Source of the DNA: a bacterium
GTDB lineage: Bacteria > Patescibacteriota > Minisyncoccia > UBA6257 > WO2-44-18
Reading direction: 5' to 3'
Assembly: GCA_023244815.1 (NCBI GenBank)
Contig: JAHFLQ010000005.1
Coordinates: 1-44,756, forward strand
Length of the DNA: 44,756 bases
The notes beneath the pieces were generated by a model that saw only the letters and a program-made list of their open reading frames with translations, was not told where the DNA came from and ran no database searches. Positions within the stretch are counted from its first letter, which is position 1. Every line of letters begins with the position of its first letter. Below are positions 1 through 44,756 of the stretch, in pieces. A program made the position numbers and the translations under genes.

Positions 1-2
1 CG

Positions 3-239
3 ATATCTGTACTAATCGGACTAATCATTGGACTGTTTTATGGGTTAGTCTCTGGACTAGCCGTTGGACTAATCACTGGACTAGTCACCGGACTGTTCAA
101 TGGGTTAGCCTTTGGACTGATCTTAGAACTAGCCCTTGGACTAATCATTGGACTGATCTTTATGGTTTGCACTGTTTTTCAGCTGTTCTTCTCCAGCCCC
201 ACCTTCAAAAAGTTTTCCAGATGGCTTATGGCAAGATAA
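3..239 (+). CDS. GL-repeat membrane protein, C-terminal part (5' truncated)
   Basis: An open frame enters from the left edge and stops at TAA 237-239, followed by a terminator. The visible 78 residues begin with a run of about twelve four-residue units of the form G-L-x-x, all hydrophobic, then a short tail ending in basic residues (KKFSRWLMAR). At DNA level this is a degenerate 12-bp tandem repeat built on ggactaatcatt. Glycine-leucine runs like this form tightly packed membrane helices. From general knowledge similar C-terminal repeats occur in some bacterial NACHT/STAND NTPases, but no NTPase domain lies in the window, so that is only a possibility. The N-terminus and function are unknown. 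Confidence 0.7.
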   Translation: MSVLIGLIIGLFYGLVSGLAVGLITGLVTGLFNGLAFGLILELALGLIIGLIFMVCTVFQLFFSSPTFKKFSRWLMAR

Positions 240-248
240 ACTAGATTT

Positions 249-278
249 CCGCCCCGATAGACACCGGGGCGGTTTTTT
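249..278 (+). terminator. Intrinsic terminator of the GL-repeat gene
   Basis: An 8-bp G+C-only stem (ccgccccg 249-256 with cggggcgg 265-272) has an 8-nt loop and six T directly after it. It lies ten bases after the stop codon of the GL-repeat gene. Confidence 0.9.
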
Positions 279-317
279 CTATACCACCATTAATGGTGAG
301 CGTAGTCGAACAGTTTG

Positions 318-345
318 TTGACAAAATTATTAGGCTTGCTATAAT
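318..345 (+). promoter_or_regulatory. Sigma-70 type promoter for small RNA 1
   Basis: TTGACA (318-323) and TATAAT (340-345) are separated by 16 bp. The start is expected near 352. No start codon follows, so the promoter serves a non-coding transcript. The core is almost the same as that of the promoter at 563-590 (TTGACAAAATT ... GCTATAAT). Confidence 0.85.
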
Positions 346-351
346 GCCTTT

Positions 352-454
352 ACCAGGAAGTCGGCCAGCGGGACTTCTGCTCGATCCAGATCGAGAAAAC
401 AGCTGGCAAGAAAGTGCCCCCGAGGCCTGTAGTCTCGGGGGCCTCATATTTTCT
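352..454 (+). ncRNA. Small RNA 1 with a predicted pseudoknot, identity unknown
   Basis: About 100 nt lie between a consensus promoter and a terminator-like hairpin, with no plausible ORF. Hairpin A is gaagtc 357-362 with gacttc 372-377. Hairpin B is ctcgat 380-385 with atcgag 390-395. The loop of hairpin A contains gccagc (364-369), which can pair with gctggc (402-407), giving a pseudoknot around hairpin B. The 3' hairpin is a 9-bp stem (416-424 with 434-442) followed by only a moderately T-rich stretch. It lacks the GGAAGGAAGCAGC core of bacterial SRP RNA and the fold of 6S RNA. It could be a free-standing sRNA or an aptamer-terminator. Helices were found by eye, not by folding software. Confidence 0.6.
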
Positions 455-456
455 AC

Positions 457-485
457 TTGACTTATTCCAGATAATAATGTATATT
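457..485 (+). promoter_or_regulatory. Probable promoter for a short hairpin transcript
   Basis: TTGACT (457-462) and TATATT (480-485) are 17 bp apart, weaker than the promoters on either side. The expected start is near 492, just before a long inverted repeat. Confidence 0.5.
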
Positions 486-491
486 ACCAGC

Positions 492-560
492 ACCGAAGTA
501 AGAGAGAAAGGTCGCATTGAAGAGGCGCTCTTTGGCTCTTACTTCGGGACAGTTTTAAAC
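492..560 (+). ncRNA. Possible small hairpin RNA
   Basis: A perfect 12-bp inverted repeat (ccgaagtaagag 493-504 with ctcttacttcgg 536-547) encloses a smaller hairpin (aagag/ctctt around 520-532). It starts just after the promoter at 457-485 and ends before the next promoter. There is no strong T tract after the stem, so it is either a stable small RNA, the 5' part of a longer transcript reading into the next RNA, or an insulating terminator. Confidence 0.4.
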
Positions 561-562
561 TA

Positions 563-590
563 TTGACAAAATTTGGCGTGTTGCTATAAT
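563..590 (+). promoter_or_regulatory. Consensus promoter for the ~430-nt structured RNA
   Basis: TTGACA (563-568) and TATAAT (585-590) are 16 bp apart, both perfect consensus hexamers. The start is expected near 597. No gene with a start codon follows for more than 500 bp. Confidence 0.85.
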
Positions 591-596
591 CGCTGT

Positions 597-1022
597 AGCT
601 AATAGCCAGCTAAAAGCGAACCAAAAGCATCCCAAGTGGCACCCACCGATGTCGCTCATCGGTGGCAGGTTTGAGGAAGTATCCAGGCCCAATACGGGCA
701 TGGCCAGCGGTCCGGGGCGAACTGCTCCGATCTGCCCCGCTGGTAGGGTGGAGGTGCGCACACACCGTCCATCTCTGGATACTTCTGGGGCTATGACCGG
801 GCCATAGAGGCTCGGCTCACCTGTCCGTAGTTTCGCGGGGAACGCCCGCGAAATGACCGGAGAAAGCCCACTTTTCTACCCTGGAAGGGCTGGGGTCGCT
901 AACGCGACTCCTCGTGAGGTCGGCTCGCTCAGTCGTTTAGCGACTGGGGAACGACTACTCTTCCAAATTTTGCCCCGCCTCCATCAAATGAAGTAGATGA
1001 TGGATCGTGGGGCTTTTTATTT
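597..1022 (+). ncRNA. Large structured non-coding RNA (~430 nt), identity unknown
   Basis: Between a consensus promoter and a strong terminator lies G+C-rich sequence with no credible ORF and many perfect helices: a 9-bp hairpin (643-651 with 657-665), an 11-bp long-range helix (gaagtatccag 676-686 with ctggatacttc 775-785) enclosing further hairpins (ccagcg/cgctgg around 703-743), a 9-bp hairpin (831-839 with 845-853) and a 6-bp hairpin (930-935 with 941-946). Size and helix density are those of RNase P RNA or tmRNA. I could not find the RNase P universal elements (AGGAAAGUC-like plus ACAGAA) or a tmRNA tRNA-like end (GGTTCGA). It may be a strongly divergent RNase P RNA or a new large RNA. 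Confidence 0.6.
972..1018 (+). terminator. Terminator of the large structured RNA
   Basis: gcccc (972-976) pairs with ggggc (1009-1013), with an inner ccatca/tgatgg stem (981-986 with 998-1003), followed by five T and more T-rich sequence. Confidence 0.85.
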
Positions 1023-1073
1023 TTTATAATTAACTTAAACTACCAAGGCCCTTTTTGAAATTTTATAAAATAC

Positions 1074-1127
1074 TTTGGTTGTAGGCCGGGTTGCTATCCT
1101 TAGCGACGACCGTCCGCAAGGATAGCA
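1074..1127 (+). repeat. Dispersed 20-bp motif plus 10-bp hairpin upstream of the glycosyltransferase gene
   Basis: The 20 bases at 1074-1093 (tttggttgtaggccgggttg) recur with two changes at 43796-43815. Here they run into a perfect 10-bp hairpin (1092-1101 with 1118-1127). Both copies are followed within 65-85 bp by a TGTTATAAT extended -10 box. This may be a small dispersed repeat or an upstream regulatory element. Confidence 0.45.
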
Positions 1128-1157
1128 CGAAGGCCGTACCCAAAAGAGCCCCTATGT

Positions 1158-1163
1158 TATAAT
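1158..1163 (+). promoter_or_regulatory. Extended -10 box (leaderless start) of the glycosyltransferase gene
   Basis: TATAAT preceded by TG (TGTTATAAT) ends 7 nt before the ATG at 1171. Transcription should start at or next to the A of the start codon. No Shine-Dalgarno sequence is present. Confidence 0.7.
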
Positions 1164-1170
1164 TTAAAAA

Positions 1171-1902
1171 ATGGCGAAACCCTTCCTTTCGGTCATAATT
1201 CCCGCTTATAACGAAGCCAAGCGGCTTCCTTTGACGCTGATAGATGTGGATAAGCACCTTTCCCAGCAGGAATATTCCTACGAAATCATCGTGGTTAATG
1301 ACGGCTCCAAAGACGCAACGGCCGAAATTGTCGAGCGTTTTAAACCATTGATTGAAAATCTAAAACTCATAGATAACAAAGAAAATCACGGTAAGGGCGC
1401 GGTAGTGCGGCAAGGAATGCTTGCGGCAAGGGGAAATTGGCGCGTTTTTATGGACGCCGACAATTCCACTTCCATTACTGAATTTAACAAAATGATGCCT
1501 TACATTGACCAGGGGCATGAGGTCATTATCGGCTCACGCGCCGTAAGAGGAGCCAAGATGAATCCGCCCCAGCCAATTTACAAACGCCTGATGGGCCGGC
1601 TGGGAAATTATTTTATCCAGTTAATGGTGCTCAAGGGCATCAAAGATAGCCAGTGCGGATTTAAGTGCTTTTCGGAAGAAGCGGCCAGCCGGATTTTCCC
1701 TATAATCAAAATTAACCGCTGGGGTTTTGATATCGAAGCGCTGGCTCTGGCGCGCGCGATGGACTATGACGTTAAAGAAGTGCCGGTTTATTGGGTGAAC
1801 GATCCGCGCACCCATGTTTCTCTCCGGTCTTATATTCAGGTGCTGGGCGAGACGCTAAAAGTCCGCTGGTGGTTGTGGAGAAAAGCCTACAGGTTGTTAT
1901 AG
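1171..1902 (+). CDS. Family 2 glycosyltransferase (polyprenyl-phosphate glucosyl/mannosyltransferase-like)
   Basis: 243 residues with a GT-A fold. It opens with SVIIPAYNEAKRLP, has the nucleotide-sugar segment VVNDGSKD (about 41-48) and the metal-binding D-x-D in MDADNST (about 95). The middle and end (GSRAVRGAK, DSQCGFKCF, NRWGFDIEAL, EVPVYW) are typical of the dolichyl-phosphate beta-glucosyltransferase/DPM1 group, which moves a sugar from UDP-Glc or GDP-Man to a polyprenyl phosphate at the inner membrane face. It lacks the C-terminal membrane helices of some relatives. Likely role is supply of lipid-linked sugars for envelope glycans or protein glycosylation. The start is fixed by the -10 box at 1158-1163 and is leaderless. 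The exact sugar cannot be told. Confidence 0.88.
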   Translation: MAKPFLSVIIPAYNEAKRLPLTLIDVDKHLSQQEYSYEIIVVNDGSKDATAEIVERFKPLIENLKLIDNKENHGKGAVVRQGMLAARGNWRVFMDADNSTSITEFNKMMPYIDQGHEVIIGSRAVRGAKMNPPQPIYKRLMGRLGNYFIQLMVLKGIKDSQCGFKCFSEEAASRIFPIIKINRWGFDIEALALARAMDYDVKEVPVYWVNDPRTHVSLRSYIQVLGETLKVRWWLWRKAYRLL

Positions 1903-1931
1903 TTGTGGTTGTTTGGTATCATTGCTAAATT

Positions 1932-2384
1932 ATGGAACATTACTTAACTCCGGAACGGCTGGAAGAATTAAAAAAAGAGCTTGAGGAATTAAAAACCGCT
2001 CGCCGCGCGGATGTAGCGGAGCGCTTGAAGCGTGCCAAAGAACTGGGCGATCTTTCGGAAAACGCGGAATACATGGAAGCTCGTGAGGAACAAACTCAGG
2101 TGGAAACCCGAATTGTTGAATTGGAAGACATCATCAAAAATGCTTCGGTCATTAAGCACACTAACGGCAACAAAGTTCAGATTGGATCAACGGTGGAAAT
2201 GGAGCGAGACGGCAATAAAATGACGCTGACGATCGTCGGTCCCAATGAAGCTGATCCCACGGCCGGAAAAATTTCCAATGAATCTCCGATGGGCAAGGCC
2301 TTTCTCGGCCACGCGAGCAACGACTCTGTTAAAGTAAAAACTCCCGGCGGCGAGGTAACGTATAAAATCCTTTCTATAAGGTAA
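1932..2384 (+). CDS. greA: Transcription elongation factor GreA
   Basis: 150 residues, close to the usual 158. Residues 1-75 form the antiparallel coiled coil, with the acidic tip conserved (LGDLSENAEYMEAREEQ): the D and E residues there chelate the metal that drives transcript cleavage in the RNA polymerase active site. Residues 80-150 are the FKBP-like domain (VQIGSTVEM, SPMGKAFLGH). GreA rescues backtracked polymerase in the cytoplasm. A TATCAT box with upstream TG (1917-1922) lies 9 nt before the ATG, so the message is probably leaderless. The stop codon overlaps the lysS start by one base (TAATG), which indicates co-transcription and translational coupling. Confidence 0.95.
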   Translation: MEHYLTPERLEELKKELEELKTARRADVAERLKRAKELGDLSENAEYMEAREEQTQVETRIVELEDIIKNASVIKHTNGNKVQIGSTVEMERDGNKMTLTIVGPNEADPTAGKISNESPMGKAFLGHASNDSVKVKTPGGEVTYKILSIR

Positions 2385-3727
2385 TGCTGGAGGATATCCG
2401 CAAAGAACGGCTTAAGAAAAAAGAACAGCTGGAGAGGCTTGGCTATGATATTTATCCCGCCCGAGTTAAACGCACCAATTCAATCGGTGGCGTTGTTCAA
2501 TCTTTCGCGGCACTGTCCAAAAAGAAAACTACAATATCTATCGCCGGACGGGTGATGGGCCTGCGCGTGCAAGGCGCGATTGGATTTGCCGATCTGATGG
2601 ATGCGAGCGGTAAGATTCAGGTTTTTTTAAAAAAGGACAATCTGAAGAGTTTTACGGTTCTTAAAGCAAATCTGGATATCGGTGATTTTCTGGAAGTTGG
2701 CGGCACGCTTTTTAAAACGAAAGCCGGCGAAAAGACTATCGAGGCAAAAAGCGCGCGGATTATTGTAAAAGCGCTCCGTCCTTTGCCGTCGGTTTGGCAC
2801 GGTCTGCAAGACGTCGAAGAGCGCTACCGCAAACGCTATCTTGATTTAGTTCTTAATCCGGAAGTTAAAGAGAAGCTCATTGAGCGCTCTAAAATAATTG
2901 AGTACCTTCGTGAAACCCTGGCCAAAGAAGATTTTTTGGAAATAGAAACGCCGATGCTCCAACCGATTCCGGGCGGCACCAGGGCTCGGCCATTCAAGAC
3001 TCATCACAACGCGCTAAACGCGGACTTTTACCTGCGTATCGCGCCGGAGCTTTATTTGAAGAGATTGCTGGTCGGCGGTTTTGAGAAAATTTTTGAAATC
3101 GGGCGCAATTTTCGTAATGAGGGAATCGATCGCGCGCATAACCCGGAATTTACAATGCTGGAGCTCTATTGGGCGTATCAGGACTATGAAGGCTTGATGA
3201 AGTTTACTGAAAAATTGTTGAAGAAATTCATACCCGGCAAATGGGAGCGAATTAAATATACCGACGCGTTGAAAAAATATTCCGGCAAAGATTACAAATC
3301 CATTAAGCCGGAACAATTAGACGAATTTTTCAAAAAAGAAGTCCGACCGAAAATTATCAAGCCGACATTTGTGACTGACTATCCGGCGTCTGTGCTCGCG
3401 CTGGCTAAGTTTGATGAGAAAAATAAATCATTGACCGAAAGTTTTCAGCTTGTTGTTGACGGTACGGAAATTATCAAAGGATTTTCCGAGCTGAATGATC
3501 CGGTAGCCCAACGAGCGCAAATGCTTGATCAGGAGGAAGAGCGCCGCGGTGGCAACGAAGAGGCGTTTCGCATGGACGAGGACTTCTTAGAGGCGTTGGA
3601 GTACGGCATGCCGCCAGCCGCCGGCTTAGGCTTGGGCATTGACCGATTGGTAGCATTAGTGACTAAATCCCACTCTGTTAAAGAAATAATCGCTTTTCCG
3701 ACTTTGCGCCCGAAGGACCTCGGGTAG
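2384..3727 (+). CDS. lysS: Lysyl-tRNA synthetase, class II
   Basis: 447 residues, somewhat shorter than the roughly 500 usual in bacteria. The N-terminal OB fold for anticodon binding covers about 50-135 (ISIAGRVMGLRVQG, FADLMDASGKIQVFL). The class II catalytic core shows motif 1 around ETPMLQPIPGG, motif 2 as FEIGRNFRNEGIDRAHNPEF (about 238-257) and motif 3 as GLGLGIDRLVAL near the C-terminus. It charges tRNA-Lys. It starts one base into the greA stop codon without a separate ribosome-binding site, so it is the second gene of a greA-lysS operon that ends at the hairpin at 3748. Confidence 0.96.
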   Translation: MLEDIRKERLKKKEQLERLGYDIYPARVKRTNSIGGVVQSFAALSKKKTTISIAGRVMGLRVQGAIGFADLMDASGKIQVFLKKDNLKSFTVLKANLDIGDFLEVGGTLFKTKAGEKTIEAKSARIIVKALRPLPSVWHGLQDVEERYRKRYLDLVLNPEVKEKLIERSKIIEYLRETLAKEDFLEIETPMLQPIPGGTRARPFKTHHNALNADFYLRIAPELYLKRLLVGGFEKIFEIGRNFRNEGIDRAHNPEFTMLELYWAYQDYEGLMKFTEKLLKKFIPGKWERIKYTDALKKYSGKDYKSIKPEQLDEFFKKEVRPKIIKPTFVTDYPASVLALAKFDEKNKSLTESFQLVVDGTEIIKGFSELNDPVAQRAQMLDQEEERRGGNEEAFRMDEDFLEALEYGMPPAAGLGLGIDRLVALVTKSHSVKEIIAFPTLRPKDLG

Positions 3728-3747
3728 TTATTTTTCGGAAACAGAAT

Positions 3748-3776
3748 AATCCGGCTCCTGCGGCCGGATTTTCTTC
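3748..3776 (+). terminator. Terminator of greA-lysS
   Basis: An 8-bp stem (aatccggc with gccggatt, loop tcctgcg) is followed by a short T-rich run. Confidence 0.8.
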
Positions 3777-3807
3777 ACCCTCGGTTTTGTTTATTACAAA
3801 ATATAGC

Positions 3808-3813
3808 TATAAT
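3808..3813 (+). promoter_or_regulatory. -10 box (leaderless start) of serS
   Basis: TATAAT ends 7 nt before the ATG at 3821. A weak -35 (TTTGTT-like) can be placed around 3785-3791. No Shine-Dalgarno sequence is present. Confidence 0.7.
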
Positions 3814-3820
3814 AATTCTT

Positions 3821-5107
3821 ATGCTGGATGTTGAGCTGATCCGCAAAGACCCGGAAAAAGTTAAGGACGGGATCGCGAAAAAGAACGTGGACACAAGCGT
3901 CGTGGACGAATTTTTGAGTTTGGATAAGTCCTGGCGGGAGCTGGTAAAATCTACCGACGAAAAGCGGGCGCTTCTGAATAAATTCAGCAAAGAGCGTAAT
4001 ATCGAAGAGGCGAAAAAGGTTAAGGAACAGATAAAAAGCGAAGAGGCACGATTACCGGAGTTGGAAGCCCAACGGCTCAAAACCCTACGCTCCATTCCTA
4101 ATTTGCCACTGCCGGAAGTAGCTGTAGGAAAAGACGCAAGAGAAAATAAAACTTTACGTGAAGTTGGGGAGAAGCCGAAATTTGATTTTCCGGCGCAAGA
4201 TTACGTTGAGCTTAGTGAGAAGCTGGATTTAATAGATACCGCCCGCGCCGCCAAAGTTTCCGGCAGCCGTTTCGGATATCTGAAGCACGAAGCCCCGCTG
4301 TTGGAGTTCGCGTTAATTCAATTGGCGCTGAATCTCTTAACCAGCGAGAAAGAGATCGGTAAACTTATAAAAGCGAATAAATTAAATATTCCCGCGAAAG
4401 CCTTTATTCCGGTTATTCCGCCGGTGCTTATCAAGCCGGAAGCCATGCAGGCGATGGGCTATATGGAGCGCGGCGGTGACGAGATTTATCAGATAGAAAA
4501 GGACCAACTTTACTTGGTCGGCACCTCCGAGCAATCTATGGGGCCGATGCACATGAATGAGAACTTTCAAAAAGATAGCTTACCGCATCGTCACATTGGT
4601 TTTTCTACCTGCTTCCGTCGCGAGGCCGGATCTTATGGCAAAGACACCAAAGGGATCTTGCGTGTCCATCAATTTGATAAATTGGAGATGTTCGTGACCT
4701 GCGCGCCGGAAACTTCACAAGACGAGCATAAACTTCTGCTGGCTATTGAAGAAAAGTTAATGCAAATGCTGGAATTGCCATACCGTGTGCTGGATATTTG
4801 TAGCGGCGATCTCGGCGATCCGGCAGCGGCGAAATACGATATAGAAGTTTGGCTACCCGGGCAGAATGAGGGCAGTGGGCAATATCGCGAAACCCACTCT
4901 GCTTCTAACACCACCGATTACCAGGCGCGGCGCCTGAATGTAAAAATTAGGCCGGATAATATTTACGTGCATATGCTCAATGGCACCTGCTTCGCCATCG
5001 GCCGTATACTGATCGCGATTATTGAAAATTACCAGATGAAAGATGGGACAGTAAAAGTTCCGAAGGCACTGCAGCAGTACTTGAATTTTAAAGAAATTAA
5101 GCGATAA
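3821..5107 (+). CDS. serS: Seryl-tRNA synthetase
   Basis: 428 residues, the normal family length. Residues 1-110 form the long helical hairpin that clamps the variable arm of tRNA-Ser (MLDVELIRKDPEKVKDG opening). The class II core follows: TSEQSMGPMHMNE (ATP/serine pocket), motif 2 FSTCFRREAGSYGKDTKG, and motif 3 as NGTCFAIGRILIAI. It charges tRNA-Ser and is also the first step for selenocysteine tRNA where present. It is a leaderless single gene: TATAAT ends 7 nt before the ATG. The downstream small membrane gene begins 30 bp later with its own strong ribosome-binding site. Confidence 0.97.
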   Translation: MLDVELIRKDPEKVKDGIAKKNVDTSVVDEFLSLDKSWRELVKSTDEKRALLNKFSKERNIEEAKKVKEQIKSEEARLPELEAQRLKTLRSIPNLPLPEVAVGKDARENKTLREVGEKPKFDFPAQDYVELSEKLDLIDTARAAKVSGSRFGYLKHEAPLLEFALIQLALNLLTSEKEIGKLIKANKLNIPAKAFIPVIPPVLIKPEAMQAMGYMERGGDEIYQIEKDQLYLVGTSEQSMGPMHMNENFQKDSLPHRHIGFSTCFRREAGSYGKDTKGILRVHQFDKLEMFVTCAPETSQDEHKLLLAIEEKLMQMLELPYRVLDICSGDLGDPAAAKYDIEVWLPGQNEGSGQYRETHSASNTTDYQARRLNVKIRPDNIYVHMLNGTCFAIGRILIAIIENYQMKDGTVKVPKALQQYLNFKEIKR

Positions 5108-5138
5108 TATAGGCAGTTCCTTCATATAGGAGGTTCAT

Positions 5139-5504
5139 CTGAAAAAGGTGCTGCGTTACCTGCTTTCTAAATATACAACTGCGACCGTTCTTGCGATCTT
5201 CACCGTTTTCGATGTTTTGTTTACCATCCTAATCCTCCGTCGTTTCAAGGACGTGCTCGGCTCCGAAAACGCGGAGCAAAACGTGATCTTACGCCAACTT
5301 TTCAGCATCTTCGGCATTGAATACACCATGCTGTTGCTTTTTCCGCTGGCGATGCTTTTGGTAATTCTTTGTGTGGTTCGGTTTTGGGATACGCGCGGAT
5401 TGTGCTGGCCGGTCCGAATCTACGCCTGCTACCTTTGCCTGGCCAGGATCTACCTTCTCACTAATAACTTTTCGGTGCTCGCCGCGCTGATAACTGATCG
5501 TTAG
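5139..5504 (+). CDS. Small three-helix membrane protein, unknown function
   Basis: About 120 residues with three hydrophobic helices (near 15-35, 58-80 and 88-108) and a basic N-terminus. I recognise no family with certainty; the spacing of helices resembles small DUF5658-like membrane proteins. Start choice: a perfect AGGAGG at 5128-5133 lies only 5 nt before a CTG at 5139, giving (M)KKVLRYLLSKY, whereas the first GTG at 5148 is 14 nt away. The CTG start is therefore preferred, and GTG 5148 is the alternative. The strong Shine-Dalgarno contrasts with the leaderless serS and alr on either side. It ends at its own terminator. Confidence 0.65.
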   Translation: MKKVLRYLLSKYTTATVLAIFTVFDVLFTILILRRFKDVLGSENAEQNVILRQLFSIFGIEYTMLLLFPLAMLLVILCVVRFWDTRGLCWPVRIYACYLCLARIYLLTNNFSVLAALITDR

Positions 5505-5510
5505 CTTCAG

Positions 5511-5538
5511 AAAAACGGCTTTTCAAAAGCTGTTTTTT
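5511..5538 (+). terminator. Terminator after the small membrane gene
   Basis: aaaaacggctt pairs with aagctgttttt (one G-T pair) around a 5-nt loop, and the 3' arm runs into six T. Confidence 0.75.
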
Positions 5539-5542
5539 ATTG

Positions 5543-5548
5543 TAATAT
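5543..5548 (+). promoter_or_regulatory. -10 box (leaderless start) of alr
   Basis: TAATAT, a 4/6 match to the consensus, ends 7 nt before the ATG at 5556, the same spacing as at the other leaderless genes here. Confidence 0.5.
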
Positions 5549-5555
5549 CAAGACA

Positions 5556-6665
5556 ATGAATAAGACCTGGATTGAAATAAATAAAACTGCCGCCCGCCAA
5601 AATATTGAGAAAATTAAAGCTCTGCTTCAACCGAAAACCAAACTTTGGGCCGTAGTGAAGTCCAATGCTTATGGCCACGGTCTTTCCGTTTTTTCCAAAA
5701 TCGCCAACGAAAATGGGGCGGACGGATTTTGCGTGGACAGCGTTATTGAAGGGGAAAAGTTGCGGCAGGAGGGGATTAAAAAGCCGATTTTGGTCCTTGG
5801 GCCAACCTTTAAGCGTTTTTTCCCATCAGCTGTTAAAAATAAAATCACAATAACTATTTCTAATTTGGAAAGCCTGAAAGAGTTGGTCCAGTCAAAATCC
5901 AAGCCCGAGTTTCATCTTAAAATTGACACCGGCATGCACCGACAAGGTTTCTATGCCCCCGAATTGTCAAAAGTCGTTCGCCTGCTCAAGACTCAAAAAG
6001 TCAGGAACTCAATAACTGGCGTGTACACCCACCTTGCCTCCGCGAAAGATATCAACTACCCAACCTTTACTGACCTCCAATTTAAGGAATTCCAAAAAGC
6101 CATAAAATTATTGGAACGGGCAGGCTTCCGGAATTTGATTAAGCATGCCGCGGCTACCGGCGGGACTTTAATAAATCCAAAATACCATCTGGATGCGGCT
6201 AGGATTGGGATAGGCCTATACGGTCTTTGGCCGTCAATGGAGCTGGCAATCCAATTATCTAAAATCAAGTTTAAACCGGTTTTATCGTGGCGAGCGCTGG
6301 TGAGCGAAATTAAAAGTTTAAGAACTGGCGATTACGTTGGCTATGATTTGACCGAGAGGATTCAAAGGCCCAGTAAGGCGGCTATTCTGCCCATTGGCTA
6401 TTGGCACGGCTTTCCCAGGGCCCTTTCTGGAATCGGCGAGGTTTTAATCGGCGGTAAAAAATGTCGGGTACTGGGGCGAGTTTCAATGGATATGATTATT
6501 GTCGATGTAACTGGAGTGAAATGCGAGCGCGGGAGCAGGGCGACTTTAATCGGCAAACAGGCCAGTTTCGAAATAACTGTTTACGATATGGCTCGCAAAC
6601 TGGGAGCTAGCCACTATGAAATTATTACCAGAATAAACCCATTGATCGAACGTGTTATTGTCTAA
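5556..6665 (+). CDS. alr: Alanine racemase
   Basis: 369 residues, normal length. The PLP-binding lysine is in AVVKSNAYGHG (about residue 36) at the start of the TIM barrel. The C-terminal beta domain carries the catalytic tyrosine segment GDYVGYDLT and the PIGYWHGFPR motif that follows it (canonical form PIGYADGYPR). RVSMDMIIVD is the usual domain-end motif. It interconverts L- and D-alanine in the cytoplasm to supply D-Ala for peptidoglycan, which fits the ftsQ-like gene behind it and murC further along. Leaderless: the -10 is at 5543-5548. It overlaps the next gene by 14 nt. Confidence 0.95.
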   Translation: MNKTWIEINKTAARQNIEKIKALLQPKTKLWAVVKSNAYGHGLSVFSKIANENGADGFCVDSVIEGEKLRQEGIKKPILVLGPTFKRFFPSAVKNKITITISNLESLKELVQSKSKPEFHLKIDTGMHRQGFYAPELSKVVRLLKTQKVRNSITGVYTHLASAKDINYPTFTDLQFKEFQKAIKLLERAGFRNLIKHAAATGGTLINPKYHLDAARIGIGLYGLWPSMELAIQLSKIKFKPVLSWRALVSEIKSLRTGDYVGYDLTERIQRPSKAAILPIGYWHGFPRALSGIGEVLIGGKKCRVLGRVSMDMIIVDVTGVKCERGSRATLIGKQASFEITVYDMARKLGASHYEIITRINPLIERVIV

Positions 6666-7392
6666 AGCAGACAAACGGCGGCATTACCAGCGAGTACGCC
6701 TGAAACTTTATTGCAGCGCCGGTTTCCTTGTCCTGCTTTTAATTTTTGGTTTTTACGGTTTATTGAATTTCCCCGCCCTGAAAATAAAAAAAATAGAAAT
6801 TGAGGGTGTAACGAAACTAGAAGATATCCGGCCCACGGTTTTAAGCGGCGCATTAGCACGAGTTTTGGGGGCGAGCAATTTCTATTCTTGGCCAAAAAAA
6901 GTTGGGATGATTGATATTAAAAAAGACTACTCCACTGGCACTCTAACGCTTGTCGGAATAGCATCGGAGCGATTCGCAATCTGGTGCGCTGCGGTCAGTT
7001 CGGCACAAGCATCTTGTTTTTGGGTAAATCGTGAAGGACTGGCGCTCGAAGAGGCGCCGGATACAGAGGGAGCGTCTATCGCCAAGGTAAATGATAATCG
7101 CGATCTCATGCCTGTCACCGGAAAGCCAATCTTATTGAGATACTTCCCAAGCGTTACTAGAATTATTGCCGGCTTAGCCAATTTGCCCATCAGCATTGCA
7201 AGTTTTTCTTATAATGACCGTCTTCAGGAACTTACGGCAACCGGCGTAAGAGGTGAGCGGATGATTTTCAGTGTCCGCTTTATTCTGGACGAAAAAGCCC
7301 TTACTTCTCTTGGAGGCCTTATTCAATCCGGCAAGCTTCGCAATTCGGAATATGCCGATTTTACAGTGGAAAACAGGATTTATTTAAAGTAG
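6652..7392 (+). CDS. FtsQ/DivIB-like cell division protein
   Basis: 246 residues with short basic N-terminus, one membrane helix (about 18-40), then a POTRA-like segment (IKKIEIEGVTKLEDIRPTV) and the beta domain. CFWVNREGLALEE and the terminal FTVENRIYLK match the pattern of FtsQ/DivIB, where such lines read like W-Y-V-D-R-x-G and R-F-x-x-R-V-x-L. The family is a divisome scaffold in the membrane that links FtsB-FtsL to the septal synthases. The assignment rests on architecture and pattern; overall identity must be low. The start at GTG 6652 overlaps alr by 14 nt; TTG 6658 is an alternative. Co-transcription with alr is likely. Confidence 0.7.
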   Translation: MLLSKADKRRHYQRVRLKLYCSAGFLVLLLIFGFYGLLNFPALKIKKIEIEGVTKLEDIRPTVLSGALARVLGASNFYSWPKKVGMIDIKKDYSTGTLTLVGIASERFAIWCAAVSSAQASCFWVNREGLALEEAPDTEGASIAKVNDNRDLMPVTGKPILLRYFPSVTRIIAGLANLPISIASFSYNDRLQELTATGVRGERMIFSVRFILDEKALTSLGGLIQSGKLRNSEYADFTVENRIYLK

Positions 7393-7474
7393 CGGCAGCA
7401 ATTTACTTTTATTACGAGCGGCGGTATTCTAAAAGGCAGTATCTTGTACTTCGAAAATAGAAAAGGAGACGCCG

Positions 7475-8014
7475 ATGGCTACAAGATGGCTTTTCCTGCG
7501 GTGGGCCTTGATAGCAAGCCTTACGATAGTCGCAACCATCATCGCGTTTTTTCTGGGACTATTCCGTGCCACCTGGGAATTGGATTCCTCAAAGATAAGT
7601 TTTCTCATTCTGGCGTTTTTCCTGTTTGGCACCATCCGTTCCGGCCTGCTTACTTGGCAGACCAATAGCCTGCTGGAGAAATCGCGGAGCCAGTTAAGCG
7701 ATCAGCAACTTCGTCAGGCGCTCAGTGGGCTAGCGCAACAGAATGACAATGGCTGGTTTGTCAGAACCCTTTGCCAAGAACTCGGATATCTTGGAACGAT
7801 TATCGGGTTGGTGATGGCCTTCGCTAGTTTGGGCAATCTTCACAACACCGAACAGGCATCAGTGATGCGCTTTTTGAGGGAATTCACTTACAGTATGTTT
7901 ACCGCCGCCATCACTACGGTCGTCGGGCTGATCTGCAGCATCCTGCTCTCCTTTCAATGCCAGAATCTTAGCAACGCCATTGATCAGAAATTGAACGGAG
8001 GTCCAGATGACTAG
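7475..8014 (+). CDS. MotA/TolQ/ExbB-like proton channel subunit
   Basis: 179 residues with four predicted membrane helices (about 8-30, 40-58, 103-121, 138-160) and a cytoplasmic stretch between the second and third. The last two helices carry the family pattern: ELGYLGTIIGLVMAFASLG, and MFTAAITTVVGLICSILLS with the paired threonines that line the ion path in ExbB, TolQ and MotA. Such proteins form pentamers around a one-TM partner and turn proton or sodium flow into motion. AAAAGGAG lies 6-7 nt upstream of the ATG. First gene of a three-gene operon (8-nt overlap with the next). No flagellar, Tol-Pal or TonB genes are near, so the output is unknown. Confidence 0.75.
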   Translation: MATRWLFLRWALIASLTIVATIIAFFLGLFRATWELDSSKISFLILAFFLFGTIRSGLLTWQTNSLLEKSRSQLSDQQLRQALSGLAQQNDNGWFVRTLCQELGYLGTIIGLVMAFASLGNLHNTEQASVMRFLREFTYSMFTAAITTVVGLICSILLSFQCQNLSNAIDQKLNGGPDD

Positions 8015-8669
8015 AAATCAAAAGCCTTCGGGAATTGCTCAATTGGATACCATCTCCAATACCTTGCTGGGATTTATTTTCTTGTTTGTTATCGTTTTGT
8101 TGTTAATCAGCAAATCATTGAAAGAAGAGAAAAAGAAGATTGATACCGCGGGTATGTTTCTCGTTACGGTTTGTTGGGACGACCGGGTCAATGACGATGT
8201 GGACACCTATGTCATTGACCCTGCCGGGCACTTCGTTTTTTTCAACCGCCAAGAAGACGGGTTGATGCACCTGGAACGCGACGATCGCGGCTTGATCAAT
8301 GATTCTTTTCTTGATAAAAGCGGCGGGCGAGTTGAAATACAAAAAAACGAAGAGCGAGTAGTGATCCGGGGGGTAATTCCCGGAGAGTATATTGTCAATG
8401 TCCACATGTACCGCAAAGACGCCAATGTCTCTAAGCCGACAACGGTTAAGGTGGCCCTGATCAAACTAGTAGGGCAGGATACGGCCATTACCGAAAAGGA
8501 GGTAGTGCTTGCCCAGGAGGGCGACGAGAAAACTGCTTTTCGCTTTCAACTATCTGCCGACGGCCAGGTATCCAACATAAATTATTTACAGCGTAAGATA
8601 GTCGGCCCAGGCGGCCTGCCCATGCCAAGCAACGCAGAGCCGAACAGCCCGAACCAGGAGGACAGGTAA
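8007..8669 (+). CDS. One-TM partner of the channel with an exported beta domain
   Basis: 220 residues. One membrane helix lies near the N-terminus (about 17-36, NTLLGFIFLFVIVLLLI), preceded by LDTIS; the aspartate at about 14 sits where MotB, ExbD and TolR carry their essential proton-binding Asp. The rest should be outside the membrane: VTVCWDDRVNDDVDTYVIDP (about 52-71) resembles the W-x-D-x-x-D-x-D-x-x-V-x-x-P-x-G repeats of exported DUF2135/YfaP-like domains, followed by an Ig-like run and a Pro/Asn-rich tail. It overlaps the channel gene by 8 nt, with CGGAGG before its ATG. Inference: stator-type partner that senses or binds something outside the cell. Confidence 0.6.
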   Translation: MTRNQKPSGIAQLDTISNTLLGFIFLFVIVLLLISKSLKEEKKKIDTAGMFLVTVCWDDRVNDDVDTYVIDPAGHFVFFNRQEDGLMHLERDDRGLINDSFLDKSGGRVEIQKNEERVVIRGVIPGEYIVNVHMYRKDANVSKPTTVKVALIKLVGQDTAITEKEVVLAQEGDEKTAFRFQLSADGQVSNINYLQRKIVGPGGLPMPSNAEPNSPNQEDR

Positions 8670-9286
8670 TGCAGCCCAGTACGCTGGCAATCCCGATCGC
8701 CTTTATCGTTTTAGGGGCGATTCTTCTTTGGTGTCTTATTTTTACTAAAGGCAAGTGGCCGATCAAGCTGTTCTTAATTATTACCGTGCCGGCCTTTAGT
8801 GTCGCTGTTTGGAATGCTCTGGATAGCTATCTTGGTTGGCCAGCCACTGATTCAGTTCCGGAAAAATCTATTTTGCTTTGGGGCGAAGTTTACGAACCGA
8901 ATCCCCAAAGCGGCGATCCGGGAAAGGTGTGCGTGTGGCTGATCGCTTATGACGATCTTGCCCAAAACAATTCGCCCTTCAAGTATTCGCCGGAGAAAAA
9001 CGAACCGCGGGCCTACCGACTGCCTTATTCTCGTAAACTGCATGAGCAGTTGGAGCAAGCCAAAAAAATGATTAAGGGCGGCAAAACTGTCTTTATGAAG
9101 CGAGAAAGACCGGCTGCCGGGAAAGGTAAGCCAGGCGGACCCGGCGCTGAAGGAAAAGGAAAGAAAGGCGCCAATTCCGATAAGGCCGGTACAGGCCAGA
9201 GAGACAGCAGCCAAGAAATGGACCCCCAGTACTTCCGATTTTACGAATTGCCGCCACCGAAACTGCCGGACAAAAAACCAAACTAA
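8669..9286 (+). CDS. Two-TM protein of the channel operon, unknown function
   Basis: 205 residues with two N-terminal helices (about 3-23 and 30-47), then a globular segment (SILLWGEVYEP, VCVWLIAYDD) and a low-complexity Gly/Lys/Pro-rich stretch (about 148-180) before a Pro-rich C-terminus. I do not recognise the family. It starts one base into the previous stop codon behind a CAGGAGG and ends at a terminator, so it belongs to the channel triad. Most likely an accessory subunit. Confidence 0.6.
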   Translation: MQPSTLAIPIAFIVLGAILLWCLIFTKGKWPIKLFLIITVPAFSVAVWNALDSYLGWPATDSVPEKSILLWGEVYEPNPQSGDPGKVCVWLIAYDDLAQNNSPFKYSPEKNEPRAYRLPYSRKLHEQLEQAKKMIKGGKTVFMKRERPAAGKGKPGGPGAEGKGKKGANSDKAGTGQRDSSQEMDPQYFRFYELPPPKLPDKKPN

Positions 9287-9290
9287 ACGA

Positions 9291-9314
9291 AGCCGCCGTT
9301 CAAGGCGGCTTTTT
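9291..9314 (+). terminator. Terminator of the channel operon
   Basis: agccgcc (9291-9297) pairs with ggcggct (9304-9310), then four T. It begins five bases after the stop codon of the third gene. Confidence 0.85.
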
Positions 9315-9326
9315 AATAACTTCTGA

Positions 9327-9332
9327 TATAAT
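9327..9332 (+). promoter_or_regulatory. -10 box (leaderless start) of the 9339 gene
   Basis: TATAAT ends 6 nt before GTG 9339. This supports GTG as the true start and a leaderless message. Confidence 0.65.
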
Positions 9333-9338
9333 CATTAC

Positions 9339-9701
9339 GTGATTAAGTTTCCTAAGAACAATGGCAAGTTACGCTGGACGTCGCATATTAAAAATAAGAT
9401 GCTTTTTTACCGCATTTCCGAGCAGAAAATCCAGACGATTATGAAAAATCCTGACCGGAAAGAAGAGGGAATCGCGCCGAATACACTGGCAGTTATGAAA
9501 AGAAACGATACACCGAAGCGCAAAGAAGAGCTCTGGGTGATGTATGCCACCAGCGATCCGGAAGACGCGGCGAAGGCGAGATTCGGCGGGCCGAAAAAGG
9601 TAATGATTTCCACCTGGCGCTATCCGGGCAAATCCAAACCAGGCAAACAGATTCCAATTCCTAACGACATACTTGAGGCAATAAAAAAAGAGTGGTTTTA
9701 A
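9339..9701 (+). CDS. Conserved small protein, DUF4258-like
   Basis: 120 residues, basic. The opening LRWTSHIKNKMLFYRISEQK and the following I-x-x-I-M-x-x-P resemble the H-x-x-x-R-M-x-x-R-x-I-S pattern of DUF4258-like proteins, a small RelE-like fold often seen in or near toxin families. No antitoxin-like partner is adjacent and the gene stands alone. Start GTG 9339 is fixed by the -10 box 6 nt upstream. The stop codon lies inside the terminator hairpin. Function unknown. Confidence 0.65.
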   Translation: MIKFPKNNGKLRWTSHIKNKMLFYRISEQKIQTIMKNPDRKEEGIAPNTLAVMKRNDTPKRKEELWVMYATSDPEDAAKARFGGPKKVMISTWRYPGKSKPGKQIPIPNDILEAIKKEWF

Positions 9702-9712
9702 CCACTCTTTTA
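9685..9712. terminator. Bidirectional terminator between convergent genes
   Basis: aaagagtggtt pairs with aaccactcttt around a two-base centre. A-rich before and T-rich after, so it can act on both strands: for the 9339 gene (+) and the acyl-CoA dehydrogenase gene (-). Confidence 0.8.
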
Positions 9713-9744
9713 GGATTTTGTTACAGGTTTTGCTCTCCCTCAAA

Positions 9745-11757
9745 TTATCCTTTGAGATCTAGGGCATCAACGGTCGGAATGATGTTTTCCTTTAACCAAC
9801 CATCGAAGTAGCCGTCAAGGACATCTTTAGCCACCGCGCGTGCCTCCGAATCATTATTTTCTTTCAGCGCCGCGAACTCTTTCTGAATTCGGCGTTGCGC
9901 TTCCAGACAATAAAGATCGGCGATCGTCGCGTAGTTGTCGAAATCGCTTGTCTGGTCTCGATAAGTGGCATAGGCGCAAACCGTTGCCATCGCGTAGAGT
10001 TCGGAAGAGGTCTGGAAAAGCCGCCGCAAAGTCAGTTGCTTATTGGCCAGCTTGTCCCGGTACTTTCCGGAAAGTACGATGATCGTTGTCGCTAGACGAC
10101 GAGCATTCGCTTCGACGAAAAGCATATGTTCGGCGAGTTTTGGCTTAAGATGGGCAAAAGCACTCTGCTTTTTCAATTTTTCGGCAAAGCACAAGGCGAG
10201 GAGATCTTTGGCGAATCCCGACGCCGCTTTGAGCTTGCCCCACTTATTGTCCTTGTCGAAGAAGACCTTGCCGCGCTCCATATAATCGTTGAGTCCTTCG
10301 CGGACCACGAACATTCGGAGCAGGGTGCCGGACTCTCCTTCAAAGATACGATTGATGCGCGTGTCGCGCCACCAGCGTTCGGCGGGAATCGGTGCCTCGC
10401 CGCGCTTCTTGAGCGAAGCGGCAGTTTCATAGCCGCGTCCGCCCCGCATCTGAAGCAGGTTATCGGCGATCTCATAACCGCGCTCGGAAGCCAGCACTTT
10501 ACAAGTAGCGGCCTCCATTCGGCAGTCGCGGTGATTGTCGGCTTGTCTTGCGGCGTACCAGACCATCGCCTCCAAAGCGAAGGCGGTCGCGAGATCGTTC
10601 GCCAGCATACCGCTCCCGACTGCTTCGTGCTTTCCGATGAGTTTGCCCCACTGGAAACGTTTGTTGCCCCACCACTTACCAACAGAAACGCAATTCTTCG
10701 CCATCGCCACGCAGGAGGCGGCGAGAGTGATACGCCCGCTGTTCAGGGCTTCAAGGGCGATCCGGAAGCCACAGCCCTCTTGTTTGTAAATCAGCAGCTT
10801 GTCTTCCGGATGAACTTCTATGCCCGTTTCGGCAGTGAGTTTATCAATGTCTGTGTGCCTAGCGGGCAGCACTTTCTTGCCAAGCAATTGCGACTTCGGA
10901 ACAACCACATCGTGGAAATCGGTCATTCCGGTGTAAATGCCGTTCAGGCCAGCCAGTTCACATCGCTGAACAACTTCTATACCGGGGTAATTGGTCGGCA
11001 GAATGAACGCGCCGAAGCAGGGCCTGTAATCCTTGTTATCTCGGTTTTTTTCGAGTTCATCCGGTCGATCAATAATTTTGGCAATGATGATAATGACAGG
11101 CGAAAGATATGTACTGTCGTTCATCGGGCCATTGGTGGTCCACCATTTACGCCCACTAATACAGTAGGCTATAGTTTTGCCGAATCTATTTTTGATTCGA
11201 CCAGCCACAGTTTCCATCGCCGACGGATCGGATCCGGCCTTTTCTTCGGTAAAAGCAAACCCAGAAGGGTGTTTGGCCACGATCGGCAGCCACTCGGCCT
11301 TTTGTTCCGGAGAGCCATAGGCCATAATCGGCCAGCCGACACCGATGGTGTTGGAAGCCGAAAGCAAGGCCACGATTGCTCCCGACCAGGTAGCCGCCAG
11401 CTGGAGAATTTTCATGTACTCCGACTGGACAAATCCCATGCCGCCATACTCTTCGGGAATTTTCAGGCCGAAGTAACCGTTATCGCAAAACCACTGAATT
11501 ACGTCGCGAGGCACTTCCTTTGTTCGCTCGATCTCTTCGGCGTCCACTTTTTTGACAAGAAAATCCGCGAGTTTCGCGCACATTTCGTCAACTTTCGGAT
11601 TCAGCTTGGACGGCTTGCCGACCCAATCAAACAGCAGATCAAGGTCCAACTTGCCTTTAAAAAGTTTGGCCATCAGGCCATCGAGTCGCTCGTTACCACG
11701 AGTTTCCTCGGCAATCGCCGCGCCCGCGCCAAGCTGTTTGCCCACATCAAGCACCAT
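9745..11757 (-). CDS. Acyl-CoA dehydrogenase (long-chain, FadE/VLCAD-like)
   Basis: 670 residues, longer than the 380-residue short-chain type, with a C-terminal extension as in VLCAD/ACAD9. Helical N-domain with IPEEYGGMGF; FAD/substrate-binding FAFTEEKAGSDPSAM and WWTTNGP in the beta domain; C-domain with LLQMRGGRGYE and the catalytic base in RINRIFEGESGTLLRMFV, the E of the VLCAD pattern R-I-F-E-G. It should catalyse the first, FAD-dependent step of beta-oxidation; its electron acceptor ETF is not in the window. Clear TAGGAGG 4 nt before the ATG. Last of three beta-oxidation genes on this strand, each with its own terminator. Visibly more G+C-rich than the ribosomal genes. Confidence 0.93.
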   Translation of the reverse strand: MVLDVGKQLGAGAAIAEETRGNERLDGLMAKLFKGKLDLDLLFDWVGKPSKLNPKVDEMCAKLADFLVKKVDAEEIERTKEVPRDVIQWFCDNGYFGLKIPEEYGGMGFVQSEYMKILQLAATWSGAIVALLSASNTIGVGWPIMAYGSPEQKAEWLPIVAKHPSGFAFTEEKAGSDPSAMETVAGRIKNRFGKTIAYCISGRKWWTTNGPMNDSTYLSPVIIIIAKIIDRPDELEKNRDNKDYRPCFGAFILPTNYPGIEVVQRCELAGLNGIYTGMTDFHDVVVPKSQLLGKKVLPARHTDIDKLTAETGIEVHPEDKLLIYKQEGCGFRIALEALNSGRITLAASCVAMAKNCVSVGKWWGNKRFQWGKLIGKHEAVGSGMLANDLATAFALEAMVWYAARQADNHRDCRMEAATCKVLASERGYEIADNLLQMRGGRGYETAASLKKRGEAPIPAERWWRDTRINRIFEGESGTLLRMFVVREGLNDYMERGKVFFDKDNKWGKLKAASGFAKDLLALCFAEKLKKQSAFAHLKPKLAEHMLFVEANARRLATTIIVLSGKYRDKLANKQLTLRRLFQTSSELYAMATVCAYATYRDQTSDFDNYATIADLYCLEAQRRIQKEFAALKENNDSEARAVAKDVLDGYFDGWLKENIIPTVDALDLKG

Positions 11758-11803
11758 AAAACCTCCTAACTGATAACTTAAAATGTTCTGCCACCATATT
11801 AAT

Positions 11804-11831
11804 AAAAAACCCGCACTTTGTACAGCGCGGG
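11804..11831 (-). terminator. Terminator of the hydratase/dehydrogenase gene
   Basis: On the minus strand cccgcgc pairs with gtgcggg (7 bp, one G-U), directly followed by six T. It begins about ten bases after the stop codon. Confidence 0.85.
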
Positions 11832-11841
11832 CGTGGATATT

Positions 11842-13896
11842 TTAAGTGCGCGCGAGATCGAAGTCCGAACCGAAAATGCCGCGTCGATTCGGGCAGATTC
11901 CCGCGCCGAGAATTATTGCAAGGTCAATCATATCTTTGGATTTCAGCACACCTTCTGCAATGAGCCACGAACCTTCATTGCGCATCTCATTCAGGACGAT
12001 TTGCGCTACTGCTTCAACGAACCAGGGGTCGTTCGTTTTGAGGTTGCGACTGTCGGCCCGTACCTTAAAGTTGATCTCTTGGAATATGCGGTAGTTCGGT
12101 TCGCCGACACGCTCGCCATCCCAAAAATAAAATCCTTTGCCGGTTTTTTTGCCAAGCACGGCTTTGTTCTGCATCAGCTCCATATCCAGCACCAGTTTCG
12201 GATAGCTATCGGGATAATAGCGGCCCATGGACTTAATCACATGGTCCGCGGTGTCAAAACCGACGAGGTCTGTTGTTTTGAAAGGCCCCATCATCATTCC
12301 ATAGCGCTCCAACCAGTCATCCACTTTCCAGGGATCAATCCCAACCGTCAGCATTTTTAGAAAGGCCTTGGCGATGCCGCGGAGTAAGATGCGGTTCACC
12401 ACCAGCCCGGCGCACTCCTTGTCCAGAACGACCGGCGTTTTGCCAAGCGCTTTGGTGAGAGCGAGCGTGCGAGCGAGGGTGTTCGGGTGGGTATCTGGTG
12501 TGCCGGCAATTTCTACCAGCTCCATCTTTTCCGCCGGGTTGAAGAAGTGCATCGCGCCGAACCGATCCTTGTGCTGTAGCGAAGCGGCGACTTCGCTCGG
12601 CAAGAGAGAAGAGGTATTGGTGGCGATTATCGCCGATGGCGAGATATGCTTTTCCAGTTCTGAAAGCAGTGCGCGCTTCCATTCCAGATTTTCGGTGATC
12701 GCTTCCACGATGAAATCGGTAGTGCGGAAACGTTCGTAACGATTGCCCCAGCTAACGGTCAGCAAGGCACGCCTCGCGGCCGCTTCGGCCGGAGTAATAC
12801 GTTTTTTCGCGACTCCGGCTTTCAGGGCGCTTTCAATCAACGCCACCGCGTCGTGAATGCAGTCAGGGCTGATGTCGTGGAGTAGGGTAGGGATACCGGC
12901 CGATATCGCGGCGTAAGCGATTCCCTTACCCATACCCATGCCGTTCTTGCCGGCTCCGACAACGCCTAAGCATCCCGGTGGCTTCTGCGGATCAGCGTTT
13001 ACCCAATTTTTGGATCGCGCTTCGTTCCTGACGGCAAAGATGCTCATCAGATTTCTAGCTTCTGGCGACGCCGCGCATTCGGCGAATAGCTTTCCTTCCA
13101 CTGAAAGGCCGGTTTCTAGGTTTTTACAACTCGCCCCGATCGCTTCGATTGCTCGGAGCGGTGCCGGGTAGACGCCCTTCGTTTCTTTCAGTACGCGCTT
13201 TATGGCGCCGGAAAGAATCAGCTTTCTGCCGAAATAAGGAATGCTTTCGATGCGGTTCTTTTTTGCCGTACGATAGCGTTCTGTTAAACCGAGACGCAAG
13301 CAATCGGCAAAGGTTCGGGCTGTCGCAAGCAAACGGTCCGGCTCAACGACAGTATCCACCAGACCGCACTTTTCGGCGGTTTCGGCGTTCAGCTTTTTCT
13401 GACCGACGATGATTTCTAACGCCCTGGTTAGACCAATGACACGCGGCAGTGTTTGCGTGCCGCCGAAGCCGGGGATGATGCCAATGCTGGTTTCCGGCAG
13501 ACCGAAAAGAGTTCTGGGATGTTTGGCCGCGATCCGCGCGTGGCACGCGAGCGCGAGCTCCAGCCCGCCACCGAGACAGGTGCCGGAAATAGCGGCCACC
13601 ACAGGATATGGCGCGTGACGAATCTTGAGTAAGATCCCCACCGCCTTTTCCCGAATCTGTTTGACCAGCACGGGATTGTTGAGCGAGCCGCGAATTTCTT
13701 CAATGTCCGCGCCGGCGCAAAAACTCTCCGGCTTAGCCGAGGTGATGATTAGCGAGTTCGGGCGCGAGTTAGCGAGAAATTCATCCAACTCTTCCAAAAC
13801 CCGCGCCTTCAATAGGTTTTGCTTTGCTTCAGGGCCGAGATCCAGCGACAACACTATGTTGTCGCTGCTATCTCGTTCCAATTTCCAAAACTGCAT
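11842..13896 (-). CDS. Fused enoyl-CoA hydratase / 3-hydroxyacyl-CoA dehydrogenase (FadB/FadJ-like)
   Basis: 684 residues, two domains in FadJ order. Residues 1-190 are the crotonase domain: oxyanion-hole ESFCAGADIEEI, catalytic glutamates in GTCLGGGLELALA and FGLPETSIGIIPGFGG. Residues about 300-680 are the NAD-dependent dehydrogenase: nucleotide loop LGVVGAGKNGMGMGKGIAYA, catalytic His in FGAMHFFNPAEKMELVEI, C-terminal dimer domain with DLVGFDTADHV. It hydrates 2-enoyl-CoA and oxidises the 3-hydroxyacyl-CoA. Oddity: the glycine loop is GAG-KNGM-GMGKGI, about four residues longer than the usual GAG-x-M-G-x-G-I. Strong AAGGAG before the ATG. Between the thiolase and the acyl-CoA dehydrogenase. 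Confidence 0.93.
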   Translation of the reverse strand: MQFWKLERDSSDNIVLSLDLGPEAKQNLLKARVLEELDEFLANSRPNSLIITSAKPESFCAGADIEEIRGSLNNPVLVKQIREKAVGILLKIRHAPYPVVAAISGTCLGGGLELALACHARIAAKHPRTLFGLPETSIGIIPGFGGTQTLPRVIGLTRALEIIVGQKKLNAETAEKCGLVDTVVEPDRLLATARTFADCLRLGLTERYRTAKKNRIESIPYFGRKLILSGAIKRVLKETKGVYPAPLRAIEAIGASCKNLETGLSVEGKLFAECAASPEARNLMSIFAVRNEARSKNWVNADPQKPPGCLGVVGAGKNGMGMGKGIAYAAISAGIPTLLHDISPDCIHDAVALIESALKAGVAKKRITPAEAAARRALLTVSWGNRYERFRTTDFIVEAITENLEWKRALLSELEKHISPSAIIATNTSSLLPSEVAASLQHKDRFGAMHFFNPAEKMELVEIAGTPDTHPNTLARTLALTKALGKTPVVLDKECAGLVVNRILLRGIAKAFLKMLTVGIDPWKVDDWLERYGMMMGPFKTTDLVGFDTADHVIKSMGRYYPDSYPKLVLDMELMQNKAVLGKKTGKGFYFWDGERVGEPNYRIFQEINFKVRADSRNLKTNDPWFVEAVAQIVLNEMRNEGSWLIAEGVLKSKDMIDLAIILGAGICPNRRGIFGSDFDLART

Positions 13897-13940
13897 AAAA
13901 TCTCCTTACAAAGGACCAGCCGCATATTACGACTTTTTCT

Positions 13941-13974
13941 ATAAAAAATAAAGCCCCCCGATGCATATCGGGGG
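13941..13974 (-). terminator. Terminator of the thiolase gene
   Basis: cccccgat (13955-13962) pairs with atcggggg (13967-13974) around a 4-base loop. On the minus strand it is followed by ctttattttttat. It lies about ten bases after the thiolase stop. Confidence 0.85.
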
Positions 13975-13984
13975 ACGGTGATTT

Positions 13985-15265
13985 TTAATCTAAATTCTCG
14001 ATAACTGCGGCGACACCCTGGCCGCCACCGACGCAGAGGGTGACGATAGCTAATTCCTTTTTCTGACGTTTGAGTTCGATAGCCGCCGTGAGTGCCAAAC
14101 GGGCGCCGCTGGCGCCGACTGGATGGCCGATGGCAATTGCGCCACCGTTGATGTTGGTTCTGTCCCAGGGAAGGGGACCGTACCCCTCTTTTTCCAAGAG
14201 GCGGCTTTGCGCGAGCACCACCGATGCAAATGCCTCATTGGTTTCGATGACGCCAAAGGCATTGAGATCCCAGGCTTGATCCATAGCGTGCATTTTCGAG
14301 AAAAGTTTGCGGATCGCCGCGACTGGACCGAGACCCATCACTGTCGGATCACAGCCAGCCGCTGCCGACAACTCCGAACTCACGCCAGCCAGCCTCGGCC
14401 AGCCCTGCGCTTTGACAAACTCTTTGTCGGCAACAATCAGTGCGACCGCGCCGTCGCTTACCTGCGAAGAATTGCCGGGCGTTGTCGTTCCGCCAGGGTT
14501 GAGCGGGCGGAGCCTCGCGAGATGTTCGATCATCTGACCTTCGCGGACCCCATTATCCTGATCCAATCCCTGGAAGGAAACAATTTCTTCCGCGAGGCGA
14601 CCAGATTTTTGCGCTTTATAAGCGCGGCGCTGGGATTCCAGCGCGAAAAGATCCAGTTCCTTGCGGGAGATTTGGAATTCACTGGCGAGTTTATCGGCGA
14701 TTTTGTCCATGCCGAGGCCGCAATAAGGATCGGTCAGGCCAACCTTAATTAGCCACTCCGGCTCGTGCGCCATGAACCGCGTCTTTGCTTTTTGAGCGAT
14801 CAACCGCGGTCCTTTGAAAACCATCGGCGACTTCTTTTTGGAAATCGCGAGCAGTTTTCCGAACTCGTCGCGCTGTTTCCGGCCATAAGCCGCTGTGTAA
14901 TCGGACATCACTTCTACACCGATCACCAGCACGCATTGGGCGAGGCCAACTTCCACGCGCATTGCCGCGTCGATGATCGCCTCAAGCCCACTGCCGCAAT
15001 TAATGTTGATCGTCCGCGCGTCCACGTGCTGGGGGATGCCGGCGTCCAAGGCGATGAGCCGCGCGATATTGGAACCGTCCGGCGGCAACAACTGGTTGCC
15101 GATATTCGCTCCAACTACGCAATCAATCAATTTTTCCAGCCCAGGATATCGACGCGCCAGCTCCTTTACCGGAACTACGCCGAGTTTCCGAGCGTTGAGA
15201 TCCGGCACACTGCCAGCCCTGAAAAATGCCGTGCGGACGCCATCCACGATTACCACGTTTCGCAT
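13985..15265 (-). CDS. Acetyl-CoA acyltransferase (thiolase)
   Basis: 426 residues, the length of FadI-type rather than AtoB-type thiolases. The nucleophilic cysteine is in ININCGSGLEAI (about residue 91), the conserved histidine in GGAIAIGHPVGASGARLAL, and the second cysteine in VTLCVGGGQGVAAV at the C-terminus. N-G-G-A-I-A-x-G-H-P is diagnostic. It cleaves 3-ketoacyl-CoA with CoA, the last step of beta-oxidation, or runs in reverse to condense acetyl-CoA. First gene of the set, with a promoter at 15303-15331 and TAGGAG 7-8 nt before the ATG. Confidence 0.94.
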   Translation of the reverse strand: MRNVVIVDGVRTAFFRAGSVPDLNARKLGVVPVKELARRYPGLEKLIDCVVGANIGNQLLPPDGSNIARLIALDAGIPQHVDARTININCGSGLEAIIDAAMRVEVGLAQCVLVIGVEVMSDYTAAYGRKQRDEFGKLLAISKKKSPMVFKGPRLIAQKAKTRFMAHEPEWLIKVGLTDPYCGLGMDKIADKLASEFQISRKELDLFALESQRRAYKAQKSGRLAEEIVSFQGLDQDNGVREGQMIEHLARLRPLNPGGTTTPGNSSQVSDGAVALIVADKEFVKAQGWPRLAGVSSELSAAAGCDPTVMGLGPVAAIRKLFSKMHAMDQAWDLNAFGVIETNEAFASVVLAQSRLLEKEGYGPLPWDRTNINGGAIAIGHPVGASGARLALTAAIELKRQKKELAIVTLCVGGGQGVAAVIENLD

Positions 15266-15302
15266 ACCGTTTCTCCTAAATCGTTCTTAATGAACCGATG
15301 TT

Positions 15303-15331
15303 ATTTTACAAAACTAATCTAAAGTTGTAAA
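15303..15331 (-). promoter_or_regulatory. Promoter of the thiolase gene
   Basis: On the minus strand TTTACA (15326-15331) and TAAAAT (15303-15308) are 17 bp apart, about 37 nt upstream of the ATG, leaving a leader with a Shine-Dalgarno site. A divergent TAAAAT (15337-15342) on the plus strand may serve the small gene at 15357. Confidence 0.65.
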
Positions 15332-15356
15332 CTTAGTTAAAATTCGGAGGTGTTTG

Positions 15357-15518
15357 ATGAACTGGCTTAAGGTCGCTTGGGTAGTTTTTCTGATACTACT
15401 TGTCCTGGTTATTTTAGCCTCTTTGGCCATCGTCGGTTACGTTTACCTCCTGCAAAAAGCCAGAGAACCGCTTCATATGTTATCCAGCCCCGAAGTACTT
15501 CGGGGCCTTTTATTTTAG
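15357..15518 (+). CDS. Small one-TM membrane protein (53 aa)
   Basis: ATG 15357 has CGGAGG 6 nt upstream. The 53 residues start MNWLKVAW and are followed by one long hydrophobic helix (about 8-32), then LLQKAREPLH and a short tail. No family recognised. The last codons are written by the terminator hairpin (15487-15516), so the stop codon falls in its T tract. Divergent from the thiolase gene. Ribosome-binding site, helix and length make it credible as a small membrane protein. Confidence 0.6.
   Translation: MNWLKVAWVVFLILLVLVILASLAIVGYVYLLQKAREPLHMLSSPEVLRGLLF
15487..15516 (+). terminator. Terminator overlapping the end of the 53-aa gene
   Basis: ccccgaag (15488-15495) and cttcgggg (15498-15505) form a near-perfect hairpin, followed by cctttta. 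It lies inside the 3' end of the preceding reading frame. Confidence 0.75.
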
Positions 15519-15529
15519 CGAAACCCAGC

Positions 15530-15535
15530 TACAAT
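15530..15535 (+). promoter_or_regulatory. -10 box (leaderless start) of ychF
   Basis: TACAAT ends 7 nt before the ATG at 15543; no Shine-Dalgarno sequence. Confidence 0.6.
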
Positions 15536-15542
15536 AAGCCAA

Positions 15543-16574
15543 ATGAAGTTATCTATAGGAATCGTCGGGTTGCCAAACGTGGGCAAGTCCACGCTCTTTA
15601 AGGCCCTGACAAAAAATGAGGTGAATATCGCCAATTATCCATTTGCCACCATTGATCCGAACGTTGGCGTGGTCAGCGTTCCCGATGAGCGGTTGGACAA
15701 ACTCGCGGCAATGTCCAAATCCAAGAAAATTATTCCGGCTATCGTGGAGTTTTACGATATCGCCGGCTTGGTAAAAGGCGCGAACAAAGGCGAGGGTTTG
15801 GGCAACCAGTTTCTGTCCCACATTAAAGAAACCAACGCAGTTGTGATGGTGCTCCGCGTTTTCGGCGGCGAGGAAATTATTCACGTGGAAAATTCCGTGG
15901 ATCCGATTCGTGATATGGACATTGTAAATATGGAGCTCGCTCTGAAAGATTTGGACTTGGTGGAAAAAGCTTTCAAGCGCCTGGAGGGGGAGGCGAGAGC
16001 CGGCAATAAAGACGCGCTAAAAGCCTTGGAGGCGGTGAAGGCAATCAAACCGGCGCTGGAGGCCGGCAAACCGATCAACACACCGGCTTTTGCCGTCGCC
16101 TTAGAAAACCCAAAAGTCCGTGAATTGGATCTTTTGATGAGCAAGAAACAGCTCTACTTATTAAATGGCAAGCCGACAGATGTTTCCGAGGAGCTGAAAA
16201 AGAAAATTGCTGGCATTGGCGCAAGCTATGTTGTAGCCGATCTTTCTACGGCCGAAAATGTGCCGGAGCTGGTCAAAAAGGCTTACGAGATTTTGGACTT
16301 GATCAGCTTCTTCACCACCGGCGAAGACGAGACACGCGCCTGGACGATTAAAAGAGGATTTAAGGCGCCGCAGGCCGCCGGAGCGATCCACACCGATTTT
16401 GAAAAGAAATTCATCCGCGCCGAAGTGATCAACTGGCAAAAATTATTAGAGGCCCATTCGACAAGCTCAGGGCAAGCCGGCTGGGCTGCGGCTAAACAAA
16501 AAGGCTGGCTCCGCCTGGAAGGCAAAGACTATATTGTCGCCGACGGCGACGTTATGGAAATAAGACATGGATAA
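15543..16574 (+). CDS. ychF: Obg-family GTPase/ATPase YchF (OLA1)
   Basis: 343 residues. P-loop GLPNVGKSTLFKAL (9-22), switch NYPFATIDPNVG, Walker B-type YDIAGLVKGANKGEG, then a coiled-coil insertion and a C-terminal TGS domain (TTGEDETRAWTI, RLEGKDYIVADGDVM). A ribosome-associated P-loop NTPase acting in stress and translation control. Oddity: eight residues HSTSSGQA (16455-16478) interrupt a loop of the TGS region and are written by a dispersed DNA repeat. The terminal codons, ending in RHG, overlap the next gene by 8 nt, and a second, better-looking version of the tail lies at 18572-18610. Leaderless start. Confidence 0.95.
   Translation: MKLSIGIVGLPNVGKSTLFKALTKNEVNIANYPFATIDPNVGVVSVPDERLDKLAAMSKSKKIIPAIVEFYDIAGLVKGANKGEGLGNQFLSHIKETNAVVMVLRVFGGEEIIHVENSVDPIRDMDIVNMELALKDLDLVEKAFKRLEGEARAGNKDALKALEAVKAIKPALEAGKPINTPAFAVALENPKVRELDLLMSKKQLYLLNGKPTDVSEELKKKIAGIGASYVVADLSTAENVPELVKKAYEILDLISFFTTGEDETRAWTIKRGFKAPQAAGAIHTDFEKKFIRAEVINWQKLLEAHSTSSGQAGWAAAKQKGWLRLEGKDYIVADGDVMEIRHG
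16455..16478 (+). repeat. In-frame mini-repeat insertion in ychF
   Basis: 24 bp (eight codons, HSTSSGQA) containing ttcgacaagctcagggcaag. Read in another frame on the minus strand it gives ACPELVEWA. The same palindromic word family (gagcgtagtcgaac) occurs at 299-312. From general knowledge ttcgac-aagctcaggg words are common dispersed mini-repeats in metagenomic genomes. Here one sits inside a conserved gene without breaking the frame. Confidence 0.6.
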
Positions 16575-17250
16575 AGAAGAGTCGAAGGATAAAGCAAAAG
16601 AATTAGCACTCGCTACTATTAGGGGATTAATTTCTTGGATTCCTGGTGCTGGGGGGCTTATGTCGGAATGGTTTGGGCAAGTAGTTGCTTCTCCAATTGC
16701 TAAGCGTCGAGATGAGTGGGTCAGGAGTATTGAGGAGCGTGTTCGCGCAATAGAAAAAGACGATCCGCGCTTTTCTGCAGAAAATTTAAAGAACAATAAG
16801 ATTTTCGCAACGGCAGTTTTAGCAGCAACGCAAGTTGCCCTACGAAACCATCAAGAAGAAAAGATAGCGGCGCTTAGAAATGGTGTCATAAATTCGGTAA
16901 CTTCAGACATCGAAGAAGACAAAAAGCTAATGTTCTTTAATGTAATCGACCTGCTAACACCAACTCATCTGAAAATTCTGCGATTTTTCGATAATCCAAA
17001 TGCTTGGCTTGGTAAAAGTGAAACGCCTTTGCCAAAATTTCTAATGGCAGGGCACGAGGCACTCCTTGAATATGCCCTCCCTGAGTTTCGTGGACAGGGC
17101 GAATTTTATAATCAAATCCTAAAAGAACTTCACGCGCATGGCTTAACATCGACCCCGGCGATCCATAACGTGGTGGCCAGTGCGGGATTTTTTCATTCCA
17201 TAACAACACTATTTGGTAAAGAATTCCTAAAGTTTGTAGAGGAAAAGTAG
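16567..17250 (+). CDS. Hypothetical protein, possible defence or stress protein
   Basis: 227 residues. An N-terminal amphipathic or weakly hydrophobic stretch (TIRGLISWIPGAGGLMSEWF, about 17-36) is followed by helical, charged sequence and the motif DLLTPTHLKILRFFDNP (about 137-153). I do not recognise a named family; the layout (I-P-G-x-G-G-hydrophobic start, L-T-P-x-H-L-x-x-L-x-x-F middle) recalls uncharacterised proteins found in variable regions. More A+T-rich than its neighbours. Its ATG overlaps the ychF stop by 8 nt. Together with the transporter behind it, it separates ychF from a duplicated ychF tail, so it is probably part of inserted DNA. Confidence 0.6.
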   Translation: MDKEESKDKAKELALATIRGLISWIPGAGGLMSEWFGQVVASPIAKRRDEWVRSIEERVRAIEKDDPRFSAENLKNNKIFATAVLAATQVALRNHQEEKIAALRNGVINSVTSDIEEDKKLMFFNVIDLLTPTHLKILRFFDNPNAWLGKSETPLPKFLMAGHEALLEYALPEFRGQGEFYNQILKELHAHGLTSTPAIHNVVASAGFFHSITTLFGKEFLKFVEEK

Positions 17251-17318
17251 CGTTACCGAGATTGACCCCGCGGCTTAAAAGCGGTATTTTATAGACAGTT
17301 ACATTGAAAGGATAGTGA

Positions 17319-18515
17319 ATGAAAAGCTGGCTCGGGCGGGCGGTTTTGCTTTCGTTTTGGATATTTTCCGCCTGGTACCTCTACATCGGTGGACTGCTGA
17401 CGCAGACGCTGACGTTTCCGAAGGCGCTCGCGGCGATCGGCATCGCGAATCTTATCTTCGCTATGCTGTTCGCTTTCTACGCCGGGACCGGCAAGCCGAA
17501 AGATGTCCTGTTTCAGGAGGCCTTCGGTTCCGGCGGCGGGAAATTCATCTCGCTTCTACCGTCGCTGACCCAGATCGGCTGGTACGCGGTAGTGGTGGAG
17601 ATCGGCGGCACGGCGCTGGCCACGTTCTTCGGTCTGAAGAAGGGCGAAACGCTTTTCTACGCGACGCTTCTCGGCTATGGCGCTATCACGATGTGGTTCG
17701 CCATCGGCGGCTTCAAGCGGATGGAAAAATTGAGCTGGGTCTCCATTCCGGCAATGCTCGCGTTTCTGGTCTGGGGCGCGCACGCGCTCTTCAAACAGCT
17801 GGGCACGGGCGACCTCGCGTCGTATCAACCGGCCAACCAGGCCGGGAAGGGAATTCTGACGGGAATCCAGTTGCTGATCGCGTCTTTCATCTCCGCCGCG
17901 GTGGTCATCCCGGACTTTCTACATGACCTCGGAAGCAAGAAAAATGTCTTCCTTGCTTCCTTCTGGGGGATGGTCCCGACGGCCATCCTGGTCGGCGGCT
18001 TGGGAGCGGTGTTCGCGATCGCGGGCAAGAGCTACGATGTGCTGGCGACGCTGAAGCTGATGAGCGGCCCGGCATTGGTCTACGCGCTGTTGAGCGTGGA
18101 CAATCTCTGCGGCGCGCAGGCGGTCTATCCGGTCGGCACCGGACTCGCCAGCGTTTTCCCCGGTGTTGCCAGAAAAGAAACTATCCGCAAGTTTTGGACG
18201 GTGGCCGGCGGACTGGTTTCTGTCGTCCTCGCGATGATCGGCATCGTCGGCAAACTGGACAGCTGGCTGATGATCCTCGGCACGGTCTTCTCGCCGATCA
18301 TCGGGGTCGTGCTGGCGAATCAGTATTTCGTGAGGCGAGATTTCTCCGACCGGAAGATGTTTCTGCCGGCTTTCATCGCCTGGGCGATTGGTTGCGGTGT
18401 TTCTTTCATCCCGTTCGGGATACCGATCTTGCAGGCGCTGGCGGCTTCGGCTATCGTTTTCATCCCGATCGGCAAGCTTTTTGGACGGGAATTCCTTGAA
18501 GGGAACATGAGCTAG
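17319..18515 (+). CDS. NCS1-type purine/cytosine permease (CodB-like)
   Basis: 398 residues, almost all hydrophobic, with 11-12 predicted membrane helices. The opening (YIGGLLTQTLTFPKALAAIG), the FQEAFGSGGG motif of the first third, TQIGWYAVVVEIGG, and FSPIIGVVLANQYFVRR late in the chain are the layout of nucleobase:cation symporter-1 proteins such as cytosine permease. It should import a nucleobase or related compound, useful to a cell that cannot make nucleotides; the substrate cannot be told. AAAGGA lies 8-9 nt before the ATG. Its codons are clearly richer in G and C at third positions than the surrounding genes. Probably acquired. Confidence 0.75.
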   Translation: MKSWLGRAVLLSFWIFSAWYLYIGGLLTQTLTFPKALAAIGIANLIFAMLFAFYAGTGKPKDVLFQEAFGSGGGKFISLLPSLTQIGWYAVVVEIGGTALATFFGLKKGETLFYATLLGYGAITMWFAIGGFKRMEKLSWVSIPAMLAFLVWGAHALFKQLGTGDLASYQPANQAGKGILTGIQLLIASFISAAVVIPDFLHDLGSKKNVFLASFWGMVPTAILVGGLGAVFAIAGKSYDVLATLKLMSGPALVYALLSVDNLCGAQAVYPVGTGLASVFPGVARKETIRKFWTVAGGLVSVVLAMIGIVGKLDSWLMILGTVFSPIIGVVLANQYFVRRDFSDRKMFLPAFIAWAIGCGVSFIPFGIPILQALAASAIVFIPIGKLFGREFLEGNMS

Positions 18516-18524
18516 AAATGAACC

Positions 18525-18572
18525 ACCACGGCCTTACGGCCGTGGTTTTCGTTTGGAGGTGCGGCATATAAA
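18525..18572 (+). repeat. Dispersed 48-bp repeat containing a terminator (copy 1)
   Basis: ccacggcc-ttac-ggccgtgg with tttt after it ends transcription of the permease gene. The whole 48 bp, including about 18 bp after the hairpin (ending gcatataaa), recurs at 37891-37938 with five differences. The repeat runs directly into the ychF tail remnant. Confidence 0.8.
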
Positions 18573-18610
18573 TCGCCGACGGCGACGTGATGGAAATGCG
18601 GTACGGCTGA
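18572..18610 (+). pseudogene. Second ychF 3' end (remnant)
   Basis: In frame it reads IADGDVMEMRYG and a TGA stop, matching the ychF ending VADGDVMEIRHG at 16536-16574. The core tcgccgacggcgacgt is identical at DNA level and similarity ends where the other copy meets the 16567 gene. It has no start codon or upstream coding sequence. Best explained as the original end of ychF, left behind when the 2-kb segment with two genes was inserted and gave ychF a substitute end. Confidence 0.7.
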
Positions 18611-18699
18611 TTCACGAGGAGATTTTAATTTTTAACGAAAACCACCCCGACAATCAGAGCAATAATAGCAAGCATTTTTTTATTTCCAAATTAAATTGC

Positions 18700-18705
18700 T
18701 ATAAT
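18700..18705 (+). promoter_or_regulatory. -10 box (leaderless start) of the 18713 gene
   Basis: TATAAT ends 7 nt before the ATG at 18713; no Shine-Dalgarno sequence. It also serves the ATPase gene that follows without a gap. Confidence 0.7.
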
Positions 18706-18712
18706 AGTAGGT

Positions 18713-19090
18713 ATGGAACAAAGATTTGAACATGCGGCACTGGAGCAAGAAATAAAGCAATTAGCTGTTGAAATCAAGGAGCGCGGACTCGCGGAAAAAG
18801 GCAAAGAGGGGATTAGGGCGGTTATTCAGGAAAAAACCGGCATACCCGCCGCCGGATCGCAGTCGTCGCAATCAGCAAGCGGTTCGCCAAATCTTCCCGG
18901 GTATCTCGCGAAAGAAGCTCCGGAGGTCAAATTAAAAGTAGAAAAACTTCTGGATATGGCGCTTCACAAAGGGTTAAAAGCCGCGGCTAATGAAGCAAAG
19001 GGCACGAACCCAATCGTGATAGACGCTTTCCATGACGCGCTGGCAGATAAGTTATATGCCGAACTCAAAGCCAGAGGACTAATCAACTAA
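18713..19090 (+). CDS. Conserved hypothetical protein upstream of the VirD4/HerA-like ATPase
   Basis: 125 residues, soluble, no signal peptide. The N-terminal half (EQEIKQLAVEIKERGLAEKG) and the C-terminal half (from about 64) are helical; between them is a Ser/Gly/Gln-rich linker (GSQSSQSASGSP). No family recognised. Its stop codon touches the ATG of the ATPase gene (TAA-ATG), so the two are co-expressed and probably work together at the membrane. Leaderless. Confidence 0.7.
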   Translation: MEQRFEHAALEQEIKQLAVEIKERGLAEKGKEGIRAVIQEKTGIPAAGSQSSQSASGSPNLPGYLAKEAPEVKLKVEKLLDMALHKGLKAAANEAKGTNPIVIDAFHDALADKLYAELKARGLIN

Positions 19091-21427
19091 ATGAATTATG
19101 CGGCCTTGTTAATTTCCTTTGGCATCCCATTAGTGATTGTTTTAGTTGTAGCGCTAATCGCCGCCGGAATCAGTGCCGCCAGAAAAAAGTTTAGCCAACT
19201 TTTAAAATTGAAACTGCTGGCCATCCGTCTGCCCCAAAAACCGGCCGAGAAGGAAGGTTCCCTACAGGAAATAAATCTCACCAGCCAGCTTTTGAGCCTG
19301 CTTTCCAATCTAAAAATTCCTTTTTCGCTTGAGACCGCCGTCCATAATGTTGGCGAAGACATCCACTTTTATTTAGCCGTACCAGAACAGTCGGTAGATT
19401 TTACCAGTCGGCAAATCCAGGGCCTTTGGCACGACGCGCAAGTGATGCCAACCGAAGACTATACAATTTTCAACTCACAAGGAGCGTCGAGCGCGGCCTA
19501 TTTAAAACAAAAACAGCACTACGCTCTTCCGGTGCGTACTTACGTCGAAGCGAATCTAGATACCTTCTCGCCACTCCTTAATAATTTTTCCAAAGTTGAA
19601 CAAACGGGAGAGGGTTTGGCAATCCAAATCGTTGCCAAACCGGCCGGTGTTTCGGCAAATAAAAACATTTCCAAAATAACATATGACTTAAAGCGCGGGG
19701 CAAAATTGGTGGATCTGCTAGTCGGAAAATTATACTCTCCTCCCAAGCCAAAAAAGGACGAACCAATTCCGCCGATTATCGTCGATGAAGAAGCGGTCAA
19801 ATTACTTACGCAAAAGATCGCCAAGCCGCTGTTTGACGTAAACATCCGGCTTGTTTCTTCGGCAATGTCGCCATATCGAGCCGAAGAGCTTTTAAATAAC
19901 CTCACCGGATCGTTTAACCAGTTTACCGCGCCGGGGCACAACGAATTCAAAGTGTTGGAGCAAAAAAATCCGCAAAAGTTGATTTTCCAGTACGTTTTCC
20001 GGGAGTTTGATCCGGCGCAATCAATGGTTTTGGGCGCGGATGAAATAGCGAGTATTTGGCACCTGCCAATCGCTGGCACGGAAATCCCGAAAATTAAATG
20101 GGTGAGAGCGCGTGAAGCCGCTCCGCCGACCGTTCTCCCGACCAGCGGCACCCTGATAGGGGAGAGCGATTTCCGTGGCGAAACTAAGCCGATTTTTATT
20201 ACCGATGAAGATCGCCGCCGCCATGTTTATATCGTCGGTCAGACCGGTACCGGAAAATCCACCCTGCTTTCCAATATGGTTATTTCTGACATTCAAAGCG
20301 GTAAGGGAGTAGCAGTGGTTGATCCACATGGCGAGTTAATTGAAGAGATTCTGGGCAATATTCCGGAAAAGCGACTGGGCGATGTGCTTGTCTTCGATCC
20401 GGGAGATCTGGAAAAACCGCTTGGTTTGAATATGTTGGAATATGATACCGCGCGGCCAGAACAAAAAACTTTTATCGTTAATGAAATGCAGAGTATCTTC
20501 AACAAGCTTTTTACCGCTGAGACGATGGGGCCAATGTTCGAACAATACATGCGAAACGCCCTTTTGCTTTTGATGGACGATCCGAACGAACACGCGACTT
20601 TAATGGAAGTGCCGCGCGTGTTTACCGACGTGGAATTTCGCAAGCGATTGCTGGAAAAAACCACCAACCCCACCGTGATTGATTTCTGGAACAAAGAAGC
20701 GGCTAAAGCCGGCGGCGACGCCTCGCTTGCCAATATGACGCCCTACATCACCTCTAAATTCAATAATTTTATCGCCAACGACTATATGCGTCCGATTATC
20801 GGCCAGCCGATTTCTTCGTTGAATTTCCGCAAAATTATGGATGAGGGCAAAATTCTCTTGATCAACCTTTCTAAAGGCAAGATAGGGGATATCAACGCCG
20901 GTCTTCTTGGAATGGTGGTGGTGGGCAAAATTCTGCTGGCGGCTCTTTCGCGCGTGGACGTCGCACAAGAACAGCGCAGGGACTTCAACCTTTATGTAGA
21001 CGAGTTCCAGAATTTCACGACAGATTCTATCGCCACAATTCTCTCCGAAGCCCGCAAATATCGACTCAATCTGGTGGTGGCCCACCAGTTCGTTGCCCAA
21101 CTGGCCGACAAGATCCGCGACGCGGTATTTGGCAATGTCGGATCGCAAATCGTATTTCGTGTCGGCGCTGACGACGCCAAATTCTTAATCAAGCAATTTG
21201 AGCCGGTTTTTTCTGAAGGTGATCTTGTAAATATTGATAACTTAAACGCGGCGGTGAAGCTCCTAATCAACGGCCAAACCTCCAGACCGTTCAACATGAA
21301 ACTAATTTTGCGCTCGCCGCGTATTATTGAGGGTCTGGCACCAAAAATAAAGGAAGCTTCCCGTGCCGCCTACGGCCGCAACCGTGCCGAGGTAGAGGCA
21401 GATATTTTGAAACGCTTGCGCGGTTAA
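19091..21427 (+). CDS. Membrane-anchored VirD4/TraG/HerA-like ATPase
   Basis: 778 residues. One N-terminal membrane helix (about 6-28), a long alpha/beta segment (30-370) without known motifs, then an ATPase of the FtsK-HerA/VirD4 group: Walker A YIVGQTGTGKSTLLSNMV (about 380), followed by GVAVVDPHGELIEEIL; Walker B NLYVDEFQNFTTDS; sensor segment LNLVVAHQFVAQL. Such ATPases couple hydrolysis to moving DNA or protein through a membrane channel in type IV secretion, conjugation or pilus systems. No other secretion genes are in the window. Second gene after the 125-residue protein. Confidence 0.85.
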   Translation: MNYAALLISFGIPLVIVLVVALIAAGISAARKKFSQLLKLKLLAIRLPQKPAEKEGSLQEINLTSQLLSLLSNLKIPFSLETAVHNVGEDIHFYLAVPEQSVDFTSRQIQGLWHDAQVMPTEDYTIFNSQGASSAAYLKQKQHYALPVRTYVEANLDTFSPLLNNFSKVEQTGEGLAIQIVAKPAGVSANKNISKITYDLKRGAKLVDLLVGKLYSPPKPKKDEPIPPIIVDEEAVKLLTQKIAKPLFDVNIRLVSSAMSPYRAEELLNNLTGSFNQFTAPGHNEFKVLEQKNPQKLIFQYVFREFDPAQSMVLGADEIASIWHLPIAGTEIPKIKWVRAREAAPPTVLPTSGTLIGESDFRGETKPIFITDEDRRRHVYIVGQTGTGKSTLLSNMVISDIQSGKGVAVVDPHGELIEEILGNIPEKRLGDVLVFDPGDLEKPLGLNMLEYDTARPEQKTFIVNEMQSIFNKLFTAETMGPMFEQYMRNALLLLMDDPNEHATLMEVPRVFTDVEFRKRLLEKTTNPTVIDFWNKEAAKAGGDASLANMTPYITSKFNNFIANDYMRPIIGQPISSLNFRKIMDEGKILLINLSKGKIGDINAGLLGMVVVGKILLAALSRVDVAQEQRRDFNLYVDEFQNFTTDSIATILSEARKYRLNLVVAHQFVAQLADKIRDAVFGNVGSQIVFRVGADDAKFLIKQFEPVFSEGDLVNIDNLNAAVKLLINGQTSRPFNMKLILRSPRIIEGLAPKIKEASRAAYGRNRAEVEADILKRLRG

Positions 21428-21472
21428 GCTCTCTGTGTTAGAGTACTGGCAGTTTTTTGATTTGGAGGATGC

Positions 21473-21842
21473 ATGCGCATTTTTTTGATCGCAGCGCTGT
21501 GTGTGGTCGCTTTGATACTTTTCGCCTTGATTGGACTGTATCACTGTCAGGAGATCACAAAACGGATGGTCGTTTTAGAGGTGAAGTATCCATTACAGAC
21601 CCCCATATATTACCTACCCTCCAGGGTTTCCTCTAGATGTTGCTGAAACCGTAGAGTTTAGGACTGAGGAGGGGAAGTCATTCTTTCTCAATAAAGTAGA
21701 TTTTTGCGGCGATGAAAATAGCTGGAAAAGTTTACAGAAAGGACAACTCGTAGAGTTTTATCACTACATTGCGTACTGGAAAATCTCTGACAGCATCAGC
21801 TTTACGAAAAAGCACATCGATCGTATAAAAATTCTAAATTAA
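21473..21842 (+). pseudogene. Exported/membrane-anchored small protein with a single-base frameshift
   Basis: ATG 21473 has GGAGG just upstream and encodes MRIFLIAALCVVALILFALI, a clear signal anchor. This frame hits TGA at 21644 after 57 codons. Removing one C from the run of five (21600-21604) continues as PYITYPPGFPLDVAETV and on to HIDRIKILN with TAA at 21840-21842, a 122-residue protein. The downstream frame is rich in sensible codons and ends just before a terminator. Either a sequencing or assembly error in the C run, or a recent real frameshift. Function unknown. Confidence 0.7.
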
Positions 21843-21850
21843 ACCACAAG

Positions 21851-21871
21851 CCGCTCTTAATGAGCGGTTTT
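21851..21871 (+). terminator. Terminator between convergent genes
   Basis: ccgctc pairs with gagcgg around ttaat and is followed by four T. It ends the frameshifted gene. Confidence 0.8.
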
Positions 21872-21874
21872 CCA

Positions 21875-22657
21875 TTATTTTATATATCCTATTTTCCGTA
21901 ACCAGTACTCATTTTCCCACTGCCATAGCGTCTTAGCACCGAGAAACGCTTCGAAATCCGGCTGCCAGTAGGGAAATTCCTTAATTTCAATAATACCCTT
22001 CATATCGTCCCAATCGTGACCTTCTTCGCCGCAAAATGGCTTGCCGTTGCTTCGGTATGGTTTCTTGATCTTCTGCCGGCCTCCCTTACTGCGCATTGTA
22101 GAGCCGCATAACTTGCAGGTCTGCCCCTGATCTATTCGCAAGATCCAGCGCGTGGAAAGGCCGGCCATCAGCGGATCGCGGGTAAGCGCGTCCATATAGG
22201 CGGAGAGCTGAAGATTATAATCGCGGTAAATTCCTTGAGAGGTCTTTATGTCTAGCACGCCGAATTTGCCGTCAATTAAAGCCAGAGTGTCAATGGTGCC
22301 GGCATAGCGATGCACTTGGTTACAAATTCTTTTTTCCACGTGGGCCGGTTCAACCTGGATGTTGTTCTTTAATAAAAATTCACGGAAAGCGTTAATGGCC
22401 GGCGCGATTAAAGGATCAACTATGGGTTCTTCGCCGATCAATATCTTTTCCGCCGCTTCGTGCACCATCGTACCTTCTTTGGCTGACTGTTCAGTCATTG
22501 CCTGCGCGGCGGCGTAGCTCGGCGAGTCGCCATAATATCTGTAGAGGGCGGGCTTGGATTTTATATCCACGATTTTTGTAACCCTCGGATACCAAAGGCC
22601 GTCAATCACATAGCCGCATTTTTCCATGAAGTCTTCAGCGTTTTTGAAATCAAACAT
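21875..22657 (-). CDS. PD-(D/E)XK nuclease superfamily protein (RecB/Cas4-like)
   Basis: 260 residues. Core motifs: HEAAEKIL (about 65), GTIDTLALIDGKFGVLDIKTS with the catalytic D and D-x-K (about 118-138), and YNLQLSAYMDAL (the Q-x-x-x-Y motif). This is the nuclease fold of RecB, AddB and Cas4. A short segment later (about 183-210) holds CKLCG and FCG cysteines and may bind zinc; it lies where Cas4 and AddB proteins have Fe-S cysteines, but the spacing differs. No cas or recombination genes adjoin. Likely a DNA repair or phage-type exonuclease. Start ATG 22657. Confidence 0.75.
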   Translation of the reverse strand: MFDFKNAEDFMEKCGYVIDGLWYPRVTKIVDIKSKPALYRYYGDSPSYAAAQAMTEQSAKEGTMVHEAAEKILIGEEPIVDPLIAPAINAFREFLLKNNIQVEPAHVEKRICNQVHRYAGTIDTLALIDGKFGVLDIKTSQGIYRDYNLQLSAYMDALTRDPLMAGLSTRWILRIDQGQTCKLCGSTMRSKGGRQKIKKPYRSNGKPFCGEEGHDWDDMKGIIEIKEFPYWQPDFEAFLGAKTLWQWENEYWLRKIGYIK

Positions 22658-22660
22658 AGT

Positions 22661-22713
22661 TCGTAAATCGTGAATCGTAAATCTTAAATCGTCTGACGAT
22701 GCGAGATACAGGA
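22661..22713. repeat. Quasi-periodic short-word repeat (intergenic)
   Basis: The words tcgtaaatc, tcgtgaatc, tcgtaaatc, ttaaatcgtc and gatgcgagatac follow each other in imperfect 8-9 bp periods. The same word family (aatcgtgtatcgcgcatctcgtatcg) is inside murC at 23112-23176. This looks like a low-complexity minisatellite that spreads between and within genes. Confidence 0.6.
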
Positions 22714-22714
22714 C

Positions 22715-24022
22715 TCATGATACAAGATTTTCGGTGTAGTTAATAATGTCGCCGGCGCCCATCATTACGATAATAGGGGATAGTTTGGGGTTTAGGGCGC
22801 TAACAACCTTAATTAAAATCTTTTTTAAATCTTTCGGGTTCTTTAGATATTCCGCGCCAACTACTCTCGCGAGCGCCTCGGAACTTCTTTTTTTATCCAG
22901 TTCCTGCTCACGGCCAGCCACAATGTACGTAGGGAATAGGATAACTCGGTCAGCGGCCTTAAAGGCGGTTTTAAAGTCATTAAACAAGGCCTTGAGACGA
23001 TGGGCTTGATGGGCCTGAAAAACGCAAATAAGAGGGTTTTTAGGCCATTTCTGCTTGAATGCGGCCAGCGTCGCCCTGATCTCGGACGGGTGATGGGCAT
23101 AATCGTCAAAGACGCGAATCGTGTATCGCGCATCTCGTATCGTTCGAAGATGTGCGCTGTGCGATGTGCGATTCACGCTCAACGTTCCCCGGTACTCCAT
23201 TCGCCGCCAGGCGCCTCGATATTTACCGAGTGCTTTTAAAATAGTTTGTCTAGGAATATCTAAATAGTCGGCGATAGCGTAAGCGTTGAGCGCATTATTA
23301 ACATTATGATCGCCTGGAATTTTCAAAACTTTTTTAATCTCAGCGGCTAGCTTTGGATTCGTCGAACGCTCAACAACTGTCTCACAACGCTCTTTAAACT
23401 GCTCAAAAGTTTTTTGAACGTTGGCGAAATTTTTATAAAAATCCAAATGCTCTTTATCTATATTAGTGATCGCCGCGACATATGGATGATAGTTTAAAAA
23501 AGCCGCCCTCCATTCGTCGGCTTCCAGAACTAACCAACCCGAATTTCCCTTACGAAAGTTTTTCCCACCCAGCTCTTTTAGTTTTGTCCCAATGATTATC
23601 GTCGGGTCAAGGCCAGCCTCAATTAAAATCAGCGAAACCATGGCGGTGGTCGTGCTTTTACCGTGCGAGCCGGCAACGGCAATAGTTTTATATTTTTTGG
23701 TCAGTTCGCCGACTATTTCCGGATAGGATCGCACGGCGGCGCCGGATTTTTCCGCCGCTATCAGCTCCGGATTTTCTTTTGGAATCGCGTTGTTGTAAAT
23801 GACGAGTGATGGTCCGCTCTTTTGGATGTTGTTTGCTGATTGTTTACCAATGTAAACCGCGACACCTTCTTTTTTGAGTTCGTCGGTAGTTCCGGAAGGG
23901 GAAAGGTCGGATCCGCTAACCTTCCAGCCCTCGGACAAAAAATACCGCGCGAGCGCGGACATTCCAATTCCGCCAATGCCAATAAAATGAGCTCTGTTGC
24001 GAACCTTTTCCTTACTAGCCAT
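22715..24022 (-). CDS. murC: UDP-N-acetylmuramate--L-alanine ligase
   Basis: 435 residues from the chosen start. N-terminal Rossmann domain HFIGIGGIGMSALA, ATP loop VAGSHGKSTTTAMV, central EADEWRAAF and TNIDKEHLD, C-terminal domain FDDYAHHPSEIRATL. It adds L-Ala to UDP-MurNAc in the cytoplasm. The reading frame is open to 24223, but a TATAAT on this strand (24030-24035) ends 7 nt before ATG 24022 and the family motif starts ten residues after it; the longer form would have an implausible N-terminus. About 20 residues (around SVNRTSHSAHLRTIRDARY) before FDDYAHHP are extra to the family and come from a short-word DNA repeat. Confidence 0.95.
   Translation of the reverse strand: MASKEKVRNRAHFIGIGGIGMSALARYFLSEGWKVSGSDLSPSGTTDELKKEGVAVYIGKQSANNIQKSGPSLVIYNNAIPKENPELIAAEKSGAAVRSYPEIVGELTKKYKTIAVAGSHGKSTTTAMVSLILIEAGLDPTIIIGTKLKELGGKNFRKGNSGWLVLEADEWRAAFLNYHPYVAAITNIDKEHLDFYKNFANVQKTFEQFKERCETVVERSTNPKLAAEIKKVLKIPGDHNVNNALNAYAIADYLDIPRQTILKALGKYRGAWRRMEYRGTLSVNRTSHSAHLRTIRDARYTIRVFDDYAHHPSEIRATLAAFKQKWPKNPLICVFQAHQAHRLKALFNDFKTAFKAADRVILFPTYIVAGREQELDKKRSSEALARVVGAEYLKNPKDLKKILIKVVSALNPKLSPIIVMMGAGDIINYTENLVS
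23112..23176. repeat. Short-word repeat inserted in frame in murC
   Basis: About 65 bp made of gaatcgtgtatcgcg, catctcgtatcg, gatgtgcg and gcgattcacg. It is the same kind of tract as at 22661-22713 and encodes the roughly 20 residues missing from other MurC proteins. Edges are approximate. Confidence 0.6.
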
Positions 24023-24029
24023 TGAGCCA

Positions 24030-24035
24030 ATTATA
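24030..24035 (-). promoter_or_regulatory. -10 box (leaderless start) of murC
   Basis: TATAAT on the minus strand ends 7 nt before ATG 24022. It decides the start against longer readings up to 24223. Confidence 0.7.
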
Positions 24036-24093
24036 CTACTGAACACCGGCAGGGAATAGTGCCGAATGAACTTAACCACCTGTCGCACAATAT

Positions 24094-24168
24094 ATGTTTT
24101 ATAACGGGAGAATATCAAAGAGCCGCAAGTCCGCCCGTCATAAAACATTGCGCCCGTTTTGCAATGCT
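24094..24168. other. Two adjacent hairpins between murC and the 24247 gene
   Basis: gttttataacggg (24096-24108) pairs with cccgtcataaaac (24134-24146) except for one mismatch, and directly next to it cattgc/gcaatg (24146-24151 with 24161-24166) encloses gcccgtttt, which could pair with the acggg strand. There is no T tract of terminator type. It may be a structured 3' UTR, an RNA or a repeat. The rest of 24036-24246 shows nothing else. Confidence 0.35.
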
Positions 24169-24246
24169 TTTCAAGAATCGTCGCAACAACAGGCTGTAAA
24201 GAAATTTGTTTCTGCCAGCGCAAAACAAGCTTTCTTAACTATTCCT

Positions 24247-24693
24247 TTACAAACTCGCCTTGTACTTATTGATTGCCTGAACCACCTGCGAATCCATTTC
24301 TAAATCTTCTATAAAGATTATCTGGTCGCGGTTGATCATCATTTCATCCTTCGGTTTGTGCAACTCGGTTACCCCTAATTTGGCCAAACTAATGCTTTGT
24401 TGGGGCTGGTTCTCTTTTTTACCCTGGACCGGCTGTAAAACCTGGCTGACTTGCAGATAATAAACATCCTTTAAGGTCACATAGTTAGAATTTATGCCGG
24501 AAGCTTTACCAAAATAGACCTGTCCATTGGTAAGAAAAATTGCCTGATAGTCAGAAACTCTGCCACCCAAACCCAGAGAAACTCCGTTTTTTTGCAGATA
24601 ATATCCGAGCAATACAAGTACGACGACGGTTGCTAACAAAACAACAACTCGTAACCTATTCTTTGGCTTTGGTCGATCCATTAATTGCTCCAT
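24247..24693 (-). CDS. Conserved one-TM protein
   Basis: 148 residues. A basic N-terminus and one membrane helix (about 14-34, VVVLLATVVVLVLLGYY), then a mainly beta outer segment: YQAIFLTNGQVYFGKA, NYVTLKDVYYLQV, a Gln-rich linker (about 88-98), and a C-terminal ISLAKLG ... INRDQIIFIEDLE. Proteins with this F-L-T-N-G-Q-V-Y-F-G-K pattern recur in Patescibacteria as far as I recall, without known function. Leaderless: TATAAT (24701-24706) ends 7 nt before ATG 24693; a second in-frame ATG four codons later is less likely. Confidence 0.75.
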   Translation of the reverse strand: MEQLMDRPKPKNRLRVVVLLATVVVLVLLGYYLQKNGVSLGLGGRVSDYQAIFLTNGQVYFGKASGINSNYVTLKDVYYLQVSQVLQPVQGKKENQPQQSISLAKLGVTELHKPKDEMMINRDQIIFIEDLEMDSQVVQAINKYKASL

Positions 24694-24700
24694 AGTAATT

Positions 24701-24706
24701 ATTATA
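24701..24706 (-). promoter_or_regulatory. -10 box (leaderless start) of the 24247-24693 gene
   Basis: TATAAT on the minus strand, 7 nt before the ATG; no Shine-Dalgarno sequence. Confidence 0.7.
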
Positions 24707-24745
24707 GCGATCTTTTATAAGCAGTAAATACCTTCGTGTGGATAA

Positions 24746-25504
24746 CTAAATCAATGTCAAAATTTCCGGACCTTGTTCGGTAATTGCTACCGTGTGCTCA
24801 AAATGGGCGGACAAACTCCCATCTTCGACCGCATAGCTCTCGTCTTTTAGCTGAACGATCCTTGCTGTGCCGGCGCTGGTCATAGGTTCTATAGCGAGAA
24901 CCATCCCCGGCCTCAAGGCTATGCCACTCCCCTTCTTGCCTTCATTAAACACACTTGGGTCTTCGTGAAGCTCCTTGCCAACGCCATGGCCAGTAAGTCC
25001 ATCAACGACTTTAAATCCATAACCACTTATCGTCCGACTAATGGCCCAACCAATATCGCCGAGGTGCTTCCCAGGCTTTGCGTATTTAATACCTTCAAAT
25101 AAAGCCTTTTCGGTAACCTTAATGAGCTGTTGTGTTTGTTCGGAAATCTCGCCAACTCCAGTCGTCCAAGCGGCATCGGCGTGCCAACCATCATAAGTAA
25201 CGCCAAAATCCAGTTTCAAAAGATCACCAGATCTCAGCCTATAATCATTTGGGACACCATGCACCACCACATCGTTAATAGATGTGCAGATTGAGGATGG
25301 GTATGGCTTCGCCGCGCCATAGGGCTGGTAACCTAAAAAAGCTGGCTTGCCGCCGGCTTTTAGAATCAGTTCTTTCGCCAGCGTGTCGAGCGATTTGAGA
25401 CGGGTACCCTCCTTTGCTTGCGCGAGCACTGCTTTAGCAACTTGGGCTAAAATTTTTCCGGCTTGGCGGATCTTTTCTATTTCTTCTGCTGTCTTAATAA
25501 TCAC
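24746..25504 (-). CDS. map: Methionine aminopeptidase, type I
   Basis: 252 residues, normal for type Ia without an N-terminal extension. All five metal ligands are visible: two Asp in LDFGVTYDGWHADAAW, His in GHGVGKELHEDP, Glu in AIEPMTSAG and Glu in FEHTVAITEQG; the substrate His is in VVVHGVP. It removes the initiator methionine from new proteins. It overlaps adk by 4 nt (ATGA), the usual secY-adk-map order of the spc cluster. The infA-rpmJ-rpsM part that often follows is not here. Confidence 0.96.
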   Translation of the reverse strand: MIIKTAEEIEKIRQAGKILAQVAKAVLAQAKEGTRLKSLDTLAKELILKAGGKPAFLGYQPYGAAKPYPSSICTSINDVVVHGVPNDYRLRSGDLLKLDFGVTYDGWHADAAWTTGVGEISEQTQQLIKVTEKALFEGIKYAKPGKHLGDIGWAISRTISGYGFKVVDGLTGHGVGKELHEDPSVFNEGKKGSGIALRPGMVLAIEPMTSAGTARIVQLKDESYAVEDGSLSAHFEHTVAITEQGPEILTLI

Positions 25505-26190
25505 AGCCCTAATTTTTGCTTTAAATCGGCAAAAACGTCAAATGGCAGGGGGTTGGCATCCACTTCGTAAAGCCGGTAGCCGCGTTCTTTAAGTGTCTCA
25601 AGAATCGGCGCAGTTCGTTCCTCATACTCTTTAATCCTTGTTTCAAACACCGCCGGATTATCCACACTGCGCGTGCGAAGCGCTCCGCCGCAAAGCGGGC
25701 AGGTCGTATGTTGGTGCCCCTTCTCGTTATATAAAATAGCGGTGTAGCAGATTGAGCAAATTTTCCGGTTTTTATTGCGCAGAATGGCTTTTTGGGGATC
25801 GATTACCAAGTGTACGGGGTAAATATTTTCCTTTCCATAAGTTTCCTCCAATACAGCGATTAACCCTTTATTTCTATCGTCGCCGAAAGCTTCAAAGAGC
25901 GTCCGAGGCGAACCGCTGAAGGCAATATTAAAATTCGCTTCGCCGATCTTTTTAGCCTCATCGGCAGTGATCTTCAAAACAAACGCGGGCGTGACCAGCT
26001 CACCGGAATCCAGCTGTTTCTGTGCTTCGGCGATTTCTGAATCCTGCTGGTTATCTTTGTCGTGAACCAGGAGATCCAGAAATTTTCCCGTGTCAAAATG
26101 AACAAACCCCTTGGTCCAAGCCAAAAGATTTGCCTGGGTCCCCTTCCCCGCCCCCGGCGGCCCGTAAATTATCACCGCTTTTTTTGCCAT
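25501..26190 (-). CDS. adk: Adenylate kinase with zinc-type LID
   Basis: 229 residues. P-loop IYGPPGAGKGTQANLLA at the N-terminus, NMP-binding DSGELVTPAFVL, SGSPRTLFEA in the place of the usual G-F-P-R-T (here S-G-S-P-R-T), and a LID domain with four cysteines (CSICY and CPLCGG, about 141-163) that should hold one zinc. It balances AMP, ADP and ATP. The start is ATG 26190, with TAGAAT ending 6 nt upstream, so adk and map can be transcribed separately from the ribosomal operon. Gap to secY is 42 bp. Confidence 0.93.
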   Translation of the reverse strand: MAKKAVIIYGPPGAGKGTQANLLAWTKGFVHFDTGKFLDLLVHDKDNQQDSEIAEAQKQLDSGELVTPAFVLKITADEAKKIGEANFNIAFSGSPRTLFEAFGDDRNKGLIAVLEETYGKENIYPVHLVIDPQKAILRNKNRKICSICYTAILYNEKGHQHTTCPLCGGALRTRSVDNPAVFETRIKEYEERTAPILETLKERGYRLYEVDANPLPFDVFADLKQKLGL

Positions 26191-26196
26191 AGAAAG

Positions 26197-26202
26197 ATTC
26201 TA
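26197..26202 (-). promoter_or_regulatory. -10 box (leaderless start) of adk
   Basis: TAGAAT on the minus strand ends 6 nt before ATG 26190; no Shine-Dalgarno sequence. Confidence 0.55.
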
Positions 26203-26232
26203 ACACACAGAGTACCCAGCGAAAAAGCTAGA

Positions 26233-27507
26233 CTACTGCAGCCCCTCGTATTCGCGCAAAGTCAGTTCCGAATCCAGCTGTTTGATTGTTTCTAGCGCCA
26301 CCGATACCACGATCAGCAAGGCCGTGCCGCCGATGGTTAGAGCCTGAATACCAGTCAACATCTGAACCAAATTTGGCAAGACGGCAATTAATCCCAGAAA
26401 GATAGCGCCGAATAACGTAATCCGTTTGGTTAGTTTCCCTAAAAAGTCTCCGGTGGATTCGCCCGGGCGAATGCCGGGTACGAATCCACCGCTCTGTTGG
26501 AGATTTTTGGCGATTTCTTTCGGGTCAAAAGTAACCGCTGTGTAGAAATAGGTAAATAGGACAACCAAAAAGAAATAAAGCGCGCTGTAAATCAACTGAT
26601 TGCTCAAAAATGAATTCACAACCGTCTGCACTTTTACTGAAAGCCCAGGCGAAAAGATCGCCAAAATCTGGCCGAAGAATTGCGGAAAGAGCATTATAGA
26701 AATAGCAAAGATAATTGGAATTACTCCGGCCTGGTTGATTTTCATTGGCAAGTAACTCGCGACACCGCCGTAAACCTTATTGCCACGAATGCGCCGCGAG
26801 TAAGAAATAGGCACTTTGCGTTCTCCTTCATTAATAATTACCACACCGGCAATAATCAGTACGCTCAGTATGATAAAGGCAAGGTAGGTCGGAAGATTTG
26901 CCGGATCAAAAGAGACGATGGCGGTCCGAACCGCTATCGGTATCCGATCCACTATACCGGCAAAGATGATCAATGAGATACCATTGCCAATTTTCTGTTC
27001 AGTGATCAACTCGCCAATCCACATCAAAACTAAGCTACCGGTTGTGATGATCAGCACGTTTACCAGCAAATCCAGGGCCGAAAGAGAGCCTAAGACCTGT
27101 TGGCTCTTTAAAAGATTCAAAAATCCGTAGCCCTGCAGGGCCGCTAGCGGTACGGTTAGCCACCGAGAATAACGATTAAACTTGGCTTTGCCGGCCGCCC
27201 CCTCTTCATAGTAGGCCTGTTTCAACGAAGGAAAAATCATAGTCAACAGCTGCATGATAATAGTCGCGGTTATGTATGGGCCGACGCCCAGCATCACGAT
27301 AGACAAACGGGAAAGCCCGCCGCCGGAAAAGATATTCAAAAATCCGAAAATTTGGTTGGAGTTTAAAAACTGCGTCAAACGAGCGGCGTCAATTCCGGGA
27401 ATAGGGATGGTGCCCAACAAACGAAAAGCAACCAGACCCAATAAAACATAAAAAACCTTTTTGCGAAGGTCTGGAACCCGGAATATTTGTAAAAGTTTTC
27501 CAAACAT
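26233..27507 (-). CDS. secY: Protein translocase subunit SecY
   Basis: 424 residues with ten membrane helices. Recognisable family segments: RLLGTIPIPGID near the start, the plug region after TM1 (FSGGGLSRLSIVMLGVGPYI), QKIGNGISLIIFAGI, the cytoplasmic loop with RKVPISYSRRIRG, and the late loop FVPGIRPGESTGDFL. It forms the SecYEG channel in the plasma membrane. Starts one base after the rplO stop, so it is the tail of the spc operon. Confidence 0.96.
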   Translation of the reverse strand: MFGKLLQIFRVPDLRKKVFYVLLGLVAFRLLGTIPIPGIDAARLTQFLNSNQIFGFLNIFSGGGLSRLSIVMLGVGPYITATIIMQLLTMIFPSLKQAYYEEGAAGKAKFNRYSRWLTVPLAALQGYGFLNLLKSQQVLGSLSALDLLVNVLIITTGSLVLMWIGELITEQKIGNGISLIIFAGIVDRIPIAVRTAIVSFDPANLPTYLAFIILSVLIIAGVVIINEGERKVPISYSRRIRGNKVYGGVASYLPMKINQAGVIPIIFAISIMLFPQFFGQILAIFSPGLSVKVQTVVNSFLSNQLIYSALYFFLVVLFTYFYTAVTFDPKEIAKNLQQSGGFVPGIRPGESTGDFLGKLTKRITLFGAIFLGLIAVLPNLVQMLTGIQALTIGGTALLIVVSVALETIKQLDSELTLREYEGLQ

Positions 27508-27508
27508 A

Positions 27509-27922
27509 CTAATTGCTAATCTCTGTTTTCTCTATTCGCCCGCCGGCGGCCTCTATTTTTTTCTTTGCCGATTCGGAGACAGGCAGCCCCTCGACGGTAA
27601 TCGCCATTTTTACCTCACCGTCACCGAGAATTTTTACCTTTTTGCCCAGAATCCGCTCATTGATTATGCCGTCTTTCGCGTACTTTTCCAAATCGCCCAC
27701 ATTCAAAACCGCTTCAGCCTGACTAAAAGGCCGATTTTTAATACCGCGCAGTTTTGGAAGCCGCATATAAAAATCTCGTTCGGCTGGTCGAATACGCCGG
27801 CCGGCGCGGGCCTTTTGTCCTTTCTGTCCTTTTCCAGAAGTTGTCCCACGCTTGCCGCTGCGGCCAACGCGAGTTTTCTTTTCCGTCAAAGGATGGGCTG
27901 GTTTTAGTTCGTGAAGTTGCAT
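27509..27922 (-). CDS. rplO: Ribosomal protein L15
   Basis: 137 residues, slightly shorter than the usual 144. Opens MQLHELKPAHPLTEKKTRVG and has the basic Gly-rich stretch GKRGTTSGKGQKGQKARAG with the usual C-terminal GLPVSESAKKKIEAAGG. A late-assembling 23S rRNA binder. It is preceded not by rpmD but by a 226-bp structured element, and its ATG lies 3 nt after the base of that element's last helix with no clear Shine-Dalgarno sequence. Confidence 0.95.
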   Translation of the reverse strand: MQLHELKPAHPLTEKKTRVGRSGKRGTTSGKGQKGQKARAGRRIRPAERDFYMRLPKLRGIKNRPFSQAEAVLNVGDLEKYAKDGIINERILGKKVKILGDGEVKMAITVEGLPVSESAKKKIEAAGGRIEKTEISN

Positions 27923-28148
27923 GCGAATTTTGTCTAAATTTTCGAGCTCAACTGTAGCGAAGAAAATTTAGCCACAAAATTGAGCACCCCGTTAGATGCG
28001 AAAAAGGCTACGGGGATACCCTTGATTCGACTTTCTTTCATTACATTTATTATCATTTTGGTTATTGGTTGTTTGGTCGCTATCTAACGGGGTAAAGGTT
28101 TGGTTTTGCAAAATTCTATGCCTTTGGCTTGAATTTTGCAACCAAGTC
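27923..28148 (-). promoter_or_regulatory. Three-helix RNA element upstream of rplO (copy 1)
   Basis: Read on the minus strand: helix B (28108-28116 with 28131-28139, extended by 28100-28105 with 28140-28145), helix A (ccccgttagat, 11 bp, 27987-27997 with 28082-28092, enclosing 84 nt), linker TGCTC, helix C (27926-27943 with 27962-27981, 18 bp, two bulged bases, loop with TCGCTAC), then 3 nt and the rplO ATG. The copy upstream of fusA has the same plan with compensatory changes in helices B and C. It starts right after the rpsE stop codon and occupies the place of rpmD. Likely a cis-regulatory RNA; a mobile element is the alternative. Confidence 0.7.
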
Positions 28149-28727
28149 CTATACTTTTAAATTCTTCAGCGCGGCAATAGTCGCGAGGGCGTTGGTTAAT
28201 TTATTCGGCGTGCGGCCTAGGCATTTGGCAGTAGCATCTTTGATGCCGGCCATAGACAGCACTACCCGGACAGCGCCTCCTGCCTTTAAGCCATGCCCCT
28301 CAACGGCCGGCTTGATTCGAACCTTAGCCGCGCTGAATTTCGCCTCTACCTCGTGCGGGATTGTTCTGCCTTTTAAGGTAATATTAAATAAATTTTTTAC
28401 GGCGTCATTTTTGGATTTAGCAACGGCGGACTGCACATCCAGCCCCTTTGCGATGCCAACGCCAACCCTCCCCTTCTCGTCTCCAAGAATCACTGTGACG
28501 CGGAAACGGAAACGTTTGCCGCCGGCCACTACGCGGGTAACGCGCCGCAAATCTAAAACTTTGTCTTTTAACCCCATGGGGTTTTGCTCTTTCGGTTTGC
28601 CGCCAAAACGGCGATGGCCGCCCGGGCGCCCGCCGAAACCACGGCCCATTGGCTTGCCGGCAGGCATGGTCGGACGATTTCCGTCTGGCTGAGTATTGGC
28701 TGAAACTGTTGGTTTTGTGTTTTCCAT
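28149..28727 (-). CDS. rpsE: Ribosomal protein S5
   Basis: 192 residues against about 167 in E. coli: a Gly/Pro/Arg-rich N-terminal extension (1-50, GKPMGRGFGGRPGGHRRFGG) precedes the standard core VLDLRRVTRVVAGGKRFRF, VGVGIAKGLDVQSAV and AGGAVRVVLSMAGIKDATAK. 30S protein involved in decoding fidelity. It ends directly at the structured element. Confidence 0.95.
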   Translation of the reverse strand: MENTKPTVSANTQPDGNRPTMPAGKPMGRGFGGRPGGHRRFGGKPKEQNPMGLKDKVLDLRRVTRVVAGGKRFRFRVTVILGDEKGRVGVGIAKGLDVQSAVAKSKNDAVKNLFNITLKGRTIPHEVEAKFSAAKVRIKPAVEGHGLKAGGAVRVVLSMAGIKDATAKCLGRTPNKLTNALATIAALKNLKV

Positions 28728-28732
28728 AATCT

Positions 28733-29086
28733 TTAAATATTTAATCCTCCTTCCCGCGCTCCTTCGGCAACGGCCCTGACTCTGCCGTGATATTTATAAA
28801 AAGATCGGCTAAAAACAGCAGTTTTGATGCCAGCCTTTTTAGCTTTCTCCGCAATCAGCGCACCCAGGGCTTTGGCAAGCTCGACTTTCTTCCCCTTTTT
28901 GCCAAGCTCTCTAGTGGAAGCGGCGGCCACGGTGTTGCCTTTAGCGTCATCAATTAACTGCGCATAGGTATACTGATTACTTCGAAATACCGCCAAGCGT
29001 GGCTTTTTAGCGGTACCGAAAATTCTCGCCCGAGAACGATTCTTACGCAATCCCCTATTTAAGTTTTTTTTGTTTAGTTTTTTCAT
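28733..29086 (-). CDS. rplR: Ribosomal protein L18
   Basis: 117 residues, normal length. Basic N-terminus, KKPRLAVFRSNQYTYAQLID, then AAASTRELGKK, and the C-terminal SFYKYHGRVRAVAEGAREGG (canonical ending G-R-V-K-A-L-A-D-A-A-R-E-A-G). Binds 5S rRNA. Confidence 0.96.
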   Translation of the reverse strand: MKKLNKKNLNRGLRKNRSRARIFGTAKKPRLAVFRSNQYTYAQLIDDAKGNTVAAASTRELGKKGKKVELAKALGALIAEKAKKAGIKTAVFSRSFYKYHGRVRAVAEGAREGGLNI

Positions 29087-29107
29087 AAAGCTACTCTTAA
29101 TCTATTT

Positions 29108-29659
29108 TTAAGCAGCTGCGCCAACTCCGGCAACCTTTTTACCGGCTTTACGGCGTACTGCTTCACCCTGATAGTGGATGCCCTTTCCTTTATACGGTTC
29201 TGGCGGCGATACTTTGCGGATTTTCGCGGCGGTTTCCCCAACCAAGAATTTGTCCATGCCGGAAACCTTAATCATATTTTTTTCTAAAGTTAATTTAATT
29301 CCAGATGGCGGCGTTAATTTTACGGGATGGGTTAGCCCAACATTTAAAACTAAATTAGCTCCTTCCATATTGGCCTTATAGCCGATACCCTCGATCTCCA
29401 AAACTTTCGTGAAGCCCTTACTGACCCCCTCAACCGCGTTTTTAGCAAGCGATGCTATCGTTCCCCAATTGGCCCGCCCCTGTTTCGTTGGCTGGCTCAG
29501 CGTAAAGGATAATTGATTGTCTTTCAGTTCTGCCGTGATATGGGGCAAAACTTTAACAGCCAATCTGCCCTCTTTTCCGGAAAACTCCAAAACGCCGTCA
29601 GTCAGTTTCGCCTGAACGCCGTCTGGAATTATCAATGGTTTTTTCGCAAGTTTGCTCAT
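29108..29659 (-). CDS. rplF: Ribosomal protein L6
   Basis: 183 residues from ATG 29659 (MSKLAKKPLIIPDGV), the family start; the frame is open further to 29707 but lacks family sequence there. Typical GIGYKANMEG, the glycine-rich ISGM-like KVSGMDKFLVGETAAKIR and the C-terminal PPEPYKGKGIHYQGEAVRRK. Near the factor-binding site of the 50S subunit. Confidence 0.95.
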   Translation of the reverse strand: MSKLAKKPLIIPDGVQAKLTDGVLEFSGKEGRLAVKVLPHITAELKDNQLSFTLSQPTKQGRANWGTIASLAKNAVEGVSKGFTKVLEIEGIGYKANMEGANLVLNVGLTHPVKLTPPSGIKLTLEKNMIKVSGMDKFLVGETAAKIRKVSPPEPYKGKGIHYQGEAVRRKAGKKVAGVGAAA

Positions 29660-29675
29660 TTTATTTATTATCGAG

Positions 29676-30056
29676 CTACCATATTTCGAATAGTAGTTGC
29701 CCGCCAATCTTCGCTTTTTTAGCTGCCAATGTAGTCATTAACCCTTTGGAGGTGGAAACAATCGCGAGGCCGTAACCCTGTTTGATTTTTCGGAACTCAG
29801 AATAGCCGGCATACAGCCTCCGTGACGGCTTACTTAAAATATTGATGCCATTAATTGCCCCTTTCCCGTTAGCGTACTTTAATTTTATTTCGATGATGCG
29901 CTTAGGCATCCTGCCCTTTTTAGCCACAGTGTCGAGGTAACTATTTTTAGCAAGTATTTCCGCGACTGCGAAATCTAGGTTCGAGTAAGGAACTTTCAGC
30001 GCGTCTTTCTTGGCTTTCTGAGCGTTTTTAACTTTAGTTAGTAAATCCGTATACAT
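29676..30056 (-). CDS. rpsH: Ribosomal protein S8
   Basis: 126 residues from ATG 30056 (MYTDLLTKVKNAQKAKKDAL). The open frame continues upstream to 30188 but that part belongs to S14 in another frame. Core PSRRLYAGYSEFRKIKQGYG and the C-terminal STSKGLMTTLAAKKAKIGGQ. Binds 16S rRNA helix 21 and in other bacteria represses the spc operon. Confidence 0.95.
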   Translation of the reverse strand: MYTDLLTKVKNAQKAKKDALKVPYSNLDFAVAEILAKNSYLDTVAKKGRMPKRIIEIKLKYANGKGAINGINILSKPSRRLYAGYSEFRKIKQGYGLAIVSTSKGLMTTLAAKKAKIGGQLLFEIW

Positions 30057-30070
30057 AATTTCTGTTGTGC

Positions 30071-30256
30071 CTACCAAGACGACTTTTTCACTCCGGGAAT
30101 TTCGCCGCGGCTCGCTAACTCGCGGAAACAGATGCGGCAAATTCCGAATGACCTCATAAAGCCGCGTCGGCGCCCGCAGCGAAAACATCGGCTGACGATC
30201 CGAGTAGAATATTTTGGTTTTTTTAGCGCTCGCGCGACAACTGATTTTTTAGCCAT
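30071..30256 (-). CDS. rpsN: Ribosomal protein S14, zinc type
   Basis: 61 residues from ATG 30256. Four cysteines in [20 protein letters not shown] form the zinc ribbon of the short S14 form, followed by [18 protein letters not shown]. The first codons overlap the end of rplE by 8 nt (ATGGCTAA). Confidence 0.95.
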
Positions 30257-30776
30257 TTTTATTATTTTTATTTCTGGCTTCTGTTTTGGCGAAAGGCACC
30301 CCAATCTCTTTATAAAGCTCCAATGCTTTCACGCGATCTCTGATCGTTTTTGGTACAACCGTAACCTCGAGGCCAAAACTAATTCTCGAGGCTTCTTGGG
30401 CTATCTCCGGAAAAACGGATGAATCTTTGATGCCAAAAGTAAGATTGCCGTGGGAATCAACATTTTTTTGGTTTAAGCCGCGAAAATCGCGCACGCGCGG
30501 CAAAACTACTTTCGTTACCTTGTCCAAGAACTGGGCCATTCGATTCTTACGGAGGGTAGCCTTCAGGCCAACAATAACGCCTTCCCGCAATTTAAATCCG
30601 GAAATGGATTTAACCGCCGGTCGGAGCATAGGCTTTTGGCCAGTGATATTGGCAAAGTCTTTTTCAATCGACGGTAAAACCTTATCAGAAAAATTAGGCA
30701 ATTGAGCAATTTTTCCAATACCGCTATTCACTACCACCTTCTCGAAGCTTTTGTATAGATTTTTTGTCATCAGCAT
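30249..30776 (-). CDS. rplE: Ribosomal protein L5
   Basis: 175 residues from ATG 30776, two bases after the rplX stop; a second ATG two codons later is possible. N-terminus is a little shorter than usual. Family segments [32 protein letters not shown] and [19 protein letters not shown]. Binds 5S rRNA and contacts the P-site tRNA. Confidence 0.94.
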
Positions 30777-30778
30777 AG

Positions 30779-31090
30779 TTAAATGGCGCTGTTGCATTTT
30801 TTGCAGTAGCGGGTTTTGACCGAACCGTCTTTTTCCAGCCGGTAACCAACCCTTGCCGCTTCTTTACAGCTAGGACAGACTAACATAATTTTCGAAATAT
30901 TTAAAGGGGCGGGCACAGACACTAACTGGCCCTTTTCGCCCTGTTTTTTGGGGCGTGAATGCTTTTTAATCAGGTTCAGGCCTTCCGCTACCAGAGCCAT
31001 TGCCTTCGGATCAACCCTAAGCACCTTTCCGGTTTTGCCGGAGTCCTTGCCAACCATTACTTTAATTGTATCGCCTTTATGAATTTTCAT
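30779..31090 (-). CDS. rplX: Ribosomal protein L24
   Basis: 103 residues from ATG 31090 (MKIHKGDTIKVMVGKDSGKT), which is the KOW motif start of the family. A longer reading to 31132 would overlap rplN. Ends with two CxxC pairs (CPSC about 78, CKKC near the end), as in several L24 proteins. Assembly initiator of the 50S subunit. Confidence 0.94.
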   Translation of the reverse strand: MKIHKGDTIKVMVGKDSGKTGKVLRVDPKAMALVAEGLNLIKKHSRPKKQGEKGQLVSVPAPLNISKIMLVCPSCKEAARVGYRLEKDGSVKTRYCKKCNSAI

Positions 31091-31094
31091 TTTA

Positions 31095-31463
31095 TTAGAG
31101 TATTTCCTCGGCCATTGAAGCAATGCTGTCATAGCCCAATTCTTTTATCTCACGGGGAAGTGGGCCGAAGATGCGCGTACCCTTTGGTTCCATCTTTTCA
31201 TCGATAATTACCGCTGCATTTTCATCAAAGCGGATATAAGAACCATCCAAGCGGCGGGTGGCCTTCCGTTGGCGGACAATCACCGCCTTTACGATATCCT
31301 TTTTCTTAATCGCTTTTCTCGGCTCAGCTACCTGAACGGAGGCAATAATGATATCCCCTAGCTCCGCATAGCGCCGGCGGGAACCGCCGAGAACCCTAAA
31401 GCACCGGATTGTTTTGGCTCCAGTATTGTCGGCAACTTTTAATATGGCGCGTTCTTGGATCAT
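31095..31463 (-). CDS. rplN: Ribosomal protein L14
   Basis: 122 residues, exactly the family length. [60 protein letters not shown]. Sits at the 50S-30S interface and binds RsfS. Confidence 0.97.
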
Positions 31464-31473
31464 GGTGCAATAT

Positions 31474-31725
31474 TTAAATCTTACTGATAACTCGCCACCG
31501 TTTTTCTTTGGACAGTGGGCGGGTTTCTTCGATGATCACTCTATCCCCTACTTTGTACTCACGATTTTCGTCGTGAGCCTTAAACCGGTTAGTAACCTTG
31601 TAGTACTTCAAATATTTCGGATGTTTCCGCTCATGAACAATCTCAACCACAACGGTTTTTTGCATTTTGTCCGAAACCACGACTCCTTGGAGTCTTCGCT
31701 TTTTAATATCTTTTGTCATAGTCAT
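31474..31725 (-). CDS. rpsQ: Ribosomal protein S17
   Basis: 83 residues. [38 protein letters not shown] and [20 protein letters not shown] are the family pattern. ATG 31719 (two codons in) is an equally good start. Primary 16S rRNA binder. Confidence 0.96.
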
Positions 31726-31730
31726 TGTAA

Positions 31731-31931
31731 TTATTTATTTTTATTCTGGTTTATCAGTGTCAGAATAATAGCAATCGCTTTTTTAGAAACATTAATTTCC
31801 TTAACATTTTTGACTTTGCCGGCGGCTAGGTCGGTCCTAAGCGTCCAAAGCTTGTCGCGGTATTCTGCCAAATTCTTCTCTAATTCCACAAGCGTCTTAT
31901 TCTTAAATTGTTCCAGCTCTTTTTTCTTCAT
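31731..31931 (-). CDS. rpmC: Ribosomal protein L29
   Basis: 66 residues. Two-helix hairpin: [20 protein letters not shown], then [20 protein letters not shown] and the K-x-I-A-x-I-L-T end. Lies at the peptide exit, beside L23. Starts 2 nt after rplP. Confidence 0.94.
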
Positions 31932-31933
31932 AG

Positions 31934-32350
31934 TTATTTTTTATTTTCTATAATTCTGGTCCGGCACGGCAACTTAAAACCGGCCAGGCGCAAAGCCGCT
32001 TTCGCTATTTCTGGTTTGACCCCGTCCATCTCAAATAAAACCCGGCCAGGCTTTACCGCGAAAACGTAGTGGTCTACGGAGCCTTTACCGCCGCCCATAG
32101 TCAGTTCCGGCGGCCGCTTAGTGATCGGTTTATCCGGAAAGATGCGTATCCAAACCTTTCCTTCGCGTTTTATGAAGTTGCTGATGGTCCGGCGAGCGGC
32201 CTCGATCTGTCTAGAATTTACCCAGGCCATACTTTCGGATTTTAATCCAAAACTTCCGAAGGCTAATGAAGTACCCCGGCTTTCGGTTTTGCTCCAACGA
32301 GCGCGCCCCTTCATCCATTTTCGATGTTTTACTTTCTTAGGAACTAACAT
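31934..32350 (-). CDS. rplP: Ribosomal protein L16
   Basis: 138 residues. MLVPKKVKHRKWMKGRARW, FGSFGLKSESMAWVNSRQIE, IRIFPDKPITKRP and MGGGKGSVDHYVFAVKPGRV are all diagnostic. Near the A-site of the peptidyl transferase centre. Confidence 0.97.
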   Translation of the reverse strand: MLVPKKVKHRKWMKGRARWSKTESRGTSLAFGSFGLKSESMAWVNSRQIEAARRTISNFIKREGKVWIRIFPDKPITKRPPELTMGGGKGSVDHYVFAVKPGRVLFEMDGVKPEIAKAALRLAGFKLPCRTRIIENKK

Positions 32351-32374
32351 GATGGTATTTAAATAGTTGTATGT

Positions 32375-33070
32375 TTAAACATGGCGTCTCGCGTCGTCTT
32401 TTTCAAAAATTTCACCTTTATAAATCCAAACTTTTACGCCCACTGTCCCATAGGAGTTAAAGGCAGTAGCCTCCCCATAATCAATATTGGCACGCAAAGT
32501 CTGCAGAGGAAGTTTTCCTTTGGCTAACCACTCACGGCGGGCGATTTCATTGCCGTCTAACCGACCGGAAAGTCTGATTTTCGCGCCCTGCACGTCTCGG
32601 CTTTGCATAAGATTCTCCAGGTACTTCTTCATTGTTCGGCGGAAAGGCAGGCGTTTTTCCAAATCCCAAGCAATGGATTGCGCCACATACTGGGCTGCTA
32701 CATCCGAACGTTTCAATTCTTCCACGTTAACACTAATGCCAAACTTAACCGGGCCGGAACCGCGTTTGTTCAATAGTTTTTGCAAAGCGGAGCGGATCAC
32801 GGTAGAAAGTTCTTCGATACCTTTACCGCCGCGGCCGATCACCAAGCCCGGTTTGGCCGCCTTAATATTAATTCGGAAAGAGTTGTCGGCTGCCCGTTCG
32901 ATCTCAATGTTAACAATACCAGCCAAGCCGATCTTTTGACCGACAATCTTACGTATCAAAACATCTTCCTGAAGTTGATTTTTAAATTTCAGGTTTTTGG
33001 GCATCCAACGCGAATTCCAGTTGAAGATAATTCCCAGGCGATGCGAAAATGGTCGAATTTTATTTCCCAT
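32375..33070 (-). CDS. rpsC: Ribosomal protein S3
   Basis: 231 residues. MGNKIRPFSHRLGIIFNWNS, KH domain with KPGLVIGRGGKGIEELS, then RTMKKYLENLMQSRDVQGAK, RLSGRLDGNEIARREW and GTVGVKVWIYKGE. Lines the mRNA entry channel. Confidence 0.97.
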   Translation of the reverse strand: MGNKIRPFSHRLGIIFNWNSRWMPKNLKFKNQLQEDVLIRKIVGQKIGLAGIVNIEIERAADNSFRINIKAAKPGLVIGRGGKGIEELSTVIRSALQKLLNKRGSGPVKFGISVNVEELKRSDVAAQYVAQSIAWDLEKRLPFRRTMKKYLENLMQSRDVQGAKIRLSGRLDGNEIARREWLAKGKLPLQTLRANIDYGEATAFNSYGTVGVKVWIYKGEIFEKDDARRHV

Positions 33071-33087
33071 AAGGTTGATTTTGAGTA

Positions 33088-33588
33088 TTAAATAGATTTT
33101 CTTTGGAAAATACGCCTAAGGAAGCCTGGTTTTTTAACAGCCGCCGCCTTACTCGCCTCTTCCGTTCTTGGTCGGACCTTTTCTTTGATTTTCTTAGTTT
33201 TCTTAGTCGGAGGATTAATTACGAAACGATTTATTTTCAGCGTTGGCGCTTCCTCGAGAGTCAACACCACGTGGCTCATTTTCTTATGAATGGCGGCGGC
33301 GCGTCCTTGCGCGCGCGGCATAAACCGCTTCAGCATTGGGCCAGGATTTACTAAAATAGAACTGACAAACATTTTTGAAACATCCAATTTGTTATTTTTC
33401 GCGTTGGCTAGGGCCGATCGTAGAAGTTTCAGCAACGGCTTAGAAGATCGCTGGACGCGGAAGAGCAGCTGCGCTTCTGCTTCCTGGACGGACAGGCCTT
33501 TTAGGGTATTGGCAATCAGCCGTACCTTACGCGGGGCGATTTTTAGATAATTAAGTTTTGCGGTCTGTACATTTTTTGTCATCGTCAT
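33088..33588 (-). CDS. rplV: Ribosomal protein L22 with C-terminal extension
   Basis: About 166 residues; the usual length is near 110. The core runs from KLNYLKIAPRKVRLIANTLK through MLKRFMPRAQGRAAAIHKKM to HVVLTLEE. After it come about 50 basic residues (PTKKTKKIKEKVRPRTEEAS to the end), a lysine-rich tail. Repeated ATGAC codons leave the start open between 33594 (GTG), 33588 and 33582. Lines the exit tunnel. Confidence 0.93.
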   Translation of the reverse strand: MTMTKNVQTAKLNYLKIAPRKVRLIANTLKGLSVQEAEAQLLFRVQRSSKPLLKLLRSALANAKNNKLDVSKMFVSSILVNPGPMLKRFMPRAQGRAAAIHKKMSHVVLTLEEAPTLKINRFVINPPTKKTKKIKEKVRPRTEEASKAAAVKKPGFLRRIFQRKSI

Positions 33589-33597
33589 GGTCACTGT

Positions 33598-33942
33598 TTA
33601 TTTTCTTCCCGCCTCCGGCGCAGCTTTCGCCGCCTGGGCCTTTTGAGCTTCGGCGACCTGCTGAGCGGTTTCGAGTTCGCGTTGTATTTTACCGCCATGC
33701 TTAACAAATTTACGTGTTGGCGAAAACTCTCCCAAACGATGGCCGACCATCTCTTCTTTAATTAAAACTTCAATGTGGTTCTTGCCGTTATGAACGCCAA
33801 AAGTAAAGCCCACCATTTCTGGAGAAATTTCCGAATCACGTGACCAGGTTTTGATGACCGTTTTATCGCCCAATTTTAATTTAGCCACCTTTTTAAGAAG
33901 CTTTGGGTCTACAAACGGGCCCTTTTTACTTGATCTGCTCAT
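33598..33942 (-). CDS. rpsS: Ribosomal protein S19
   Basis: 114 residues; the first 90 are standard ([56 protein letters not shown]), followed by an Ala/Gln-rich helical tail of about 22 residues ([20 protein letters not shown]). Binds near the top of the 30S head. Confidence 0.96.
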
Positions 33943-33952
33943 GGTTTTAGGT

Positions 33953-34792
33953 TTATCTCACCTTTGGCCGGCGTTGGATTATCCATTTGCCCGACCACTT
34001 CTTTTTATGGCGGGTTTTCCGACCACCAGTAATCTTGCCCCACATTGTTTTCGGACGACGGGTACCCCGAGGTTGTTTGCCTTCACCGCCGCCATATGGG
34101 TGATCTACCGGATTCATAACCGAACCGCGCACTGTTGGGCGAATGCCCAGCCAACGGGACCGGCCGGCTTTTCCGATATTCGTCAGATTATAGTCAATAT
34201 TGGAGACTTGTCCAATAGAGGCCCAGGACTCAGAAGAAACCTTCCTAATTTCTTTAGAGGACATCCGAAGATCGGTTAAGCCGCCTTCATGAGCCAAGAC
34301 TTCGGCGAAAGTGCCCGCAGAGCGAGCCAGCCGCCCTCCCCCGCCAGAACGAATTTCAACATTATGAACCTGATAGCCGACCGGCACATTTTTGATCTTA
34401 ATGCGATTACCCGGTTTTAACGGAGCTTTTTCAGAAGAAATAATCTCATCGCCCACCTTCAGGTCCTTTGGTGCTAAAATATAGCGCCGCTCCCCGTCTT
34501 TGTAGACAACCAAAGAAATAAAGGCGCTGCGGTACGGGTCATATTCAATGCTCTCTACTCGGCCAGGCACATTAAGTTTATTCTGCAGAAAATCGACAAC
34601 CCGGTAGATTTTTTTGTTGCCGCCGCCCTGATGGCGGGTGGTGATAACGCCACGATTATTGCGGCCAGAGTTGGTCCGCAACCTCATTGTCAAAGGTTTG
34701 TGCCGCTTATCTTTTCCAGAAACTAAAAGCGCTCCATAGTCTACTACGGTCATCTGTCGGCGGGATGGGCTTGTTGGTTTAAATGTTTTCAT
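33953..34792 (-). CDS. rplB: Ribosomal protein L2
   Basis: 279 residues. [38 protein letters not shown], and the C-terminal [20 protein letters not shown] with the histidine needed for peptidyl transfer. Core 23S rRNA binder. Confidence 0.98.
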
Positions 34793-34829
34793 AATGAAAG
34801 ATTTAAAAATTTAAATACGGCGTTTCGTG

Positions 34830-35111
34830 TTAAGAATGCGGCAACACGTCTAATTTCTGGCCTTCTTTCAGGGTAATGATCGCCTTACGATACCCCGGCT
34901 TAATACCAACGTAAGAACCCATGCGGCGTGGCTTTGGACGCGCGTTAACAACCTGGATGTTTGTGATGTTGATTTTGTAAATATTTTCCAGAGCTTTTTT
35001 AATCTCTGGTTTAGCGGCACCATCAGTAACCAAAAATATATATTTTCTCATCCCGGCCTGCCGGGTCGCCTTCTCAGTAATTATTGGGTTTTTGATTAAA
35101 AATTTATTCAT
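34830..35111 (-). CDS. rplW: Ribosomal protein L23
   Basis: 93 residues. IKNPIITEKATRQAGMRKYI, EIKKALENIYKINITNIQVV and the RRMGSYVGIKPGYRKAIITL end. At the tunnel exit, docking site of trigger factor and SRP. Confidence 0.95.
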   Translation of the reverse strand: MNKFLIKNPIITEKATRQAGMRKYIFLVTDGAAKPEIKKALENIYKINITNIQVVNARPKPRRMGSYVGIKPGYRKAIITLKEGQKLDVLPHS

Positions 35112-35126
35112 AGTGAGCTTGTTGCA

Positions 35127-35732
35127 TTATTTAATTTCTTCTACCGCGTTTTTTTCCACCAGAACATTTTTGAATTTCAGCAAATCCTCAACATTCAGAG
35201 AAGGCCCGTTAAGACTTTTCGCTTTGGGAATGTTGCGGGAAACCCGATTAACTAGCTTAACATTTTTAGTCGCGGCGACTAAAAGTGCCGGTAAGAAATT
35301 TTTCACCGCGTTGAACATTAGTTTAGTTTTTGGTGCCGCCACCTCCATAGAATCCAGTATCTTTAATTGGCCGTCGGCCAGTTTTTTAGACAAAACGGAG
35401 TGAATCGCCACGCGAAGCATTTTTTTATTAATTTTTTTGGAATAGTCCCGTTCAACTACGGGACCATGAGTAACGCCACCGCCCCTCCAGATCGGAGAGC
35501 GAATAGAGCCGTGACGAGCGCGTCCAGTGTGCTTTTGTTTCCAGGGTTTTTTGCCGCCGCCGCTCACCTCCGCCCTGTTTTTAGAATGAGCCCAGGGCAG
35601 GCGCCGATTGGCCTGTTGGGAAACCAGTGCCTGATGCACTAAATCGGCATTCCATTCTCGAGCAAAAATTTTATCGGAGAGTTCTATATCCCCAACTGCC
35701 TCGCCTTTTAGGTTGTAGATTTGGGTTTTCAT
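35127..35732 (-). CDS. rplD: Ribosomal protein L4
   Basis: 201 residues. LVHQALVSQQANRRLPWAHS, RAEVSGGGKKPWKQKHTGRA and RHGSIRSPIWRGGGVTHGPV form the tunnel loop, followed by the globular C-terminus. In other bacteria it also regulates the S10 operon. Confidence 0.96.
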   Translation of the reverse strand: MKTQIYNLKGEAVGDIELSDKIFAREWNADLVHQALVSQQANRRLPWAHSKNRAEVSGGGKKPWKQKHTGRARHGSIRSPIWRGGGVTHGPVVERDYSKKINKKMLRVAIHSVLSKKLADGQLKILDSMEVAAPKTKLMFNAVKNFLPALLVAATKNVKLVNRVSRNIPKAKSLNGPSLNVEDLLKFKNVLVEKNAVEEIK

Positions 35733-35737
35733 AGCTA

Positions 35738-36157
35738 CTATTTTTTTATCTCCACCTTCCCTCCTGCGTTGCCTGGTACCGCGCCATTTAAAAATAAAAC
35801 CTTATTTTCGGTATTTACGTCCACAACCCTAATATTTTTGGTAGTTACCCGTTCCACGCCCATATGGCCGGCCATGCGACGGCCTGGGATAACTCTTTGA
35901 GGCGTCGTATTGCCGATGGAGCCTGGTCCACGATGGCGGTTTTTTTGGCCATGAGTTCTCGGCCCACCGCTAAAACTGTGCCGTTTGACTACCCCCTGAA
36001 AGCCTTTTCCCTTGGTCACCGCGCTTACTTTTACCAAATCGCCTATTTTTACAGCGTCAAAATTGCCGGTATCAATTTTTACCGGAGTTACTCCGTAAAC
36101 TTTATCATCAGCCCAAAGCTGATCCATTTTTAGTTTTTTCCCAACCAATTTTTCCAT
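35738..36157 (-). CDS. rplC: Ribosomal protein L3, strongly shortened
   Basis: 139 residues from ATG 36157 (MEKLVGKKLKMDQLWADDKV) against about 205-210 in most bacteria. The start (KLVGKKLKM) and the second half (VTKGKGFQGVVKRHSFSGGP, GSIGNTTPQRVIPGRRMAGH, LNGAVPGNAGGKVEIKK) are well conserved, but about 60 residues of the first beta-barrel part, between the V-T-P-V-K-I strand and the V-G-D-L-V-K-V strand, are absent without a frameshift. A longer reading from TTG 36178 lies inside the upstream hairpin and adds no family sequence. Confidence 0.93.
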   Translation of the reverse strand: MEKLVGKKLKMDQLWADDKVYGVTPVKIDTGNFDAVKIGDLVKVSAVTKGKGFQGVVKRHSFSGGPRTHGQKNRHRGPGSIGNTTPQRVIPGRRMAGHMGVERVTTKNIRVVDVNTENKVLFLNGAVPGNAGGKVEIKK

Positions 36158-36172
36158 AGTTATGTATGGTTT

Positions 36173-36210
36173 CAACAAAAACAGCGGCTATTCAGCCGCT
36201 GTTTTTGTTG
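36173..36210. terminator. 17-bp hairpin between rpsJ and rplC
   Basis: caacaaaaacagcggct (36173-36189) pairs perfectly with 36194-36210 around a 4-base loop. The inner cagcggct stem is followed by five T on both strands, the layout of an intrinsic terminator or attenuator. It separates tuf-rpsJ from the rplC operon and may lower read-through. Confidence 0.75.
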
Positions 36211-36230
36211 CTGACATAGTGATAACGATT

Positions 36231-36557
36231 CTATACCATTTTAATCTCTATGTCCACACCAGAAGGAAGGTTCAAATGTGAAAGTGACTCGATCAAGCCC
36301 TGATTAGGATTGAGAATGTCAATCAGGCGCTTATGGAGCCGCAACTCGAACTGTTCACGAGAGTTCTTGTGAACAAAAGTCGAGCGATTCACCGTATACT
36401 TTTTAATTTCGGTCGGCAGGGGTATTGGACCAACCACCTCAGCGTCATGCCGCTTGGCGGTATCTACGATTTGCTTCGCTGAATTATCGATCAGCTTGCT
36501 GTCGTAAGCCTTAATGCGCAACCTTAATTTTTCTTGTTCTTCCTTTGGTTTAGCCAT
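36231..36557 (-). CDS. rpsJ: Ribosomal protein S10
   Basis: 108 residues. [60 protein letters not shown]. Also the NusE partner in transcription antitermination. It follows tuf by 24 bp. Confidence 0.97.
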
Positions 36558-36581
36558 AGGTTAGCCACAGGGGCTAAAAAC

Positions 36582-37784
36582 TTATTTGATGATCTTAGTC
36601 ACTACGCCGGCGCCGACGGTCTTGCCACCCTCGCGGATAGCAAACCGCTGCTTCTCTTCCAAGGCAACCGGAGCAATGAGCTTAACAGTGAATTTAACAG
36701 TATCGCCTGGCATCACCATTTCCATGCCTGCCGGTAAAGTAACCTCGCCGGTAACATCAGTAGTGCGAATGTAGAACTGCGGCTTGTAGCCCTTGAAAAA
36801 TGGGGTGTGGCGGCCGCCTTCTTCCTTGCTTAAGATGTATACTTCGGAATCAAATTCGGTGTGCGGGACTACGGAGCTTGGCTTGGCTACCACCTGACCG
36901 CGCTCCACATCCTCTTTTTTCAAACCACGCATTAGAAGCCCAACGTTGTCGCCAGCGCGTCCCTCGTCCATCAGCTTGTTGAACATCTCAATACCGGTGA
37001 TGACAGACTTCTGGTTTGGCTTCAAACCAATAATTTCTACTTCTTCGTTGAGCTTGCAGACACCACGCTCAATTTTGCCGGTGACCACAGTACCGCGGCC
37101 TTCAATCGAGAAAATATCTTCGATGGCCATCAAAAACGGCTTAGCAATGTCGCGGACCGGCTCAGGAATAAATTCATCCAGGGCTTTCATTAGGTCGACA
37201 ATCGGTTTAGCGGCTTCGTCGGTGGCGGCTTTAACATTCATAGCGGCCAGAGCGGAACCGCGGATTACCGGGGTAGTATCGCCTGGGTATTCGTATTTCT
37301 TCAATAGCTCGCGGACCTCGGTTTCCACTAAGTCAACCAGCTCCTTATCATCTACCAGATCAACCTTGTTCAAGAACACTACAATAGAAGGCACGCCGAC
37401 CTGGCGGGCCAAGAGAATGTGTTCACGGGTCTGGGGCATCGGGCCGTCAACAGCGGAAACTACAAGAATGGCTCCGTCCATCTGAGCGGCACCGGTAATC
37501 ATGTTTTTAATGTAATCGGCGTGGCCTGGGCAGTCGATGTGCGCGTAGTGGCGCTTTTCGGATTCGTATTCCAGGTGGGAAACAGCAATCGTAACAATCT
37601 TGCTGTCATCGCGAACTACACCGCCTTTGGCAATGTCCGCATAAGACTTTTCTTTACCGCGTCCAAGCAAAGCAGCGACGTGCGTAATAGCCGCGCTCAA
37701 AGTGGTTTTTCCATGGTCAACGTGACCGATGGTACCGACGTTTACGTGAGGTTTGGTCCTCTGATACTTTTCCTTTTCTGCCAT
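36582..37784 (-). CDS. tuf: Elongation factor Tu
   Basis: 400 residues. G1 [16 protein letters not shown], effector loop with [13 protein letters not shown] (an unusual version of the R-G-I-T-I stretch), G3 [13 protein letters not shown]4 NKVDLVDD, then domains 2 and 3 ([21 protein letters not shown]-like [12 protein letters not shown]). Brings aminoacyl-tRNA to the ribosome. Its own promoter lies at 37840-37869, which separates it from fusA. Confidence 0.97.
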
Positions 37785-37839
37785 ATTTATCTAGAAATTT
37801 AATTATTTAATAATTTGTCTTCGACCGACAATACTAGAG

Positions 37840-37869
37840 AGTATACTCAAAACCAACTAAAAGTGTCAA
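37840..37869 (-). promoter_or_regulatory. Promoter of tuf-rpsJ
   Basis: On the minus strand TTGACA (37864-37869) and TATACT (37840-37845) are 18 bp apart. Expected start near 37833, giving an A+T-rich leader of about 50 nt before ATG 37784. Confidence 0.8.
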
Positions 37870-37890
37870 GTGCTGCGACTGTGAATAAAA

Positions 37891-37938
37891 ACCACGGCCT
37901 TACGTCAGTGGTTTTCGTTCGGAAGTGCAGCATATAAA
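37891..37938. repeat. Dispersed 48-bp terminator repeat (copy 2)
   Basis: 43 of 48 bases match 18525-18572, including the hairpin accacggcc-ttacg-...gtggtttt and the trailing gcagcatataaa. No plus-strand gene ends here. On the minus strand the hairpin followed by tttttattc may act as a second terminator insulating the tuf promoter. Confidence 0.7.
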
Positions 37939-37970
37939 CCCTCCTGTCAAAGAAGCTGGACTTACAAGAA

Positions 37971-37998
37971 TAAAAACCGCCGGATTTGTCCAACGGTT
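37971..37998 (-). terminator. Terminator of the 38007-38423 gene
   Basis: aaccgccgga (37975-37984) pairs with tccaacggtt (37989-37998), 10 bp with two G-T pairs, and runs into five T on the minus strand. Confidence 0.8.
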
Positions 37999-38006
37999 CA
38001 GAGCAC

Positions 38007-38423
38007 CTAACGGGATTTTACCGGCGGATGATTCTTGGGCGGCTTCCAGGATTTCCACTCCCGCAAAGAACGGCGGGAGGCCAATATCCTCTGACGCATT
38101 GGAGCCAACTTTTCTGAAGACATGATGCCGTGACTATTAATGACATACAGCATCGAAAACGCCGCGCGAAGAAATAGGTCCAATTCCTTATTCCACTGAT
38201 CAGTGATCTTCACATCCTCGGCATGTAATGCATCTTGATGCACCATGACGTCGATTGCGAACATCATGTCGAGCACGACCGGCAGGGTCTTTACGATACA
38301 CTCCACTTGGAGGCGCGTACAGCGCTTGCCGCCGCCTTGTACGAACGCTTCCGCGGCATCCTGAAGACACGTGCGGAGATGCGCTGTTTCGCGCTTCGCG
38401 ATCGCTACCGAAACATGAGGCAT
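38007..38423 (-). CDS. Hypothetical helical protein
   Basis: 138 residues, all-helical by composition, no signal peptide (MPHVSVAIAKRETAHLRTCL ... ENKELDL-like middle, Lys/Pro-rich end). GGAGGGG lies 2-4 nt upstream of ATG 38423, TATAGAT a little further, and it has its own terminator, so it is a real gene. The middle (VVLDMMFAIDVMVHQDALHA, LFLRAAFSMLYVINSHG) may pack as a helix bundle such as a four-helix-bundle protein. No family assigned. Between tuf and the PaaX-like gene, in a segment that splits fusA from tuf. Confidence 0.6.
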   Translation of the reverse strand: MPHVSVAIAKRETAHLRTCLQDAAEAFVQGGGKRCTRLQVECIVKTLPVVLDMMFAIDVMVHQDALHAEDVKITDQWNKELDLFLRAAFSMLYVINSHGIMSSEKLAPMRQRILASRRSLREWKSWKPPKNHPPVKSR

Positions 38424-38498
38424 GACCCCTCCAATCTATAAGAACTGACTTAAGATTAATAAAAATCCTCTGCTTTGGCAACAACGCGTAGGTCCCAG

Positions 38499-38534
38499 AA
38501 CTAGGTTATCTTGCGATCGTCAGTTAACCTAGTT
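38499..38534. repeat. Inverted repeat IR-1 upstream of the PaaX-like gene
   Basis: aactaggtta (38499-38508) and taacctagtt (38525-38534) form a 10-bp palindrome around 16 bases. It shares aactaggttatct with IR-2 at 39139-39173. It overlaps the spacer and both hexamers of the promoter, so it may be an operator. Confidence 0.75.
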
Positions 38535-38539
38535 ATAAT
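38511..38539 (+). promoter_or_regulatory. Promoter of the PaaX-like gene
   Basis: TTGCGA (38511-38516) and TATAAT (38534-38539) are 17 bp apart. The start is expected about 6 nt before ATG 38552, so the leader is very short. A protein bound to the IR-1 palindrome would block it. Confidence 0.65.
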
Positions 38540-38551
38540 AAATTTCAATTT

Positions 38552-39136
38552 ATGCGCGGCGAACGATTGTTAAAAGCTTTGGACATTATTGAAACGCTCA
38601 CCTGTAATACGGCTGGGTTTATGGAAGCATTTCTGTCCAGCTCGAAAAGTAAGTACTTGCCCTTATTAAGATTTCGGCCGCGTATTTATAACAGTATGTC
38701 AGAGGGTATCCGAAAAGATGTAAAAGAAAAACAGGAAAGACAGAGGATATATGATCTAATTTCAAGACTCCAAGAAGATGGGCTGATTGAAAAAAGTAAG
38801 CCTGGCCGCTGGTTAATAACGGCCAGGGGTAGGTTAAAGAAAGATAAATTAAAATCTGAATTGGCCAATAGATTGCCTGATCAAAGTTATAAAACTAAAC
38901 CATCTAAAGAGATTATAATTTTTAGTTTTGATATACCAGAAAAATTGAGAAATAGGAGAAATTGGCTTAGATCCACTCTTAAAAATATTGGGCTCTCAAT
39001 GTTGCAGAAAAGTGTTTGGCTCGGCAAGGTAATAATGCCGAAAGATTTTATGGAAGACCTCAAAAAACTGCAATTGCTAAATTATATTGAGATTTTTACC
39101 GTCGGAAAGGCCGGCACTATCAAACAGGTAGTCTGA
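38552..39136 (+). CDS. PaaX-family-like regulator (winged helix plus Cas2-like domain)
   Basis: 194 residues. Residues about 50-105 look like a winged helix (YDLISRLQEDGLIEKSKPGR, WLITARGRLKKDKL); residues about 115-194 look like the Cas2-type ferredoxin fold of PaaX C-terminal domains (KEIIIFSFDIPEKLRNRRNW, LRSTLKNIGLSMLQKSVWLG, VIMPKDFMEDLKKLQLLNYI). Family members act as dimeric repressors; true Cas2 is a nuclease of CRISPR adaptation, but no CRISPR or other cas gene is here. The gene is flanked by IR-1 and IR-2 and lies between fusA and tuf, opposite to both. Autoregulation through IR-1 is likely. Confidence 0.75.
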   Translation: MRGERLLKALDIIETLTCNTAGFMEAFLSSSKSKYLPLLRFRPRIYNSMSEGIRKDVKEKQERQRIYDLISRLQEDGLIEKSKPGRWLITARGRLKKDKLKSELANRLPDQSYKTKPSKEIIIFSFDIPEKLRNRRNWLRSTLKNIGLSMLQKSVWLGKVIMPKDFMEDLKKLQLLNYIEIFTVGKAGTIKQVV

Positions 39137-39138
39137 CT

Positions 39139-39173
39139 AACTAGGTTATCTGACGGTCGTCGGATAACCTAGT
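39139..39173. repeat. Inverted repeat IR-2 downstream of the PaaX-like gene
   Basis: actaggttatc (39140-39150) and gataacctagt (39163-39173), 11 bp perfect, around tgacggtcgtcg. Same arms as IR-1. There is no T tract after it and no other terminator between this gene and the convergent fusA end. Confidence 0.75.
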
Positions 39174-39211
39174 AGAACACCAGAACTGGCGGTTAAGCCT
39201 TGGTACCGAAG

Positions 39212-41323
39212 TTACTTTTTACCCTCCTTGATAAGTTGGGCGACGTTCTGCGGAACCGGTTCGTAATGGTCAAATTCCATCGTGAAGTTACCGCGGCCCT
39301 GGCTCATGGAGCGCAGTTTTGTCGCGTAACCGAACATTTCGGAAAGCGGCACCTTCGCATCAACCACTTTAATGCCGCCAAGGCGGTCGCTCATCTCTTC
39401 TATGCGGCCACGCTTAGAACTTAAATCGCCAGTAACGTCGCCTAAATATTCAGCTGGCGCTAGCACTTGCAATTTCATCACCGGCTCAAGAAGCACTGGC
39501 CTGGCCTTGTTGGCCGCTTCTTTAAAAGCCATGGACCCGGCGATTTTGAAAGCGGCCTCCGAAGAGTCTACTTCGTGGAAAGAGCCGTCAAAAAGCGTTA
39601 CTTGCACGTCGATCATTGGGAAACCGGCAACCACGCCCTTGGTCATCGCCTCTTTTACGCCTTTTTCCGTTGGCGCGATGAATTCCTTTGGCACCGCGCC
39701 GCCTTTAATTTCGTCAATAAATTCAAAACCTTTGCCGCGTTCCAGCGGCTCCACCTTCAGCCAAACATGGCCGTACTGACCCTTACCGCCGGACTGGCGG
39801 ATATACTTACCTTCGGCTTCCGCTTCGGCCTGCACGGTTTCTTTATAGGCAACCTGGGGACGGCCGACATTGGACTCCACACCAAACTCGCGCTTCATCC
39901 GATCTACGATAATTTCCAGGTGTAATTCGCCCATACCGGAGATGATCGTCTCTCCTGTTTCCGGGTCTCCCGCGACGCGAAAAGTTGGGTCTTCGTCGGC
40001 CAAACGCCGCAAAGCCAGACTCATTTTTTCCTGGTCAGCTTTAGTTTTCGGATCGATGCGTATGCCAATGACCGGCTCTGGGAAGGTGATCTTTTCTAGG
40101 ACGATCGTTTTTTCAGAATCGCAGAGCGTATCGCCAGTGGTGGTATCCTTTAGGCCGACCAGCGCGCCGATTTCGCCGGCGTAAATCTCATCTATTTCTT
40201 CGCGCTGATTGGCATGCATTTTCACGATGCGGCTGATGCGCTCTTGTTTATTTTTACTGGAATTTAAAACGTAGCTTCCTTTCTTGAGGGTGCCGGAATA
40301 AACACGGAAGAAGGTCAGGGAACCGACGAATGGGTCGGTAGCAATCTTGAAAGCCAGCGCCGCGAACGGTTCGGCATCGCTAGCTTTTCTAACAATATCC
40401 GCGCCCCTAGAATCGGTGCCTTTAGCCGGGCGGATACCATCCATATCCACCGGAGAGGGCAGATAGTCCACCACGCCGTCGAGTATCAGCTGAACGCCCT
40501 TATTTTTTAAAGCAGAACCGCAAAAGATCGGGATAATTTTTAATTTTAGGCAAGCGGCGCGAAGGAGAGTTTTTAATACTTCCAGGCTCGGCTCTTTGCC
40601 TTCCAAATACTCGCTCATAGCTTTGTCGTCCTGTTCAACAATTTTCTCCACTAAAGCGTGGCGGTATTTTTTTGCCTCGGCTTGCCACTTTTCTGGAATG
40701 TCCAGTTCAACTATTTTTTCTCCCTTTTCGCCTTCAAAGTGGTAGGCTTTCATCCGCATCAGATCGATAACACCCTCAAAGGCAGATTCCGCACCCATCG
40801 GAATTTGCACCGGCATCGCGTGCGGATTCAAGCGCTCATGAATGGACTTCACGTCGGCAACAAAATCCGCGCCCATCCGATCCATTTTATTAATGAAGCA
40901 GATGCGCGGTACGCCATAGTCGTCGGCATAACGCCAGTTGGTTTCCGATTGCGGCTCCACGCCAGAAACGCCGTCAAACACCACCACCGCGCCATCCAGC
41001 ACGCGGAGCGAGCGCTTTACTTCCACGGTAAAATCAATGTGGCCGGGGGTGTCGATCAGATTGAAGCGAACCTCTTTGCTTTTATCGCCGTGGGCGTAGG
41101 TCGGGACCCAGAAAGCGGTCGTGGCGGCGGCGGTGATAGTGATGCCGCGCTCGCGCTCCTGTTCCATCCAGTCCATCACTGTATCGCCAGTGTGTACTTC
41201 GCCGATTTTGTGGGAAACACCAGTATAAAAAAGTACGCGCTCGGACACGGTCGTCTTGCCCGCGTCGATGTGAGCGATAATTCCAAAATCACGGATTCTA
41301 TCTAAAGGGTATAGTCTGGGCAT
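39212..41323 (-). CDS. fusA: Elongation factor G
   Basis: 703 residues. G1 [17 protein letters not shown], effector [15 protein letters not shown]3 [13 protein letters not shown]4 [10 protein letters not shown]; domain IV with [15 protein letters not shown] and domain [16 protein letters not shown]. Drives translocation. GGAG lies about 10 nt upstream of ATG 41323 but is paired with CTCC in helix C of the upstream RNA element, so translation is probably controlled. Third gene after rpsL and rpsG. Confidence 0.98.
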
Positions 41324-41532
41324 GCCAATTTTATCTCCAAGCGTAGCGAGGAGCTATAAAATTGAGCACCCCGTTAGATGCGGGAAAAGCTAGAAGGCTT
41401 TCATCCATTCGACTATTATTTTTTGATTTCTTATTTGATAGACTGTTCATAGATTTACCGATATCTAACGGGGTAAGGGTTTTGTTACTGAAATTCGTTC
41501 GGTTATCACCTCCGAATTTCAGACAAAGCCCC
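41324..41532 (-). promoter_or_regulatory. Three-helix RNA element upstream of fusA (copy 2)
   Basis: Minus-strand order: helix B (41488-41497 with 41513-41522, extended by taaggg-ttttgt 41474-41485 with its partner at about 41523-41535), helix A (identical ccccgttagat stem, 41369-41379 with 41463-41473, enclosing 83 nt), linker TGCTC, helix C (41327-41338 with 41350-41363, two bulged bases, loop TCGCTAC), then 3 nt and ATG. Twenty-five bases around the helix A arm equal copy 1, and helices B and C keep pairing through changed bases. The outer part of helix B reaches into the rpsG stop codon. Helix C includes the GGAG of fusA. Confidence 0.72.
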
Positions 41533-42000
41533 TTACCAGCTGAAGTGGGCAAAAGCACGGTTGGCTTCGGCCATGCGGTGCATGTCCTGCTTCTTTTTAA
41601 TCGCGGCACCTTCATTTTTGGAAGCTAGTATAATTTCCTCGGCTAGTTTGGCAGCCATTGGTTTTCCTTTTTTGGCCCGGGCAACGGAAATAATCCAGCG
41701 AACTGCTAAAACGAATTTTCGGTCCGGACGAACTTCTATCGGTACCTGATAGTTAGCGCCACCAACGCGCCGGGTAGCGGTTTCTACCGCCGGAGCGGCA
41801 TTCTCCATTGCTTTTTCAAAAACTTTCATAGGATCTTCTTTCGTGTCCTTTTGGATTTTCTCGAAAGCATCATACATTATTTTTTCCGCCGCCCATTTTT
41901 TACCATCCTGCATAAGATAGTTAATGAATCGGCCAACAATAACGCTGCCGTGTTTCAAGTCCGGCTTCCGTTCTCTTTTATAATTTTGTTTTTTGCGCAT
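41533..42000 (-). CDS. rpsG: Ribosomal protein S7
   Basis: 155 residues. VGRFINYLMQDGKKWAAEKI, NAAPAVETATRRVGGANYQV, VPIEVRPDRKFVLAVRW and the C-terminal HRMAEANRAFAHFSW. Organises the 30S head; in E. coli it represses the str operon. The stop codon is part of the next RNA element. Confidence 0.97.
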   Translation of the reverse strand: MRKKQNYKRERKPDLKHGSVIVGRFINYLMQDGKKWAAEKIMYDAFEKIQKDTKEDPMKVFEKAMENAAPAVETATRRVGGANYQVPIEVRPDRKFVLAVRWIISVARAKKGKPMAAKLAEEIILASKNEGAAIKKKQDMHRMAEANRAFAHFSW

Positions 42001-42015
42001 CTGATTTTCTATTTT

Positions 42016-42435
42016 TTATTGCCCCGTTTTGGGCCTCTTGGCTCCATACTTGGACCGCTGCTGCTTACGCGCCTCTACTCCCGTAGCATCCAAAGTACCA
42101 CGGACAATGTGGTAGCGCACACCCGGCAGATCTTTTACGCGGCCGCCGCGGACAATTACGATAGAGTGCTCTTGTAAATTATGGCCTTCGCCCGGAATAT
42201 AGGCGGTGATTTCCATTCCATTCGTCAGCCGCACGCGAGCGACTTTTCGCAAAGCGGAGTTTGGCTTTTTCGGCGTAGTGGTAAAAACCTTAATGCATAC
42301 TCCCCGCTTGAACGGAGCCGGCACTTCCATCGGCCGGTTTTTTAAAAAGTTAAAATACCGCGTCATTGCCGGCGCTTTGGATTTATAGTTCATTTTCTTC
42401 CGTCCTTTGCGGACCAACTGTCGGATCGTAGGCAT
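42016..42435 (-). CDS. rpsL: Ribosomal protein S12
   Basis: 139 residues. [40 protein letters not shown] with the streptomycin-region lysine, [20 protein letters not shown]. About 13 residues longer than E. coli between P-A and K-R-G-V-C ([19 protein letters not shown]). Decoding-centre protein. The promoter at 42452-42481 gives a leader of only about 10 nt. Confidence 0.97.
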
Positions 42436-42451
42436 ACAATATGTAGAGAAA

Positions 42452-42481
42452 ACTGTAGCAAAAAAACCCGACTCAAGTCAA
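42452..42481 (-). promoter_or_regulatory. Promoter of rpsL-rpsG-fusA
   Basis: On the minus strand TTGACT (42476-42481) and TACAGT (42452-42457) are 18 bp apart. Start expected about 10 nt before the rpsL ATG. Confidence 0.65.
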
Positions 42482-42487
42482 CTCGTT

Positions 42488-43126
42488 TTAGAACAGCGCA
42501 GCAGGGCCAACAAGCAGTTTGTAAATAACCCCGACAATCGGGACTAAAAATTGAAAGCCAAAAAATATAAATAGAAGGAGGAGCCAAAATCCGTAACGAG
42601 TTAAGAATTGCTGGAGTGGATACAAGCTTCTCGGTAAAACAGCGAAAAGCATATTTGAGCCGTCCAGCGGAGGCAGCGGGACCAGGTTAAAAACCGCGAG
42701 CAATATGTTAATAAAAACAATGTAACTCAGTGTTTCGCTAAAACCCGCTAAAGACCCGGAAAATGCTGGCAAGCCAAGTTGCAAGATTAAACCAAAAATT
42801 GCGGCTACAATTAAATTACTCAAAGGCCCGGCCGCGCCAACAATTCCCGCCCCCCTCCTCGGGTTTTTTAAATTATATGGATTATACGGCACTGGTTTTG
42901 CCCATCCCAAGACAAACGCACCGCCGGAAAGCAAAAATAAAGATATCGGCAGAAGAATCGACCCAAAAAGATCCAGGTGTTTCAAAGGATTAAGAGTAAG
43001 CCGCCCGGCGTCTCTAGCGGTCGTATCACCTAGCTTCAGCGCCGCTAGGCCGTGTGAAACTTCGTGAATAATCACGGAGAAAATCAACACGGCCAGCTGG
43101 AAGATTAGGGCCAGAATGTTGTTCAT
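42488..43126 (-). CDS. M50 family site-2 protease-like zinc metalloprotease
   Basis: 212 residues with about six membrane helices. The zinc motif H-E-x-x-H is in VIIHEVSHGLAALKLGD (about 20-36) within the first helix, and the third ligand is in NLVPLPPLDGSNML (about 150-163). The short form without PDZ domain matches the YwhC/rhomboid-like small M50 group. It would cut proteins inside the membrane; substrates unknown. Leaderless: TAGAAT ends 6 nt before ATG 43126. The str promoter begins right behind its stop codon. Confidence 0.92.
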   Translation of the reverse strand: MNNILALIFQLAVLIFSVIIHEVSHGLAALKLGDTTARDAGRLTLNPLKHLDLFGSILLPISLFLLSGGAFVLGWAKPVPYNPYNLKNPRRGAGIVGAAGPLSNLIVAAIFGLILQLGLPAFSGSLAGFSETLSYIVFINILLAVFNLVPLPPLDGSNMLFAVLPRSLYPLQQFLTRYGFWLLLLFIFFGFQFLVPIVGVIYKLLVGPAALF

Positions 43127-43132
43127 GCCTTA

Positions 43133-43138
43133 ATTCTA
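43133..43138 (-). promoter_or_regulatory. -10 box (leaderless start) of the M50 gene
   Basis: TAGAAT on the minus strand, 6 nt before ATG 43126; no Shine-Dalgarno sequence. Confidence 0.55.
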
Positions 43139-43157
43139 CAGGACTTGAAGTAAAGCG

Positions 43158-43185
43158 ACAAAAAGCCCACGACGTTTCGTGGGCT
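43158..43185 (-). terminator. Terminator of the DUF4406-like gene
   Basis: agcccacga (43164-43172) pairs with tcgtgggct (43177-43185) around cgtt, and T-rich sequence follows on the minus strand. Confidence 0.85.
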
Positions 43186-43198
43186 GGTACTTTACATT

Positions 43199-43675
43199 CT
43201 ATAGCGGATCTGGGAATAACGGATGTTGGGATGGTGGAACGTCACTGTCTTCGCGAAGCCCACTGCATTTCTTGCAAATGGACCTGTTGGCACCAAGCAT
43301 TTTGGCGATTCGCGTGGCTGCGGCGTCAAATTCCTCGCCGCATTTTTCACACTTCACCGGATAAATCCAGCGGTATTCCACTGGCCGTCCAGCTTTTTCG
43401 GCGTTGGCGATGCCATACTGCATGCCTCTGGAGATACCGCGGTCAACGTAAACCACTGTCGCTTCGGCTACTGATCCCCAAACCAAACCGGCATCAATGC
43501 CATGTTGGCGTTCCGCTGAAATCTCGTCTTTCAAAACTCCCGGCTGGGTGTAGAGCAGATGGCTCGCGATCGGCGCCTCACCGCGGAGCAGGCAGTCGCG
43601 CAAACAAGCGCGGGCATATTTCACATTTTCTTCCACATCTCCGGCATACGGACTTTCCAAAATCACTCGCCGCAT
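43199..43675 (-). CDS. DUF4406/nucleoside deoxyribosyltransferase-like protein with zinc ribbon
   Basis: 158 residues. The first 105 match the phage-type DUF4406/DUF7768 pattern related to nucleoside 2-deoxyribosyltransferases: VILESPYAGDVEENVKYARA, RGEAPIASHLLYTQPGVL, ERQHGIDAGLVWGSVAEATV, VVYVDRGISRGMQYGIANAE, VEYRWI. A zinc ribbon is joined at the end (CEKCGEEFDAAATRIAKMLG to CKKCSG, about 109-141), which I do not expect in this family. Possibly a nucleotide-modifying or nucleotide-sensing enzyme of phage origin. AGAGG precedes ATG 43675. Confidence 0.7.
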   Translation of the reverse strand: MRRVILESPYAGDVEENVKYARACLRDCLLRGEAPIASHLLYTQPGVLKDEISAERQHGIDAGLVWGSVAEATVVYVDRGISRGMQYGIANAEKAGRPVEYRWIYPVKCEKCGEEFDAAATRIAKMLGANRSICKKCSGLREDSDVPPSQHPLFPDPL

Positions 43676-43729
43676 AAAAACCTCTTCTAAAAAACTGAAA
43701 ATATTCTATCCCATCCAACCCCTTCAACA

Positions 43730-43972
43730 CAAGCCGCAAAAACATACACTACCCTACGGGTAGTGCTTTCGCCGACGAAAGCGTTTTATCAATAGTTTGG
43801 TCGTAGGCTGGGTTGGTCTGTGGCACATCCCGCAGGCGCGCTAGCTTGGTTCGCTTGTTATAATCTTCTGCCAACAAGCGATAGCGCGCCGAGGGTGAAG
43901 AAAACTTTTTCGTTGGAAAAAAGTTATTCTGGTGACACGGAGCAAGCCGGCCGAGAGACCAATATACCTATG
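43730..43972 (+). other. Gene-free stretch with hairpins, dispersed motif and extended -10 box
   Basis: Between the DUF4406-like gene and the RRM gene about 300 bp hold no gene. Two perfect hairpins stand side by side (actaccc-tac-gggtagt near 43748-43764 and gctttcg-ccga-cgaaagc near 43765-43782). Then comes the second copy of the 20-bp motif (43796-43815; see 1074) and TGTTATAAT (-10 at 43859-43864) with no start codon at leaderless distance. A transcript from about 43872 would end at the terminator at 43979-44004, about 130 nt, and contains a hairpin aacttttt/aaaaaagtt. It may be a small RNA. Confidence 0.4.
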
Positions 43973-43978
43973 AAAAAC

Positions 43979-44004
43979 AAAAACACCCCTTTCAGGGTGT
44001 TTTT
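43979..44004. terminator. Bidirectional terminator after the RRM gene
   Basis: aaaaacaccc (43979-43988) pairs with gggtgttttt (43995-44004) around ctttca. A's before and T's after allow use on both strands. Confidence 0.85.
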
Positions 44005-44015
44005 GCGGTAAACGC

Positions 44016-44315
44016 TTACCAGTTTCCACCTCGACCTCCGCGATCACCCCCTCTGTCTGAGCGAGGCTCCATCGGCCGAGCTTCATTGACGGTAATTTTC
44101 CGTCCGTCCACGTCTTTGCCATTGAACATTTCAATAGCCTTGGTCGCTTCCTCATCATTTTCCATCTCGACGAATCCGAAACCACGGGAACGGCCGGACA
44201 TTTTATCCGTAATGACGGTGGCGGAATTGACTTTGCCAGTGGCCTCAAAAGTCTGTTTTAAAGACTCATCAGTCGTGGTCCAAGCCAAATTGCCAACATA
44301 CAATTTTTTAGCCAT
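44016..44315 (-). CDS. RRM RNA-binding protein (Rbp-like)
   Basis: 99 residues, one RRM domain plus a short Gly/Arg tail. RNP2 is KLYVGNLAW (4-12) and RNP1 is RSRGFGFVEM (42-51). The tail (RSDRGGDRGGRGGNW) is the type seen in small bacterial Rbp proteins, which bind U-rich RNA and are often cold-induced in cyanobacteria. Upstream lies a gene-free 130 bp with hairpins that may be a regulatory leader. Confidence 0.93.
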   Translation of the reverse strand: MAKKLYVGNLAWTTTDESLKQTFEATGKVNSATVITDKMSGRSRGFGFVEMENDEEATKAIEMFNGKDVDGRKITVNEARPMEPRSDRGGDRGGRGGNW

Positions 44316-44442
44316 TAATATTTTTTAACCTAACCTTATCGTTGTAAGCACTAACTCGACACTCCAGTGGCCGCTTTTATTAATAAAGCCACACGAACAC
44401 TTACAATACAGCAAGCGTACTCCTGCCGCTGGCAAATGTCAA
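44316..44442 (-). promoter_or_regulatory. Possible structured leader of the RRM gene
   Basis: No gene. ttgtaag (44342-44348) pairs with cttacaa (44400-44406) and encloses gtggc/gccac (44367-44371 with 44388-44392) with an A+T-rich top. On the minus strand TTGACA (44437-44442) may be a -35 box, but no good -10 is 16-18 bp away. A long structured leader would fit temperature-controlled expression of an RRM protein; this is inference. Confidence 0.4.
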
Positions 44443-44445
44443 ATC

Positions 44446-44756
44446 CTATTTAAGATTGCTGATCGCCTGCTGGCTCGCATCGTGGCGCGCTTTCAAAATG
44501 TTGGTAAGCGTGTTGAATTGCTGGGCAACCCTCTGGAGCGCGGTCGGCGCCTTCACCCAGTGGAGCTGGTCCTGCTGTTTCTTGAAGTCCGAAACCACCG
44601 TGCTCGCGAAATTTCCCGCGTCGTTGGTCGCGAAGATCAGCCACCAGGGATGGCCCTGCGCGATATTGCCCTTACCGTCCACTGTAAAAGCGTGGTAGTA
44701 AGCCACCGGAATGAATCCGAAAAGTTTAGCCGGCCGTTTGTATTCAACCTTCAGCG
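44446..44756 (-). CDS. Unknown protein, C-terminal part (5' truncated by window edge)
   Basis: The frame is open to the right edge, so the start lies outside; the GTG at 44706 is internal. About 102 residues are visible: LKVEYKRPAKLFGFIP, YYHAFTVDGKGNIAQGHPWW, LIFATNDAGNFASTVVSDFK and a helical C-terminus (LQRVAQQFNTLTNILKARHD). Family not recognised. Confidence 0.6.
   Translation of the reverse strand, partial: LKVEYKRPAKLFGFIPVAYYHAFTVDGKGNIAQGHPWWLIFATNDAGNFASTVVSDFKKQQDQLHWVKAPTALQRVAQQFNTLTNILKARHDASQQAISNLK

Follow-up and report, generated by a model that had tools for sequence, protein, structure and literature searches.

The murC locus and its two arrays

The window, that is, the whole stretch of 44,756 nt that was analysed, carries on its minus strand, at 22715..24022, an murC gene with its frame intact, whose product, UDP-N-acetylmuramate--L-alanine ligase, was identified by TIGR01082 (E 7e-111; 371.5 bits, over the curated cut-off of 335.1) and by the Pfam families Mur_ligase, Mur_ligase_M and Mur_ligase_C. 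An insert of 63 nt within the gene, at 23114-23176, is made up of nine unbroken 7-nt words in one register. Read on the plus strand, it comprises a left arm of four NNNNATC words, recognised in the sequence and by the degenerate-array scan (GCGAATC, GTGTATC, GCGCATC and TCGTATC; 23114..23141), a centre word (GTTCGAA; 23142..23148) and a right arm (GATGTGC, GCTGTGC, GATGTGC and GATTCAC; 23149..23176), in which a period-7 tract was scored at 23151-23172 (score 12.7) and by Tandem Repeats Finder at 23149-23172. The letters kept from word to word are mainly ATC/GAT.

A second array, of ten 7-nt words at 22663-22732, lies in the spacer beside murC. Its left arm on the plus strand (GTAAATC, GTGAATC, GTAAATC and TTAAATC; 22663..22690) corresponds to a period-7 tract at 22661-22690 with a score of 16.1, and Tandem Repeats Finder called both this tract and the one in murC as period 7. 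A centre word (GTCTGAC; 22691..22697) is followed on the same strand by a right arm (GATGCGA, GATACAG, GACTCAT, GATACAA and GATTTTC; 22698..22732) that was delimited from the sequence and the ORF limits, and that contains matches to the GAT pattern with one mismatch at 22698-22728. Since the array extends to 22732, its right arm spans the stop and the last five codons of murC (22715-22732). The two arrays follow a common plan on the plus strand, with four NNNNATC words, one centre word and then mostly GATNNNN. The original prediction had described both as mixtures of atcg, tatcg and gatgtgcg words; the actual unit is 7 nt instead of mixed lengths of 4, 5 and 8, and the likeness of the spacer at 22661-22713 to the in-gene sequence holds for the plan, whereas the spacer tract proved longer and enters murC.

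Directly adjoining the spacer array is the start codon of a gene on the minus strand (21875..22657) for a 260-aa protein of unrecognised family, for which a search of Pfam and NCBIfam gave no match at E 0.001. A frame resembling it is also found by eye downstream of murC in two members of the same family of organisms, hereafter G004 and G001 (in the L018 and L011 sequences).

The 63 nt correspond to 21 codons, residues 283-303 of MurC (VNRTSHSAHLRTIRDARYTIR), in agreement with the claim that about 20 extra residues precede its FDDYAHHP motif. They are absent in part from other MurC proteins: among solved structures, 9ir5 lacks 18 residues at this site and 2f00 lacks 9, and the MurC of G004, 66% identical to the one in the window, lacks 18. 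In the AlphaFold model of the protein (mean pLDDT 93.8) strands 276-285 and 298-307 are the arms of a hairpin and the insert is its tip. In that of the G001 protein (mean pLDDT 90.7) the arms are strands 310-317 and 328-335, and an insert is again at the tip. These models, which cover the MurC of the window and proteins of the loci, have their lowest ten-residue mean pLDDT at the hairpin tip (63 and 66, respectively), and residues 170-183 of the G001 protein, inside its second insert, fall below 50. The insert is thus predicted to make a surface hairpin of MurC longer.

The host genome (hereafter G000) amounts to 597,801 bases in 15 contigs. The closest MurC in the named collection, in a search that may omit very near records, is from a 'Patescibacteria group bacterium' (44%), followed by Parcubacteria and Portnoybacteria, and the genome, a small one, is probably Patescibacteria-like. 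Genes for an acyl-CoA dehydrogenase, a FadJ-like fusion protein and a thiolase are adjacent at 9745-15265 of the window, a beta-oxidation set that, to our knowledge, is unexpected in a 0.6-Mb genome of such a kind.

Degenerate period-7 arrays in the genome and in relatives

In a scan of periods 4-24, the murC and spacer arrays were the only period-7 tracts of the window with a score of at least 11, and none appeared in five simulations. Two hundred first-order simulations of the window gave in total four tracts scoring at least 12.5, that is, 0.02 per window vs the 2 observed, and the score of 12.7 of the 63 nt at 23115-23177 was never attained in 20,000 letter shuffles. The window holds further repeats. 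At the contig start, positions 18-161 are occupied by an array whose 12-nt unit (GGACTAATCATT and variants) is, in contrast to the heptamers, divisible by three. Two pairs of direct repeats are found at 27970-28032 and 41352-41414 (63 nt, 78%, 13 kb apart) and at 18525-18572 and 37891-37938 (48 nt, 90%, 19 kb apart), and in the region 38499-39173 a gene for a 194-aa protein with a PaaX/Cas2-like domain is flanked by two imperfect palindromes of 35 nt that are 86% alike (AACTAGGTTATC...GTTAACCTAGT).

Beyond the window, 15 period-7 tracts with a score of at least 11 were found in 245 kb of G000, a sample that represents 41% of the genome, and 15 in 100 kb of each of G004 and G001, N runs being excluded, vs 0.1-0.2 in ten simulations. 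The same samples yielded 0-3 tracts for each of the periods 4-6 and 8-13, except for period 8 in G004, and periods 14 and 21 were raised as multiples of 7. The G004 tracts of period 8 (L113-L117) number eight per 100 kb vs 0.1 simulated, with three in G000 and none in G001. A scan for degenerate arrays gave 21 period-7 arrays in G000, 18 in G004 and 21 in G001 vs 0, 0 and 1 simulated; it also raised periods 9 and 12 (in G000, 10 and 11) and, in G004, period 8. The excess of period 8 in G004 and the raised periods 9 and 12 indicate that the step is not exclusively 7. That the tracts arose by chance or as an artefact of assembly is scarcely credible, in spite of the fact that G000 and most loci are draft assemblies, many of them titled MAGs, given the 15 tracts seen vs 0.1-0.2 simulated and the open frames in many separate assemblies.

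The murC neighbourhoods of 89 genomes of the same class, chosen roughly from the best scores downward among 139 other genomes of the class that gave a match, contained 47 tracts of period 7, as against 2-6 for periods 8, 10, 11 and 13 and 9-10 for periods 6, 9 and 12, and 25 of the 89 loci had at least one period-7 tract. Among 80 named loci, the 21 classed by title as Patescibacteria-like (three of them titled only 'bacterium') held 10 tracts, five of which come from a single locus, L035, or 8.0 per 100 kb, vs six in the other 59, or 1.4 per 100 kb. At L035 (DAOWIS010000015.1), one of the three titled only 'bacterium', six period-7 tracts with a score of at least 10 lie within 7.5 kb, at 1156-6833. 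The murC gene itself contains three of the six, and elsewhere at the locus there is an array of 89 nt whose inverted partner is 11 bases off. The arrays of the window therefore belong to a genome-wide class of degenerate period-7 arrays.

Recurrent filling of MurC loops

An alignment of 174 murC ORFs was compiled from the window, four family members, the 80 named loci and the 89 class loci. At scores of at least 9.5 these ORFs contain 47 tracts of period 7, compared with 1, 3, 3, 5 and 4 for periods 5, 8, 10, 11 and 13, respectively. The tracts of L133 are identical to those of L047 and were treated as a likely duplicate, which leaves 45. In the numbering of the MurC of the window, 6 of them lie near 87-98, 9 at 215-237, 15 at 276-306, 5 at 371-395, 4 at 405-417, 4 at the C-terminus and 2 elsewhere, so that five loops, defined post hoc from the matches, and the C-terminus hold 43 of the 45. 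None of the 45 tracts is from the 59 named loci classed as other than Patescibacteria-like.

The hairpin before DDYAHHP, taken from WRR to HHP, has 22-24 residues in the majority of rows. Scores of 8 or more at period 7 were found in 13 of the 27 rows with a hairpin of at least 26 residues vs 2 of the 146 shorter ones (173 rows, as L153 ends short of the loop). The words differ from row to row: NNNNATC in the window, AAGTTCA in G001, whose hairpin site is occupied too, and AGATTCT, AATGTCA, AAATTGN, ATTGGTT, AAATTAC and more in others. The AAGTTCA array of G001 is near-perfect and scores 27. In G004, whose hairpin has no insert, murC has tracts at 374-383 and over the C-terminus, with sub-threshold GTCGTCA words between them. 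The murC of G001 also has a second loop (L018:1955-2060) with an in-frame insert of about 30 residues for which a palindrome-like repeat (CGTCATTGCGAGG...GCGATGAC) codes, and palindrome-like inserts were seen by eye to fill the hairpin in L125, L126 and L163.

The loops were followed on a FastTree phylogeny of 276 core columns from 113 Patescibacteria-like rows, loops excluded, from which minimum numbers of changes were obtained, gain and loss not being distinguished. As to INDEPENDENCE and turnover on this tree, the hairpin loop (274-306) carries a tract in 15 of the 113 rows, including L035, with at least 12 changes; loop 209-240 does so in 9 rows with at least 8 changes, and loop 82-100 in 6 rows with at least 6. 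Four species of genus g50, with a core identity of 0.77-0.87, have four differing hairpin fillings: AAATTAC words in L127, a palindrome-like insert without period 7 in L125, AAGCTAA words in L128 and AAAAATT words in L184. ACTAACT words occupy the hairpin of L145, from the genus sister to g50. Four other genera (g68, n=4; g122, g106 and g186, n=2 each) have constant loops of 23-24 residues and no tracts, and no strain pair displayed the birth or the loss of an array. These observations demonstrate that the same MurC loops are hit recurrently, with differing words, and that the fillings differ inside one genus.

It could be argued that the hairpin residues are useful to MurC and that the DNA pattern simply reflects repetition in the peptide. 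Some of the peptides are indeed beta-hairpin-like (KFKVQSSKFKV, RFEILDSRFKI, LKIGNCKLKI) and a hairpin is present in both AlphaFold models. A repeated peptide, however, would generate DNA periods in multiples of three, whereas the period is 7 and appears outside genes too, and the residues are unconserved and missing from the relative G004, all of which makes selection at the protein level very unlikely. Conservation of the extra residues in distant relatives would have spoken against the original prediction; they are lineage-specific and the word changes from one relative to another.

Other enzymes and the reading frame

In-gene tracts are not confined to murC. In G000 they were detected in the genes for ArgRS, IleRS (two), ValRS, LeuRS, a PfkB kinase and TrmD, and in G004 in those for an M23 peptidase, an RNase H-like protein and phosphoglycerate kinase (PGK). 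The family scan took in 6 of the 7 non-murC tract genes of G000 and 3 of the 4 of G004, where a straddling gene was included as well, and 0 of 4 in G001; nine tract-bearing proteins other than MurC, from G000 and G004, have a family match, and a tenth that was scanned has no family. Compared with the best solved homologue, the insertion at the tract amounts to 18 residues in MurC, 9 in PGK, 5 in TrmD and 1 in LeuRS, with none in ArgRS, and to about 3 residues in ValRS and adjoining the first IleRS tract. This range, from 18 down to none, means that the arrays replace loop sequence besides lengthening it. The IleRS of G000 (L103:9008-12406, contig G000:C2) has moreover, within the synthetase, a histidine-phosphatase domain (PF00300) at residues 491-658; its alignment with the solved IleRS 8c8w breaks off at residue 483 and resumes at 680.

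The earlier expectation that one sequence type occupies spacers and essential genes without breaking the frame is sustained, within the 41% of the genome sampled, by ArgRS, IleRS, ValRS, LeuRS, TrmD and PfkB as well. The companion expectation, that in-gene tracts are always multiples of three, failed: division by three of the lengths of the 45 in-murC tracts leaves remainders of 0, 1 and 2 in 18, 17 and 10 cases, respectively, and the frame is preserved solely through the net change of the gene. The tracts also begin in any codon phase (17/16/12). They contain no stop in 457 codons in frame, vs 43 in 454 and 33 in 449 codons when the same strand is read in the remaining two frames, and these off-frame rates resemble those of 30 tracts called intergenic by a crude gene caller, which called 63-80% as coding and missed the murC of G001, so that its tract was entered as outside genes. 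Random stretches of murC are likewise free of in-frame stops (0 in 5,220 codons). An open frame across the tracts is what is expected from the survival of intact genes, and the process itself need not respect the frame, which would be preserved through purifying selection alone. Stop-free words giving the same seven codons in all frames, and hence frame-agnostic arrays, were also considered and discarded, since 25 of the 45 in-murC consensus words contain a stop triplet when read circularly; degenerate short in-murC arrays avoid stops only in the frame that is read. The in-frame presence of such arrays in MurC and further housekeeping enzymes is nonetheless an observed fact.

Origin of the arrays

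The occurrence of period 7 both in and outside genes places the origin of the arrays at the level of DNA. We consider it probable that degenerate heptamer arrays arise by a process with a 7-nt step and are kept in genes where the residues are tolerated and the net frame is held. Such a process would generate arrays between genes and within them, and an in-gene array would survive only at sites where the protein can accommodate additional residues and the overall length stays in frame. The beta-hairpin tip before the DDYAHHP motif of MurC would be a permissive site, repeatedly filled with differing words, and in at least one genus its filling may turn over faster than the rest of MurC.

Plain replication slippage, as proposed originally, could provide the 7-nt step: a short loop word would be duplicated and the copies would later decay by point mutation. 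Heptanucleotides are described as the most abundant class of long simple sequence repeats (LSSR) in most genomes, which has been related to a hypothesis on polymerase contact (PMC4679880, PMC4692102), and near-perfect arrays do occur, such as AAGTTCA in the murC of G001. Slippage predicts, however, that the nearest words should be the most alike, and the identity between words is 0.744 at lag 7 vs 0.736 at lag 21 in 21 arrays (11 vs 9), even though the arrays were picked at lag 14 with exclusion of those of low lag-7 identity, which favours lag 7; plain slippage is thus left without support by this comparison. A burst followed by random mutation predicts an even spread of differences; the variance of mismatches among word columns is 0.0265 vs 0.0183 in 34 arrays, with p<0.05 in 9 of them, and the clustering in those 9 is contrary to that prediction. 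Slippage does not make inverted arms either, and whole-word replacement inside one genus requires new seeds. Growth by slippage is, in sum, conceivable but on balance doubtful.

Alternatively, a small selfish element inserting without breakage of the frame, like the palindromic elements of Rickettsia (RPEs), could have left the arrays as copies of itself; RPEs provide the precedent of in-frame selfish DNA (PMC10969869). The single architecture shared by the spacer and murC arrays of the window, as well as the palindrome-like inserts seen by eye in the MurC hairpin of L125, L126 and L163 and in another loop of G001, would be consistent with this. Nevertheless, a comparison of words disclosed no common sequence beyond the word itself, the words vary between tracts, and the second arm is missing in many arrays, all of which renders a mobile element distinctly unlikely. 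A vocabulary common to the genomes had to be rejected, as 11 words occur in more than one genome vs 10.6 expected with shuffled letters. Word pairs within one mismatch inside a genome show a clear excess in G004 only (0.264 vs 0.054 shuffled). In G000 they reach 0.086 (0.033 shuffled), no better than between G000 and the other two genomes (0.071 and 0.080; 0.031 and 0.034 shuffled), which lends no support to the suggested spread from the spacer into the gene. A search for a single element family in G000 by means of the GAT pattern was similarly unproductive, with 24 one-mismatch matches vs 23 for the reversed control, so that the pattern by itself is no signature. A hidden word consensus gave a log-likelihood of -575.6 vs -611.1 for shuffled words (SD 3.7), a difference that preferences for neighbouring bases could explain.

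The fixed and variable columns within words, together with the heptamer repeats that CspB is said to bind according to PMC4679880, might suggest that the arrays serve in regulation or as binding sites, for example of a protein contacting every seventh base, and that their overlap with genes is incidental. We regard this as very improbable, as the words differ inside one genome and tracts lie deep within genes. A mutational process, rather than selection on the peptide, is indicated as the repeated source of new sequence in conserved enzymes, and period 7, being coprime with the codon, serves as a fingerprint that separates an origin at the DNA level from selection at the protein level. The MurC hairpin, with its varied words in many species, offers a test bed for loop growth in essential proteins, and, as a warning, lineage-specific 'extra loops' in such genomes may consist of repeat DNA instead of being adaptations.

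As for the nature of the process with a 7-nt step, inverted arms are relevant. An inverted partner with a score of at least 11 was found for 17 of 58 tracts, with the two arms of one pair counted twice, vs 1-6% of controls, and the other 41 have no such partner. The spacer tract of the window pairs with its right arm at a score of 11, whereas the murC tract, at 8 vs 7.2 for its controls, does not pass, which implies that its arms have little in common beyond the letters ATC/GAT. Among the matches listed, each of the seven GAT pairs found within 100 bases carries its NNNNATC words on the left and its GATNNNN words on the right, that is, GAT outward; three of them are G000 arrays from which the idea came, and the remaining four belong to two g50 species. 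One stray plus-strand match with one mismatch overlaps the left arm of one GAT pair, and the wider strand bias, 19 to 8 with one locus counted twice, is weak.

The arrays may be scars left when 3' ends were extended at DNA breaks or at stalled forks: the two ends would receive words of one class and then be joined, giving rise to inverted arms. We consider this rather unlikely, all the more so since the murC arms of the window do not pass as partners and no more than four of the seven oriented pairs add new evidence. A more far-reaching version, in which end-extension supplies both 3' ends of a broken chromosome with degenerate 7-nt words and the scars keep rewriting surface loops of essential enzymes, would fit the outward GAT arms of the seven pairs among those listed and the fixed and variable word columns; it appears improbable, but if true, two-ended extension would steadily provide tiny genomes with new protein sequence in frame.

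Comparison with known repeat systems

A literature search for heptamers or tandem repeats, whether in Patescibacteria or in prokaryotes at large, returned, at the level of search results, no paper on in-gene heptamer turnover or on degenerate heptamers in Patescibacteria genes. Cyanobacteria contain the so-called STRR sequences, which are degenerate tandem heptamers, known as intergenic elements with a restricted word set. The arrays described here resemble them in being degenerate heptamers and differ in that the words are many and that many arrays are inside genes. Three heptanucleotides of Calothrix are mentioned in PMC4692102.

Heptamers are over-represented in bacterial genomes, according to the work on heptanucleotide LSSR of Mrazek and colleagues (2007) as retold in PMC4679880 and PMC4692102, where slippage is proposed and 7 nt may reflect polymerase contact, a reason for the prevalence of heptamers in bacteria that those accounts give as a hypothesis only. 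Our arrays share with LSSR the tandem units of 7 nt above chance (15, 15 and 15 tracts vs 0.1-0.2). The near-perfect identity of units expected of LSSR is not seen in our arrays, whose mean identity is ca. 0.74 (lags 7 and 21, 21 arrays), some single arrays being near-perfect. Their words are degenerate and stand in frame within conserved enzymes, and some of them form inverted arms. For in-gene repeats, multiples of three are said to be favoured in that literature (PMC4679880, PMC4692102). The TAACTGA repeats of marine Beggiatoaceae likewise are direct heptamer repeats at many sites, but consist of one fixed word, which our arrays do not have; they are mostly located upstream of start codons, and direct repeats of similar words are described as rare (PMC4679880).

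The RPEs, of about 150 bp, form sequence families and encode a conserved peptide, as presented in PMC10969869. Both systems place repeated DNA in frame inside genes, in our case the murC ORFs and the nine further family-matched proteins, but instead of a sequence family the comparison of words revealed a loose word and a period with no common sequence. The tandem repeats of Borgs, found between and inside ORFs, are A-enriched and fast evolving, and those inside ORFs are described as nearly all perfect, with every unit length divisible by three (PMC9879509). Our arrays are also found both between and inside ORFs; their unit is 7, they are degenerate, and their lengths in murC leave remainders of 0/1/2 in 18/17/10 cases. 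The excess of heptamers in bacteria is already known, and neither LSSR nor RPEs nor Borg repeats fit all the features of the arrays described here.

Follow-up and report, generated by a model that had tools for sequence, protein, structure and literature searches.

Results

Two copies of one structured element lie between translation genes

The window analyzed here is the whole 44,756-nt stretch of contig JAHFLQ010000005.1. On its minus strand, the junctions rpsE/rplO and rpsG/fusA, whose flanking genes we confirmed, each carry an element of the same architecture. As described in an earlier note on this DNA, both copies contain a stem A with 11-bp arms (CCCCGTTAGAT and ATCTAACGGGG, identical in the two copies), a gene-proximal helix C and a helix B upstream (Table 1). 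TGCTC directly follows the 3' arm of stem A, and helix C has a 2-nt bulge and the word TCGCTAC in its loop, in both copies. The MFE z-scores of the two segments were −5.4 and −6.6, and no shuffled sequence folded as well. Rfam 15 gave no match at the gathering score in the window, none for the rplO copy at E values up to 10, and none in 11 loci.

The ends of the element differ from the earlier description as follows: First, helix C is indeed the gene-proximal helix but does not end 3 nt before the ATG; its TGC pairs with GCA, placing the A of the AUG inside the helix. Second, the upstream gene's stop codon, TAG in rpsE and TAA in rpsG, marks the start of helix B. This end had been missed in the earlier reading, as had an alternative pairing of helix C (C*) and a short upstream ORF, both treated below. 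Since the A of the AUG lies within helix C and the upstream stop opens helix B, the element in the window corresponds exactly to the stretch from stop to start.

Elsewhere in the window, positions 38499-39173 encode a 194-aa protein with a PaaX/Cas2-like domain (PF20803, E = 8e-12). The gene lies between two 36-nt palindromes that are in inverted orientation and 86% alike, and the unit looks small and mobile.

Table 1. Features of the two window copies and their downstream genes (R1 and R2, models of helix C with the ATG and of helix B; see text)
Feature	Positions	Strand	Details and basis
Helix B, rpsE-rplO copy	28093-28153	-	rpsE stop TAG (28149-28151) near 5' end; R2 match 28093-28153; fold
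Stem A 5' arm CCCCGTTAGAT, rplO copy	28082-28092	-	sequence pattern
Stem A 3' arm ATCTAACGGGG, rplO copy	27987-27997	-	sequence pattern; 84 nt enclosed
Helix C (TGC...GCA), rplO copy	27922-27986	-	final A belongs to the rplO AUG (27920-27922); R1 match 27920-28006; covariation
Alternative helix C*, rplO copy	27946-27985	-	GCTCAATTTTGTGGC (27971-27985) with GCTACAGTTGAGC (27946-27958); excludes helix C
Short ORF MIINVMKESRIKGIPVAFFASNGVLNFVAKFSSLQLSSKI*, rplO copy	27934-28056	-	predicted; runs through stem A 3' arm and most of helix C; ends 11 nt before rplO ATG
rplO (L15), downstream gene	27509-27922	-	Pfam PF00828, E = 1.1e-12
Helix B, rpsG-fusA copy	41474-41535	-	begins with rpsG stop TAA (41533-41535); R2 match 41474-41535
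Stem A 5' arm, fusA copy	41463-41473	-	sequence pattern
Stem A 3' arm, fusA copy	41369-41379	-	sequence pattern; 83 nt enclosed
Helix C, fusA copy (shorter upper stem)	41323-41368	-	ends at the A of the fusA AUG (41321-41323); R1 match 41321-41388; fold
Short ORF, fusA copy	41331-41450	-	predicted; same frame relative to the element; ends 7 nt before fusA ATG
fusA (EF-G), downstream gene	39212-41323	-	Pfam GTP_EFTU, EFG_III, EFG_IV, EFG_C

The element recurs in one orientation before gene starts

This genome holds at least five full copies, two of them in the window. Identical stem A arms are found at two more sites, before ftsH and between pheS and pheT, and a copy with one altered arm base precedes a VirB4-like ATPase gene. 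Each of the five has the orientation of the gene that follows it and extends to the ATG of this gene. Homologues in other families precede a CorA-like gene, rplX, an AI-2E permease gene and the gene after virB4. From eight copies we built a covariance model of helix C plus the ATG (R1). In the order, it matched 103 of 243 genomes at E ≤ 0.001, one of them with as many as 18 copies; in the class, it matched 54 of 238 at E ≤ 1e-5. In a phylum-wide sample, R1 matched only 3 of 287, two of which are this genome and another member of the same order. The recurrence anticipated by the earlier note was therefore borne out, with many more copies, nearly all in one orientation before gene starts.

The proposed covariation was significant as well. 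In helix C, 96.2% of the cells are paired and 14 pairs have changed on both sides; among 21 B helices, 97.8% of the cells pair and 15 of the 23 pairs have changed on both sides. A model of helix B (R2) matched every one of the 12 carrier genomes tried (12/12). Inspecting 11 R2 loci that had no obvious R1 partner, we found that the sense-oriented ones mostly had a variant or disrupted helix C downstream. The "leaders" of the window are members of a large, apparently undescribed repeat family in Patescibacteria; no description of the family was found in the literature searched, which is weak evidence of absence as subscription papers and preprints were outside its scope.

Individual loci show further arrangements. 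One copy (L300, G011:C29) has a long insert in the loop of helix C, with both C arms kept. At G000:C2:59071-59300, two helix-C matches on opposite strands lie back to back with 61 nt between them, the arrangement that a divergent gene pair should show. At G000:C7:77389 (L012), a bare hairpin, CCCCGTTAGAT-10 nt-ATCTAACGGGGTGCTC, has neither B nor C.

Both ends of the element are tied to codons

Almost all distinct strong R1 matches (134/137) end at a gene start, supporting the earlier claim of a recurrent structured element that lies directly upstream of start codons and is able to hide the start. The ends fall into two start registers, ...TTGGCATG (GGCATG) in 102 elements and ...TTATGGCA (ATGGCA) in 25. 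In the ATGGCA register, these six bases are the first of the gene itself, and CAT in the 5' arm faces the ATG, all of which is then paired. An SD-like 4-mer at positions −16 to −4 is present in 1 of 134 elements, compared with 11 of the 51 listed window genes, and the single positive is of the fusA type. The GGAG that the earlier note regarded as hidden is thus present near fusA, but it is an exception in the family.

At the other end, 103 elements have a clear upstream gene, and its stop is the first codon of helix B, in the form TAA(A)GGGCTT, in about 55 by a count made by eye and in 42 by a strict pattern. Moreover, R1 matches helix B and R2 matches helix C, each on the opposite strand, indicating that B and C are homologous in inverted orientation and face outward from stem A. 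The family combines terminal inverted repeats with several near-identical copies per genome, as a MITE does.

Helix C has a conserved alternative, C*

Besides its partner arm, the 5' arm of helix C (GCTCAA...GTRGC) can pair with the loop of the same helix (GCYAC...TTGAGC), and this second pairing, C*, is mutually exclusive with helix C. TCGCTAC, read earlier as a free loop word, can in fact pair with the GTRGC of the 5' arm; the C* pairing explains both this word and the constant bulge. When each arm was scored with its own and with swapped loops (one element per genome, 55 genomes), the mean z was 9.8 and the minimum 8.5, and no permutation scored as high, in tests from which genome relatedness is not fully removed. 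In a 25-sequence alignment, C* pairs in 92% of the cells as against 16-43% for slid versions; since C and C* share the 5' arm, their covariation is not independent. In predicted folding, the 5' part alone reached −12.8 kcal/mol, or −8.5 with swapped loops, and the full element −19.4. For the rplO copy the calculated values were about −21 for C and about −16 for C*, and in the fusA copy the alternative fold is weak in calculation. A mirror switch was looked for in helix B, and no matching alternative was found (p = 0.20). An H-type pseudoknot of the C* loop with the 3' arm was set aside on loop-length grounds. The element thus has two conserved, mutually exclusive pairings, one of which covers the start site, an arrangement expected of a translational RNA switch.

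Stem A varies freely and shares its arm with MITE-like inserts

Stem A arms elsewhere are quite different from those of the window: among arms of 7 bp or longer, we counted 48 distinct ones. Of 125 elements, 60 (48%) have exact arms of 9 bp or longer immediately ahead of TGC, compared with 3.4% when upstream regions were swapped. A definition of the leader by CCCCGTTAGAT was rejected, since the arm varies freely among the copies and also ends MITE-like inserts in many phyla. These CCCCGTTAGA...TCTAACGGGG inserts, about 90-115 bp long, are a MITE-like family with an arm in common with stem A of the window copies; perfect 4-bp direct repeats (YNNR) flank 77 of 146.

The CCCCGTTAGA inserts were seen in Omnitrophota, Planctomycetota, Deltaproteobacteria, Patescibacteria and others, with diverse interiors and a length that stays near 100 bp. 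Several (L017, L020, L021, L022, L027, L030, L052, L064, L119) hold a whole tRNA gene; the tRNA-bearing inserts, from Patescibacteria and a spirochaete, sit in the apparent anticodon region of another tRNA gene. ARAGORN confirmed the inner tRNAs, and the joined flanks give an outer tRNA in some cases only. Other inserts often lie right at start codons, as ATGAA-insert-TGAA (L016, L018, L032, L321, L327). The sequences duplicated there include ATGA in L321 and TATG before rplO in G033, so that the direct repeat restores the start codon.

The rplO copy was gained, and the stems of the family suggest a DNA layer

At the rpsE-rplO junction, tabulated for 29 genomes, the element is present in this genome only. 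The gap is mostly 2-14 nt in the tabulated genomes (e.g., TGAT-ATG or TAAAT-ATG), indicating that the rplO element was gained. At rpsG-fusA, one other genome (G024) has a stretch of the same end, ...AGACAAAACTAAGC-ATG. Near-identical copies occur within genomes, namely those before rplO, ftsH and the VirB4-like gene here and five in G005, whereas the pheT copy resembles copies from other families. The similarity of the copies and the gain fit spread by copying. A by-eye comparison of filled and empty rplO sites showed no target-site duplication around the full B-A-C. The Y1 transposase (PF01797) is absent from this genome and from the carriers G002, G011, G033, G118, G176 and others, and no transposase was linked to the element; a REPIN served by a Y1 transposase was rejected on this ground.

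Helix C contains 20 G-U against 2681 Watson-Crick pairs (2701 standard pairs), the tRNA stems of the same loci contain 35 against 778 (813 pairs), and C* tolerates G-U (174 among 1466 pairs), a rough comparison given that base composition differs and that the C* scoring scheme itself allows G-U. Helix B has five one-sided and 85 two-sided changes. The near absence of G-U in helix C suggests that selection, or a copying process, acts on the DNA and not on RNA alone. We read this as two layers, near-perfect inverted repeats that are kept as DNA (or for which a perfect duplex is needed) and an RNA-like C* on the start side only. The scarcity of G-U in B and C, set against its free use in C*, thus gives a handle on DNA-level versus RNA-level selection.

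These data bear on the small mobile repeat that the earlier note had named as the alternative. Gain at tight junctions, near-identical copies and inverted-homologue ends agree with it, but the copies are not scattered at random. In its strict form, the element would be a purely selfish palindromic repeat (MITE/REPIN-like) that survives only where genes are unbroken, with hairpins serving a mobilizing enzyme as single-stranded or cruciform DNA and with an incidental RNA effect. The Watson-Crick-only stems B and C would suit such a repeat, as would the arm sequence shared with inserts flanked by 4-bp direct repeats. However, survival at harmless sites alone would give variable gaps, whereas nearly all matches end at the ATG. 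The alternative pairing on the start side only, with its tolerance of G-U, also speaks against a purely selfish repeat, as do the lack of a whole-element target-site duplication and the missing Y1 transposases here and in several other carriers. We therefore consider the purely selfish form unlikely.

A short ORF and the order B-A-C suggest other possible roles

The short ORFs of the two window copies have about 40 codons each, lie in the same frame and stop 7-11 nt short of the gene. In each of 125 elements, TGC at the A/C boundary is preceded by G or A, making a GTG or ATG codon (CTC...), and in 95 of them this frame runs on without a stop almost to the gene. Translation of the short ORF might unwind helix C and allow reinitiation at the AUG a few bases on, a coupling that may coexist with the switch. 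There is a precedent in Salmonella mgtB, in which a translated intergenic ORF opens a hidden start (PMC8092293). However, the boundary G or A may be there merely to close stem A, the frame is open in part because of the conserved word GTAGCTAA, which places stops in the other two frames, and some copies (L126, L153) have no usable start codon upstream. Since sequence constraints can produce the pattern, we take it as a suggestive sign of coupling and not as proof, and we regard leader-peptide coupling as rather improbable.

The order B-A-C between genes could also indicate a module for mRNA processing or stability, as could the high regularity of the stems next to both genes and the long exact arms seen in roughly half of the copies. 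In such a module, RNase III would cut the long, perfect stem A; the upstream message would then end in B as a protective 3' hairpin, and the downstream message would begin with C as its 5' hairpin. However, roughly half of the copies lack a long stem A and a number have no recognizable B, and the module would leave C* and the inclusion of the AUG unexplained, which makes it an improbable account of the family.

The downstream genes are varied

The genes downstream of the element, named from their protein starts, include rpsG, rpsS, rpsM, rpsI, rpsL, rplM, rplO, rplP, rplU, rplK, rpmA, rpmF and rpmG, together with nusA, nusB, nusG, rpoC, secA, tig, clpB, aspS, mutM and pilin genes; ftsH and a corA-like gene are further examples. 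In a Pfam scan of the downstream proteins, ribosomal proteins accounted for at least 34 of 121; they are the largest class and are enriched, as by our estimate ribosomal-protein genes make up roughly 7% of such a genome. The element is not confined to the operons of any would-be regulating ribosomal protein, and the identical hairpin type precedes dozens of unrelated genes, at odds with the earlier idea of a leader peculiar to translation genes. The autoregulatory leader suggested earlier, with a ribosomal protein or EF-G as its ligand, could draw on the enrichment of ribosomal proteins, but the breadth of the downstream genes rules it out as a general role, one structure precedes dozens of mostly non-ribosomal genes within single genomes and no Rfam leader matches, leaving it hardly tenable.

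Discussion

We interpret the family as a MITE/REPIN-like gene-junction element of Patescibacteria, found in one order and more sparsely in its class, that carries a bistable translation-start switch, a reading to which we assign a probability of roughly 60%, with the role inferred from structure and position. The element is neither a ribosomal-protein leader nor a plain repeat. It would replace the few bases between co-directional genes and supply its own translation-start region, with the 5' hairpin B carrying or abutting the upstream stop, the variable inverted repeat A in the middle and the 3' hairpin C ending at the downstream start. During transcription, the 5' arm of C would pair first with the nearer loop segment, forming C*, which would leave the region before the AUG single-stranded and let a ribosome start with no need of a Shine-Dalgarno sequence. 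Helix C, the more stable fold, could form and close the start site after the 3' arm has been transcribed. If both folds form in cells, C* would be the ON and C the OFF state, and the balance between them would set how strongly the downstream gene is translated and keep this gene apart from the one upstream. The copies themselves would move or spread as DNA.

The element resembles several known systems in part. REPINs or REP doublets (BIMEs), mobilized by RAYTs, are likewise inverted pairs of palindromes with a variable middle, extragenic, multi-copy and predicted to fold in ssDNA or mRNA (PMC3116915), but here one end is bound to start codons and the other to stop codons, there is a conserved second fold on one side, and the genome has no Y1/RAYT. 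Bacterial MITEs (PMC10969869), including the CCCCGTTAGA inserts, have inverted-repeat arms, and the insert arm is that of stem A in this genome; those inserts are ~100 bp with 4-bp YNNR repeats, whereas the full B-A-C is about 210-235 bp and has none. The metastable start-site hairpins of the Helicobacter aapA3 mRNA are also mutually exclusive, lie near the start and could act during transcription (PMC6733600). In contrast to such switches, the present element is common to dozens of unrelated genes per lineage, is delivered by a repeat and has no SD, and its function is putative. The TAACTGA repeats of Beggiatoaceae occur genome-wide and end a few bases before gene starts, including those of fusA and ribosomal-protein genes, mostly without an RBS (PMC4679880), but they are short direct repeats without such structure in an unrelated lineage. 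Finally, integron attC sites are imperfect hairpins reaching from the stop of one gene to the next start, and the window arm reads GTTRRRY...RYYYAAC, whereas the element sits between housekeeping genes in conserved operons. An attC origin, considered for GTTAGAT/ATCTAAC, was rejected, as the arms of most other copies have no GTTRRRY core.

A bolder reading is that a DNA-mobile repeat carries a complete, SD-independent bistable start switch, and that its spread rewired core-gene translation across the class through co-transcriptional refolding, with neither protein nor ligand. We hold this to be possible but doubtful; if true, the rewired core genes would include those for ribosomal proteins, RNA polymerase and secretion. 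Patescibacteria are very abundant, with tiny genomes and few known regulators. A structured start-site element common to many core genes of each genome would give these bacteria an extensive and so far unnoticed layer of translational control. It would also be a rare example of a spreading repeat that furnishes essential genes with their start region rather than being merely tolerated nearby.
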